Source of the DNA: a virus
Direction: 5' to 3' (one strand)
Virus record (IMG/VR): IMGVR_UViG_3300031933_000381
Coordinates: 1-35,047 of that record
Length of the DNA stretch: 35,047 nucleotides
In this document: piece after piece, positions 1 to 35,047 of the stretch
Position numbering within the stretch: position 1 is the first letter of the stretch
Layout: every line of letters begins with the position of its first letter
Made by a program: the position numbers and the translations under genes
Notes under the pieces: model-generated
Told to the model about the DNA's origin: nothing
The model's input: the letters and a program-made list of their open reading frames with translations, nothing else
Databases searched by the model: none

Positions 1-3000
1 GTTAGTTCCTGGGATACCATCGGCACCGTCTCGACCGTCTTTACCATCTCGACCGTCTTTACCATCCTGCGCTTTAATATCCTCAACACTATTGACAGGA
101 TACCCATCACCTAACACCATGCGCCCTCTAAATGTATGAACTGGGTTCGCAGGGTCTGTGTTGTCAATGTATGACGTGGGCACAAACGTATTCCCCACCA
201 TAACACCATGACGTATTACATCGCCCACCAAGTCTAAGTTACCCACTTGGCCATCGTTGTACCCCACGACACCCACAGCGCGACCGTTGTTGTCTAACTG
301 CCAACCGCCACGGGCAACTAACTGGCCATCTACCGTTTTAAATACTTGGCGTAGTTGCTTAATGCTGGCGCTATTGGCACCGTCACTTATTTGCATGTTT
401 GCAATAAATTCAGCCAATGGCCCATTAACCCACGAACCACCATCAGCAACACATTGCACGGCATCGTTACTGCTTGTGATGTTGCCTTGGGCATCTAAAC
501 AGTAACCTACGGCAGTACGGGTGTACTCTTGCGCCGTGGCGATTGCCTGCGCTTTTGCATTAGCCGTATCAGTATCAATTTTTGAGGTTAGGTTTTGCTG
601 TAACGTTGTGTAGGCTTGATTTTGGCTTGCAAAGGTTTCGGCCACTTCGTCAAAGCTTGAAATGGTATCTGCTACAAACGAATCAAATTCTTGGTCGCGA
701 ATAGTGTTCGCTTGATCAATCGTAGCTATCGCTGTGGTTACGTCGTTAAACCTCACCGTTACACTTTCAAATTCAGCTTGGTATTGCTCGTCACGCGTAA
801 CACTGGCTTGTTGCTCTGAGGTAAACGCTGTATTTAAGCTTTGTAATTGGCTTTTGTTGTCATTCGTTGCGGTTTCTAACTGCAAAGAAAATAACGATAA
901 TGAGTCAATATCACTGGCATTAACTTGCAATGATTGCTCGGCTGCAGCAATGCGTTGCGCCTTAACCGTTAAATCATCTTGTATGCCGTTTATTTGCTCT
1001 AAGCTATTGGTTATTGAACCCTCAAGGGCATCGAGCTTACTTTCTACGCTAGTGAACTTCGCATTTACACCCCCCTCAGCGGCATTAAATGCGGTTATTT
1101 GGTTCTTAATATACGCCTGAGCGCCATCTATAAACTGCTGGGCGGCATTGGCTTTCTCAAGCGTTCCATTATCCGTAAACTGCTGTAATGTGGCGCTTAC
1201 TTTGTATGTGGTGTTAAACGTGTCGAGTATTTGATTAACGCTCGATTCGGTTTGGTAGCCAAGCTCGTTAACCCATATAGTTGTTGCATACTGGCCCATT
1301 ATCCCCTCAGCGGCGTTAATGTCGCTGATAAGCTCAGTGGTGCGGGTTTTTATATCTTTTAGCGCTAAATCATTGGCGCCACGTTTACCTATTTCAATGG
1401 CGTCAATGTCGCACTGGCCGAGGTCAAATTGCAAGCTGGTAATGTTACCGACGTAACCCGCTGTGCCCTCAGTATCTAGTTGAATGGTATGCCAATCTAA
1501 ACTTGCAGGCTCAGGTACCGTAATGGTTGTAGCCCCGCCATTAACACTTATTTGCCCACGCCAAAGGGTATCGGCATGTTTACGTACACGAATACGAAAC
1601 ATGGGGTTTTGCTGGGCGTTATAGCTTATTTCAGGGGTAGTAATAGGGCTAAGGGCAACAATAAAACCTAGCGCGTTATAACTTTCAACACCTGTAAAGC
1701 CCTCATCACCACTATTAAACTGCCAGCTATACGCAGGGCGTAGGGCAGCAATTGCACCAGCTATTTCGGTACGCATTTCTGTAAACGTGGCACGTTGGCT
1801 TATTTGCCCCGCTTGCACTTCAAGCTCAGACTCGGCTTGTGCTAAACGGGTATCACTTTGTGTAATGCGGTTAGCTTGCAATGCTATGCTTGCGTTTACG
1901 CCGTCAATTAATAAGTTAGCTTCGTTAAATGCTTCATCGGTGTATGAAAACGCACGGTTAACGATTAAACCGTTTTCAGGGTCAACGTATACCACGGCAT
2001 CAATTAAGCGCTCGTTACCTAATTGGCGGCGCTCGTATTCTTGTCGCCAATTGGTGTAATTTGCGGATAAATCGAGTACGCCTTTTTCAATATCTTGGCG
2101 GTGGCGCTTTTCAAGCTTTAAATCACTAACGGTTTGTTCAAGTACATCGGGCAGGTTGTTTTCAGTGCCAGGGCGTAAGCGATCAACTTGCTGATTCATA
2201 TCCTCAATTAAAGTTTGTGCATCTTCGCTTAGCTGGGTTAATTCAACATTATTAATGTACTTAGTTAAATCAACGGTGGTCGTAGTGGCTGTTACATTAA
2301 CCCAGTCACTTGCGCCCAGGTGATTAACGCTGCGCACTCTAAATTTATACTCTGTTTCACTTTTTAAACCAATACGGTTATAAATCTGTGCCAACACACG
2401 TTCGCCGCTTTGCGGCTGTGCTGCAGTGCCCAAAAACTCCCATTCAAACGCTGTACCAATGCCTGCTGCGGCAATATTAGCGGTTAATGTAATTTGGTTA
2501 TAATCAACAGTTACATACACAGTCGGCAAGGTAGGGGTCAGCACACTAAATTGCACAGCAACAAGGTGTGACCGCTGGCCAAATATGTTTTTAGCGCTAA
2601 TGCGCGCGGTGTATTCTCCCAGTTGCAAGTTAGGAATAGTTACTTGGGTGTATGTTACTGATGTTTTAAATACCTGCTCGTTACCGGCAGTATTAATAAA
2701 CTCAATATCATATTCATGCACAGCAAGCGGGGTAGGGTGATTCCACTTTATAATACCATTAGCATCGCCATCTAATGTTACCCGCACATCAAAAACAGGC
2801 TGAGGTTTACCCACTAAATAGTCACTGTTTGGGGTTAAATCCTGCGCACCAGGTATTATGTTATCAGCCCATAAATCGGGGCCGTCTTCAACACACATTA
2901 AGGTCACGCCACCATCTAATCTAAAGCGGCGCTCTGTTACACGGTAAACCTTATTATTTATCGATTCGCCAGGTAAGTTTAAGTACACAGTACGGCCAAC

Positions 3001-4185
3001 AGCTGCAGCTAAGCCTTTGTGTTTGAGGGGTAACTCTATTTCGCCTAAACGTGTTTGTTCTAAATGTATTGTCGCCAGGCGTTGCGCTGTAGTACTACTG
3101 CGCACAAAGGGGAGTGATATAGACTTTTCTAATATTTGATTATCAATAGCCTGATACCCAGCAGACACAACAGGCGGCGCGTCTGTACGGTCGTAGTTTT
3201 GTTCGGGGTCGGTAAACGTAGCACGCACAACATTAGCGCGCTCTCGTAAATCAGCATGCCATTTAATTTTAATATTACCGTGAACATCATCAGCATTAAT
3301 GGTGTAGGTCGGTTCGCCATACCAGGCACCAACACGTACATACCACTGGCCCATTTGTCTAAATATTTTGCCCGCAAAACACGCTTCAAGCTGGCCTAAC
3401 ACTTCAAGTGGCTTTGAGCTAAATGTAAAGCTACCATTGGTTGTGTAGCGCGGCTCGGTGGTAACAACGCCCTCAACGTCGGTAAATTCGGCATCTTCAT
3501 CACACACGTTAATGGCAGCAATCCACCACTGTAACGGTAAACGTTCAAAAGGAACCTCATGGGCTCCATAAAAACGCACATAGTGCAGGGCGCACAGTAC
3601 GGCGTTTTGACTCCAAAGCCAGGTACTTTCATCGTCAGGGTTTTGGGCTGTATCTCTTGGGTCCCATACACGGGCACCCCGTATTAAAAAGCCCATATCG
3701 TTTATGCCATCTTCAAACACTTCACGATTATTTTCCATTTCAATAAAAACATAGCTTTGGCCAAAGCCAACATGTTTACTCGTCCATCCCGCCATTTTAG
3801 CCACCGCTTTTGCGTTAGCTGTGGTTTGCCGGCCATCGCTTAAAGAGTAATCCCAACTTTCTCGTGGGTAATCAGTGAGTTTTTTATCAGCAATGTAAAT
3901 TTCTTCAAGGGCATCAATAGGGGCTCCATTAATCAATACAATTAACTGCATCCATTTTTTACCGCCTTTTTCAACTTCAGCTTGGTGGGCAATAACACCG
4001 CCAACGCGGTCACGACCAAATGTAATACGGCGGGGTTGGTCTATGCCTTTTTGTAAGCCTTGGCCAAGCGTGGCTAAATCTTTTTCAGGCACATCAGGCG
4101 ATAGTGAGTCCCAAAGCGCACCCAGCCCTGTTACTTCAAATATGCTGTCTACAACATTTACAACCGTATCAACTACCTTAGACAT
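1..4185 (-). CDS. J-like tail tip / host-specificity protein, 3' end cut by window edge
   Basis: The frame is open from an ATG at 4185 to position 1 without a stop, giving 1395 residues and continuing outside the window. It starts five bases after the DUF6950 gene. I read the N-terminal part (about 1-450) as the tail-tip core related to lambda J. Two fibronectin-III-like stretches follow (about 448-547 and 547-638), then long helical, Gln/Ala-rich coiled-coil segments. A beta-rich insert at about 817-933 could be a carbohydrate-binding jelly roll. The visible end is a run of G-X-Y triplets (residues 1375-1395, GKD, GRD, GAD, GIP). J proteins sit at the tail tip and bind the host receptor; that role comes from the family and from its place after tape measure and peptidase genes. 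Domain borders are by eye. Confidence 0.85.
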   Translation of the reverse strand, partial: MSKVVDTVVNVVDSIFEVTGLGALWDSLSPDVPEKDLATLGQGLQKGIDQPRRITFGRDRVGGVIAHQAEVEKGGKKWMQLIVLINGAPIDALEEIYIADKKLTDYPRESWDYSLSDGRQTTANAKAVAKMAGWTSKHVGFGQSYVFIEMENNREVFEDGINDMGFLIRGARVWDPRDTAQNPDDESTWLWSQNAVLCALHYVRFYGAHEVPFERLPLQWWIAAINVCDEDAEFTDVEGVVTTEPRYTTNGSFTFSSKPLEVLGQLEACFAGKIFRQMGQWYVRVGAWYGEPTYTINADDVHGNIKIKWHADLRERANVVRATFTDPEQNYDRTDAPPVVSAGYQAIDNQILEKSISLPFVRSSTTAQRLATIHLEQTRLGEIELPLKHKGLAAAVGRTVYLNLPGESINNKVYRVTERRFRLDGGVTLMCVEDGPDLWADNIIPGAQDLTPNSDYLVGKPQPVFDVRVTLDGDANGIIKWNHPTPLAVHEYDIEFINTAGNEQVFKTSVTYTQVTIPNLQLGEYTARISAKNIFGQRSHLVAVQFSVLTPTLPTVYVTVDYNQITLTANIAAAGIGTAFEWEFLGTAAQPQSGERVLAQIYNRIGLKSETEYKFRVRSVNHLGASDWVNVTATTTTVDLTKYINNVELTQLSEDAQTLIEDMNQQVDRLRPGTENNLPDVLEQTVSDLKLEKRHRQDIEKGVLDLSANYTNWRQEYERRQLGNERLIDAVVYVDPENGLIVNRAFSYTDEAFNEANLLIDGVNASIALQANRITQSDTRLAQAESELEVQAGQISQRATFTEMRTEIAGAIAALRPAYSWQFNSGDEGFTGVESYNALGFIVALSPITTPEISYNAQQNPMFRIRVRKHADTLWRGQISVNGGATTITVPEPASLDWHTIQLDTEGTAGYVGNITSLQFDLGQCDIDAIEIGKRGANDLALKDIKTRTTELISDINAAEGIMGQYATTIWVNELGYQTESSVNQILDTFNTTYKVSATLQQFTDNGTLEKANAAQQFIDGAQAYIKNQITAFNAAEGGVNAKFTSVESKLDALEGSITNSLEQINGIQDDLTVKAQRIAAAEQSLQVNASDIDSLSLFSLQLETATNDNKSQLQSLNTAFTSEQQASVTRDEQYQAEFESVTVRFNDVTTAIATIDQANTIRDQEFDSFVADTISSFDEVAETFASQNQAYTTLQQNLTSKIDTDTANAKAQAIATAQEYTRTAVGYCLDAQGNITSSNDAVQCVADGGSWVNGPLAEFIANMQISDGANSASIKQLRQVFKTVDGQLVARGGWQLDNNGRAVGVVGYNDGQVGNLDLVGDVIRHGVMVGNTFVPTSYIDNTDPANPVHTFRGRMVLGDGYPVNSVEDIKAQDGKDGRDGKDGRDGADGIPGTN

Positions 4186-4588
4186 TTCGCGGCTCCAATG
4201 GGTAAACCGCTTTTACTGTGTCCATTGGTAACGTCACTAAGCCATTTTCGCCAACACACACCACCGCGTTAACGGTTACAATGCCGCCTACAAATTCGCC
4301 TTTAAACTCAACTAAAGCCAAGTCACCACGTCGAGCATAGTTAATAGGTATAGCGGGGTTTAAACGGTCTTTAAACACGCTTTCAACATCGTTTAAACCA
4401 CGTTTAAATAGTTGTTTAAATGCGCCACTTTTAGTGCGGTATTTACCCCTAAAATCATCAGCCACATCGTTACCGGTTGCAAATAGCACCCAATCGGCTA
4501 CCAATAAGCAGCAATCGTTTTTACCCCATTTAAAGGGTTCACAGTTGCGGCGGTTTATAAAAGCAGCAAGTTTAGCGCTGGCGTTCAT
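4178..4588 (-). CDS. DUF6950 family tail peptidase-like protein
   Basis: This 136-residue protein has the N-terminal pattern FKWGKNDCCLLVADW (about 19-33), typical of the phage DUF6950 family related to NlpC/P60 tail peptidases. A later RRGDLALVEFKG segment (about 105-116) matches the family's second conserved block. Such proteins sit between the minor tail proteins and the J-like tip and are thought to open the cell wall locally or assist tip assembly. The start is set by a strong AGGAGG eight bases before the ATG. It overlaps the upstream gene by 17 bases and ends just before the J gene. An 11-bp-phased TTTAAA repeat array (4358-4421) lies inside the coding sequence. Catalysis is inferred, not shown. 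Confidence 0.8.
   Translation of the reverse strand: MNASAKLAAFINRRNCEPFKWGKNDCCLLVADWVLFATGNDVADDFRGKYRTKSGAFKQLFKRGLNDVESVFKDRLNPAIPINYARRGDLALVEFKGEFVGGIVTVNAVVCVGENGLVTLPMDTVKAVYPLEPRNV
4358..4421. repeat. Phased TTTAAA octamer array 1 (six units)
   Basis: Octamers start at 4358 (GTTTAAAC), 4369 (CTTTAAAC), 4380 (CTTTCAAC), 4391 (GTTTAAAC), 4402 (GTTTAAAT) and 4414 (GTTTAAAT), an 11-bp period with one 12-bp step. The array lies entirely within the DUF6950 gene and is one of five such arrays in the window. Confidence 0.75.
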
Positions 4589-5162
4589 AGCGGTTGCCTC
4601 CTATGTATTTACCAGGTTGTGTATCAGGAAGGTTTTGTTTGTTGGTCGTGGCTTGCTCACTAAAAAACACATCCCCCGGGTAAAGTGCTTTTTGGGTCGC
4701 ATCATTCCAACGTTGGTGTAGCCGTGCGTCTTTCCAGCGCTCACTTTCACCTGCAACACTAAGCTGCACTTGCGATACATCGCCGCGTTCTACATCACAT
4801 GCCACAATGTAGCCGCTTTCAAGTAACTGGCTTTGGCTAACACGGTAATGTTCATCAACAGTAACAAGGTAAATTTCGCAGGCCTGGCTTATCGGGTCGT
4901 TCTCGGCCACTTCGGCTAAAATTGCTTGGTCTTGAGTGTGTAGGGTTAAACGTATGCGGGCGCTGTCGTTATTATCATTAGCGGGTATTTCGCTAACAGT
5001 GCCAAGCATACCCACGCCGTGCCAAGTTAAATTAGCAAAGCGGCGCTCGCCTACACCTGTGTGCAGCAATACATCGCCACTTTTAAGCGCAAGTCGCACA
5101 AAAAAACGAGCACGGCCACTGGTGGCTAAATCCGCAAGTAAACCTGAGTTTAAGCTCTCCAT
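4572..5162 (-). CDS. Minor tail protein, DUF2163-like
   Basis: A 196-residue protein whose start overlaps the upstream stop as TAATG, which implies translational coupling. Sequence style and position (between the preceding minor tail protein and the DUF6950 peptidase) resemble the DUF2163/BR0599-type tail-tip proteins of transposable siphophages. Visible features are a beta-rich N-terminal half and a C-terminal tail rich in polar residues (KYIGGNRYERQR). These proteins form part of the distal tail hub between tape measure and J. The family assignment is from memory of gene order and general pattern, so treat DUF2163 as likely rather than certain. Confidence 0.7.
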   Translation of the reverse strand: MESLNSGLLADLATSGRARFFVRLALKSGDVLLHTGVGERRFANLTWHGVGMLGTVSEIPANDNNDSARIRLTLHTQDQAILAEVAENDPISQACEIYLVTVDEHYRVSQSQLLESGYIVACDVERGDVSQVQLSVAGESERWKDARLHQRWNDATQKALYPGDVFFSEQATTNKQNLPDTQPGKYIGGNRYERQR

Positions 5163-5767
5163 TAAAACGCCTCACGCCCTTTAATTTTCCAGCTGGTAAC
5201 TATGCCGTTTTTATACTGCGCACTAGCAAGCCCTTGCTTATTATCAGCAAGTCGAAACAACCCAGCTGGTTGCTTAAATGTAATAAGGGTATTTTCTTCA
5301 GGTATTTTTCGTACAGGAGACTCAAAAATAGCCGTCGCTTGGCCAACTGAGTCACTTACCAAGTCAGCCGTTAATATTTTAAGTTCAGTGTTTTGGCCAA
5401 CGCCCACTTGCATACGTTCGCCGGCAACCAGTAAGGTTTGGTTAGCGGGTAGCGCATATAAATTTAAAATATTACCGTCTTGGTTTGCACCGCGCACATA
5501 GCCCGTAAAGTCTTTATCTAGCTGCTCACGGCGGTAATCAATTAAGGTAAACGTGCCCACTTGCCCGCGTAGGCTGGCAATAAAGCCATCAAGGGCTAAT
5601 GCATCACGCTCAGGCACATTGGCAAGTTCAATTTCAAATTCCCAGTAAGCACCTTCAAGGTCATAAACCTCAGTGGCGTTATTGGCTTTGTTTAAATGAG
5701 TTTGGCTATTGGGCACTAACGTAAAGTTAGAAATCTTAGGCCGTTTGGGTAAGGGGAGTGGTTGCAT
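5162..5767 (-). CDS. Minor tail protein (distal tail / hub component)
   Basis: About 201 residues from the ATG at 5767; an upstream in-frame TTG at 5776 is possible but less likely. The N-terminal half has the pattern YWEFEIELANVPERDALALDGFIASLRGQ, followed by FTLIDYR, seen in hub and distal-tail proteins of siphophages. It is first in the leftward operon that runs through the DUF2163-like, DUF6950 and J genes, and it is separated from the tape measure gene by a 145-base non-coding gap that carries a predicted activated promoter (-10 at 5802-5807). The exact family is uncertain. Confidence 0.7.
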   Translation of the reverse strand: MQPLPLPKRPKISNFTLVPNSQTHLNKANNATEVYDLEGAYWEFEIELANVPERDALALDGFIASLRGQVGTFTLIDYRREQLDKDFTGYVRGANQDGNILNLYALPANQTLLVAGERMQVGVGQNTELKILTADLVSDSVGQATAIFESPVRKIPEENTLITFKQPAGLFRLADNKQGLASAQYKNGIVTSWKIKGREAF

Positions 5768-5801
5768 CGTTACCAAGTTTCATAATAAAACACTGGTAAC
5801 G

Positions 5802-5847
5802 AGTATAAAATTTAAGGGGTAAGCTTTCGGCTGGAAACCGCTTTACA
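5802..5847 (-). promoter_or_regulatory. Predicted activator-dependent promoter of the distal tail operon
   Basis: Motif copy GCTGGAAACCGCTTTACA at 5830-5847 (reads TGTAAAG-N3-TTTCCAGC leftward) stands exactly 22 bp before TATACT (plus-strand 5802-5807). No -35 hexamer is present at the usual place. The layout matches that at 14834-14879. Confidence 0.65.
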
Positions 5848-5872
5848 TACAGCGTTTATATAGTGTAAAGCG
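5839..5872. repeat. Inverted repeat CGCTTTACA / TGTAAAGCG
   Basis: Perfect 9-bp arms (5839-5847 and 5864-5872) separated by 16 bp. The left arm overlaps the activator motif, so the gap may carry a second half-site or a second protein contact. Confidence 0.6.
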
Positions 5873-5912
5873 CATTTATCATAGCTAACTGGTTATAAAA
5901 CACAACAAAAAG

Positions 5913-8900
5913 TTAAGCAGCGCCCCGAACCGCACGAATAATTGCGCCATTACTTTGTATATTAGCCACAACAACACCCACTACTTGGCGTGCTATGTCT
6001 TGGCCAACTGCTTGCGAGTTTTGCTCATTAGTTGAGCCTTGCACCGTAATTTGGTTGGTAATACTAATACTAACCCCGCCAGAACCAGCATCATTAGCAG
6101 CGCCGCCTGCATTGTAACGCCGCGCCATTTGGCTAATTTCTGTATTTTGTTTCGGGCTTAATACACGCTCACCGCGTTGTAATACATAGGTAGATTCATT
6201 CGGCACATAATCTAAACCACCGTGCGCAATACCAGCCGGTTGCTGAGCTTTTATTTGGCGAACTTGTTGTAAGCCCGTTAATACAGCAGCTGCAGCTGCA
6301 ACACCACCAAGTACAGGGCCAACAATAGGAATAGGAGCCAGCGATGTAAACGCCGCTGTTGCGCCTTGGTAGGTATTAATAACCGCTTGCGCAATAGCAA
6401 ACGCCTTGTAGGCTTTAAACGCTGTTTTGCTTTGGCCAGCCATAGTTTTAAACGTGGCTGCACCAATACCTACAACTGTTTTAGCTTTCTCAGCATTTGT
6501 TTGTGCTTCAAAGCTAGCTAATGCTACAAGCTGACTTTTCATTGCAGGTGCATATTGATCTGCAAATGCACCCATTAAACGCTGTAAATGTGCGGTATCC
6601 TCTTGCTCTGCTAAGCTATTAAAACCCTGTATTTGCGCTATGTTCTCATCAGCCCACTCACGCTTATTGCGCAATTGTATTTCTCTTAACCTTTCTTGGT
6701 GGGCTTCCTCGTCTGCTTCTTTTTGAGTTTGAAAACCTCTCGCTGCTAGTAATTCTTTTTCACGTTCTAACTGTAAAATTTGATTGTTAGCATTATAAAC
6801 AAGCTCTTCTTTTTCATCTTTGACACCAATAGAGCTTCGTCGCTTAGCATCAACCCGCGCCTGTTGGCGTGCTTGCTCTACACTCAGTTCATTGTTGTAA
6901 GCGGCCAGTGCCTCACGCCCAGCAAAACCCTTTACAGTAGCAATACGGTTTTCTAAGTCGCGCTGTAAATCGTTTTTACGTTTTTCTTCAGCTTGGTTTT
7001 GTATACGTGTTTTTTCGGTTTCACGTTTTTGTGCAATGGTTTTTAGGTCTTCACCGTATTTAACATCAAGCTGCTTTAAAATGGCGTCATATTTAACTTT
7101 GTTAGCAGCATCGTTTTCACGGGCAACGATCACCATTTGCTTGCGTTTTTCGTAACTGTCTTTTAAGCGGGCCTCTTCGCCCATTAAGCTTACTTCTAAA
7201 CGCTTAATGTTGTCGGGCAGGGCGCTTGAGCTAACAGGGGCAGGCTTAGGCTTTTCAGTTTCTTTAATTGCGAGTACTTGTTGCAGTGCCACAATTTCAT
7301 TTTTAAGGTCGGTAACGCGTTTTTCAGCCGCCTCTACGTCAGAAAACCTACCTTTTAAGAATGGGTTGTTAAAACGATCCCGTGCTTCATCTGCAAGTTG
7401 AATCGCGTTTTTAATACGCCCTTGAGCCATTAGCAGTAAGCCTTGCGCTTGGCTACCGGTTAAATTGGCATACGGGTTTAGGTCTTTACTGGCTTCTTTA
7501 AGTTTATTAACGGAATCGGTAGCGTCATCGCCCTGGCTTGCAAAGTAAGCAAGGCCAAGCCCTGCGGTAACAAGTAAACCTACAGGGCCACCTAATAACC
7601 CCATTACGGTACTAAGGCCACGCGCTGCTAGGGTCGCTCGCCCAGCGGCAGCAGTATAAATATTGGTTGCGGTAGTTGCGGCAGCTTGTGTTGCTGTATA
7701 GCGGGTATTAGCAGCGGCTAAACGGGCAACAGCAGCAGTACGTAAATTAGTAGTGTTAGCCACAGCAAGCGTATGTTGTGCATATGCTTTCATTTGTGCG
7801 GCGCGCTGTAGCTCTAATACCGCATTAGCTTGGTTTTGTTTTGCAAGGGCTGCATCCGCAATTAACGCGCGGTTCTTAGCGGCCACATTAGCAACATAAC
7901 CCGCAGCACTGGCGCTTAAACCCGCTACTAAATGGCCTGTTAATACCGTAGCCAATGCACCGGTAGCAAATACCAAATTATCAACAGCGTCTTCATTTTG
8001 GCGTAAATACGCCATGGTATCGGTAATTGAGTCAACCACGCTAGTTACAGCAAAATTTACTGGCTCTTCGTATTTACGTATTAAGCGCTGGTACTCGTTA
8101 CCCATTTCCGCAAAGCTGGTGTTTATTTTACCCTCAGTGGCCTCGGCCGCACCGGCATAATCATTTAATGCCTTAATGAGGTAATTTTTAAACATTTGGC
8201 TGGTTACTTGACCATCGTTCACCATTTGCCTAAAACCGCCGGCGGCTTTGCCTGCTGCTTTATCAAGTTTTTGTAAAAGCCCCGGCATGGGTTCTGTTAC
8301 TTGGTTTAACTCTTCCGCGCGTAAAACGCCGGCAGTCATGCCCTGAGTCATACCAAATAAGCTTTGTCCAAGCTGCACATTGCTCGCACCTGTTTTAGCG
8401 GCGGCGTTAGCCATGCCTTCTAAAATGGCTTTACCTTGAGTTTGGGTAACAACGCCTACTTCTTGCAGGGTTAAAATTTTACTATAAGAGTCTGCAAGGG
8501 TGGTGTAACCGGTGTTTAATCGGTCAGAGGTGGCAAATAAATACTCTTGTACTTTGGCATAGTTTTCAGCTGAGCCCGTCAACCCTTTTAAGCGGGTATC
8601 AAGCAACTGGGCTGCGCCCGTATCGCGCACAAACATGGTTGCCGTGCCAATGCCCACTAATGTCGTGAGCGTTGCACCTATTTGCCCATAGGCTGTATTC
8701 ATTAACCCCAACTGGCGGGTCATTGCGCCTTGCTGTTGCATAATACGGGCTTGGCTGGCACCTAATTGCTGATTTGCGGCAACTTGGCGTTGTACCGCTT
8801 GGGGAATGCGGTTTAGTTCGTTTACGTTTTGGCGCGCACCGGTGGTAACTGCTTTACCGTCATAACTTAAGCGTAACGCCAAATTCAAGTTGTTGCTCAT
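5913..8900 (-). CDS. Tail tape measure protein
   Basis: At 995 residues this is the longest complete protein, as expected for the ruler of a flexible tail. The N-terminal region (about 90-280) has the conserved tape-measure domain pattern (GLTGSAENYAKVQEYL, then MTAGVLRAEELNQVTEPMPG). Three hydrophobic segments follow: about 305-335 (FATGALATVLTGHLVAGL), about 430-455 (GLLGGPVGLLVTAGLGLAYF) and near the C-terminus (PIPIVGPVLGGVAAAAAVLTGL). A charged coiled-coil stretch lies between them. The protein sets tail length and is ejected into the envelope at infection. The ATG at 8900 has AAGG nine bases upstream and lies 41 bases inside the chaperone extension gene, as is common for chaperone-tape measure pairs. 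Confidence 0.92.
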   Translation of the reverse strand: MSNNLNLALRLSYDGKAVTTGARQNVNELNRIPQAVQRQVAANQQLGASQARIMQQQGAMTRQLGLMNTAYGQIGATLTTLVGIGTATMFVRDTGAAQLLDTRLKGLTGSAENYAKVQEYLFATSDRLNTGYTTLADSYSKILTLQEVGVVTQTQGKAILEGMANAAAKTGASNVQLGQSLFGMTQGMTAGVLRAEELNQVTEPMPGLLQKLDKAAGKAAGGFRQMVNDGQVTSQMFKNYLIKALNDYAGAAEATEGKINTSFAEMGNEYQRLIRKYEEPVNFAVTSVVDSITDTMAYLRQNEDAVDNLVFATGALATVLTGHLVAGLSASAAGYVANVAAKNRALIADAALAKQNQANAVLELQRAAQMKAYAQHTLAVANTTNLRTAAVARLAAANTRYTATQAAATTATNIYTAAAGRATLAARGLSTVMGLLGGPVGLLVTAGLGLAYFASQGDDATDSVNKLKEASKDLNPYANLTGSQAQGLLLMAQGRIKNAIQLADEARDRFNNPFLKGRFSDVEAAEKRVTDLKNEIVALQQVLAIKETEKPKPAPVSSSALPDNIKRLEVSLMGEEARLKDSYEKRKQMVIVARENDAANKVKYDAILKQLDVKYGEDLKTIAQKRETEKTRIQNQAEEKRKNDLQRDLENRIATVKGFAGREALAAYNNELSVEQARQQARVDAKRRSSIGVKDEKEELVYNANNQILQLEREKELLAARGFQTQKEADEEAHQERLREIQLRNKREWADENIAQIQGFNSLAEQEDTAHLQRLMGAFADQYAPAMKSQLVALASFEAQTNAEKAKTVVGIGAATFKTMAGQSKTAFKAYKAFAIAQAVINTYQGATAAFTSLAPIPIVGPVLGGVAAAAAVLTGLQQVRQIKAQQPAGIAHGGLDYVPNESTYVLQRGERVLSPKQNTEISQMARRYNAGGAANDAGSGGVSISITNQITVQGSTNEQNSQAVGQDIARQVVGVVVANIQSNGAIIRAVRGAA

Positions 8901-9563
8901 CGGGTCGCCTTATTAGTCCAATTATGGTGCGCTCTAGGGTTTGCAGTTTTGCAAAATCATCGGGATTAAGGGTTATATTTGCATAACGCCAGGCTATATC
9001 AGCCCTGGCATAATCAAGGGCAATTTCTACCCCTTGGTTATCCCGTTGCCATTGGCTGCTAGCGGTAGTTAATGCCAATACCGCTGTGTGGTTTTGGGGC
9101 AATACAAACAATGTTTCCTCATCGTGTGGCACAATATTTTTAGGTGCGCCAAAATGGGCTTCGTCGTCATCAAGGGTTTTACTGTCTGCTGCTAGGTCGC
9201 CCAAAAACCACCTAGCAACATCGGCTAGTTTTTTTCAGTGATACGGTACTGGGCGTTAATGCACTCAACGCTTAAGCGGGCAGTGATGCCGCTGTACACT
9301 AGCAGCTCTTCAAGGGTGCTTTTATCAAAGGGCACCTCTTTACCGTCATCAATAAAGTCACCCCAACTTACTAACAGCTCACGTACAATCTCGCCATCAC
9401 TAGCGCCTTGTTTTTCTGTAAGTTCTTTAAGCTCACTTTCAGGAACCAGTCTAATGTATGCCGTAAATTTAAAAACCACACCACCAAACTCAAAATTGAG
9501 TGGAGCTTTTATAGCTGCTTTATTTAACTCGTGTAATAATTTTAATTTCATTTTAAAGTTCAC
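8860..9563 (-). CDS. Tail assembly chaperone, -1 frameshift fusion (GT-like)
   Basis: Slippage at 9228-9234 joins the upstream chaperone to a downstream frame that is open from the slip site to the stop at 8860. The frame offset is exactly -1. The join reads LADVARWFLGDLAAD, with no stop between slip site and body. The predicted fusion is about 234 residues (112 plus 122). The downstream part has no convincing start of its own: the first candidate is a TTG at 9204 without a clear ribosome binding site. In lambda the G-T fusion bridges tape measure and tube subunits. The 3' end overlaps the tape measure start by 41 bases. Confidence 0.8.
9225..9563 (-). CDS. Tail assembly chaperone, short (zero-frame) product
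   Basis: A 112-residue protein directly upstream of the tape measure gene, in the position of lambda G. It starts at a GTG whose last two bases overlap the upstream TGA; an ATG at 9551 is an alternative. The coding sequence ends GAA AAA AAC TAG, so a canonical A AAA AAC slippery heptamer abuts the stop. Most ribosomes would end here; the rest would slip by -1 and make the extended product. In long-tailed phages these two proteins coat the tape measure during tube polymerisation. Identification rests on position, size and the slippery site rather than on a recognised sequence domain. Confidence 0.8.
   Translation of the reverse strand: MNFKMKLKLLHELNKAAIKAPLNFEFGGVVFKFTAYIRLVPESELKELTEKQGASDGEIVRELLVSWGDFIDDGKEVPFDKSTLEELLVYSGITARLSVECINAQYRITEKN
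9228..9234 (-). promoter_or_regulatory. Programmed -1 frameshift slippery site A AAA AAC
   Basis: On the coding (minus) strand, G followed by seven A, C and TAG gives codons GAA AAA AAC TAG. After a -1 slip the tRNAs re-pair on AAA AAA and reading continues at CTA. Confidence 0.85.
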
Positions 9564-9748
9564 TTATATGCATTCGTAAGTCGTTTAGCCTCATCCTTTG
9601 CGGCTTTAAGACTATTAAATTTAAGTATGCCGTTACTGTCTTTGCAGTAGCTTGGCGCTTTCCCTTTTTGCTTTGCAATGACCGTGTAAAATTCAACGTT
9701 CCCTGTATCAACATTTGTCATATTGATTGCTTGAAATCGCATAGTCAT
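9560..9748 (-). CDS. Small conserved-looking tail-region protein
   Basis: A 62-residue protein between the tail tube and chaperone genes. The ATG overlaps the tube gene stop (TAATG) and its own TGA overlaps the next GTG, so it is tightly coupled in the operon. The sequence is basic toward the C-terminus (KAAKDEAKRLTNAYK) and shows no domain I recognise. An ATG six bases downstream (9742) is an alternative start. The tight overlaps argue that it is a real gene; its function is unknown. Confidence 0.65.
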   Translation of the reverse strand: MTMRFQAINMTNVDTGNVEFYTVIAKQKGKAPSYCKDSNGILKFNSLKAAKDEAKRLTNAYK

Positions 9749-10644
9749 TACTCAAACACTATCGTCAGTTCGTCATAGCCCGCGCCACTGGGTACTAACT
9801 TGCCGTCAAACTCATAACCAGTTAATTCTGATTCCAGGCTAGTGTATTTAGGCCAAGGCATTTGGTAGCGGCCAATAATAGTTACTTTTTTACCTGCGGC
9901 GGTACCGTGGGTAAATTCAAACATTTGCACCTTGCCCACATCATCAAACGGGTTAAAGGTGGCCAGTTCTTCGGCGGTTAGCGTAAAATTGGCGCTGCTT
10001 TCGTGACCGGTAATCATTATTTCTTCGTGATTAATGGCGCGGTCAAACACCGCGTTATTACCTAAGTCGACTGTGAGTTTGTGCAGGGTACGTTTAACAT
10101 CGTTAAGCTTAAAATCACTGCTATTACTTACGCCGAGCACTTCGGGGCGCACCCAACGATCCCAATCAACAGCAGGGGCGGCAGCACTTGCAACCGGCGC
10201 ACTAAATAACCCTTTAAACTGCCAGTTAAGCATGGGCTTGCCTTTTTCAAGCGCAAAGCTCACATTGCCTTTCATTTCACTAATGTTGTGAGTGTTTTTA
10301 CCAAAGCGTACTTTGCAGGTAACCGCCACAGCTGCGCCTTTAGTAAACGTAACGCTGCTTGCATCCGCCACTTGCACCATGCCACAGGCTAATAACAGCG
10401 GGGCAAACGCAGGCTCATTACCCACAGTGCCACTCATGGCAAGCGGCGTTTTAAAGTTAAGGCTTATATGCTCACCGTAAAACGTTTCAAGGCTGGCACC
10501 GCTGTAGCTGGTTTCTAGCTCGTCTTTTTCACTTTCGCTTTCAAGGGTCAATTCAACTTCACTGGCATAAATAGCATGTAGGCCTGTTAAGGTTGTGCCC
10601 AGCGCATCCGCTAAAATGAGTTTGTCTTTAAATCGCCAACTCAT
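9748..10644 (-). CDS. Major tail tube protein
   Basis: A 298-residue beta-rich protein placed between the tail terminator-like gene and the chaperones, where siphophages encode the tube subunit. The N-terminal part (WRFKDKLILADALGTTLTG) and the repeated alternation of polar and hydrophobic residues fit the tube fold, and the C-terminal half may carry an extra surface domain. The tube subunit polymerises around the tape measure to form the tail shaft. The start is an ATGA overlap with the upstream stop. Confidence in the role comes mainly from gene order, length and composition. Confidence 0.8.
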   Translation of the reverse strand: MSWRFKDKLILADALGTTLTGLHAIYASEVELTLESESEKDELETSYSGASLETFYGEHISLNFKTPLAMSGTVGNEPAFAPLLLACGMVQVADASSVTFTKGAAVAVTCKVRFGKNTHNISEMKGNVSFALEKGKPMLNWQFKGLFSAPVASAAAPAVDWDRWVRPEVLGVSNSSDFKLNDVKRTLHKLTVDLGNNAVFDRAINHEEIMITGHESSANFTLTAEELATFNPFDDVGKVQMFEFTHGTAAGKKVTIIGRYQMPWPKYTSLESELTGYEFDGKLVPSGAGYDELTIVFE

Positions 10645-10844
10645 GATTTAATCTCCACTTTAATCAGCTCACCACTTTTTAAGTTAAAAGCGCCGGCTAT
10701 CTCGTCTCTGTTACCTTTTGCTTTAGCTAAAGCCTGGTTAACGTTTTGGGCAATCGTCATCGCGCGGGACATTTTAGGCGTTATGTTAACGTCAGCCTGT
10801 TGTTCAGCGGGTTTACTCGATTGCGGCTCGGTCTGTTTGCTCAT
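10641..10844 (-). CDS. Small acidic/polar protein of the head-tail operon
   Basis: A 67-residue protein joined by ATGA overlaps both to the tail terminator-like gene before it and to the tube gene after it. The N-terminal third is rich in Gln, Ser, Glu and Lys and looks disordered; the rest (MSRAMTIAQNVNQALAKAKGNRDEI) is probably helical. No family is recognised. Its fixed place within an overlapping gene string supports it as real and probably needed for assembly. Confidence 0.6.
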   Translation of the reverse strand: MSKQTEPQSSKPAEQQADVNITPKMSRAMTIAQNVNQALAKAKGNRDEIAGAFNLKSGELIKVEIKS

Positions 10845-11284
10845 GGCATCACCTTCACAGTTACGGTATGTAGGCCAGTTACACTAAACTGGCACTGGTA
10901 AATTAAGTTATTAGTTTGCTTGCTAAGCTCAATTGTGCGGCCCTTATCAAGCTTTATAGGGTTCCAACCTGCGAACTGGCAACCTGCTACAGCGGTTTTA
11001 ACATCACTGCGCAATTGCTTTATTTGCATATCGCTATGGGCATTACCTGCAGAGCAGGGGATCACAATCATCACTGCAAACACATCTTTAATTTGGTATT
11101 CGTCAAGGCCATGTACTTCATTAGTGTTGGTGTTGTCATCGGCCAGCGGCAATACAAACAACTGGGCACTGTGTACAGCATGCTCGCGCACATGGTTAAA
11201 GTCGCTAGCAAACCCTACCGTTGCATTAATCACTGTGTTACTTAGCAGGGTTTCTATGTTGTTTAAATCAAAGTTAAATGCCAT
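10841..11284 (-). CDS. Tail terminator-like protein (Mu gp37-like position)
   Basis: A 147-residue protein upstream of the tube gene and downstream of the virion morphogenesis gene, the slot of the tail terminator or neck protein. The pattern (N-terminal helix LNNIETLLSN, later DEYQIKDVFAVMIVIPCSA, then a C-terminal strand QCQFSVTGLHTVTVKVMP) fits the small alpha/beta fold of Gp37-type and lambda U-type proteins. Such proteins cap the finished tail tube before head joining. A phased TTTAAA array (11261-11301) covers the first codons and the short gap upstream, so any protein bound there would sit over the start of this gene. Confidence 0.6.
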   Translation of the reverse strand: MAFNFDLNNIETLLSNTVINATVGFASDFNHVREHAVHSAQLFVLPLADDNTNTNEVHGLDEYQIKDVFAVMIVIPCSAGNAHSDMQIKQLRSDVKTAVAGCQFAGWNPIKLDKGRTIELSKQTNNLIYQCQFSVTGLHTVTVKVMP

Positions 11285-11301
11285 TTAAATGCTCTTTAAA
11301 T
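11261..11301. repeat. Phased TTTAAA octamer array 2 (four units)
   Basis: Octamers start at 11261 (GTTTAAAT), 11272 (AGTTAAAT), 11283 (ATTTAAAT) and 11294 (CTTTAAAT), all exactly 11 bp apart. The array spans the beginning of the leftward gene starting at 11284, the gap before it and the stop of the gene ending at 11296. Confidence 0.75.
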
Positions 11302-11718
11302 TAACCAATCAGTAATAATGTCGTTAATCTCAGTTTCTTGCACAGCAGCTATACCAATAATTGGCCGTGCGGGTAACTTAACGTTTTTATTGCGGCCCGT
11401 TTCACCACCAAAATGGTGTATTGCTGAGTACTTTTCACCTAAGCCATGCTCAAGCGTATTACCGTTTACGTTGTGCGTTACCGAGCCTGCAAGATTGCGC
11501 TCATCTGTTAGTGTTAAACCGGCACGGTCTTTTGCTGCTTGCGATTGCTCCCATTTACGGCCTTCGGGTGTTACTTCACGTAAAAATCGGGTAGTAACAT
11601 CCATGTCTAAAAATGCACCAATATCATCCAATACATCAGCGGGTTCACCACTTGTATTAGCAATTTGGGTTAAGCCGGTTAGCGCATTACCCGTTATATT
11701 TATAAATACACCCGCCAA
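11296..11718 (-). CDS. Phage virion morphogenesis protein (Mu gpG-like)
   Basis: The body of the protein (FINITGNALTGLTQIAN through PARPIIGI) carries hallmarks of the virion morphogenesis family (Mu gpG, P2 gpS): an early conserved strand, a central TRFLREVTPEGRKWEQSQ-like block and a HHFGG...LPARP C-terminal motif. The family acts in head-tail joining or tail completion. The frame is open up to an ATG at 11793, but that would read deep into the upstream gene. I prefer a TTG at 11718, two bases after the upstream TAA, which gives 140 residues, the usual family length. The unusual start is the main uncertainty. Confidence 0.8.
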   Translation of the reverse strand: MAGVFINITGNALTGLTQIANTSGEPADVLDDIGAFLDMDVTTRFLREVTPEGRKWEQSQAAKDRAGLTLTDERNLAGSVTHNVNGNTLEHGLGEKYSAIHHFGGETGRNKNVKLPARPIIGIAAVQETEINDIITDWLI

Positions 11719-11719
11719 T

Positions 11720-12187
11720 TTAATAACCTGGCCAATTAAATTGAGAGCCTGCAGGTTTGGTTCGCATCCCAGTTCTTGCACCTGCAGGCGCATCTTCCTT
11801 AATTTGGATCACACCTTTACTAACCTTATCTAGCATTGCCATGGCGTTACTTTTTAGGGCTTTAAGGTTTTCGTCAGCAATGTTAGGGGCTAACTCACAA
11901 TGCATTAAATCGTTAGCAATGCCTGGCAATACCGAGTTATTAATATCGTCTTGGTTTAATGCAAACCGTGCTACATAGCCTGCTATAACCGCATTTACAT
12001 TTTTTTGTGCTTGTACATACCAGGCATTAATTTGCTCTTGCAACTCGTTGTACGTTTCGCTTAAAAGCGCTGCTTCAACATCGTCGCGCGTTGGGCGGCT
12101 ACCTACCGCTGCAAACTTAGCAGTCGCAAATTGCAACAGCGTATTAATGCCAACTTTATCTATAACTGCTTGTTCTGTCGTAAACAT
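11720..12187 (-). CDS. DUF1320 head-completion protein (Mu gp36-like)
   Basis: About 155 residues from an ATG at 12187 preceded by TGAGGTG. The N-terminus (FTTEQAVIDKVGINTLLQFAT), then a helix with DDVEAALLSETYNELQEQINAWYV, matches the DUF1320 pattern. These proteins sit at the head-tail interface in Mu-like phages. It is the first gene after a strong terminator placed behind the major capsid gene, so its expression probably depends on readthrough. The remaining tail genes follow in an overlapping string. Confidence 0.8.
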   Translation of the reverse strand: MFTTEQAVIDKVGINTLLQFATAKFAAVGSRPTRDDVEAALLSETYNELQEQINAWYVQAQKNVNAVIAGYVARFALNQDDINNSVLPGIANDLMHCELAPNIADENLKALKSNAMAMLDKVSKGVIQIKEDAPAGARTGMRTKPAGSQFNWPGY

Positions 12188-12203
12188 GGGCACCTCAGTT
12201 AGT

Positions 12204-12240
12204 AAAAAAAGGCCCCGAGCAATTCGGTACTGGGGCCTTT
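12204..12240 (-). terminator. Rho-independent terminator after the major capsid gene
   Basis: AAAGGCCCC (12208-12216) pairs perfectly with GGGGCCTTT (12232-12240). Read leftward the stem is followed by seven T. It follows the capsid gene stop (12264) and precedes the DUF1320 gene, which has no obvious promoter of its own. Confidence 0.85.
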
Positions 12241-12263
12241 ACACAGGGAACAACAATAATTAA

Positions 12264-13199
12264 TTACGCTGGTGTCAGCACGTTGGTAAGCAAAATACCG
12301 CAGTCTTTTGCAATAATTTGCTCTTGCACCGATTCGCCTACCATAATTTCAACCCCACCATTTATGCCCGCAGCTACGTCACGGTTGCCCGATGTACGCG
12401 AGCCATAACGTGCAGTGAGTGCAAAGGTCATGCGGTTGTTGTTAAACGACGCTAGCGGGTCGTGGTAAGTAAACGACAAGGTATCTTGCCAAACCTTTTG
12501 TAAGTTAACGGCTTGGCCTTTTTTAGCCGTGTTTAGGCGCGCTTGGCCAACGGTTATATGCTCAAGCTCTAGCACTTCTTTAATGTAGCTCCACGGCACT
12601 AAGCCCTGGTCGCCACTAGTGCCATTAAACGCTTTAAGTAACTTAGGGTGTGTACGCAGTTTAGTTGCCACGCTTTGCGATAATGTCATTGCATTAGGGC
12701 GCATAAGTGGTGCATCTAGCATTTCTAAAAAAAACGGTAAAATATCAAGTGCAGGGTCATCTAAACGTTTTTGGCCTGCTGCAGCTAACGATTGAGTACT
12801 GCCAAAGTTAGCGGCTTTGTTATACATAGTTGCCACACGTATTTCACGGTTCAGCAAAACTAAGTCAGTTAAGCTCTCCGCTGCATGAGTACGCGGGTTG
12901 TAGTTTGCTGGCGCATTGGTTACATCATCATTTGGCACCACATCAGATAAACCATGATCAACCACTGAGCCGGTTTTCTCTTCAACACTAAACTCAACTT
13001 GATTCGGCGATGACTTACGGCCAATTTTATCGTCTACAACGGTAAACTTTTCGCCTTTTTTATACTCGGTCCACTTATAGTTACGTAAACCAACGGGTGA
13101 ATAGGGCGCAAGTGTGTCTGCAACTAACGCTCTATTACGATAAGCAATGGCTATGGCCGTTTGCTCAACATCGGGGGTAAATGGCATACCATTACTCAT
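12264..13199 (-). CDS. Major capsid protein (B3/Mu-like)
   Basis: A 311-residue protein following the protease/scaffold and decoration genes, the standard place for the coat protein. The N-terminal block (DVEQTAIAIAYRNRALVADTLAPYSPVG, then KGEKFTVVDDKIGRKSSPNQVEFS) is typical of the capsid family found in transposable siphophages. The HK97-type fold is expected from the family, not visible directly. The ATG has GAGG seven bases upstream. A strong terminator behind the gene would make this and the two genes before it more abundant than the tail genes, which fits the many copies needed. Confidence 0.88.
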   Translation of the reverse strand: MSNGMPFTPDVEQTAIAIAYRNRALVADTLAPYSPVGLRNYKWTEYKKGEKFTVVDDKIGRKSSPNQVEFSVEEKTGSVVDHGLSDVVPNDDVTNAPANYNPRTHAAESLTDLVLLNREIRVATMYNKAANFGSTQSLAAAGQKRLDDPALDILPFFLEMLDAPLMRPNAMTLSQSVATKLRTHPKLLKAFNGTSGDQGLVPWSYIKEVLELEHITVGQARLNTAKKGQAVNLQKVWQDTLSFTYHDPLASFNNNRMTFALTARYGSRTSGNRDVAAGINGGVEIMVGESVQEQIIAKDCGILLTNVLTPA

Positions 13200-13240
13200 G
13201 GCAAATCCTCACTATTAATAATTAAGTTAACCCAAGCGCC

Positions 13241-13636
13241 TTAAGCGCTTGGAATTGTTGCTACTACATGCGGGTTTAAAAACACGTCGCCAATCACTCC
13301 AGCTTCGCCGTCTTCCATTACCCAACCTGCAACGTATACTTCGGTTTGGCCCACAAAGTTAGCAGGGTCAAACTCAACGGCTTTACCTTCGCTATCAGCA
13401 ACAATTGGGGTGCCTGCAATTAACGCTTCACCAAACTCAACAGGCGCGCTTTGTGTCATCACCACATCAACACGTAAATGCTCGTCAGTGCCTTGCTCGG
13501 TAACACCGGCATACATTGCGCTAGCATCCACCGCTAACCCAACATGAAAGTCAGCCGCAGCCGATACAACCACTAAACGGTTAGCCGGTATAACGTCTTC
13601 AGCGCTAAAGTTTCTTATAAATCCTGGTTGTGCCAT
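13241..13636 (-). CDS. Capsid decoration / cement-like protein
   Basis: A 131-residue, beta-rich, acidic protein between the scaffold and the capsid gene. The sequence (DVIPANRLVVVSAAADFHVGLAVDAS ... VFLNPHVVATIP) follows the pattern of small capsid cement proteins encoded in this slot (DUF2190-like and similar families). Such trimers or dimers bind the capsid surface and stabilise it after expansion. The family name is uncertain; position and composition are the main support. Confidence 0.7.
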   Translation of the reverse strand: MAQPGFIRNFSAEDVIPANRLVVVSAAADFHVGLAVDASAMYAGVTEQGTDEHLRVDVVMTQSAPVEFGEALIAGTPIVADSEGKAVEFDPANFVGQTEVYVAGWVMEDGEAGVIGDVFLNPHVVATIPSA

Positions 13637-13640
13637 GGTT

Positions 13641-14093
13641 TTACGCCTTTTTAATGTGGTCTAACGCGGCAGTAATGCTAATTTCAATGCCTTTGCTAGA
13701 TTGTGATTGTTGAAATTCCAGCGCTTTTGCTGCCAATGTTTCTGCACTGTCGTCAGTCACTTCGCCGTCTTTATCGTCCTTGTTAAACTCGTGAGTTAAA
13801 CCCGTTTGCTCAGGCAAGCCCTTTAAAAAGCCTTCAAACCACGCAGCAGGTTTAAGTTCCTGGCTTTTACCGTCTGCGGCAGCAAACTCAAAAGTGGTGT
13901 CGCCGTCATCAAGCTTGGCCATAAACTCAGCCACACCCTCTGTGTTTGTTAAGCGCGGGGCTTTGCCGCCATTAATTTCGGTGTTAATAAAGGTGTTAGC
14001 CGCTGCAACACGCTGCGCGAATTCAAGCTGTGCGTTTTTAGCGTTAGCTGCATCAATCTGGTCTTGCAGCGCCTTTCTTTCTTTTTCATCCAT
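13641..14093 (-). CDS. Nested head scaffold protein (Mu Z-like)
   Basis: In-frame internal gene of about 150 residues starting MDEKERKALQDQIDAANAKN. GAGGA at 14101-14105 lies seven bases before the ATG, a well-placed ribosome binding site inside the longer gene. The product would be the free scaffold, made in excess over the protease fusion, as known for Mu Z within I. The sequence is helical and charged throughout, as scaffolds are. Confidence 0.7.
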   Translation of the reverse strand: MDEKERKALQDQIDAANAKNAQLEFAQRVAAANTFINTEINGGKAPRLTNTEGVAEFMAKLDDGDTTFEFAAADGKSQELKPAAWFEGFLKGLPEQTGLTHEFNKDDKDGEVTDDSAETLAAKALEFQQSQSSKGIEISITAALDHIKKA

Positions 14094-14798
14094 TGCATGG
14101 TCCTCATGGGTGGGTGGTGTGGCATTGCTGTTATTAATAGCGTCGCCTTTACTAAATTCGGCTCCCTCGCCACTATTCACCTTGGCACGTTCGTGCTCAG
14201 CAATAATGGTTTCTTCTTTTAACCATTCGCTTTCGTAGTCGGGCACAACTTTATCAGCCGCTTCACTGCCAAAACGGTCAGTTATAAAGTTGCGTAAATT
14301 GCCCATTAGGCGGGTAAGGGTGTTTGATGTGCGCAGCGATATGTTGTCAATATCACCGGCAGCAAATTCTAGGGTTAGGGTATCGGCGTCATCCGCTTGG
14401 TTAAACTGCCAGGCTAAACCGTCAACGGCAGGGGGCTTGCCCCCTAAATAACCAATGTGGGCAAGTTGGTAGCCATTAGCTACCTTTTCAAGCTTAACCG
14501 AGCGGTTAGGGTATCGCTTGCTTTGTACCGCTTGAGCAAATTCAGCACACACATCTTCTGCTTTAGCAAACAAAGAGCCACCTTCTGCTTTTAGCTCACT
14601 GGCCCAACCCCACGCAGGGTCGTCCATTTTAGGGTGTCCAATAACCAGTGGTGCTGTTTTAGGTTTAAAGTTAGCGACTACGCTGTTTAAATCAGCGTCG
14701 CTAAATGTGTGCTCAACGCCTTTAGAGTCGGTTTGTGTGCCAGCTCTAAATACTTCAAACCAATCAAATTGGGTGTTTTTGTTTGTTTTGTCTGCCAT
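13641..14798 (-). CDS. Head maturation protease-scaffold fusion (Mu I-like)
   Basis: A 385-residue protein. Residues about 1-150 match the Mu I protease domain (WFEVFRAGTQTDSKG, NFKPKTAPLVIGHPKMDDPAWGWASELK, YPNRSVKLEK, AHIGYLGGKPPAV); the GHP region and the later NRSVKL block are family hallmarks. After a polar linker (about 205-235) comes a Lys/Gln/Glu-rich helical scaffold part (236-385). The protease cleaves scaffold and capsid protein during maturation. An internal ATG at residue 236 has its own ribosome binding site, reproducing Mu's nested I and Z genes. It is first in the leftward capsid operon, behind a predicted activated promoter. Confidence 0.88.
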   Translation of the reverse strand: MADKTNKNTQFDWFEVFRAGTQTDSKGVEHTFSDADLNSVVANFKPKTAPLVIGHPKMDDPAWGWASELKAEGGSLFAKAEDVCAEFAQAVQSKRYPNRSVKLEKVANGYQLAHIGYLGGKPPAVDGLAWQFNQADDADTLTLEFAAGDIDNISLRTSNTLTRLMGNLRNFITDRFGSEAADKVVPDYESEWLKEETIIAEHERAKVNSGEGAEFSKGDAINNSNATPPTHEDHAMDEKERKALQDQIDAANAKNAQLEFAQRVAAANTFINTEINGGKAPRLTNTEGVAEFMAKLDDGDTTFEFAAADGKSQELKPAAWFEGFLKGLPEQTGLTHEFNKDDKDGEVTDDSAETLAAKALEFQQSQSSKGIEISITAALDHIKKA

Positions 14799-14833
14799 GT
14801 TCCAAGTGCCAATAAACTAACTAAGTGGCACCC

Positions 14834-14879
14834 AGTGTATGCGGGGAGTGGCTATTGAACCGCTGGAAAAGACTTTACA
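14834..14879 (-). promoter_or_regulatory. Predicted activator-dependent promoter of the capsid operon
   Basis: Motif copy GCTGGAAAAGACTTTACA (14862-14879) is exactly 22 bp from TACACT (plus-strand 14834-14839) in the leftward direction, 64 bases before the protease start. Rightward, TATAGG at 14902 is a weak possible -10 for the 14944 operon, so the site may serve both sides. Confidence 0.65.
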
Positions 14880-14943
14880 GCGTTAACAATGGGGTAACCT
14901 ATATAGGCTAAGCGGGTATCAACCACACTGCAAGGAATATTTT

Positions 14944-15159
14944 ATGGCGCACTGCAATTTATGTAACAACCCTCTAACTCAAGGCGAAATAACGTTTCTT
15001 GACGGCCAATGCTCAAACTGCGAATTTGATGCCCACGCCCAGGCGTTCTCACTTTGTAAGTCCTGCAATAGCCCACTGTACACACCCATTAAGTTAAACG
15101 GCGAGTTTTACTGCTCAAATAAATGCGCGCATAAAAAGGAGCCAAGACGTGGGCGTTAA
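14944..15159 (+). CDS. Small zinc-ribbon protein
   Basis: A 71-residue protein with four cysteine pairs: CNLC (4-7), CSNC, CKSC and CSNKC. Two small zinc ribbons or knuckles are likely. The C-terminus is basic (HKKEPRRGR). It opens a three-gene rightward operon with a membrane-anchored peptide and an XRE regulator and lies directly opposite the leftward capsid operon. Its function is unknown; nucleic-acid or protein binding are the usual roles of such ribbons. Confidence 0.65.
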   Translation: MAHCNLCNNPLTQGEITFLDGQCSNCEFDAHAQAFSLCKSCNSPLYTPIKLNGEFYCSNKCAHKKEPRRGR

Positions 15160-15352
15160 ATCAAAAACGATATTAACCATGCTTGCTGTGGTATTGGGTT
15201 TTTCATTGGGAATTAAATACATTAATAACCAATATAAACTTGCAGCATTAAAACAGCAGCATCAAAAGCAACTATTAAAAACACAGCAGCGCCATGCTGT
15301 TGTTATGTATTTATTACGTTATCAACAAAGCGAAAGTACACAATGCAATTAA
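15149..15352 (+). CDS. Small single-pass membrane protein
   Basis: A 67-residue protein starting at a GTG that overlaps the previous gene; AAGGAG lies seven bases upstream. Residues about 8-25 (ILTMLAVVLGFSLGIKYI) form a single membrane segment, followed by a Gln/Lys-rich, probably coiled-coil tail. The build is that of a very small inner-membrane anchored coiled-coil protein. An i-spanin-like role is possible but no outer partner is visible. It overlaps the XRE gene by 10 bases. Confidence 0.55.
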   Translation: MGVKSKTILTMLAVVLGFSLGIKYINNQYKLAALKQQHQKQLLKTQQRHAVVMYLLRYQQSESTQCN

Positions 15353-15699
15353 CACTCTTTGGAAAAGCGGTTAGAAAGGCACGTATTGACTCCGGCTGTA
15401 CATTAAAAACAATGGCGCACGAATTAAATATTTCAATATCATATTTAAGTGCGCTTGAGACAGGTAAGAAAAAAATAAGCCCAAAATGGGTGAAGTTAAT
15501 AGAGCAGTATTTTTTGTCTAATAAAATTTATATCCATAACTTAAAGTCACTTGCCGACTTATCCAATAATTCAGTGTCATTACTTGGCTTGCCCAAAGAA
15601 CACAAAATGCTAATTGTCCATATCGCCTCATTACAACTTACGAGTGAGCAAGTTCAGCAAATTACAAATTCATTACCACAAACTAACTACCACCTTTAA
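15343..15699 (+). CDS. XRE-family HTH regulator
   Basis: A 118-residue protein with an N-terminal helix-turn-helix (about 6-60: GKAVRKARIDSGCTLKTMAHELNISISYLSALETGKKKISP), a clear Cro/XRE pattern. The C-terminal half is polar and helical and could dimerise. It is last in the small operon at 14944. The stop codon lies inside the first unit of TTTAAA array 3, so this protein is a reasonable candidate to bind those repeats, though nothing in the sequence proves it. It is separate from the main lysogenic repressor and might control the neighbouring accessory genes. Confidence 0.8.
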   Translation: MQLTLFGKAVRKARIDSGCTLKTMAHELNISISYLSALETGKKKISPKWVKLIEQYFLSNKIYIHNLKSLADLSNNSVSLLGLPKEHKMLIVHIASLQLTSEQVQQITNSLPQTNYHL

Positions 15700-15754
15700 A
15701 TCCAAGTTAAACCATGTTTAAACCCTGTTTAAATTTAACTGAGCGTGTTTAAAC
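15694..15754. repeat. Phased TTTAAA octamer array 3 (five units)
   Basis: Octamers start at 15694 (CTTTAAAT), 15705 (AGTTAAAC), 15716 (GTTTAAAC) and 15727 (GTTTAAAT), exactly 11 bp apart, with a further GTTTAAAC at 15747 (20 bp on). It begins in the last codon of the XRE gene and runs into the 220-base gap before the gene at 15920. The rest of that gap holds an inverted repeat (15826-15858) and a hairpin (15861-15894). Confidence 0.75.
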
Positions 15755-15825
15755 GGTTTTGAGTTAAGCCATCATAGCCACAAAATTAAGTAGGGCGCTT
15801 AAAATCGCTTACAGGCATTAATGAG

Positions 15826-15858
15826 TTTTTAGCCTTTTTCAAAAAGCTGTGCTAAAAA
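15826..15858. repeat. AT-rich inverted repeat
   Basis: TTTTTAGC (15826-15833) pairs with GCTAAAAA (15851-15858), with CTTTTTC-AAAAAG nested between. It could be a weak terminator for the XRE operon or part of the promoter region of the next gene. Confidence 0.4.
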
Positions 15859-15860
15859 AT

Positions 15861-15894
15861 AAGCCCCCGCTGCATTTAAATACAGCGGGGGCTT
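15861..15894 (-). terminator. Hairpin terminating leftward transcription, cassette 1
   Basis: AAGCCCCCGCTG (15861-15872) pairs perfectly with CAGCGGGGGCTT (15883-15894). Read leftward the stem is followed by ATTTTTTA, a good rho-independent terminator for transcription entering from the gene at 16207. It lies in the 5' leader of the rightward gene at 15920. A near copy occupies the same place in cassette 2. Confidence 0.75.
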
Positions 15895-15919
15895 AACCCA
15901 ACATAAAAAAGGAAATGTA

Positions 15920-16174
15920 ATGCCTGTAAAAAAACGAGTCATTGCTGACTTAGCAGCAAAAATATTTGCCAACCAACACATCAACAATACAAACCAACAT
16001 ATCGACCCCAGCTTTGCCATAGAGCAGGCAGAGGTTTTTTATAACACCCTTAACGATAAAGGCTATGTTGTAAAACCCTCAAACCAAGACATGTCCTCCA
16101 AAGACTTTCTTGCTGAAATCGACGGCATAACTGATCAAATGAATAAAACTATCAAAGAGCGCGAGGCCAAGTAG
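15920..16174 (+). CDS. Small accessory protein, cassette 1, with TerL-like C-terminus
   Basis: An 84-residue protein. The central part (IADLAAKIFANQ ... AIEQAEVFYNTLNDKGY) resembles the 70-residue protein at 16928 (IAYTAANILASD ... ATEKALSLYSVLTGAGI), so the two look like paralogues. The C-terminus (DMSSKDFLAEIDGIT and on) closely resembles residues 3-28 of the large terminase at 28149 (DMNSREFLAEIEQIT). The start has AAGGAAA upstream within a leader shared with cassette 2. It converges on the leftward gene ending at 16207. Function unknown; a helical protein that touches the packaging machinery is one possibility. Confidence 0.7.
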   Translation: MPVKKRVIADLAAKIFANQHINNTNQHIDPSFAIEQAEVFYNTLNDKGYVVKPSNQDMSSKDFLAEIDGITDQMNKTIKEREAK

Positions 16175-16180
16175 TAAACA

Positions 16181-16203
16181 TAGCAGGCCGCAATGGCCTG
16201 CTA
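16181..16203. terminator. Hairpin between convergent genes
   Basis: TAGCAGGCC (16181-16189) and GGCCTGCTA (16195-16203) pair perfectly around a five-base loop, seven bases after the stop of the 84-residue gene. The following AATTTC is only a weak T tract. Confidence 0.55.
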
Positions 16204-16206
16204 ATT

Positions 16207-16740
16207 TCATCGTTCGTTCAATATTTTAACAAGGGTATCTGCCATATGAGCAAAACCTTCAAGAACCTGTTTTCTTATTTCGCTACTGCGCTCATCCAAC
16301 TCGCCTTTACTGATTTTTTTCTCAAGGCGGCTATTCAAATCCAATACATGATCGCAAAGCCTCAAAGCGCCTGTGTTATTCGCGTTACTCGCTTTAATTA
16401 GCTTATCAATCTGCTCTTGTTGCTGCGCAATCATCTTCGCAAACGACTGGCGCTCAGTCTTGGTGACAGGTTCTTCTTCACTAAGCGGTGCTTCTTTTTC
16501 AACGGGCTCTTGGTGTACTGCGTCTTTAGCGCTATCTTTGCCCATGTCGAAAGCAAGGTCATTGGCAAGTAAGTCGTGCCCACTTAGGGCATCTGGCCCC
16601 GCAGCGTAAGCCGCAATAAGCAATGGGCGGTTACTGTAGTTAATGCCCATTTGCTTGCATTCTTTCTTAACCAGCTCTACAACCCGCTGGCTAATAACAA
16701 GCGATTCATTAACCGTCATACTATGTAGCTTATTCACCAT
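16207..16740 (-). CDS. Accessory protein of cassette 1, coiled-coil
   Basis: About 177 residues from the ATG at 16740 (a GTG at 16737 has better spacing to the GGAG at 16745-16748). The frame is open further upstream, but that part is the promoter/leader shared with cassette 2 and is unlikely to be translated. The N-terminal half is helical (ESLVISQRVVELVKKECKQMG), then an acidic Pro/Glu-rich linker, then a long charged coiled coil to the C-terminus. No family is recognised. It is driven by a predicted activated promoter, so it is probably made late in infection together with virion genes. Confidence 0.65.
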   Translation of the reverse strand: MVNKLHSMTVNESLVISQRVVELVKKECKQMGINYSNRPLLIAAYAAGPDALSGHDLLANDLAFDMGKDSAKDAVHQEPVEKEAPLSEEEPVTKTERQSFAKMIAQQQEQIDKLIKASNANNTGALRLCDHVLDLNSRLEKKISKGELDERSSEIRKQVLEGFAHMADTLVKILNER

Positions 16741-16847
16741 CATTCTCCAATCAGTTAAATTAAATACACGTAAATTAAATACAATCAGTGAGCATCTACA
16801 ATAACTACCCTTGGTAAAAACCACTGTCGGAAAAACCTTTACATATA
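16738..16847 (-). repeat. Shared promoter-leader repeat, copy 1
   Basis: This 110-bp block is nearly identical to 17521-17615 and differs mainly by a 15-bp internal duplication (ACGTAAATTAAATAC). It carries the ribosome binding site, leader, -10 and activator motif of the leftward gene ending at 16207. Confidence 0.85.
16798..16843 (-). promoter_or_regulatory. Predicted activator-dependent promoter, cassette 1
   Basis: Motif copy GTCGGAAAAACCTTTACA (16826-16843) lies exactly 22 bp before TATTGT (plus-strand 16798-16803), reading leftward. Confidence 0.6.
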
Positions 16848-16866
16848 CCTAGCCACTCGTTATAAA
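16838..16866 (+). promoter_or_regulatory. Sigma70-type promoter of the 70-residue gene
   Basis: TTTACA (16838-16843), 17 bp, TATAAA (16861-16866). Its -35 is part of the activator motif, so activator bound for the leftward gene would occlude it. Confidence 0.6.
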
Positions 16867-16869
16867 AAT

Positions 16870-16901
16870 AAGCCCCCTTAACGTTCACGCTAAAGGGGCT
16901 T
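16870..16901 (-). terminator. Hairpin terminating leftward transcription, cassette 2
   Basis: AAGCCCCCTTA (16870-16880) pairs with TAAAGGGGCTT (16891-16901) with one mismatch; leftward it is followed by ATTTTTAT. It has the same position and leader context as the hairpin at 15861. Confidence 0.65.
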
Positions 16902-16927
16902 AACCCAACATAAAAAAGGAATAACCC

Positions 16928-17140
16928 ATGTTTAAAAATAAAGATCAATTTATTGCCTACACCGCTGCCAACATCTTAGCGAGCGATAAAAACACAACCC
17001 CAGAGTCTGCCACCGAAAAAGCCCTCTCACTCTACAGCGTACTCACTGGAGCGGGTATTTATCCTGGCAATCAGCAACCAGGCCAATCATTCATAGAAGA
17101 GCTTGTGGATGATGTAACAAACAGCAAACCTAAAGGCTAG
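16928..17140 (+). CDS. Small accessory protein, cassette 2
   Basis: A 70-residue protein, apparently a paralogue of the one at 15920: shared FIAYTAANILASD / TPESATEKALSLYSVL pattern and a C-terminal SFIEELVDDVT similar to SKDFLAEIDGIT. The leader TTAACCCAACATAAAAAAGG is identical in the two genes and contains the ribosome binding site. It converges on the leftward gene, which ends at 17137, so the two stops overlap by four bases. The leftward transcript, if it runs to the hairpin at 16870, is fully antisense to this gene. Function unknown. Confidence 0.7.
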   Translation: MFKNKDQFIAYTAANILASDKNTTPESATEKALSLYSVLTGAGIYPGNQQPGQSFIEELVDDVTNSKPKG

Positions 17141-17520
17141 TCTTGCGCATAACGAACTAAAGCCTGTCTGAGTTTAACAACATCGAGTTTGTTTTTATTA
17201 ATTTGGTCTTGCAGGTGGGCAAGTTGCTCGTCAGTCGTGGCATTGTCGAGCAACTGCCTTTCAAATAAGGCTAAATCACAGGTAAGAAAGTCACTAATTC
17301 TACCTTGTTCAACTGGCTCAGTAATTGTCCCCGCATACTCAAAGTCATCACTTAACTCAGCAACAGGGTGAATGTCAGGTTCAATAATACATAGCTCATC
17401 ATCAACTAAAGCTAATTGTCTAACGTGTGGTAATTGCACACTGCATGCGGTATCAAGCATTCTAAAAAAATAAAAGCCTGGTAATGTGGGTTTTTGCTTT
17501 GTCCAAACAAGAGTGCTCAT
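17137..17520 (-). CDS. Accessory protein of cassette 2
   Basis: About 127 residues from an ATG at 17520, chosen from three consecutive ATG codons because GGAG (17528-17531) stands seven bases upstream of it. The N-terminus (WTKQKPTLPGFYFFR) resembles a short pattern common in small phage proteins of unknown role (W..kPt.pG.Y..r). The middle is acidic and the end is a likely coiled coil (EQLAHLQDQINKNKLDVVKLRQAL). It shares promoter and leader with the gene at 16207 but not its protein sequence. Late expression is inferred from the promoter motif. Confidence 0.65.
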   Translation of the reverse strand: MSTLVWTKQKPTLPGFYFFRMLDTACSVQLPHVRQLALVDDELCIIEPDIHPVAELSDDFEYAGTITEPVEQGRISDFLTCDLALFERQLLDNATTDEQLAHLQDQINKNKLDVVKLRQALVRYAQD

Positions 17521-17615
17521 CATCATTCTCCAATCAGTTAAATTAAATACAATCTGTGAGCATCTACAATAACCAACCGTTGTTAAAACCACTGTCGGAA
17601 AAACCTTTACATATA
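17521..17615 (-). repeat. Shared promoter-leader repeat, copy 2
   Basis: This 95-bp block matches 16738-16847 apart from a 15-bp duplication there and scattered changes near the middle. It covers leader, -10 and activator motif of the leftward gene ending at 17137. Confidence 0.85.
17566..17611 (-). promoter_or_regulatory. Predicted activator-dependent promoter, cassette 2
   Basis: Motif copy GTCGGAAAAACCTTTACA (17594-17611) lies exactly 22 bp before TATTGT (plus-strand 17566-17571), reading leftward. Confidence 0.6.
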
Positions 17616-17642
17616 AAAAATCCCCTGTGAAAGGGGCTTTTC
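17612..17642 (-). terminator. Terminator of the repressor-lipoprotein unit
   Basis: Read leftward, GCCCC-TTTCACA-GGGG is followed by ATTTTTTATA. It lies 16 bases after the lipoprotein stop and isolates the lysogeny unit from the cassette promoter next to it. Confidence 0.75.
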
Positions 17643-17657
17643 CAAACGGCCTATTAA

Positions 17658-18017
17658 CTACCTACAAGCAGCGGGCATTTTATTTATTTGTTTAAAATCA
17701 AGATTAACTATGCCATTAGCCACAAAGCCAGTATCTGTAACACCCGTAATTTTATATTCATACACGTCATAGGCGGTATCGCCGTTAATCACCATGTCAC
17801 GTAGCTTTGCATTAGTATTCATAGATGTGCGCTCTTCACAGGCAACGCCTGTCCCGTCACTTTCGATATTCCAAGCCACTGAGCCGCCCATGAAAGTGGC
17901 TTTATAAATACCGGTTAATTCAGTTGGGGCAGGGGTGGCAGTATCGGCAGCGTTACTAACACAACCACAAGCCAGTAATACGGTAAAAGCACATGCACTT
18001 AATTTTAATGTTTTCAT
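17658..18017 (-). CDS. Predicted lipoprotein downstream of the repressor
   Basis: A 119-residue protein. The N-terminus is a lipoprotein signal: basic MKTLK, hydrophobic stretch, then VLLAC with the lipidated cysteine at about residue 17. The mature part is short and beta-rich with two further cysteines (C68 region EERT, and near the C-terminus PAACR) that could form a disulfide. It is 32 bases after the repressor stop, in the same direction, with AGGA before its ATG and a terminator behind it, so it is probably expressed in the lysogen. Prophage lipoproteins in this setting often block superinfection or mask receptors; that is an inference. Confidence 0.75.
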   Translation of the reverse strand: MKTLKLSACAFTVLLACGCVSNAADTATPAPTELTGIYKATFMGGSVAWNIESDGTGVACEERTSMNTNAKLRDMVINGDTAYDVYEYKITGVTDTGFVANGIVNLDFKQINKMPAACR

Positions 18018-18049
18018 TTTTAGAGTCCTGTTAATTTACTATTTTATTA

Positions 18050-18736
18050 TCAATCCACTTTACGTGCTCGTTGCAGCACACGCTCTACACGGCCAAGCAC
18101 GCTAAAGCGTCCGGCGTTAATATCATCCGCATCAACAAAAAAGCCTGAGTAGGCGCTGTTGTCGCTGGTAATGCTGTAACCCTTACTTTTAAAGTCGTAC
18201 TGAATACGCTTTACAAAAATCTCATCATCAAATCGCAGTACGCATACACCCTCACGCGCATCTGCAGGATCATCAATTAGCGATACCAAGGTTAAATCAC
18301 CATCATACAAGGTGTGCTCCATACTGTCGCCGCGCACAGGCACTACCGTAAGCGTTTTATTATGTAAGTTATTTTGTTGCAGCCAACGGGTAGAAAGCTC
18401 AAACCGTGCTATAGGGTGTTCGGCAATAACCAAAGCACCACCGCCAGCACTGGCCGCTAAATCGTATTGTGGCACAGCCGTTAAATCAGCATGGCTGGTT
18501 TGCAGTGCTGTGCTTTGTATTTGCGCCGCGGCAACTGGTAATGAATCACTTTTACAACCAGTAACCACAAAATTGATGTCAAATCCTAGCTTTGCAAGTT
18601 CAGATAATTTATCGGATGGGATTGGTGAACCCGACTCCCATCGGTAATAAGTAACCTTGCTCACACCCACAGCTTCAAAGACATCTTTTTGTTTTAAGTT
18701 AAGCCTTTCTCTTTCTTCCAATAAAAAAGGTTTCAT
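18050..18736 (-). CDS. LexA/CI-like lysogenic repressor with S24 self-cleavage domain
   Basis: About 228 residues from the ATG at 18736. An upstream in-frame ATG (18790) would put the early promoter's operator inside the gene, so I reject it. Residues 7-55 form an XRE helix-turn-helix (LNLKQKDVFEAVGVSKVTYYRWESG). The C-terminal half is a peptidase S24 domain: candidate cleavage site Ala97-Gly98 (LAASAGGG), catalytic Ser138 (GDSMEHTL) and Lys176 (IFVKRI). RecA-stimulated self-cleavage and hence SOS induction are expected from the family. This differs from phage Mu, whose repressor lacks such a domain. It faces the Ner-like gene across the operator-promoter region. Confidence 0.9.
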   Translation of the reverse strand: MKPFLLEERERLNLKQKDVFEAVGVSKVTYYRWESGSPIPSDKLSELAKLGFDINFVVTGCKSDSLPVAAAQIQSTALQTSHADLTAVPQYDLAASAGGGALVIAEHPIARFELSTRWLQQNNLHNKTLTVVPVRGDSMEHTLYDGDLTLVSLIDDPADAREGVCVLRFDDEIFVKRIQYDFKSKGYSITSDNSAYSGFFVDADDINAGRFSVLGRVERVLQRARKVD

Positions 18737-18743
18737 ATATTTA
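18728..18743. promoter_or_regulatory. Candidate second operator over the repressor start
   Basis: AGGTTTCATATATTTA matches 13 of 16 positions of the palindromic operator at 18760 and covers the repressor start codon, so occupancy could limit repressor synthesis. Confidence 0.5.
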
Positions 18744-18754
18744 GTCTTTTCACC

Positions 18755-18784
18755 TTGACAGGGTTCATATATGAACCCTATACT
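18755..18784 (+). promoter_or_regulatory. Early promoter with palindromic operator spacer
   Basis: TTGACA (18755-18760), an 18-bp spacer, TATACT (18779-18784). The spacer is the perfect palindrome GGGTTCATATATGAACCC; with one further pair it runs 18760-18779. Any protein bound to it blocks the promoter of the Ner-MuA-MuB operon. Confidence 0.85.
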
Positions 18785-18864
18785 CAACACACATTAACAA
18801 AAACATACACTTTAAATCTCGCCAAAGAACCAAAAAGCGTATGTAAACCAAAAGGCACTTTACA

Positions 18865-19128
18865 ATGAAACCCGAGCAAATAAAACAAGCACTTGAAGAA
18901 AAAGGCTATTCACTGTCAATTGTGGCAGCGGCACTTGGCCTAAACCTATCTCATGTAAGCAGTGTTGTTTACCAGCACACCACCTCGTATAAAGTGGCTG
19001 CCGCCATTGCCAAAATTATTGGCAAACCAGTTGAGGCTATTTTCCCTGATGTACCTGCCTATACCAAAAATAAAGACACCCGCAGCCAAAAAGTACAAGC
19101 GCTGCGCGAGCTTTTATCGGCTGAGTAA
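18865..19128 (+). CDS. ner: Ner/Nlp-like DNA-binding protein
   Basis: An 87-residue protein with the Ner-type helix-turn-helix: EQIKQALEEKGYSLSIVAAALGLNLSHVSSVV (about 4-35), then the second conserved part AAAIAKIIGKPVEAIFPDVP (about 43-62). In Mu, Ner turns down both the repressor and the early promoter once the lytic cycle has begun. It is the first gene after the early promoter at 18755, as in Mu. AAGG stands nine bases before the ATG. The target operator is probably in 18755-18864 but no second repeat is obvious there. Confidence 0.85.
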   Translation: MKPEQIKQALEEKGYSLSIVAAALGLNLSHVSSVVYQHTTSYKVAAAIAKIIGKPVEAIFPDVPAYTKNKDTRSQKVQALRELLSAE

Positions 19129-19183
19129 CAGCATCGGTAATAACGCATTTTAAATCAATGTAATTTTGCAAGAGATTTTTACC

Positions 19184-19633
19184 ATGGAAAATTTAACAAT
19201 GGCACAGCAAAAACAACTCACTAAAAGCATTCTTGATGCCGATATAGCGCCAGACTGCGATATATATCACCTGTTTATTCACAGTGTATGTTCAGCTATG
19301 AAGCGCTCAGGCTTTAGCCGCCCAGTAATAGCAGACCGTATGAACGACGCACTACACTCGCAAAACAACGAGGTTGACCAAGCCAAACTGAATAAATGGC
19401 TTGCCCCCAGCCAACCGCACTTTATGCCCATGCATTACTTGCCAGCGCTGTGCTACGCCGTGCGCTCAACCGAGCCTGCCAACATATTGCTTAAACCCAT
19501 TTTGTTTAAAGCCGTTGACCAGCGCTCACAGCTACTGCAACAACATGCCGAGCTGCAAATGGAGATTGAAGAGCGCACCGCCATGCAGCGCTATATATCA
19601 GAGTCGCTACTCAAAAACGTTGAGCAAGAATGA
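19184..19633 (+). CDS. Early protein of unknown function, probably helical
   Basis: About 149 residues from an ATG at 19184 with AAGAGA eight bases upstream; an upstream in-frame ATG at 19166 lacks such a site. The middle contains SAMKRSGFSRPVIADRMNDALHSQNNEVDQAKLNKWLAPS (about 34-73), which looks like a helix-turn-helix or small regulatory domain. The C-terminus (RSQLLQQHAELQMEIEERTAMQRYI) is a coiled coil. It lies between Ner and the transposase, where Mu-like phages keep small early regulators. I do not recognise the family; DNA binding is a guess from the pattern. Confidence 0.7.
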   Translation: MENLTMAQQKQLTKSILDADIAPDCDIYHLFIHSVCSAMKRSGFSRPVIADRMNDALHSQNNEVDQAKLNKWLAPSQPHFMPMHYLPALCYAVRSTEPANILLKPILFKAVDQRSQLLQQHAELQMEIEERTAMQRYISESLLKNVEQE

Positions 19634-19682
19634 AAGCACCATTACACCACCCGCTATAAAACCCAACTAAGGCTAACGAATA

Positions 19683-19928
19683 ATGACTATCAAAGACCAA
19701 GAACCGTCTGAAATTCAGGAAACTGACCAGAAAGACGACACAAATATTGATATTAACAATGCAAATTTTAAGGCACTAGCTAAGTCATTGGGTGTTGATT
19801 TAACTATGAGCACTGACGAGCTATGGCAAGAGGTAGCAAAACTTGAGCAAGAGGCTGAGCAAAACCAATTACAGCTTGCAGCAGCACAGCGCCACGCTAT
19901 AAAACTAGGAGGTGGCCATGAGCACTAA
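19683..19928 (+). CDS. Small acidic early protein
   Basis: An 81-residue protein, very acidic at the N-terminus (EPSEIQETDQKDDTNIDI) and with a helical, coiled-coil-like C-terminal half (ELWQEVAKLEQEAEQNQLQLAAAQRHAI). Its 3' end overlaps the start of the DUF3102 gene and contains that gene's AGGAGG ribosome binding site, so the two are linked in translation. No family recognised. Confidence 0.65.
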   Translation: MTIKDQEPSEIQETDQKDDTNIDINNANFKALAKSLGVDLTMSTDELWQEVAKLEQEAEQNQLQLAAAQRHAIKLGGGHEH

Positions 19929-20823
19929 TTTAGTAGATGTAGTAGGTAAAGAAAACGCCAGCGAAATAGAACATCAGCTACAAAAACTTAAAACCCCACT
20001 GAACATAGTGATGCCAAAGAGCGTAGCCGAATGCATGGACCGCGTGGTGTTTTTAGCCAACCGCCAATTTACCGATGCCGCTGAGGCAGGCTTTATTTTG
20101 CTTAATGTAAAAGATCAAGTACCGCATGGTGAGTTTATTACTCTTTTAGAGCAACGTGGCATTCATCAACGATCTGCTCGTAGATCAATCGCTATAGCAA
20201 AGATGATCTCTTCTCTGCCTAAATCTAAAACGGACAAATTGTCCGTTTTGAATCTAAATCAACACCAACTTAGCGAGCTGACTAAAGTACCGCTTGAGTC
20301 TATTGCTCAATTAGATGATGAAGACCTAGATGTACTGGCCGAAACCAGCGGCAAAGAAATTCGCGCTCAAGTACAAAAGCTAACTGAGCGAACGCAAGAG
20401 CTTGAAGAAAGCACAGCCACGCTAATTAACGCCCTTGAAACTGAGCGCTTAACCAAGGCCCCTAAACAAATGTACGAGCTACCTATGCTAGTTGCACAGG
20501 TGCGACAAAAATCGTTTGCGCACAGTGCCGTTGTTAACGAATCGCTCGAGGAGTTTATAGCCATGGCCGAGCAGTTATGCAACACCCGCGACCTAGATTT
20601 AAACCACCGTATTGGTGCTGCGCAAACAACCTGGCATTTATGGCTTGGTATACAGCAGCGCATTACCCACATGTTAAATCGGTTAAGCGGTGAGTTTGGC
20701 CCCGAGCATTTAGCCGGCGCTGAGTGCATACCGCAATTTGCCGAAGACGAATGGCAAGACGCCCAAGCAAACCGTGAATACATGCTTGCCATGTTTAACG
20801 ACCGCTTTAAAACCCGCGATTAG
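19918..20823 (+). CDS. DUF3102-like early protein
   Basis: About 301 residues from an ATG at 19918 with AGGAGG five bases upstream; an in-frame GTG at 19912 lies inside that site and is rejected. The N-terminal half has the DUF3102-type pattern (AAEAGFILLNVKDQVPHGEFITLLEQRGIHQRSARRSIAIAKMI), similar to host-range and plasmid-replication accessory proteins that recognise DNA. A coiled coil follows (about 150-185), then a separate helical C-terminal domain. It is translated just before the transposase. An 11-bp-arm hairpin lies inside the gene (20227-20249). Its role in transposition or regulation is unknown. Confidence 0.75.
   Translation: MSTNLVDVVGKENASEIEHQLQKLKTPLNIVMPKSVAECMDRVVFLANRQFTDAAEAGFILLNVKDQVPHGEFITLLEQRGIHQRSARRSIAIAKMISSLPKSKTDKLSVLNLNQHQLSELTKVPLESIAQLDDEDLDVLAETSGKEIRAQVQKLTERTQELEESTATLINALETERLTKAPKQMYELPMLVAQVRQKSFAHSAVVNESLEEFIAMAEQLCNTRDLDLNHRIGAAQTTWHLWLGIQQRITHMLNRLSGEFGPEHLAGAECIPQFAEDEWQDAQANREYMLAMFNDRFKTRD
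20227..20249. repeat. Strong hairpin inside the DUF3102-like gene
   Basis: AAAACGGACAA (20227-20237) and TTGTCCGTTTT (20239-20249) pair perfectly around a single base. Read rightward the stem ends in a T run, so it is terminator-like; read as protein it encodes part of SKTDKLSVLN. Confidence 0.7.
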
Positions 20824-20832
20824 GAGAGAGCA

Positions 20833-22497
20833 ATGCATCCTGCAGTTCAAAAATACAATAAGTTACCAAGTATAGGTAACGAGCTGAGTTGGCAAAACGC
20901 CAGCGAAACAGCCCGTAAAAAAGCCCAAAGTAGGGCGGTGCTAGTTCGCCATTTACTTACCCAAGAGTGCGGCATACCTAAAGCGTTTGAAGCATTAGTA
21001 ACAGCGTATCGCAACAATACTCTTATGGGCACGATCACCACCGCCATTAACGAGCTGGGTAAGTTACCCGGGCGCGCAACCATTTATAACTGGTGCAATG
21101 CGTATAAGGACAATGGCGTTAACAGCCTATTGCCAAACCATAAAGGCAAAGCCCAAACACAGTACAGCTGGCTTGCCCGCTGCCTTGAGCTTTACCACAG
21201 CCCTAATAGCCCAAGCTTTGCACAAGTGACTGACCAGTTAAACAAAGAGGGTTACAAGGCCGAGCATCACCAAGTGCGCCGCTTTATTAATGCACTGCCG
21301 CACGAGCTTGGCCCACAAAGCCCGTATCGTATGGGTGCAAAACTGTACCGTGAAAAACATAAAGACCACCTTTTACGTTCTACCGAAAATATGAAGCCTG
21401 GCGTTATGTATAACGGCGATGGCCACACGCTCGACGTATACCTAGCTCACCCTAAAACGGGCAAGCCTTACCGTGCAGAGTTAACTGCGTTTCAAGACGT
21501 AGCAAGCCGCTGCATTGTTGGTTGGGAACTCGGCTACGCAGAAAGTACGCTCGATACACTCGCAGCTATTAGCCGCGCCATTAAAGTACATAACAACGTG
21601 CCTGCCATGTTTTATCTCGATAACGGCTCTGGCTACAAAAACAAACTAATGAACGACGACACCACCGGTTTTTATGCTCAGTTTGAAATAGACGTAATAT
21701 TTGCCATACCAGGCAATGCCCGCGTTAAGTGGATAGAACGATTCTTTTTACACATGGAAGACCGTGTTGGTAAACGTTTTAGTACCTATTGCGGGCGCGA
21801 CCACGACGATCGCCATAAGCAACTGGTACTTAAAGAGGCTAAACAGGGTAAACGTAAGCTACCGACAGTAGACGAATGGATAGCTGAGTTTAAAGCATTT
21901 TTAAACGACTACCACAACAGCGAACACCCCGAGGTTAAAGGTAAAACCCGCCAACAAGTGTGGGATGAAAACATTGAGCGCGTGCCACCGGTAGAGGGTG
22001 ATTTTGTCATGCTACCACGCGAAACCGTCAATATTCGCCGTGGCCGTTTCCGCCTGCATCAACGTGATTATTCAGCTGACTTTTTACACCAGTTTAACGG
22101 CCAAGAGCTTGTTGCCGCTTACGACCTACACGACGACAGCTACACCAAGCTTTATAAGCTAAACGGTGAGTTTTTAATGTTCGCTAACTTAAAAACTAAA
22201 TCGCACGCGGTGCCTACATCTCGCATCGAGCAAGCCGAAAGCAAACGCCGTACAGGCCGCTTAAAACGCATCGACACCAAACGCCGTGAAATTGAAGCCC
22301 AAGAGAATCAAGAGCGCATTATTGATGTTGACTCAGTAGCGAAGTTTGCAGCACCCATTAAAGGTATTGAAGCACAAGAAGCACCGGTAAACATTTTTGA
22401 TTTTGATGTAACGCCAGCACAGCCGCAGCACGAAATCGACCTAAACGAATTACTTGATCAACCTAATTTACGCAAGGAAACAACCTATGAGCTATAG
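20833..22497 (+). CDS. Transposase, MuA family (DDE integrase)
   Basis: A 554-residue protein. After an N-terminal DNA-binding region (about 20-160, including a Mu-type helix-turn-helix around GRATIYNWCNAYKDNG), the catalytic core shows the DDE triad: Asp196 in YNGDGHTLDV, Asp263 in FYLDNGSG and Glu302 in KWIERFF. The NGDG context is the MuA signature. A beta-barrel domain (about 395-470, FVMLPRETVNIRRGRFRLHQRDYSA) and a basic C-terminal arm (KRRTGRLKRIDTKRREIEAQ) that would contact MuB follow. It is shorter than MuA (663), consistent with lack of the enhancer-binding N-terminal domain. AGGAGAG precedes the ATG. It joins phage ends to target DNA in integration and replicative transposition. 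Confidence 0.95.
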   Translation: MHPAVQKYNKLPSIGNELSWQNASETARKKAQSRAVLVRHLLTQECGIPKAFEALVTAYRNNTLMGTITTAINELGKLPGRATIYNWCNAYKDNGVNSLLPNHKGKAQTQYSWLARCLELYHSPNSPSFAQVTDQLNKEGYKAEHHQVRRFINALPHELGPQSPYRMGAKLYREKHKDHLLRSTENMKPGVMYNGDGHTLDVYLAHPKTGKPYRAELTAFQDVASRCIVGWELGYAESTLDTLAAISRAIKVHNNVPAMFYLDNGSGYKNKLMNDDTTGFYAQFEIDVIFAIPGNARVKWIERFFLHMEDRVGKRFSTYCGRDHDDRHKQLVLKEAKQGKRKLPTVDEWIAEFKAFLNDYHNSEHPEVKGKTRQQVWDENIERVPPVEGDFVMLPRETVNIRRGRFRLHQRDYSADFLHQFNGQELVAAYDLHDDSYTKLYKLNGEFLMFANLKTKSHAVPTSRIEQAESKRRTGRLKRIDTKRREIEAQENQERIIDVDSVAKFAAPIKGIEAQEAPVNIFDFDVTPAQPQHEIDLNELLDQPNLRKETTYEL

Positions 22498-23731
22498 CCA
22501 ACCACACCCATACACGCCTGAGCAAACGCTGCGTGTTGAGCTAATAAACCAAGAGTTAAGCACCACAGGCATGACCGCCGAGGAGCTAAACTGTGGCTTT
22601 GCCCTGCAATCAGTTAAAGAAGTACTAGCAAATAAATGCACCATTAACCCTGAAAAAATCATTGTGGCTATGTGGCATAAGCTATTTGGTGAAGCCGCTA
22701 TTACCGATATTGAAAAACGTAATGGCTTTAATAAGTCGTACAACAAAGCCGATCGTGAACTGGCAGCGCGTATTTGCCTGCGTTTGCAATCACCCGAAAT
22801 ACGCGACCAAAACATTACCAGCGCCAGTATTGCTGTGAGCATGGGTAAAAGCCCTGCATCAATAAGCCAACTCATTAACGGTAAATACAACGCCAAGCCT
22901 ACTAAGCACTTGCATGACATTTGGGCGCTTATTTGCCCTGCAGAGGTAGAGCAAGGCAAAATTAGCGGCGAGCTTACTGAGCGCAAACAAATAAGCATTG
23001 TGTACGGTGATGTGCGCTTTATTCCTACCAGTACATCTAAGCTTATTGCTATGGCCTGCGACCAAGCTCGCCAACGTAAACGCTTTAGTGTATTTGCAGG
23101 CCAAGCAGGGCTGGGTAAAACCAAAGGTATTACGGAATATTGCCGCCACAACAAAGAGGCCATTTTAATTGCTGGCAGTGAGCAAACAAGCAGCACCCAA
23201 GTGCTAGAGCAACTAACTTTAGCCCTGGGCTTATCGCGCTGCCCAAGCGCGTATAAAAACATGCAAAAAATTATTCAAGCACTGCGCGATACCGACCGTT
23301 TAATAATTTTAGACGAAGCCGACAAATGCAAACCTAACTCGCTCGACCCACTGCGCACCATAAGCGACCAAGCTATTGTAGGCGTAACCCTGGTTGGCAA
23401 CATTCAACTAGTAGACAAACTGCAAACCCAAGAGCGCTACGAACTCATTGCAAGCCGCGTATGTTTTTGGCCAAAGCCCATAGGCCAAATAACCGTTGAA
23501 GATATACGCACCCTGTTTTTAGAGCTCACCGAGGGCACCGTAAAACTCGCTCAAGATGATGCTAAGTGGTGGCAATGGCTACACAAACGGGTTGAGGGTA
23601 ACGCGCGTGAGCTAGTTGAAAACTTGCTACCGCACTTGCTTAACCACACCAACAAAAACCCAGACACCGCCGTAGACAAGCTGTTAGTTAATGGCATTTT
23701 TTCATCAGTACTTAATAAACCAGCGGTTTAA
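22487..23731 (+). CDS. Transposition target activator, MuB-like AAA ATPase
   Basis: 414 residues from the ATG at 22487, which has AAGGA upstream and overlaps the transposase end by 11 bases. Walker A is GQAGLGKT (205-212), Walker B LIILDEAD (272-279). MuB-type proteins bind DNA as filaments, choose the target and stimulate the transposase. It is about 100 residues longer than Mu B, with an extra N-terminal part that includes a helix-turn-helix-like segment (ASIAVSMGKSPASISQLINGKYNA, about 113-136). The TTTAAA array 4 begins at the stop codon. Confidence 0.92.
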   Translation: MSYSQPHPYTPEQTLRVELINQELSTTGMTAEELNCGFALQSVKEVLANKCTINPEKIIVAMWHKLFGEAAITDIEKRNGFNKSYNKADRELAARICLRLQSPEIRDQNITSASIAVSMGKSPASISQLINGKYNAKPTKHLHDIWALICPAEVEQGKISGELTERKQISIVYGDVRFIPTSTSKLIAMACDQARQRKRFSVFAGQAGLGKTKGITEYCRHNKEAILIAGSEQTSSTQVLEQLTLALGLSRCPSAYKNMQKIIQALRDTDRLIILDEADKCKPNSLDPLRTISDQAIVGVTLVGNIQLVDKLQTQERYELIASRVCFWPKPIGQITVEDIRTLFLELTEGTVKLAQDDAKWWQWLHKRVEGNARELVENLLPHLLNHTNKNPDTAVDKLLVNGIFSSVLNKPAV

Positions 23732-23755
23732 ACGCCGTTTAAACATAATTTAAAT
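23726..23755. repeat. Phased TTTAAA octamer array 4 (three units)
   Basis: Octamers start at 23726 (GTTTAAAC), 23737 (GTTTAAAC) and 23748 (ATTTAAAT), exactly 11 bp apart, beginning in the last codons of the MuB-like gene and filling the gap before 23768. Confidence 0.7.
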
Positions 23756-23767
23756 AAGGATTTAATC

Positions 23768-24127
23768 ATGGCATTTTCAATAAAATTAAACACATCACGT
23801 TACACAGCGCATTTAGCGTTTAGCTCGTTGGTTACAAACGCAACAATGTTAAGCCTACTTGCTAAAAAAGACCCTCAAGGTGAGCTCATAGATAAATGCG
23901 ATGGCAACATTAAAGCGGCCTTTGCAACCCTTGCTGCCGACAAGTTATTTAGTATTCACCATGTGCATGAAATTAACTCTCATGCCCACACAGCAAGACG
24001 TTTTAATAATATCTATCGTGATTTTCCGCTGGTTTATACCAGCGGCATGAAAGACTGGGGCATTAAAATTATTGGCATAGGCCAAGCGCCACACTTTGAA
24101 ATTGAAGCCCTGGAGGAAAGCGCGTGA
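23768..24127 (+). CDS. Early protein of unknown function
   Basis: A 119-residue protein with TAAGGA upstream of the ATG. The N-terminal half is helical and includes NATMLSLLAKKDPQGELIDKCDGNIKAAFATLAA; the rest has several His residues (FSIHHVHEINSHAHTARRF) that could bind a metal or be structural, then a short beta segment. It ends with an overlap to the next gene. Not recognised; in Mu this region holds small semi-essential early genes. Confidence 0.65.
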   Translation: MAFSIKLNTSRYTAHLAFSSLVTNATMLSLLAKKDPQGELIDKCDGNIKAAFATLAADKLFSIHHVHEINSHAHTARRFNNIYRDFPLVYTSGMKDWGIKIIGIGQAPHFEIEALEESA

Positions 24128-24600
24128 GCTCTATTACTTCTGCAAAAAAGGTGTCTGAAAGTCATCGAAAGGCCACTCGTCTGTGTACTTGCGTTGTATG
24201 CGCTGGAACACCCGAGACAACTGCTCGATTTGTTCAGGAGCACTTAGCTCCACCTCCAATATATTTGAGTCAATTAAAGGAGTTAGAAGCGAAATTGACT
24301 CATTGTATATCTGCAATAGAGCCAAGCGACCAAGAAGACGGGCCTCATGACTACTCTCTTGAAATGTCTTTTGAGCAGGAAGGCTTAACTGCTCAACAAG
24401 CCGAGTATAATTTTTGGCTCGCCAAGCTTGAAAAGCTTGAAGCACGTGAAAATCTGCGCGTGGAAGGGTGGTTAAAATGGCACAAAGCTGAAATACGTCA
24501 TCGTCAGAAAATGCGTTTATTAAGCTATCTCGTTGGGTTATGGCGTGATTTAGCTGTTTTTTGTGGTTTGGGTAAGTCTGCAAAACGAAACCTTAAGTGA
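24124..24600 (+). CDS. Early protein of unknown function with membrane-like C-terminus
   Basis: A 158-residue protein starting at GTG 24124, which overlaps the previous TGA; GGAGG lies seven bases upstream, the best such site in the operon. Two early cysteine pairs (CTCVVCAG, about 21-28) may bind zinc. The middle is acidic and helical, and the end (LLSYLVGLWRDLAVFCGLG) is a hydrophobic helix. A 149-residue frame is open on the opposite strand (24134-24583), but it starts with TTG and lacks such a ribosome site. Function unknown. Confidence 0.65.
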   Translation: MSSITSAKKVSESHRKATRLCTCVVCAGTPETTARFVQEHLAPPPIYLSQLKELEAKLTHCISAIEPSDQEDGPHDYSLEMSFEQEGLTAQQAEYNFWLAKLEKLEARENLRVEGWLKWHKAEIRHRQKMRLLSYLVGLWRDLAVFCGLGKSAKRNLK

Positions 24601-24611
24601 GTGAGAACGTT

Positions 24612-25007
24612 ATGAGTTTAATACAACAAATCAAAATTGCACAAAAGGCGGCGGGTATCGACCAACATACCCACCAACTTAATGTGTCGTACATTTGCGA
24701 TGGCCGTGTTAATACCTGCACAGGACTAACCAAGCTTGAGCAACAGCAACTGCTTGCACGTTACCGTGCTATGAACCCAAATGCGGGTAAAACACAGTTA
24801 CCCGCACAACTAAAAATGATTTACAGCCTGTGGGGCCAATTGAGCCGCGCAGGTGCGGTAAACATTGATTCAAAACAGGCCTGCGATGCGTTTTGTGAAA
24901 AACACTTACAAGGCAAAAAGCTCAGCCAAAGCGCCCAGCAATGGCCGCATATTATTGAAGTACTTAAGCAATGGCTTGCACGCCATAAAGCAAAGCAGGG
25001 GGCGTAA
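24612..25007 (+). CDS. gemA: GemA-like early regulator (DUF1018)
   Basis: About 131 residues from an ATG at 24612; a GTG at 24597 overlapping the upstream stop is the alternative. The pattern LKMIYSLWGQLSRAGAVNIDSKQACDAFCEKHLQGKKLSQSAQQWPHIIEVLKQWLARHK matches the C-terminal half of the Mu GemA/gp16 family. In Mu the gem genes alter host gene expression and DNA supercoiling. The position, after B and before Mor, is conserved with Mu, which supports the call. Confidence 0.85.
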   Translation: MSLIQQIKIAQKAAGIDQHTHQLNVSYICDGRVNTCTGLTKLEQQQLLARYRAMNPNAGKTQLPAQLKMIYSLWGQLSRAGAVNIDSKQACDAFCEKHLQGKKLSQSAQQWPHIIEVLKQWLARHKAKQGA

Positions 25008-25205
25008 ATGGCTAATTACGAAGAGTACCAAAACTTTACTATTAACCCGCGTAAGGCCGCTTATACAGAGGAAAAACGCTACCGTAATGTAAAAGAAAAA
25101 GACAAGCAAAAATGCCGTGTTCGCCGTGATGTAGAAGCCTACCAAGAGCAACGCCGAATAGATCGCGAGCACGGCTTAGATTATTTATTTGAGGAGCAAT
25201 CATGA
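25008..25205 (+). CDS. Small basic/charged early protein
   Basis: A 65-residue protein starting right after the GemA stop and ending with an ATGA overlap to Mor. It is highly charged (KRYRNVKEKDKQKCRVRRDVEAYQEQRRIDREHG), probably one long helix. The overlaps on both sides argue that it is translated. Family unknown. Confidence 0.55.
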   Translation: MANYEEYQNFTINPRKAAYTEEKRYRNVKEKDKQKCRVRRDVEAYQEQRRIDREHGLDYLFEEQS

Positions 25206-25606
25206 GCGAATCAAGCATAGATTTACGGGCATTACCCCACGGCCTACGTCGCATTGTTAAACACTTAGGGGTTGAACAAACCATTGCCGTACTTACCGAG
25301 CAACAAGGGCAAATGTTTTATATTCCTGAAAAGCCTACCGAGGATCACGAAGTAGTTAAGGTGTTTGGTAAAGCCCTGGTACAAGAGCTAATAAATGCCA
25401 ATGTAGGCTCAAGCTACCAAATACCCATGTTGCACAAAGTGCTTATGCAAATTCGTAATCAACAAATTTGTGAGGCGCTAGACACCAAAGCCTGCAACAT
25501 TCAACAGCTGGTTAAGCGTTTTAAAATAACACGCCAGCAAGTAAGCAGTATTTACAGTGCATACCAAGACGAACGGGCGCACGAGACACAACTTAACTTA
25601 TTATGA
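25202..25606 (+). CDS. mor: Mor-family transcription activator
   Basis: A 134-residue protein matching the Mor/C family: an N-terminal dimerisation part (LPHGLRRIVKHLGVEQTIAVLTEQQGQMFYIP), the conserved GSSYQIPMLHKVLMQIRNQQICEAL segment and a C-terminal helix-turn-helix (NIQQLVKRFKITRQQVSSIYSAY, about 98-120). Mor activates the Mu middle promoter and C the late ones by binding a dyad just upstream of promoters with poor -35 boxes. Only one Mor/C member is visible here, so it may do both jobs. The five-copy motif described in the findings is its likely target. Confidence 0.88.
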   Translation: MSESSIDLRALPHGLRRIVKHLGVEQTIAVLTEQQGQMFYIPEKPTEDHEVVKVFGKALVQELINANVGSSYQIPMLHKVLMQIRNQQICEALDTKACNIQQLVKRFKITRQQVSSIYSAYQDERAHETQLNLL

Positions 25607-25800
25607 AACATAACAATTTTGTACTGCTTACTGCGTTGCAACTTAGCGGCGGCGCTAAACCTAAGCAGTGGCAGTACGAATATGGTTTAAACTTGTTAGC
25701 CCGTTACATTAACCAACGTAAAACTATGGGATTAAATGTAACGGGTTTAATGGATGAATATAGGGAGGCGTTTAGGGAGATTAAAGTGAAGTTTTCATAG
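25603..25800 (+). CDS. Small protein at the end of the early operon
   Basis: A 65-residue protein whose ATG overlaps the Mor stop (ATGA). The sequence GAKPKQWQYEYGLNLLARYINQRKTMGLNVTGLMDEYREAFREI is helical and basic. It overlaps the end of the convergent DUF4145 gene by 20 bases. No family recognised. The tight coupling to Mor suggests a real gene, perhaps linked to Mor function. Confidence 0.55.
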   Translation: MKHNNFVLLTALQLSGGAKPKQWQYEYGLNLLARYINQRKTMGLNVTGLMDEYREAFREIKVKFS

Positions 25801-26446
25801 GTGGTTTACCTATATCAGCTAACTTTTTATTTAAAGCCTCTTGTTTTTCTTTCAGCATGCTTGGTTGGACATAGTAAAAATCAAATAATAGCTCCAATAC
25901 ATCTAAATTCCACTGCGCTTCACCTGCTTCAACTTCAACTATTTCACCAGTTGAATCACTTTTCATCGGATGTGCTGCAAAATTACCTATTTGCCGAATC
26001 GAATCAATTGCATCAGCGATGTAAGAAGGTAGGCTAACCATAGCTTGCTCTATTTCTTTAATCAAACTGCCTTCGTTTATATTCTCTTGGTCCCTTAATG
26101 TAGACTGTAAGCACCTTCGGCTAAGTGCAGCACTCGCTTTAGGACTGTCGTTTAATATCAAGCTAGCCTCTATAAAATCTTTTTTTAAGTCTTCTGGTAC
26201 AGCAGCATGAGGCGTTTTTACGTTACATGCTTTAGGGTAAACAAGGATTTTGTCTACTGGTATCAATTGCCCAATTTGAAAAGCATCGCTAGGGTATTCT
26301 GTCTCGTTAAGTTCTAGATAAATTAAAAAGTTACCGCAAGCGGAACATTTATCCTCTAGAATAAACCACGTCCCTTTTTTATCTTCTCCAATTAAATTCT
26401 TACGGAAATTAACGTGGATATTTACATTACAATGTGGGCACTGCAT
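25781..26446 (-). CDS. DUF4145 protein with N-terminal zinc ribbon (likely cargo gene)
   Basis: A 221-residue protein. CPHC (3-6) and CSAC (34-37) form an N-terminal zinc ribbon. The C-terminal two thirds match DUF4145 (SPKASAALSRRCLQSTL ... IADAIDSIRQIGNFAAHP), a domain that also occurs in restriction enzyme subunits and proteins linked with phage defence. It is oriented against its neighbours, looks more AT-rich than they do and interrupts the Mu-like order between Mor and the late genes, which marks it as an inserted cargo gene. A motif copy with a weak -10 stands upstream. A defence or exclusion role is possible but not shown. Confidence 0.8.
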   Translation of the reverse strand: MQCPHCNVNIHVNFRKNLIGEDKKGTWFILEDKCSACGNFLIYLELNETEYPSDAFQIGQLIPVDKILVYPKACNVKTPHAAVPEDLKKDFIEASLILNDSPKASAALSRRCLQSTLRDQENINEGSLIKEIEQAMVSLPSYIADAIDSIRQIGNFAAHPMKSDSTGEIVEVEAGEAQWNLDVLELLFDFYYVQPSMLKEKQEALNKKLADIGKPPMKTSL

Positions 26447-26524
26447 TTCTTTCCTTAATTAATAAAAATGTCGTTTGAATAAAAAATAGCGTTCTACCCT
26501 TGTAATGGCAAGCCTTTTTAATTT

Positions 26525-26601
26525 AACCTAATAAGCTAGCTCTAAAACCCCCAGCCGCAAACAACTTTACAGTGTTACCCAATCCCCTAAATTGATTTAC
26601 T
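26525..26601. promoter_or_regulatory. Activator motif between DUF4145 and the rightward late operon
   Basis: Motif copy GCCGCAAACAACTTTACA (26554-26571). Rightward, TTTACT (26596-26601) is placed as expected for activation from the dyad and would start RNA at about the ATG at 26608; TTTACA-16-TAAATT is an alternative. Leftward, TAGGTT lies 23 bp away, toward the DUF4145 gene. Confidence 0.5.
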
Positions 26602-26607
26602 ACCAGC

Positions 26608-26862
26608 ATGACAAATACAGTGCATGCGCCATTTATTGAGTTATTAGCTCAACAAATTATTAAGGCCAGTTCTAAAGCCGAGCAAATTGCGATTTCTCGC
26701 CGTTGCCCGTTAAAAGACCTGCCCGCATTGCGTACCCGCGTGAAAGAGCTGCTAAACCCAGCAAATAAAAAGCCGGTGCGTAATACCCGCTTACCTGCCT
26801 GTTACGTCCTAGTAAAGCAACGTTTAACCAACAAAATAAGGACTCAACAGCATGGCTCTTAA
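26608..26862 (+). CDS. First gene of the rightward late operon, unknown function
   Basis: An 84-residue basic protein (ISRRCPLKDLPALRTRVKELLNPANKKPVRNTRLPACYVLVKQRL). No ribosome binding site is visible before the ATG, while a -10-like hexamer ends six bases upstream, so a leaderless transcript is plausible. Its end overlaps the endolysin start by 11 bases. The family is not recognised; the position suggests a lysis-module or late regulatory protein. Confidence 0.55.
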   Translation: MTNTVHAPFIELLAQQIIKASSKAEQIAISRRCPLKDLPALRTRVKELLNPANKKPVRNTRLPACYVLVKQRLTNKIRTQQHGS

Positions 26863-27295
26863 ACAAAGAGTGGCCGTTCCTACTGCCCCAAGTTTTATAT
26901 TTCAAGAGTTGGTACCTAAAGCCACGTTTGAACTATTTAACGATACCCCATTATTTTTAATTCATTTATTTGATGATCGCGCATTGCGCATGCTGCAAAA
27001 ACTACGCGACACGTTTGGCCCATGCACCGTAAACAACTGGTATTTTGGCGGCGCAAATCAATACCGTGGCTACCGCCCACTTGATTGCACCATAGGTGCT
27101 AAACGCAGCCAACATAAACTAGGCAAAGCATTCGACTGCAGCTTTAAAAACTACACTGCTCAACAAGTACGTGACTACGTATTAGCCCACCCGCAAGAAT
27201 TCCCGTATATCACCGCCATTGAAGGTCAAGTGAGCTGGTTTCATTTTGATGTGCGCACGCCTACCTGGACGGGCATTAAAGTATTTAACCCGTAA
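26852..27295 (+). CDS. Endolysin, peptidase M15 family
   Basis: A 147-residue protein with the M15 zinc site: His and Asp in SQHKLGKAFDC (about 87-97) and a second His in SWFHFDVR (about 130-137). The preceding GGANQYRGYRPLDC also fits the phage M15A family. These enzymes cut peptide cross-links in peptidoglycan to release progeny. There is no signal peptide, so it needs a holin. AAGGA stands upstream of the ATG. It heads the lysis-packaging part of the late operon. Confidence 0.85.
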   Translation: MALKQRVAVPTAPSFIFQELVPKATFELFNDTPLFLIHLFDDRALRMLQKLRDTFGPCTVNNWYFGGANQYRGYRPLDCTIGAKRSQHKLGKAFDCSFKNYTAQQVRDYVLAHPQEFPYITAIEGQVSWFHFDVRTPTWTGIKVFNP

Positions 27296-27304
27296 GGAAC
27301 ACCC

Positions 27305-27643
27305 ATGAATCAAGAGCAAGAAAACTTACTTTTTCAGGCCATTGGTGAAATACAGGGCAGTCAAGCCGCTATTTTAAATGACCTAAAAGATATAAAAGCC
27401 GACATTCATCAAAGCATTGAAAAAAGTGAAGCGCGTCAAAAAGAAATAACCGATGGCTTAAAGCTTGATATAGAAAAAAGTGAAAAACGCCAAATTGCAG
27501 CCATTAATAAGCAAGATGACCGCTTAAGCAAGGTTGAAGAAAAACTAACAAACCAACGCGTCAAAGTAGCTGCCATGGGTGGCACTGCGGGTTTGGCTGT
27601 GTCGCTTATTGCCTATGCTGTAAAAAATGGGATGGCGGGCTAA
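27305..27643 (+). CDS. Coiled-coil protein with C-terminal membrane segment
   Basis: A 112-residue protein: a long charged coiled coil (about 5-85) with a repeated SIEKSEARQKEI / DIEKSEKRQIAAI element, then one hydrophobic segment (AAMGGTAGLAVSLIAYAV, about 89-106) and a very short tail. It follows the endolysin and precedes the small terminase, so a lysis role (holin partner or spanin-like) is likely, but a structural role cannot be excluded. The stop overlaps the next start (TAATG). Confidence 0.65.
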   Translation: MNQEQENLLFQAIGEIQGSQAAILNDLKDIKADIHQSIEKSEARQKEITDGLKLDIEKSEKRQIAAINKQDDRLSKVEEKLTNQRVKVAAMGGTAGLAVSLIAYAVKNGMAG

Positions 27644-28149
27644 TGGCACACCCAGCTGAAAAGAAAAACGCCGTACGCCACAGCTATGTGACCGAGTTGC
27701 TTGCGTTAAGTGTTGCCGCTATTAAGCACAGTGTGGCCGATGGAACCGCACGACGCTGGAAAATGGAAGCCAAAGACAACGGTGACGATTGGGACTTAGC
27801 CCGTGCAGCAAGCCGCCGTAGCGAAGGCACAGCAGGGGAGTTTACCACCGACTTTATTGAAGAGTTTACCATTCAAGTAAACGAAACTTTTGAGCTTTTA
27901 AAGTCAGCCGAAGGCGCAGCACTGCCACTTGAGCAACGCACCAAAATATTGAGTTCACTTACAGATATGATGAGCAAGGTAATGAAAGTGTCGGGCGGTA
28001 ATAAAAAGCTTGAAAAGCGCACCATTGCCACAGAAGTACTTAAAATTTTGGCTAAGTTTGTGTCAACCAAATACCCTGACTTTGCGCCCGAATTTGTTGA
28101 AATACTTACCGCGTTTGGTCCTAAGCTCGATACGGAGTTAGACGACTAA
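27643..28149 (+). CDS. Small terminase subunit-like protein, DUF1804
   Basis: A 168-residue protein. The N-terminus MAHPAEKKNAVRHSYV ... LSVAAIKHSVADGTARRWKMEAK ... GDDWDLARAA matches the DUF1804 family well, including a helix-turn-helix-like DNA-binding part (about 15-45). The family lies directly before the large terminase in transposable siphophages and is regarded as the small subunit that recognises phage DNA. Start and stop overlap the neighbouring genes (TAATG on both sides), indicating coupled translation with its partner. Confidence 0.82.
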   Translation: MAHPAEKKNAVRHSYVTELLALSVAAIKHSVADGTARRWKMEAKDNGDDWDLARAASRRSEGTAGEFTTDFIEEFTIQVNETFELLKSAEGAALPLEQRTKILSSLTDMMSKVMKVSGGNKKLEKRTIATEVLKILAKFVSTKYPDFAPEFVEILTAFGPKLDTELDD

Positions 28150-29888
28150 TGGCCGATATGAATTCACGCGAGTTTTTAGCTGAAATAGAACAAATAACCG
28201 GTTCGCTACGCCGCGATATTGAAGCAAAAGAGCGCAACATAGACCCAAGTCCCGCAGCAATTAAAGCACGTCGTAAACGTGTACTTGGCGGCGATTTTGA
28301 GTTTTTTGTTTATACGTATTTTCCGCATCATATGTGGCTTGACGACGATCAAACAGCGTCTGAGTTCCAAAGCTATTTTATGAACTGGTTTCCCGAAGCA
28401 CTCAAGCTTAAAAATGGCTGGAAAAACTGGTTTGTAGCCCCGCGTGGTGAGGGCAAAAGTACCCTTGGGGTAAAAATTGCCCCTGTGTATGTAGCGGTGT
28501 TAGCGCTATTGCAAGATCCTGAGATTTGCCAAGACCTGGGCCTTGCCAAAATAAAGCAATTTATTGATTTTGTAATTTTGTTTGGCGCTGAAACAAAAAT
28601 GCCAACCAAAACACTCGAGGTGGTTAAAACCGAGCTACTTAACAATAATAATCTTGCGTTAGACTTTCCCGAAGTGTGCCAAAAATCCCCTGTATGGAAG
28701 TTAGGCGAGTTTGTAACAGCGCAAGGCGTACGCTTTGAAAGCCGTGGTGCTGAGCAGTCAGTACGCGGTACGTTCCATGGTGCCAGCCGCCCTAAGCTAC
28801 TGCTATCCGATGACATTATTACCGATGCCGAAGCTAAATCGCCCACAGAGCGTGATAACCGTTGGCGCTTTTTAGAAGCCGCCGTGCAATACCTTGGCCC
28901 ACCCGATGGCACCGTTAAATTTTTAGGTGTAAATACTGTATTAAATAACGATGACCCAATAAGCCGCGCCGAAGAAGCGCCTGGGCATATTGTTCACCGC
29001 TTTAAAGCCATTAAACAAATGCCTGAGCGTATGGATTTATGGGAAGAGTGCCGCGATTTAATGGTGCATGACGACAAACGCTTTGAAAAACGTGCTGCCG
29101 CAAAGGGTGAGGCCGTCTCAACAGAGCAAAAACCCTCGTTTAAATTTTGGTTAAAGCGCAAAAAGCAAATGCTTAAAGGTGCCCAAACCAGTTGGCCAAG
29201 TGTGCGTACACTCTACGATTTAATGTGTATGTGGGCTGCTAATAAACGTGAGTTTAACCGCGAAATGCAAGGCATTGCCAAAAGTGACGAAGAAGCCATA
29301 TTTTACCAGTTTGATTTTTGGGTAGACCGCTTAAACGAATGGATACCTTATGGCGCTTGTGATCCAAGTATGGGCAAAACAGAAAAAGCCGATCCCAGTG
29401 CTATATTAGTGGGTTTTTATTCCCAAGATTTACAAAAGCTGCACGTTGAATACGAAAGCCGTAAGGTTCGTGGTACTAGCCGTTTACTTAACGACTTAAT
29501 TCGCGCCCAAAAAGAATATAACTGCCGCGTATGGGGCTTTGAAAATAACAATGCCTTTGATTTTATGCGTAGCCAATTTATTACTACAGGCTTAGAGCAA
29601 GGTATAGCACTGCCTTTACGTGGTGTTACAGCAACCATATCTGCAGAGGAACGTATAGGCTCACTTGAAACTTATGTTACCAATACGCCGGCACAAATTG
29701 CCTTTCATTCACGGTGTCGCTTACTACTCGACGAGCTTGAAAACTGGCCCGAAAAGCAAACAACCCATCACTACGATTTAAGTTGTGCCCTGGCTATTTT
29801 ATGGATGATAGCCAGCACAGGGGCAGGCGGCGTTCCTCGTGTAAATAGCCGTAAAGTGACAAAACAAATAAGGGGCTATCATGTTTAA
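28149..29888 (+). CDS. Terminase large subunit
   Basis: A 579-residue protein. Walker A is APRGEGKST (97-105) and Walker B KLLLSDD (216-222). The C-terminal nuclease has acidic residues in YGACDPSMGKTEKADPS (about 393-409), WGFENNNAFDF and THHYDLSCA. It pumps DNA into the prohead and cuts it when full; Mu-like phages package by headful from the phage end into flanking host DNA. Residues 3-28 (DMNSREFLAEIEQIT onward) resemble the C-terminus of the accessory protein at 15920, an unusual link. The portal start overlaps the 3' end by eight bases. Confidence 0.92.
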   Translation: MADMNSREFLAEIEQITGSLRRDIEAKERNIDPSPAAIKARRKRVLGGDFEFFVYTYFPHHMWLDDDQTASEFQSYFMNWFPEALKLKNGWKNWFVAPRGEGKSTLGVKIAPVYVAVLALLQDPEICQDLGLAKIKQFIDFVILFGAETKMPTKTLEVVKTELLNNNNLALDFPEVCQKSPVWKLGEFVTAQGVRFESRGAEQSVRGTFHGASRPKLLLSDDIITDAEAKSPTERDNRWRFLEAAVQYLGPPDGTVKFLGVNTVLNNDDPISRAEEAPGHIVHRFKAIKQMPERMDLWEECRDLMVHDDKRFEKRAAAKGEAVSTEQKPSFKFWLKRKKQMLKGAQTSWPSVRTLYDLMCMWAANKREFNREMQGIAKSDEEAIFYQFDFWVDRLNEWIPYGACDPSMGKTEKADPSAILVGFYSQDLQKLHVEYESRKVRGTSRLLNDLIRAQKEYNCRVWGFENNNAFDFMRSQFITTGLEQGIALPLRGVTATISAEERIGSLETYVTNTPAQIAFHSRCRLLLDELENWPEKQTTHHYDLSCALAILWMIASTGAGGVPRVNSRKVTKQIRGYHV

Positions 29889-31383
29889 AAGCAAGCCACG
29901 TATTACATCAAAAGCATACGCTGCGCTTAACCGTATGTTTGACCAAAACCGCTTAGATCCAAGCCTAACAGCGCTTATTACTGAGCTACCAAACCCAGAT
30001 CCAATACTGCGCCGTGCGGGTAAAAACACGGCTATTTATGAAGAAATAGCCCGTGATGCACACGTTATTGGAGAATTGCGCTCACTGCGTAGTGGCTTAT
30101 TTAGCTTTAATACTGAGCTTGTGCCAGGCGGTGACGACGCAGCCAGTTTAAAAAGTTATGAGTTAGCTAAAGCCTTTTTTGCCCGTAAACCATGCCCACA
30201 TACCGAATGGGCCGATATGGACTGGCACAATTACAGCGCCATTTTAAACGGTTTTAGTGTTACTCACCTTGGCAAGTACATTAAAAACAAAGACCATTGG
30301 CAACCCGAATACGTAGAAACATGGCGTAACAGCCGCTTTGCGTTTAATAGTGATCACGAGCTATTAGTAAAAACCAGCGAAAACCCACAGGGTGAAATAG
30401 TCGATTCTCGTCGTTGGTCGTGTGTTCGCCATATGCCAAGCGCAGAAAACCCGTATGGTATTGCATTATTAAGTAGTTGTTTTTGGCCATGGACGTTTAA
30501 GCATGGCGGCTTTAAGTTTTTTGTACAGCTGTGCGAGCGCTTTGGTATTCCATTTCCTGTGGGTAAATACCCAATAGGCAGTAAAGATAAAGACATAAAT
30601 AACTTACTTGATGGGCTAGCTAAGCTTGTTCAAGACGGCATAGCCGCCATACCCGATGACACCAGCATTGAAATCATCGAAAGCAAGCTATCTGGCGAGC
30701 CAGTGCCCGAGCGCTTGGTTAACTTTTGTAATGCTGAAATAAGCAAAGCTTTAACCAGTCAAACCTTAGCAACAGAGCAAAAAAATGGCGGCGCACGTGC
30801 TGCCAGCGAAACTCATGCAAAACGTGCTGGCGACAACCAACGCTCAGACAGGGCGCTTGTAGCGTCATACCGCAATCAGCTTTTAAATTCGCTTCATACA
30901 GTAAATTTTGATGGTGGCGAACCGCCAAGATTCATCTTTAAAGACAAACGCGAAATTAACACCGACACCGTAACCCGCGTGCGCGAAACAGCGCGTATTG
31001 TCCCAGTTGGTGAAGACTGGGCTTATCAAGAGCTCGGTGTACCTAAACCAAAAGACGGTGAAGCAGTACTTGATGTGCCCGACGAAGGCCATGGCATTGC
31101 AACACCTGCTAAAACCGAGTTTGCCAAAAAGCCAACTGAAAGCGTAGAGCTTACCAACGAGTTAGATGTGTTTGATCACGCGACAGACGACACCATTAAA
31201 CAGCTTTTTAATTTTGCTCAGGCATCAAAAGACCTGGACGAACTTAAACAAAAAATCACCTCACAATTCCCCGATATTTCAGACTCTACGCTGGTGCAAG
31301 TAGCCCAAACAGCAATGGAGTATGAGTTTATGGCAGGCATGAACGAGGCTAATTCTAAAACTGTGGAGATAGACAATGAATAA
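29881..31383 (+). CDS. Portal protein, DUF935 (Mu gp29-like)
   Basis: A 500-residue protein with AAGGGG six bases before the ATG. The pattern (IARDAHVIGELRSLRSGLFSFNTELVPGG, then DWHNYSAILNGFSVTHLGKY and RHMPSAENPYGIALLSSCFWPWTFKHGGFKFFVQLCERFGIPFPVGKYP) is characteristic of the Mu-type portal family. It forms the ring through which DNA enters and to which the tail attaches. The C-terminal part (about 380-500) is acidic and helical. It overlaps the DUF3164 gene by eight bases. Confidence 0.92.
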   Translation: MFKSKPRITSKAYAALNRMFDQNRLDPSLTALITELPNPDPILRRAGKNTAIYEEIARDAHVIGELRSLRSGLFSFNTELVPGGDDAASLKSYELAKAFFARKPCPHTEWADMDWHNYSAILNGFSVTHLGKYIKNKDHWQPEYVETWRNSRFAFNSDHELLVKTSENPQGEIVDSRRWSCVRHMPSAENPYGIALLSSCFWPWTFKHGGFKFFVQLCERFGIPFPVGKYPIGSKDKDINNLLDGLAKLVQDGIAAIPDDTSIEIIESKLSGEPVPERLVNFCNAEISKALTSQTLATEQKNGGARAASETHAKRAGDNQRSDRALVASYRNQLLNSLHTVNFDGGEPPRFIFKDKREINTDTVTRVRETARIVPVGEDWAYQELGVPKPKDGEAVLDVPDEGHGIATPAKTEFAKKPTESVELTNELDVFDHATDDTIKQLFNFAQASKDLDELKQKITSQFPDISDSTLVQVAQTAMEYEFMAGMNEANSKTVEIDNE

Positions 31384-31990
31384 TGTTCCTGACGGGTATT
31401 TAAAAGACGGCAAAGGCAATTTAGTCGCCATTGCTAACATCAAACAAACCGATTTAATCAAAGACGAGTTTGTTAAAAAAGCCATTGATAAAGCAATTGA
31501 AATGCAAAAAGCACTGGCAGAGTTTAAACAAAGTTTAATGGCTGAGGCCGACGACTTTATAGAGCTATTAGCTCAAGAACATGGCGTTAACTTAGGCGGT
31601 AAAAAAGGCAATGTGATGTTACGCACCTTTGACAGCCAATTAAAAGTAACTCTGCAAACGCAAGAACGCATTGAACTTGGCCCAGAACTTACCCTTGCTA
31701 AACAATTAATTGATCAATGCCTAGATGAATGGACCGAAGGCGGCAATCAAAACATTAAGGCTATTGTTAGCAAAACGTTCAATACCGATAAGCAAGGTTC
31801 ACTTAACCCGCAACGCATTTTAGCGCTGCGTAAACTCGAAATTACTGACGATTCAGGCAAATGGGCTAAAGCCATGAACATTATTGCGGAATCCGTTGGC
31901 GTGGTTGACTCAACCCGCTTCATCCGCTTTTACAAGCAAGATGATAACGGCATTGAACAAGCAATTTCACTCGATATAGCAAAACTGTAG
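31376..31990 (+). CDS. DUF3164 family protein
   Basis: A 204-residue protein with the full DUF3164 pattern: VPDGYLKDGKGNLVAIANIK at the start, AIEMQKALAEFKQSLMAEADDFIELLAQEHGV, then KKGNVMLRTFDSQLKV and a C-terminal TRFIRFYKQDD. In Mu-like phages this family is normally an early gene near the transposition genes; its biochemical role is not known. Here it lies in the late head operon between portal and MuF, with its start inside the portal gene. Confidence 0.85.
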   Translation: MNNVPDGYLKDGKGNLVAIANIKQTDLIKDEFVKKAIDKAIEMQKALAEFKQSLMAEADDFIELLAQEHGVNLGGKKGNVMLRTFDSQLKVTLQTQERIELGPELTLAKQLIDQCLDEWTEGGNQNIKAIVSKTFNTDKQGSLNPQRILALRKLEITDDSGKWAKAMNIIAESVGVVDSTRFIRFYKQDDNGIEQAISLDIAKL

Positions 31991-32000
31991 CGGGGCGCTT

Positions 32001-32444
32001 ATGGCCATTTCAAAAGAGCAGTGGGTAGAGATAGAAAAGCACTTAGCTGGGCTTTTTAGCTCCGTTATTTTCAAATATGGTGAGTTTGAAGTAACCGTGA
32101 CACGCGGGCGCGTATCTGAGTCTAAAACAAGCTTAGTGGTTTACGTAGACGGTGTAATTAAAGGCGGCTGGTACTCTAAAGACAACGAGCGCCCTGCATG
32201 TATTCCTGATGTGTGGCGTAAACGAACCCGCGCAAAACATACAGCTAAATCAATTAAAAGTTTTGAAAAAATATGGGGTAAGCGCCGTGCAAAAAAAGAA
32301 ATGCCAGAGCTTTATGAAGTAACTCTATACCACACATGCGATTTTACAACCGCTAAAAGCCTCGTCCGTCAGTATAAAAAGCTTGAAGGTTTAGAGCTTA
32401 TTAAAATTGGCGGCAAATCTTACGATGACTATATTAAGGTATAA
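32001..32444 (+). CDS. Conserved-looking phage protein of unknown function
   Basis: A 147-residue basic protein. Its N-terminal half is beta-rich (FKYGEFEVTVTRGRVSESKTSLVVYVDGVIKGGW) and it continues with a basic stretch (WRKRTRAKHTAKSIKSFEKIWGKRRAKKE). The end, LVRQYKKLEGLELIKIG, looks helical then extended. It lies between DUF3164 and a holin-like gene. No family recognised; nucleic-acid binding would fit the charge. Confidence 0.65.
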   Translation: MAISKEQWVEIEKHLAGLFSSVIFKYGEFEVTVTRGRVSESKTSLVVYVDGVIKGGWYSKDNERPACIPDVWRKRTRAKHTAKSIKSFEKIWGKRRAKKEMPELYEVTLYHTCDFTTAKSLVRQYKKLEGLELIKIGGKSYDDYIKV

Positions 32445-32446
32445 CT

Positions 32447-32989
32447 ATGGACCCAATTACAATAGCACTAGGCCTTGCAAAGCTTACTGGTTTGGATAAA
32501 AAAATAGGCAGTTGGATAGGGGGCGACAATGGATCAAAGGTCGCGTCTAAAGTTGTTGATATGGCACAAACACTCACTAATGGCGGTTCACCCCAAGAGG
32601 CTATGAACCGTATTCAGCAATCGAGTGCATTACAACAAGAGCTCAGGCAAACCATATTAAACCGTGAAAAAGAGCTTGATGATTTAGCGTTTAAAAACAC
32701 TCAAAGCGCCAGAAATATGCAGATACAGGCACTTAATCAAGATGATAAGTTTTCTAAACGCTTCATTTATTACTATGCGTGGTTTTGGTCGGTTGCAACG
32801 GTTATATACATAGGCTGTATAACGTTTTTAACCATTCCTGATACCGCCACACGCTTTGCAGACACCATTTTGGGCTTTATTTTAGGCACCGTTGTAGCGT
32901 CAATATTGAATTTCTTCTTTGGTAATAGCCGTGATAATTCACGAAGAAATGAAATTCAGGACATTCAACAGTCACTAAAAGAGCAATAA
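32447..32989 (+). CDS. Holin-like membrane protein (GTA-type 3TM holin-like)
   Basis: A 180-residue protein. The N-terminal half is soluble and helical (RIQQSSALQQELRQTILNREKEL). Two membrane segments follow: FIYYYAWFWSVATVIYIGCITFL (about 106-128) and ILGFILGTVVASILNFFFG (about 141-159), with a charged C-terminal tail. The combination resembles the holin family found in gene transfer agents and phages. A holin would let the M15 endolysin through the membrane. The location among head genes, far from the endolysin, is odd but not unknown. Confidence 0.7.
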   Translation: MDPITIALGLAKLTGLDKKIGSWIGGDNGSKVASKVVDMAQTLTNGGSPQEAMNRIQQSSALQQELRQTILNREKELDDLAFKNTQSARNMQIQALNQDDKFSKRFIYYYAWFWSVATVIYIGCITFLTIPDTATRFADTILGFILGTVVASILNFFFGNSRDNSRRNEIQDIQQSLKEQ

Positions 32990-32990
32990 T

Positions 32991-34133
32991 ATGGCCTTAC
33001 CAGCTCCACAATATGGCGACCTTGTAAAATTCAAGGAAGCCATTTCTCACTTTAAAGACAAAATTAAGCTAACCAGTGAATCATATAAAGATTTACAAGG
33101 CTTAATTCACGCCAAGGCATTTACTGTTGCCGGTGCAACTCAAATCGAGATCATTAACGAGCTATATAAAGCAGTAGATAAAGCAATTAGTGACGGCGAA
33201 ACTATATCGGACTTTAGAAAACGCTTTGACAAAATAGTGGGTGATCAAGGTTGGTCATACAATGGCAAGCGGGGCTGGCGTACTAAAGTTATCTATCAAA
33301 ACAATAAAAACACTGCGCGTGCTGCTGGTCGTTGGCAACAACAAGAACGTATAAAACAGCGCAGACCTTATTTATTATACTTAACTGCTGGTGATAGCCG
33401 CGTAAGACCTGAACACGGTAAGTGGAATTATATTTTATTGCCTGTGGATCATCCTTTTTGGGATACACATTATCCACCGAATGGTTATAACTGCAGGTGT
33501 AAAGTGGTGTCACTTAATGCGCGCGATATAGCACGTATGGGCTTAACAGTTACAAAGCCTGAAAAAGTAGATAAATTTATGGAGTCATTTAATGTTGTTG
33601 ATCCATCAACAGGTGAAGAACTAAGTAAGTTACCAGGCATTGATTTAGGTTGGGATTATAATCCAGGTAAAGCATGGTTAGGTGCAGACATTGCAGCGGG
33701 TAAGTCAGTTATAAATCTGTCAAAGGATTTACAACAACTGGCGGTACCACAATTTAACGAGGCGGTTTTAAAATCTAAGCAGTACTATATAAAGCAGGTA
33801 AACTTACAAGCAGCAAAGTTGGCACTTAAAAAATCGGGAGCTGATGGCCAGCAATTTACGCTAGGGCACTTGCCAGTAAATTTACTAAACGAGTTATCAC
33901 GTAAAAACGCACCTATATATAGTAGCACTGTTACCGTGAGCAGCGCTCAAATTGAAAAGCTCTTAACTAGCCAATTAGCAATTGAACAAATACACGAACT
34001 AATGAACGCTGTTCAAAATCCAAATACGTTTGCTTATATAGGCAACCAAGTAAAAATATCGTACCAAGGTTTTATGATCACAATAGAGCTAGGACCGCAG
34101 TTCAATACAATTATAGCTGCCGAAAAACTTTAA
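32991..34133 (+). CDS. MuF-type head morphogenesis protein with C-terminal extension
   Basis: A 380-residue protein. Residues about 80-180 form the MuF domain (RTKVIYQNNKNTARAAGRWQQQ, LLYLTAGDSRVRPEHGKWN, then DHPFWDTHYPPNGYNCRCKV). MuF proteins enter the head with the portal and help early assembly and ejection. About 150 residues follow (230-380) that the core does not need. They end in a beta-rich, RelE-like looking block (PNTFAYIGNQVKISYQGFMITIEL) and are more AT-rich than the core. MuF proteins of temperate phages are known to carry toxin or nuclease domains there, so this may be one. It is the last gene before the prophage end. Confidence 0.88.
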   Translation: MALPAPQYGDLVKFKEAISHFKDKIKLTSESYKDLQGLIHAKAFTVAGATQIEIINELYKAVDKAISDGETISDFRKRFDKIVGDQGWSYNGKRGWRTKVIYQNNKNTARAAGRWQQQERIKQRRPYLLYLTAGDSRVRPEHGKWNYILLPVDHPFWDTHYPPNGYNCRCKVVSLNARDIARMGLTVTKPEKVDKFMESFNVVDPSTGEELSKLPGIDLGWDYNPGKAWLGADIAAGKSVINLSKDLQQLAVPQFNEAVLKSKQYYIKQVNLQAAKLALKKSGADGQQFTLGHLPVNLLNELSRKNAPIYSSTVTVSSAQIEKLLTSQLAIEQIHELMNAVQNPNTFAYIGNQVKISYQGFMITIELGPQFNTIIAAEKL

Positions 34134-34151
34134 ATATCGGCAGCTCAAAAT

Positions 34152-34203
34152 ATTTAAACAGCGTTTAAAAGGCGTTTAAAGTGTATTTAAAGGAAAGTTA
34201 AAC
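34152..34203. repeat. Phased TTTAAA octamer array 5 (five units)
   Basis: Octamers start at 34152 (ATTTAAAC), 34163 (GTTTAAAA), 34174 (GTTTAAAG), 34185 (ATTTAAAG) and 34196 (AGTTAAAC), all exactly 11 bp apart, just after the MuF stop and near the presumed prophage end. Confidence 0.75.
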
Positions 34204-34517
34204 GATCAGAAATGATCTAATTCTAAACGTATAATGAGCAGGAATGATTGGGTAATGAGTCAGTTTGAACAGGTTTCGTCTAAAACCAAGCGTAATTCAA
34301 ATTTAACTAATTTTCCGCTCAGGATTAGCTAACCCCAGTAATAATGGGCTTTTCCAAAAGACGAGGGCGAAAATCCTCATATCATCATTATTCTAGAAAT
34401 GAACAACCCCTTACAGACAGTTAGTTTGATTAAGTACATATTTATACTATTTAACATAATATAAATTATAGGTAGTAATATACCTATATATAAGCAGCGC
34501 TCTATTTTAAAAGCTTC

Positions 34518-34564
34518 AAGCCCACTAAGTCCAATACTAGACGGTATCGGACATTAGGTGGCTT
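34518..34564. repeat. Long imperfect hairpin upstream of the host receiver gene
   Basis: Two roughly 20-base arms (starting AAGCCCACTAAGTCCAATAC, loop TAGACG, returning GTATCGGACATTAGGTGGCTT) pair with few mismatches. It may be a terminator of a host gene displaced by the prophage, or a leader structure of the receiver gene. Confidence 0.5.
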
Positions 34565-34663
34565 TAAACAACTATTATGGTTATTCATAGTTATCACCTT
34601 GAGGTTCCTTAATGCTTAGCTTAATATTAAAGCACAAGCCGTAAAAAACATTGAAGTATTCAT

Positions 34664-35047
34664 ATGGAATTTGTACGCCCACTCGAACCAATTTTAATTA
34701 TTGATGATGTTAAACAGATCCGCGCTGATTTAAGCCAAGTATTAGCCGGTTTAGGTTTTGATGACATTATTGAGTGCGATAATTTTAATTGTGCTAAACC
34801 TCTGCTTATTGAAAAATCACCCAACGTTATATTCTTAGATGTTGATTTACCTGATTCTGAAAGCATTGAAATTTTAGAGTCGATTAACAACGAACACCCT
34901 CATGCACATGTTGTTATGTGTTCAGGCCACAATAGCTTTGAAACAGTGCAAAATACCTGGGAGCTAGGCGCAAAAGAATTTATAGCTAAGCCCTTTAACG
35001 CGCAAAAAGTTGATGCGGTAATGAAACGTTTAGAACTCATAGATTAA
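34664..35047 (+). CDS. Stand-alone response regulator receiver domain (host gene)
   Basis: A 127-residue protein consisting only of a CheY-like receiver: acidic pair Asp14-Asp15 (LIIDDV), phosphoacceptor Asp59 (VIFLDVDLPD), Ser87 in VVMCSGH and Lys109 in FIAKPFN. There is no output domain, so it would act through protein partners, as CheY-type or relay proteins do. Its partner is not in the window. It is not part of the phage set and marks the right flank as host chromosome. The stop falls on the last base of the window. Confidence 0.9.
   Translation: MEFVRPLEPILIIDDVKQIRADLSQVLAGLGFDDIIECDNFNCAKPLLIEKSPNVIFLDVDLPDSESIEILESINNEHPHAHVVMCSGHNSFETVQNTWELGAKEFIAKPFNAQKVDAVMKRLELID

Follow-up and report, generated by a model that had tools for sequence, protein, structure and literature searches.

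DNA-damage release through S24 cleavage is the standard mechanism of CI repressors, and in lambda, P22 and 434 the repressor and its operators are exchanged as an immunity module. Operators situated between the -35 and -10 hexamers are known for P22 Arc/Mnt and for MerR; to our knowledge, the operators of phage Mu are not single palindromes in a promoter spacer. Among Mu-like phages, mitomycin induction has been shown for those of the Shewanella MuM16-1/MuSsp1_O23S type; the mitomycin-induced Mu-like phages described there possess HTH+S24 repressors, and the repressors of Mu, D108 and B3 are described without S24 (PMC8541194).

The window, i.e. the whole stretch of DNA of a marine Mu-like phage analysed here (35,047 nucleotides, positions 1 to 35,047 of IMG/VR record IMGVR_UViG_3300031933_000381), contains a repressor gene c (18050-18736, minus strand, ATG at 18736-18734), which diverges from a ner-led early operon, a Mu-like trait. 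The first gene of this operon encodes a Ner-like HTH protein of 87 aa (18865-19128, plus strand). Three small or unassigned genes connect it to a Mu A-like DDE transposase of 554 aa (20833-22497, plus strand; Mu-transpos_C, rve) and a Mu B-like AAA ATPase (22487-23731, plus strand; AAA_22), assigned to PHROG 310 and 296. The repressor is 228 aa long and combines an XRE HTH domain (residues 1-60, 18557-18736, minus strand; recognition helix about 27-34) with an S24 peptidase domain (residues 94-217, 18086-18457, minus strand), both with Pfam matches above cut-off (HTH_3 6e-9, Peptidase_S24 8e-14). The former is exchanged between phages and the latter conserved between HTH classes. A cleavage site is predicted at Ala97-Gly98 (ASAGGG, 18443-18448, minus strand) and the catalytic residues at Ser138 (GDSM, 18323-18325, minus strand) and Lys176 (FVKR, 18209-18211, minus strand), which align with LexA Ser119 and Lys156 in an overall weak match of the S24 half to LexA (E about 0.04); none of A97-G98, S138 and K176 varies among 14 relatives. 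The phage collection contains only distant matches to the repressor (<60% identity), and the PDB sequence search with the full profile returned a designed HTH as its only match. In the AlphaFold model the HTH is good, but the S24 half has a pLDDT <50, for which reason the model was not used for fold assignment or fold searches.

The early promoter Pe consists of a -35 hexamer TTGACA (18755-18760, plus strand) and a -10 hexamer TATACT (18779-18784, plus strand), together matching 11 of 12 consensus positions, and an 18 bp spacer, GGGTTCATATATGAACCC (18761-18778). No other promoter-like site faces in the early direction between positions 17400 and 20400. The exact palindrome that the initial annotation had placed between the two hexamers is present and in fact comprises 20 bp instead of 18, as it takes one base from each hexamer. 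This predicted operator, O1, has the sequence AGGGTTCATATATGAACCCT (18760-18779, no strand assigned), is centred on the Pe spacer and covaries with the repressor HTH. None of the other perfect palindromes in the window is as long, the runner-up measuring 14 bp. Perfect palindromes of at least 20 bp occurred in 13 of 200 first-order Markov shuffles of the window (about 6%) and are consequently not rare across 35 kb; the chance of such a palindrome at one given centre is about 1e-6. The window does not contain a second copy of O1 within three mismatches. An exact search for the 20-mer found no other IMG/VR contig carrying O1, a result to be expected with a separate site for each immunity type, and an Rfam search gave no match.

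A second predicted operator, O2 (AGGTTTCATATATTTAGTCT, 18728-18747, no strand assigned), is centred 32 bp upstream of the O1 centre and overlaps the repressor ATG on the minus strand. Its 16 bp AGGTTTCATATATTTA (18728-18743) match O1 in register at 13 of 16 positions, including 12 of the first 13, a level that palindromes with shuffled halves reach in the O2 region only 0.2% of the time, which confirms the related 16 bp site noticed earlier over the start codon. In most promoter types a copy of the phage's own operator is located 29-33 bp upstream of O1, centre to centre, and the O2 slot fits the own O1 better than the O1s of other types (sum 135 vs about 89 expected, permutation P=5e-5). By shuffling, O2 is not significant in L083, L085, L088, L089, L090 and L033. 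In class B phages (see below) the spacer region is longer and contains as many as four sites (O1, about -32, -54 and -106), the outermost of which spans the repressor start. The O1-O2 distance of about three helical turns suggests that two dimers could occupy one face of the DNA. As to the earlier claim that this second site limits the repressor, the existence of the site is confirmed and the same geometry is found in several types, whereas the limiting is conjectural: on the minus strand no repressor promoter scored above 8/12 and none was convincing, so that autoregulation through O2 is no more than likely.

Judged from the sites, the promoter, the recurrent O1-O2 spacing, the covariation of HTH and operator and their exchange as a cassette, all read from sequence, O1 is very probably the operator of a lambda-type immunity repressor, in an O1/O2 switch that would be induced by S24 cleavage. 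A repressor dimer bound to O1, between -35 and -10, would block RNA polymerase at Pe and keep ner, the transposase and the remaining early operon silent. A second dimer on O2, on the same DNA face and probably binding cooperatively, would probably reduce the repressor's own expression. Upon DNA damage, the S24 domain, stimulated by RecA, would cut the repressor between Ala97 and Gly98; its HTH domains would then no longer dimerise, and Pe would fire.

Relatives from IMG/VR (13 for the repressor, 32 for the transposase) provide a natural comparison. A scan of genome contigs added only three further close relatives, all Pseudoalteromonas, which is the host wherever relatives were found in named genomes. 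Early promoter, leader and Ner are nearly constant among these phages, and the spacer palindrome varies by the HTH class of the repressor. Class A, to which the window belongs, has the recognition helix SKVTYYRWE and the spacer GGGTTCATATATGAACCC, and L002 combines SKGTYIRWE with GGGTTAATAAATTAAACC. The eight phages of class B have GKTTFLRWE or GKTTLLRWE and the spacer GTTTCAATATATTGAAAC, which is slightly varied in some of them. Class C has SSKQISRWE or SSKQVSRWE and AGACATATATGTCC beside a TATTCT-type -10. A palindrome spanning the whole spacer is not universal, as that of class C is displaced towards the -10 and type E2 (L032) possesses only an interrupted spacer palindrome. Averaged over 15 promoter types, for some of which the promoter anchors were set by eye, palindromicity is highest at the centre of the spacer (5.07 of 8 pairs at 14.5 vs a background of 2.13) and has a second, weaker maximum at -16.5 relative to the -35 hexamer, at the O2 position; in 14 of the 15 types at least six of eight pairs are centred within the spacer. 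Because the relatives keep the promoter while the palindrome and the DNA-reading half of the repressor are swapped jointly, the palindrome is very probably the docking site of the repressor. The covariation across related phages supports both earlier proposals, namely that the palindrome is the operator shutting the transposition operon and that the S24 repressor is its reader.

Comparison with two close phages of other classes, L003 (class B) and L004 (class C), delimits what is swapped. DNA identity is mostly 83-95% across the S24-coding part, falls to 52-67% between about 18590 and 18770, and rises to 88-100% from the -10 onward. As the drop is confined to the HTH and the operators, both were evidently exchanged together, with one breakpoint in the repressor-gene linker and the other at the -10 box; HTH and operators travel as a single cassette from phage to phage, always into the same promoter slot. 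The same slot holds other palindromes in phages that have the same transposase (85-97% identical) and unrelated short repressors without S24, such as L033 (TTGACA-GTGCACGTACGTGCACT-TATAGT). L044, with a more distant transposase, has TTGACA-TTTGCAAATATGCAAATG-TATATT. L105 represents a second transposable-phage family in Pseudoalteromonas, with a transposase not similar by BLAST and a different terminase. It has a related Ner, its repressor (L090), which lacks S24, contains a class A HTH that is 63% identical to that of the window over 64 aa, and its promoter reads TTGACA-GGGTTCACATGTGAACCC-TATAAT. L083, L085, L088, L089 and L091 possess a similar Ner, a class C HTH without S24 and GACATATATGT-type sites. 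It is somewhat probable that, in the transposable phages of Pseudoalteromonas, the HTH, both operators and the promoter spacer are exchanged as a single specificity cassette. Such a cassette would fit into a conserved promoter frame, pass between unrelated families of transposable phages and be uncoupled from S24, so that immunity group and SOS inducibility would be gained and lost separately.

The short repressors also bear on the manner of induction. The repressor may bind O1 and O2 with its S24 domain serving only for dimerisation, an antirepressor or another signal lifting repression; we consider this possible, though unlikely. In the sister phages whose transposases are 85-97% identical, the repressors are short and lack S24, hence the early circuit can work without cleavage, and antirepressor induction is described for other phages (PMC3121763). 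Against it stand the invariance of Ala-Gly, Ser and Lys in the 14 relatives and the HTH+S24 repressors of those Mu-like phages for which PMC8541194 reports mitomycin induction. With HTH and S24 present and Ala97-Gly98, Ser138 and Lys176 conserved, SOS induction of the phage in the window by the cleavage route is plausible. The contrast that the initial annotation drew, SOS-inducible unlike Mu itself, is fair and not new, the link between S24 and mitomycin in Mu-like phages having been published (PMC8541194).

A different reader of O1 has little in its favour. The Ner-like protein could bind O1 and shut Pe after an initial burst while the S24 repressor works elsewhere, and ner does come first in the early operon. 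In Mu-like phages, Ner-type proteins bind beside Pe and repress it. This assignment is nevertheless improbable to a high degree: Ner of L005 (class C) is 100% identical to that of the window and Ner of L003 and L004 99%, yet their palindromes differ. The identical Ner beside a different palindrome in L005 argues for the repressor, and not Ner, as the reader. Moreover, it is the leader that is conserved near ner, which makes it a better Ner candidate. It contains an inverted repeat, CATACACTTT-N20-AAAGCGTATG (18804-18843, plus strand), whose arms covary between phages: they change jointly around a conserved TCGCCAAA loop, with 4 of 14 predicted pairs changed on both sides. The repeat is likewise found in the second transposable-phage family and is a candidate for a Ner operator or an RNA hairpin.

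It is scarcely credible that a spacer-bound regulator bends the DNA and activates Pe as in MerR systems. MerR operators also lie in the promoter spacer, but the regulator here is XRE + S24 and not of the MerR family, and Pe, with a normal 18 bp spacer and near-consensus hexamers, needs no activation. That the palindrome is a chance or structural feature has next to no probability, given that O1 lies exactly in the spacer and that unrelated palindromes fill the same slot in relatives; even though about 6% of shuffled windows contain a 20 bp perfect palindrome somewhere, chance is already contradicted by the HTH-operator covariation.

The late module of the phage is split (3129-14798 and 28149-34133). 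Protease, scaffold, major head, tape-measure and tail genes run leftward from 14798, left of the repressor, and terminase, portal and minor head genes run rightward from 28149; the Mu gene order with the head genes in one rightward block is not found in the window. An assembly error as the source of the leftward head and tail genes was rejected, the Pseudoalteromonas chromosome G020 being collinear over most of the window, and the split module is also present in related prophages such as that of G020. KS10 likewise has a divided capsid module, split differently (PMC2628397). Gene order is a variable trait, and the split head block therefore does not exclude the phage from the Mu-like group. 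A 77 bp repeat (92% identical) is located at 16771-16847 and 17539-17615, upstream of small accessory genes, with a 35 bp repeat beside it.

The right end of the phage is at 34415 (...GAACAACCCCTTACA), and the DNA beyond it is host DNA, as the empty site in G119 demonstrates. The dif core lies at 34449-34469, 33 bp past the phage right end. Among the 16 copies in which both features were read directly, the distance from phage end to dif is 14-145 bp in 15 and 338 bp in the other, and the same dif half always faces the phage. In distant relatives dif is found about 0.3-1.6 kb from the last phage gene in the same orientation. Of the evaluable Pseudoalteromonas genomes with the transposase (53-95% identity), a count that omits G035, which could not be judged, 16 of 17 have dif about 11-14 kb from it, the exception being G052; the viral contig G004 contains no dif. 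The dif of either chromosome can be used, as the phage of G033 lies beside a second dif and not the one at the response-regulator gene. The offsets from dif differ between species, which speaks for repeated insertion. Entry into dif by XerCD is not favoured, since the conserved CTTACA ends lie at varying distances outside dif. The closest analogy known to us is provided by Tn5053/Tn402, the "res site hunters". No report of a Mu-like phage with an insertion preference for the side of dif was found in the literature searched; a DDE-transposase phage repeatedly inserting beside dif thus looks unreported and possibly more interesting than the switch.

Complete left ends (L133 in G056, L134 in G019 and L131 in G020) start with TGTAAGC[CT]GC and pair with the right-end CTTACA as a terminal inverted repeat, with an XerD-type half-site TTATGTTAAAT about 55 bp inside. 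TGTAAG...CTTACA ends are present in G019, G020 and G056; the left end of the phage analysed here lies outside the window. A 5 bp GTAAT duplication flanks only the phage of G019; G056 has a 277 bp flanking repeat and G020 no clear one. In G010 the phage right end is doubled in tandem with a 20 bp repeat (L130, 2819-2854), possibly a relic of an earlier insertion beside dif. The host DNA of the window also contains a 28 bp inverted repeat, ATGTCCAATAC-TAGACG-GTATCGGACAT (11+6+11, 34526-34555). It occurs in 100 of 108 Pseudoalteromonas genomes, usually once per chromosome, and in the majority of the genomes checked its chromosome I copy and dif are about 50-100 bp apart.

With the relatives, about ten HTH-operator pairs are at hand within a single promoter slot. 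Some of these pairs are separated by just a few residues of the recognition helix, and together they would allow a direct test of XRE operator choice and of changes in immunity group. Close phages with S24 or short repressors would make the effect of SOS coupling comparable while much of the rest of the phage is nearly constant.

In parts and logic, the locus is a lambda-type immunity region in a Mu-like phage, a combination already reported. As in CI/LexA-type HTH-S24 repressors, an N-terminal XRE HTH is joined to a C-terminal S24 domain with an Ala-Gly site and a Ser/Lys dyad. With the c/ner/Pe region of Mu it shares a repressor divergent from ner, A and B and a Ner-like first gene, the Mu repressor differing in that it is described without S24 (PMC8541194). 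HTH+S24 repressors like that of the window are described for the Shewanella phages MuM16-1/MuSsp1_O23S and other Mu-like phages (PMC8541194), from which the clade of the window differs by its split head genes. P22 Arc/Mnt and MerR belong to regulator families other than XRE-S24. In Cluster A mycobacteriophages, repressor and site motif also diverge together and set immunity groups, but there the divergence is gradual and involves many dispersed stoperators, in contrast to cassette exchange into one promoter slot (PMC6550527). The CI regions of lambda, P22 and 434 share with the window an HTH+S24 repressor, a divergent early promoter, more than one palindromic operator and an operator specificity tied to the HTH. 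Unlike these, the window has an early operon that serves transposition and an O1 that coincides with the promoter spacer; in place of OR1-OR3 there are two main sites, spaced about 31-32 bp, and the breakpoint lies inside the repressor gene, of which the S24 part stays. The present comparison adds a fixed operator slot, a cassette exchange that cuts through the repressor gene and spans two transposable-phage families, and an operator specificity that is separate from SOS coupling.

Follow-up and report, generated by a model that had tools for sequence, protein, structure and literature searches.

The window, i.e., the whole 35,047-nucleotide stretch of DNA analysed here, is a 35-kb virus record and a Mu-like prophage, encoding two Mu-type transposition genes, a Mor-family activator, GemA, a terminase, a portal and a Mu F-like gene. 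Endolysins 85-97% identical are present in four named Pseudoalteromonas genomes, hence the host is probably a marine bacterium, Pseudoalteromonas. At positions 34664-35047 the window also holds a partial ORF with a response-regulator receiver domain, located after an AT-rich stretch, that may be host flank or more cargo. The genes and features around the locus considered here, a DUF4145 gene inserted in the rightward series formed by Mor, 25603-25800, 26608-26862 and the endolysin, are the following:

25202-25606, forward strand: Mor-family late activator (PF08765, E 1.3e-8; phrog_836, E 1.9e-20)
25603-25800, forward strand: last gene of the early series (65 aa), which anchors the slot on the left, present in 24/24 anchored relatives
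25781-26446, reverse strand: DUF4145 gene, 221 aa, from the ORF list and family matches
25781-25800, both strands: convergent overlap of 20 bases between the 3' ends of the cargo gene and the last early gene
25856-26206, reverse strand: predicted HEPN-like four-helix domain, residues 81-197 (AlphaFold2 and the match to 2hsb)
25970-25996, reverse strand: codons of R151-x7-H159, putative RNase site (invariance and the spacing in 9y9c)
26297-26446, reverse strand: zinc ribbon at the N-terminus, residues 1-50, modelled as strands by AlphaFold2
26483-26511, reverse strand: tentative leftward sigma-70-like promoter, TTGCCA-17-TATTTT
26497-26519, forward strand: right edge of the slot, with the remaining half of a hairpin whose left arm is gone in the window
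26560-26574, forward strand: activator-like motif AACAACTTTACAGTG, assigned to the late operon and not to the cargo gene
26608-26862, forward strand: 84-aa gene next to the slot, which it anchors on the right, present in 24/24 anchored relatives
26852-27295, forward strand: endolysin (phrog_894, E 1.9e-20)
29881-31383, forward strand: the phage's own portal gene (phrog_113, E 4.4e-77), a speculative trigger

The original prediction had described a leftward, AT-richer gene for a zinc-ribbon DUF4145 protein that breaks the Mor-to-late gene order, and this description holds in full. Coordinates and strand agree, the leftward gene sits between the rightward genes 25603-25800 and 26608-26862, and its GC content is 0.368, whereas the 43 other likely genes of the window average 0.440 (sd 0.031); among the 44 it ranks second lowest in GC and lowest in GC3. 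The protein belongs to Pfam DUF4145 (PF13643; 47.5 bits versus a curated cut-off of 23.1, E 1.9e-12), and the ribbon cysteines C3, C6, C34 and C37 are invariant in all the sequences of an alignment of 13, the window protein included, covering most of their length. It further matches phrog_1305 (E 6.9e-30, residues 2-208), while its sole PADLOC match is PD-T7-4 (E 2.1e-22, 77.6 bits, residues 2-163), covering positions 15-158 of the 211 of that model; NCBIfam gave no match for the protein.

Relatives were compared across the slot, which was anchored by the early gene 25603-25800 on its left and by 26608-26862 on its right. The 26 close relatives comprise 24 of the 25 viral contigs found through the endolysin (L006-L029) and two found through the terminase (L154 and L167), L030 being excluded from the count as an endolysin match without the anchors. 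Other contigs were dropped because they duplicated, by eye, the slots of L010, L013, L019, L023 and L016 (L031-L034 and L092), had the matched part inside a long ORF resembling terminase (L004, L005), were the same contigs as L002 and L003 (L038, L043), had a broken frame (L050) or had no long ORF at the chosen point (L119); more distant slot relatives were kept out of the 26. The original prediction had proposed this comparison of the gap among related prophages as a check, with fixation of the gene in all relatives as a core gene counting against it, and the outcome was the reverse: none of the 26 close relatives carries the DUF4145 gene, and in nine of them the slot is filled by a different AT-rich gene (GC 0.29-0.33), 230 aa or longer. 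PADLOC defence or candidate-defence models, many of them candidates (PDC) rather than tested systems, were matched by seven of these nine cargo genes, and by none of ten other window genes used as control (resident phage genes rather than a random set of accessory genes). The slot contents were:

L007: AbiJ_NTD4/DUF7014 protein (PDC-S32), with a similar protein in L010
L009, L011, L014 and L019: PDC-S49-type protein with a P-loop, recognised by eye
L012: 476-aa protein with TPRs
L024: 233-aa protein
L027: FRG protein (PDC-S15)
L013: 209-aa ORF, apparently broken cargo
L029: 154-aa ORF, not AT-rich
Remaining 15 of the 26: small ORFs only (118 aa or less)

The same place, conserved flanks and exchangeable cargo are the marks of a hotspot and, given its absence from all 26 close relatives and the other defence-like genes that the slot holds elsewhere, the DUF4145 gene is accessory cargo of this Mu-like prophage. 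A passenger of no current use to the phage could likewise be sporadic and AT-rich, and the seemingly broken cargo of L013 would suit such a fate; nevertheless, an open frame, residues invariant throughout the subfamily and a slot repeatedly filled with defence-type genes make this quite improbable.

Several features of the slots were observed alongside. The cargo of L012 (3212-4642, reverse strand) has its TPRs in the C-terminal part and an N-terminal part without a family match; a search for further viral contigs with this cargo found none, and its single-sequence structure model (pLDDT 34) was set aside. The PDC-S49-type proteins are nearly identical in their N-terminal ~200 residues and then diverge (L009 and L014 versus L011 and L019, by eye), as if this cargo were recombining in modules. 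Among the more distant relatives, only L094 has, by eye, AT-rich cargo with an ORF of 200 aa or more: its leftward cargo in the same slot (5692-6432 and 6566-6814, plus strand of L094; GC 0.32; 246 and 82 aa) had no PADLOC match, and the ORF of at least 200 aa no Pfam match. A conserved 72-81-aa gene (MSGA[RK]E...) occurs mostly in slots without large cargo (L006, L008, L017, L018, L020, L023, L025, L026, L029, L154 and L167). A second variable place lies between mor and the 65-aa early gene, where L006, L010, L013 and others have short ORFs (83 or 100-102 aa) that contain cysteines and the window has instead a 4-base overlap (25603-25606).

On the left, identity among relatives ends within the final codons of 25603-25800, and the left-edge alignment shows the C-terminus of its product varying with the cargo. 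On the right, the relatives agree again from about 26497, halfway through a hairpin of the form GGCTTGCC-N10/11-GGCAAGCC-TTTT, which in many relatives reads as a rightward terminator. Allowing a loop of up to 11 and leaving L013 unscored, the hairpin was found in 11 of the 13 compared relatives with small ORFs only, and also in L029, L027 (leftward cargo), L009 and L014 (rightward cargo); by the same search it was absent in the window, L007, L010, L012, L024, L008, L021, L011 and L019. By eye, the stem is shorter and the loop longer in L008, L021, L011 and L019, and L024 has a weaker stem. Terminator loss as a rule for leftward cargo was thus borne out in part, clear loss being confined to the window, L007, L010 and L012.

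The leftward promoter-like site spans the right edge of the slot, so that the conserved flank would supply its -35 and the cargo its -10. Two sites of this sigma-70-like type occur in the window versus 3.7 expected in shuffles, i.e., without enrichment, and since such sites are no commoner than in shuffled sequence the promoter is a suggestion only. The upstream gap also holds the activator-like motif, from which the original prediction had derived that the gene may be expressed late or in both states. The copy at 26560-26574 does lie in the shared gap, about 110 bases upstream of the DUF4145 start codon, but it gives no ground for assuming late expression: it reads rightward into 26608, and its core CTTTACA is kept at the same place in 23 of 24 close relatives whatever their cargo (L013 is without the core), none of them with the DUF4145 gene. 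As the motif points away from the gene and is kept where the gene is absent, late expression is unsupported; the gene itself faces the early operon, and the motif fits the late operon as its probable owner. That the DUF4145 gene is a late gene turned on by the Mor-type activator through this motif, as the distance to its start codon could have suggested, appears accordingly most unlikely. Counting motif copies gives no support either, with two in the window (up to two mismatches) against a mean of 1.0 in shuffles. The second, weaker copy (14868-14882) lies in the gap before the leftward head-protease gene and upstream of a rightward 71-aa ORF with paired cysteines (14944-15159).

The AlphaFold2 model of the protein, built on the 13-sequence alignment (pLDDT 86, pTM 0.68), presents N-terminal strands followed by helices. 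Foldseek alone found no PDB match at E 0.001 or better, and two matches, without names, among viral models. With a second-look structural aligner, residues 81-197 matched the HEPN structure 2hsb (Z 13.1, 110 aligned residues, rmsd 2.8), and other HEPN structures followed at lower scores (1wol Z 10.2, HepT 9.6, SO_3166 9.3, AbiV 8.7). These values place the domain in the HEPN fold with caution, as bundles below Z ~13 can match by chance and the unrelated bundle of Roquin ROQ also reaches Z 9.4 against the window model; 9y9c aligns poorly to it (Z 5.2, rmsd 6.5). The protein is thus modelled as a zinc ribbon plus a HEPN-like helical bundle, and DUF4145 is placed in the HEPN superfamily in the literature, where fusions with zinc ribbons and restriction proteins are listed (PMC3710099), in accordance with the earlier claim that the domain occurs with restriction systems. 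The active-site motif given for HEPN domains in the same source is Rx4-6H, while domains without it may only bind RNA (PMC3710099). In the 13 aligned sequences, R151, G154, N155, A158 and H159 are all invariant, and the R-x7-H spacing is common to the window protein and 9y9c. A spacing of seven lies outside four to six, and for this reason the protein is not classed as a canonical HEPN RNase; the HEPN-like fold and the invariance of R151 and H159 nonetheless suggest a catalytic, RNase role for these two residues.

PD-T7-4 (PADLOC PDLC04109), the closest defence model, is an anti-phage system (PMC9519451). Among 108 Pseudoalteromonas genomes its model matches proteins in 10, with strong scores of at least 219 bits in five, and one of the strong proteins, L099, matches 9y9c at E 2e-80; based on this match and on the title of the PDB entry, 'RAZR:GP77 complex', the 9y9c protein belongs to the PD-T7-4 family. 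The model is also matched by 13/13 members of the subfamily of the window protein, whose profile finds 10 of the 108 Pseudoalteromonas genomes, five of them those with strong PD-T7-4 proteins, and nine in a sample of 369 genomes from the class. Like PD-T7-4/RAZR, the window protein has a zinc ribbon followed by DUF4145/HEPN and the R-x7-H spacing, and they have in common the blocks DyxEA, SPK.AAL.R.cLQ and R..GN.A.HP; it differs in its C-terminus, in its 27% identity to L099, in its 77.6 bits versus the 313.4 of a clear member (clear members spanning 3-208 of the model) and in its position. In the second tree, indeed, a nine-row PD-T7-4 clade with support 100/100 excludes the window protein, as does the PD-T7-4 clade of the first tree, which included the long branches later removed (L110, L115, L116 and L118) and ordered the other groups differently. 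Owing to the low identity, the low bits and the position outside the clade, the protein was not filed as PD-T7-4; these comparisons define it as a sister subfamily of PD-T7-4/RAZR, which may well work like PD-T7-4.

The orientation of the gene towards the early operon, where it ends 20 bases inside 25603-25800, has a parallel in Streptococcus phages (SM1, PH15, SVep1 and the Javan group), whose phrog_1305 proteins are about 29-36% identical to that of the window. Fourteen records matched and 11 were used, H2 and H7 being second records of included phages and H12 a near twin of H11; with Javan115 excluded as cut at the gene, ten had both flanks. In all ten the 3' end of the DUF4145 gene runs convergently into that of a small opposite-strand gene, by 4, 18 or 25 bases; in nine, the exception being Javan326, the annotated neighbour upstream also lies on this opposite strand, which from the annotation we read as the lytic one. 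The Streptococcus genes lie in the repressor region, whereas the window gene lies before the late genes. Eight of these records entered the trees (Javan64 and IPP16 stand outside), each placed either within the PD-T7-4 clade or on a second branch and, being mutually related and forming two branches, the ten records amount to about two cases. Twelve other viral-contig homologues, read with a simple ORF picker and not counted as support, showed in several instances a downstream ORF facing the gene, and no convergent overlap as clear as that of the window. Within the slot itself, cargo ORFs of at least 200 aa run leftward in six cases (window, L007, L010, L012, L024, L027) and rightward in five (L009, L011, L014, L019 and the ORF of L013), and the latter rule out antisense placement as a rule of the slot.

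The position facing the early operon, as in the ten Streptococcus records, suggests that antisense early transcription might silence the DUF4145 gene on induction, a proposal that we put forward tentatively. The overlapping early gene is present in 24/24 anchored relatives, none with DUF4145 cargo, and is therefore not specific to the cargo; if silencing occurs, transcription is a likelier cause than a dedicated inhibitor. The same facing and overlapping arrangement could instead indicate a regulator of the prophage's own cycle, with leftward transcription or an RNA-binding product (a HEPN domain that lacks the motif may do no more than bind RNA; PMC3710099) damping mor and the early operon in the lysogen, and defence being secondary or absent. 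All 26 close relatives, however, are without the gene, hence the switch does not need it, and R151 and H159 are invariant, so that we regard a regulator as improbable. A counter-defence or host-takeover gene of the lytic cycle, which a phage-encoded gene adjoining the lysis genes might be, is very unlikely, because its orientation opposes the lytic transcript, its best model match is a defence system and its slot neighbours are defence-type.

Taken together, PD-T7-4 as sole PADLOC match, the matches of 13/13 subfamily members and the company in the slot argue strongly for a defence gene. The original prediction had seen in it a good candidate for such a function, and gains weight from its being accessory cargo, from its best defence-model match and from the defence-type genes that occupy the slot elsewhere. 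Our preferred reading, to which we assign a probability of about 0.65, is a prophage-encoded anti-phage gene carried as exchangeable cargo. In the lysogen a leftward promoter belonging to the gene would drive its expression, the ribbon part of the protein would help to recognise a component of an incoming phage, and the HEPN-like domain would, via R151 and H159, cleave RNA and halt the growth of phage and cell; on induction, rightward early transcription would oppose the gene, which would be off before the phage's own portal is made. RNase action through the HEPN site is a probable part of this scheme. RAZR is activated by a ring-shaped phage protein such as portal and then cleaves RNA; a ring or portal as trigger is a doubtful part here, and any link of the phage's own portal gene to the DUF4145 gene is speculative. 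The R-H spacing of seven, the 27% identity to PD-T7-4 with a position outside its clade, and the chance-level promoter site count against the preferred reading, as do the structural results (the negative Foldseek search, the poor fit to 9y9c and the scores of unrelated bundles), the five rightward cargo ORFs and the candidate status of several of the PADLOC models.

A wider reading, which we consider unlikely as a whole, is that DUF4145 zinc-ribbon HEPN effectors in unrelated temperate phages, here Streptococcus phages and a Mu-like phage with a Gram-negative host, would converge on lytic early transcription and would thereby be silenced by induction itself before ring proteins appear. The phage's own late ring proteins would otherwise trigger the effector, the window protein would represent a second ring-sensing RNase branch, and the slot would be a source of undescribed defence genes (L012, L024, L094). 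More immediately, the analysis adds a sister subfamily to PD-T7-4/RAZR, shows that the slot in Mu-like Pseudoalteromonas phages yields further defence candidates, some without a family match, and offers a simple testable idea of how a prophage may avoid its own defence gene, namely orientation against the early operon.

Among known systems, the window gene is thus a new relative of a known defence family and not a new kind of system. BxaP, a DUF4145-domain protein that protects against T4, is described as BREX-linked and longer, with a second C-terminal domain (PMC10799925), and this description sets it apart from the window protein. Tha, of S. aureus prophages, is a HEPN defence protein encoded in antisense overlap, on in the lysogen and off upon induction (PMC11087260). 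The 20-base antisense overlap of the window gene with a lytic-strand gene resembles it in placement. The switch-off of Tha is reported to depend mainly on a dedicated small protein, Ith (PMC11087260), of which no counterpart was seen in the window; the account of Tha also gives a canonical Rx4H and mentions no zinc ribbon (PMC11087260). As for the slot, no title or abstract opening found in the open-access literature describes it. The closest likeness is to the defence hotspots of P2-type prophages, where exchangeable defence cargo likewise occupies a fixed place between conserved phage genes (PMC9519451), the slot of the window differing in belonging to a Mu-like phage of Pseudoalteromonas and in lying between the early and endolysin operons.
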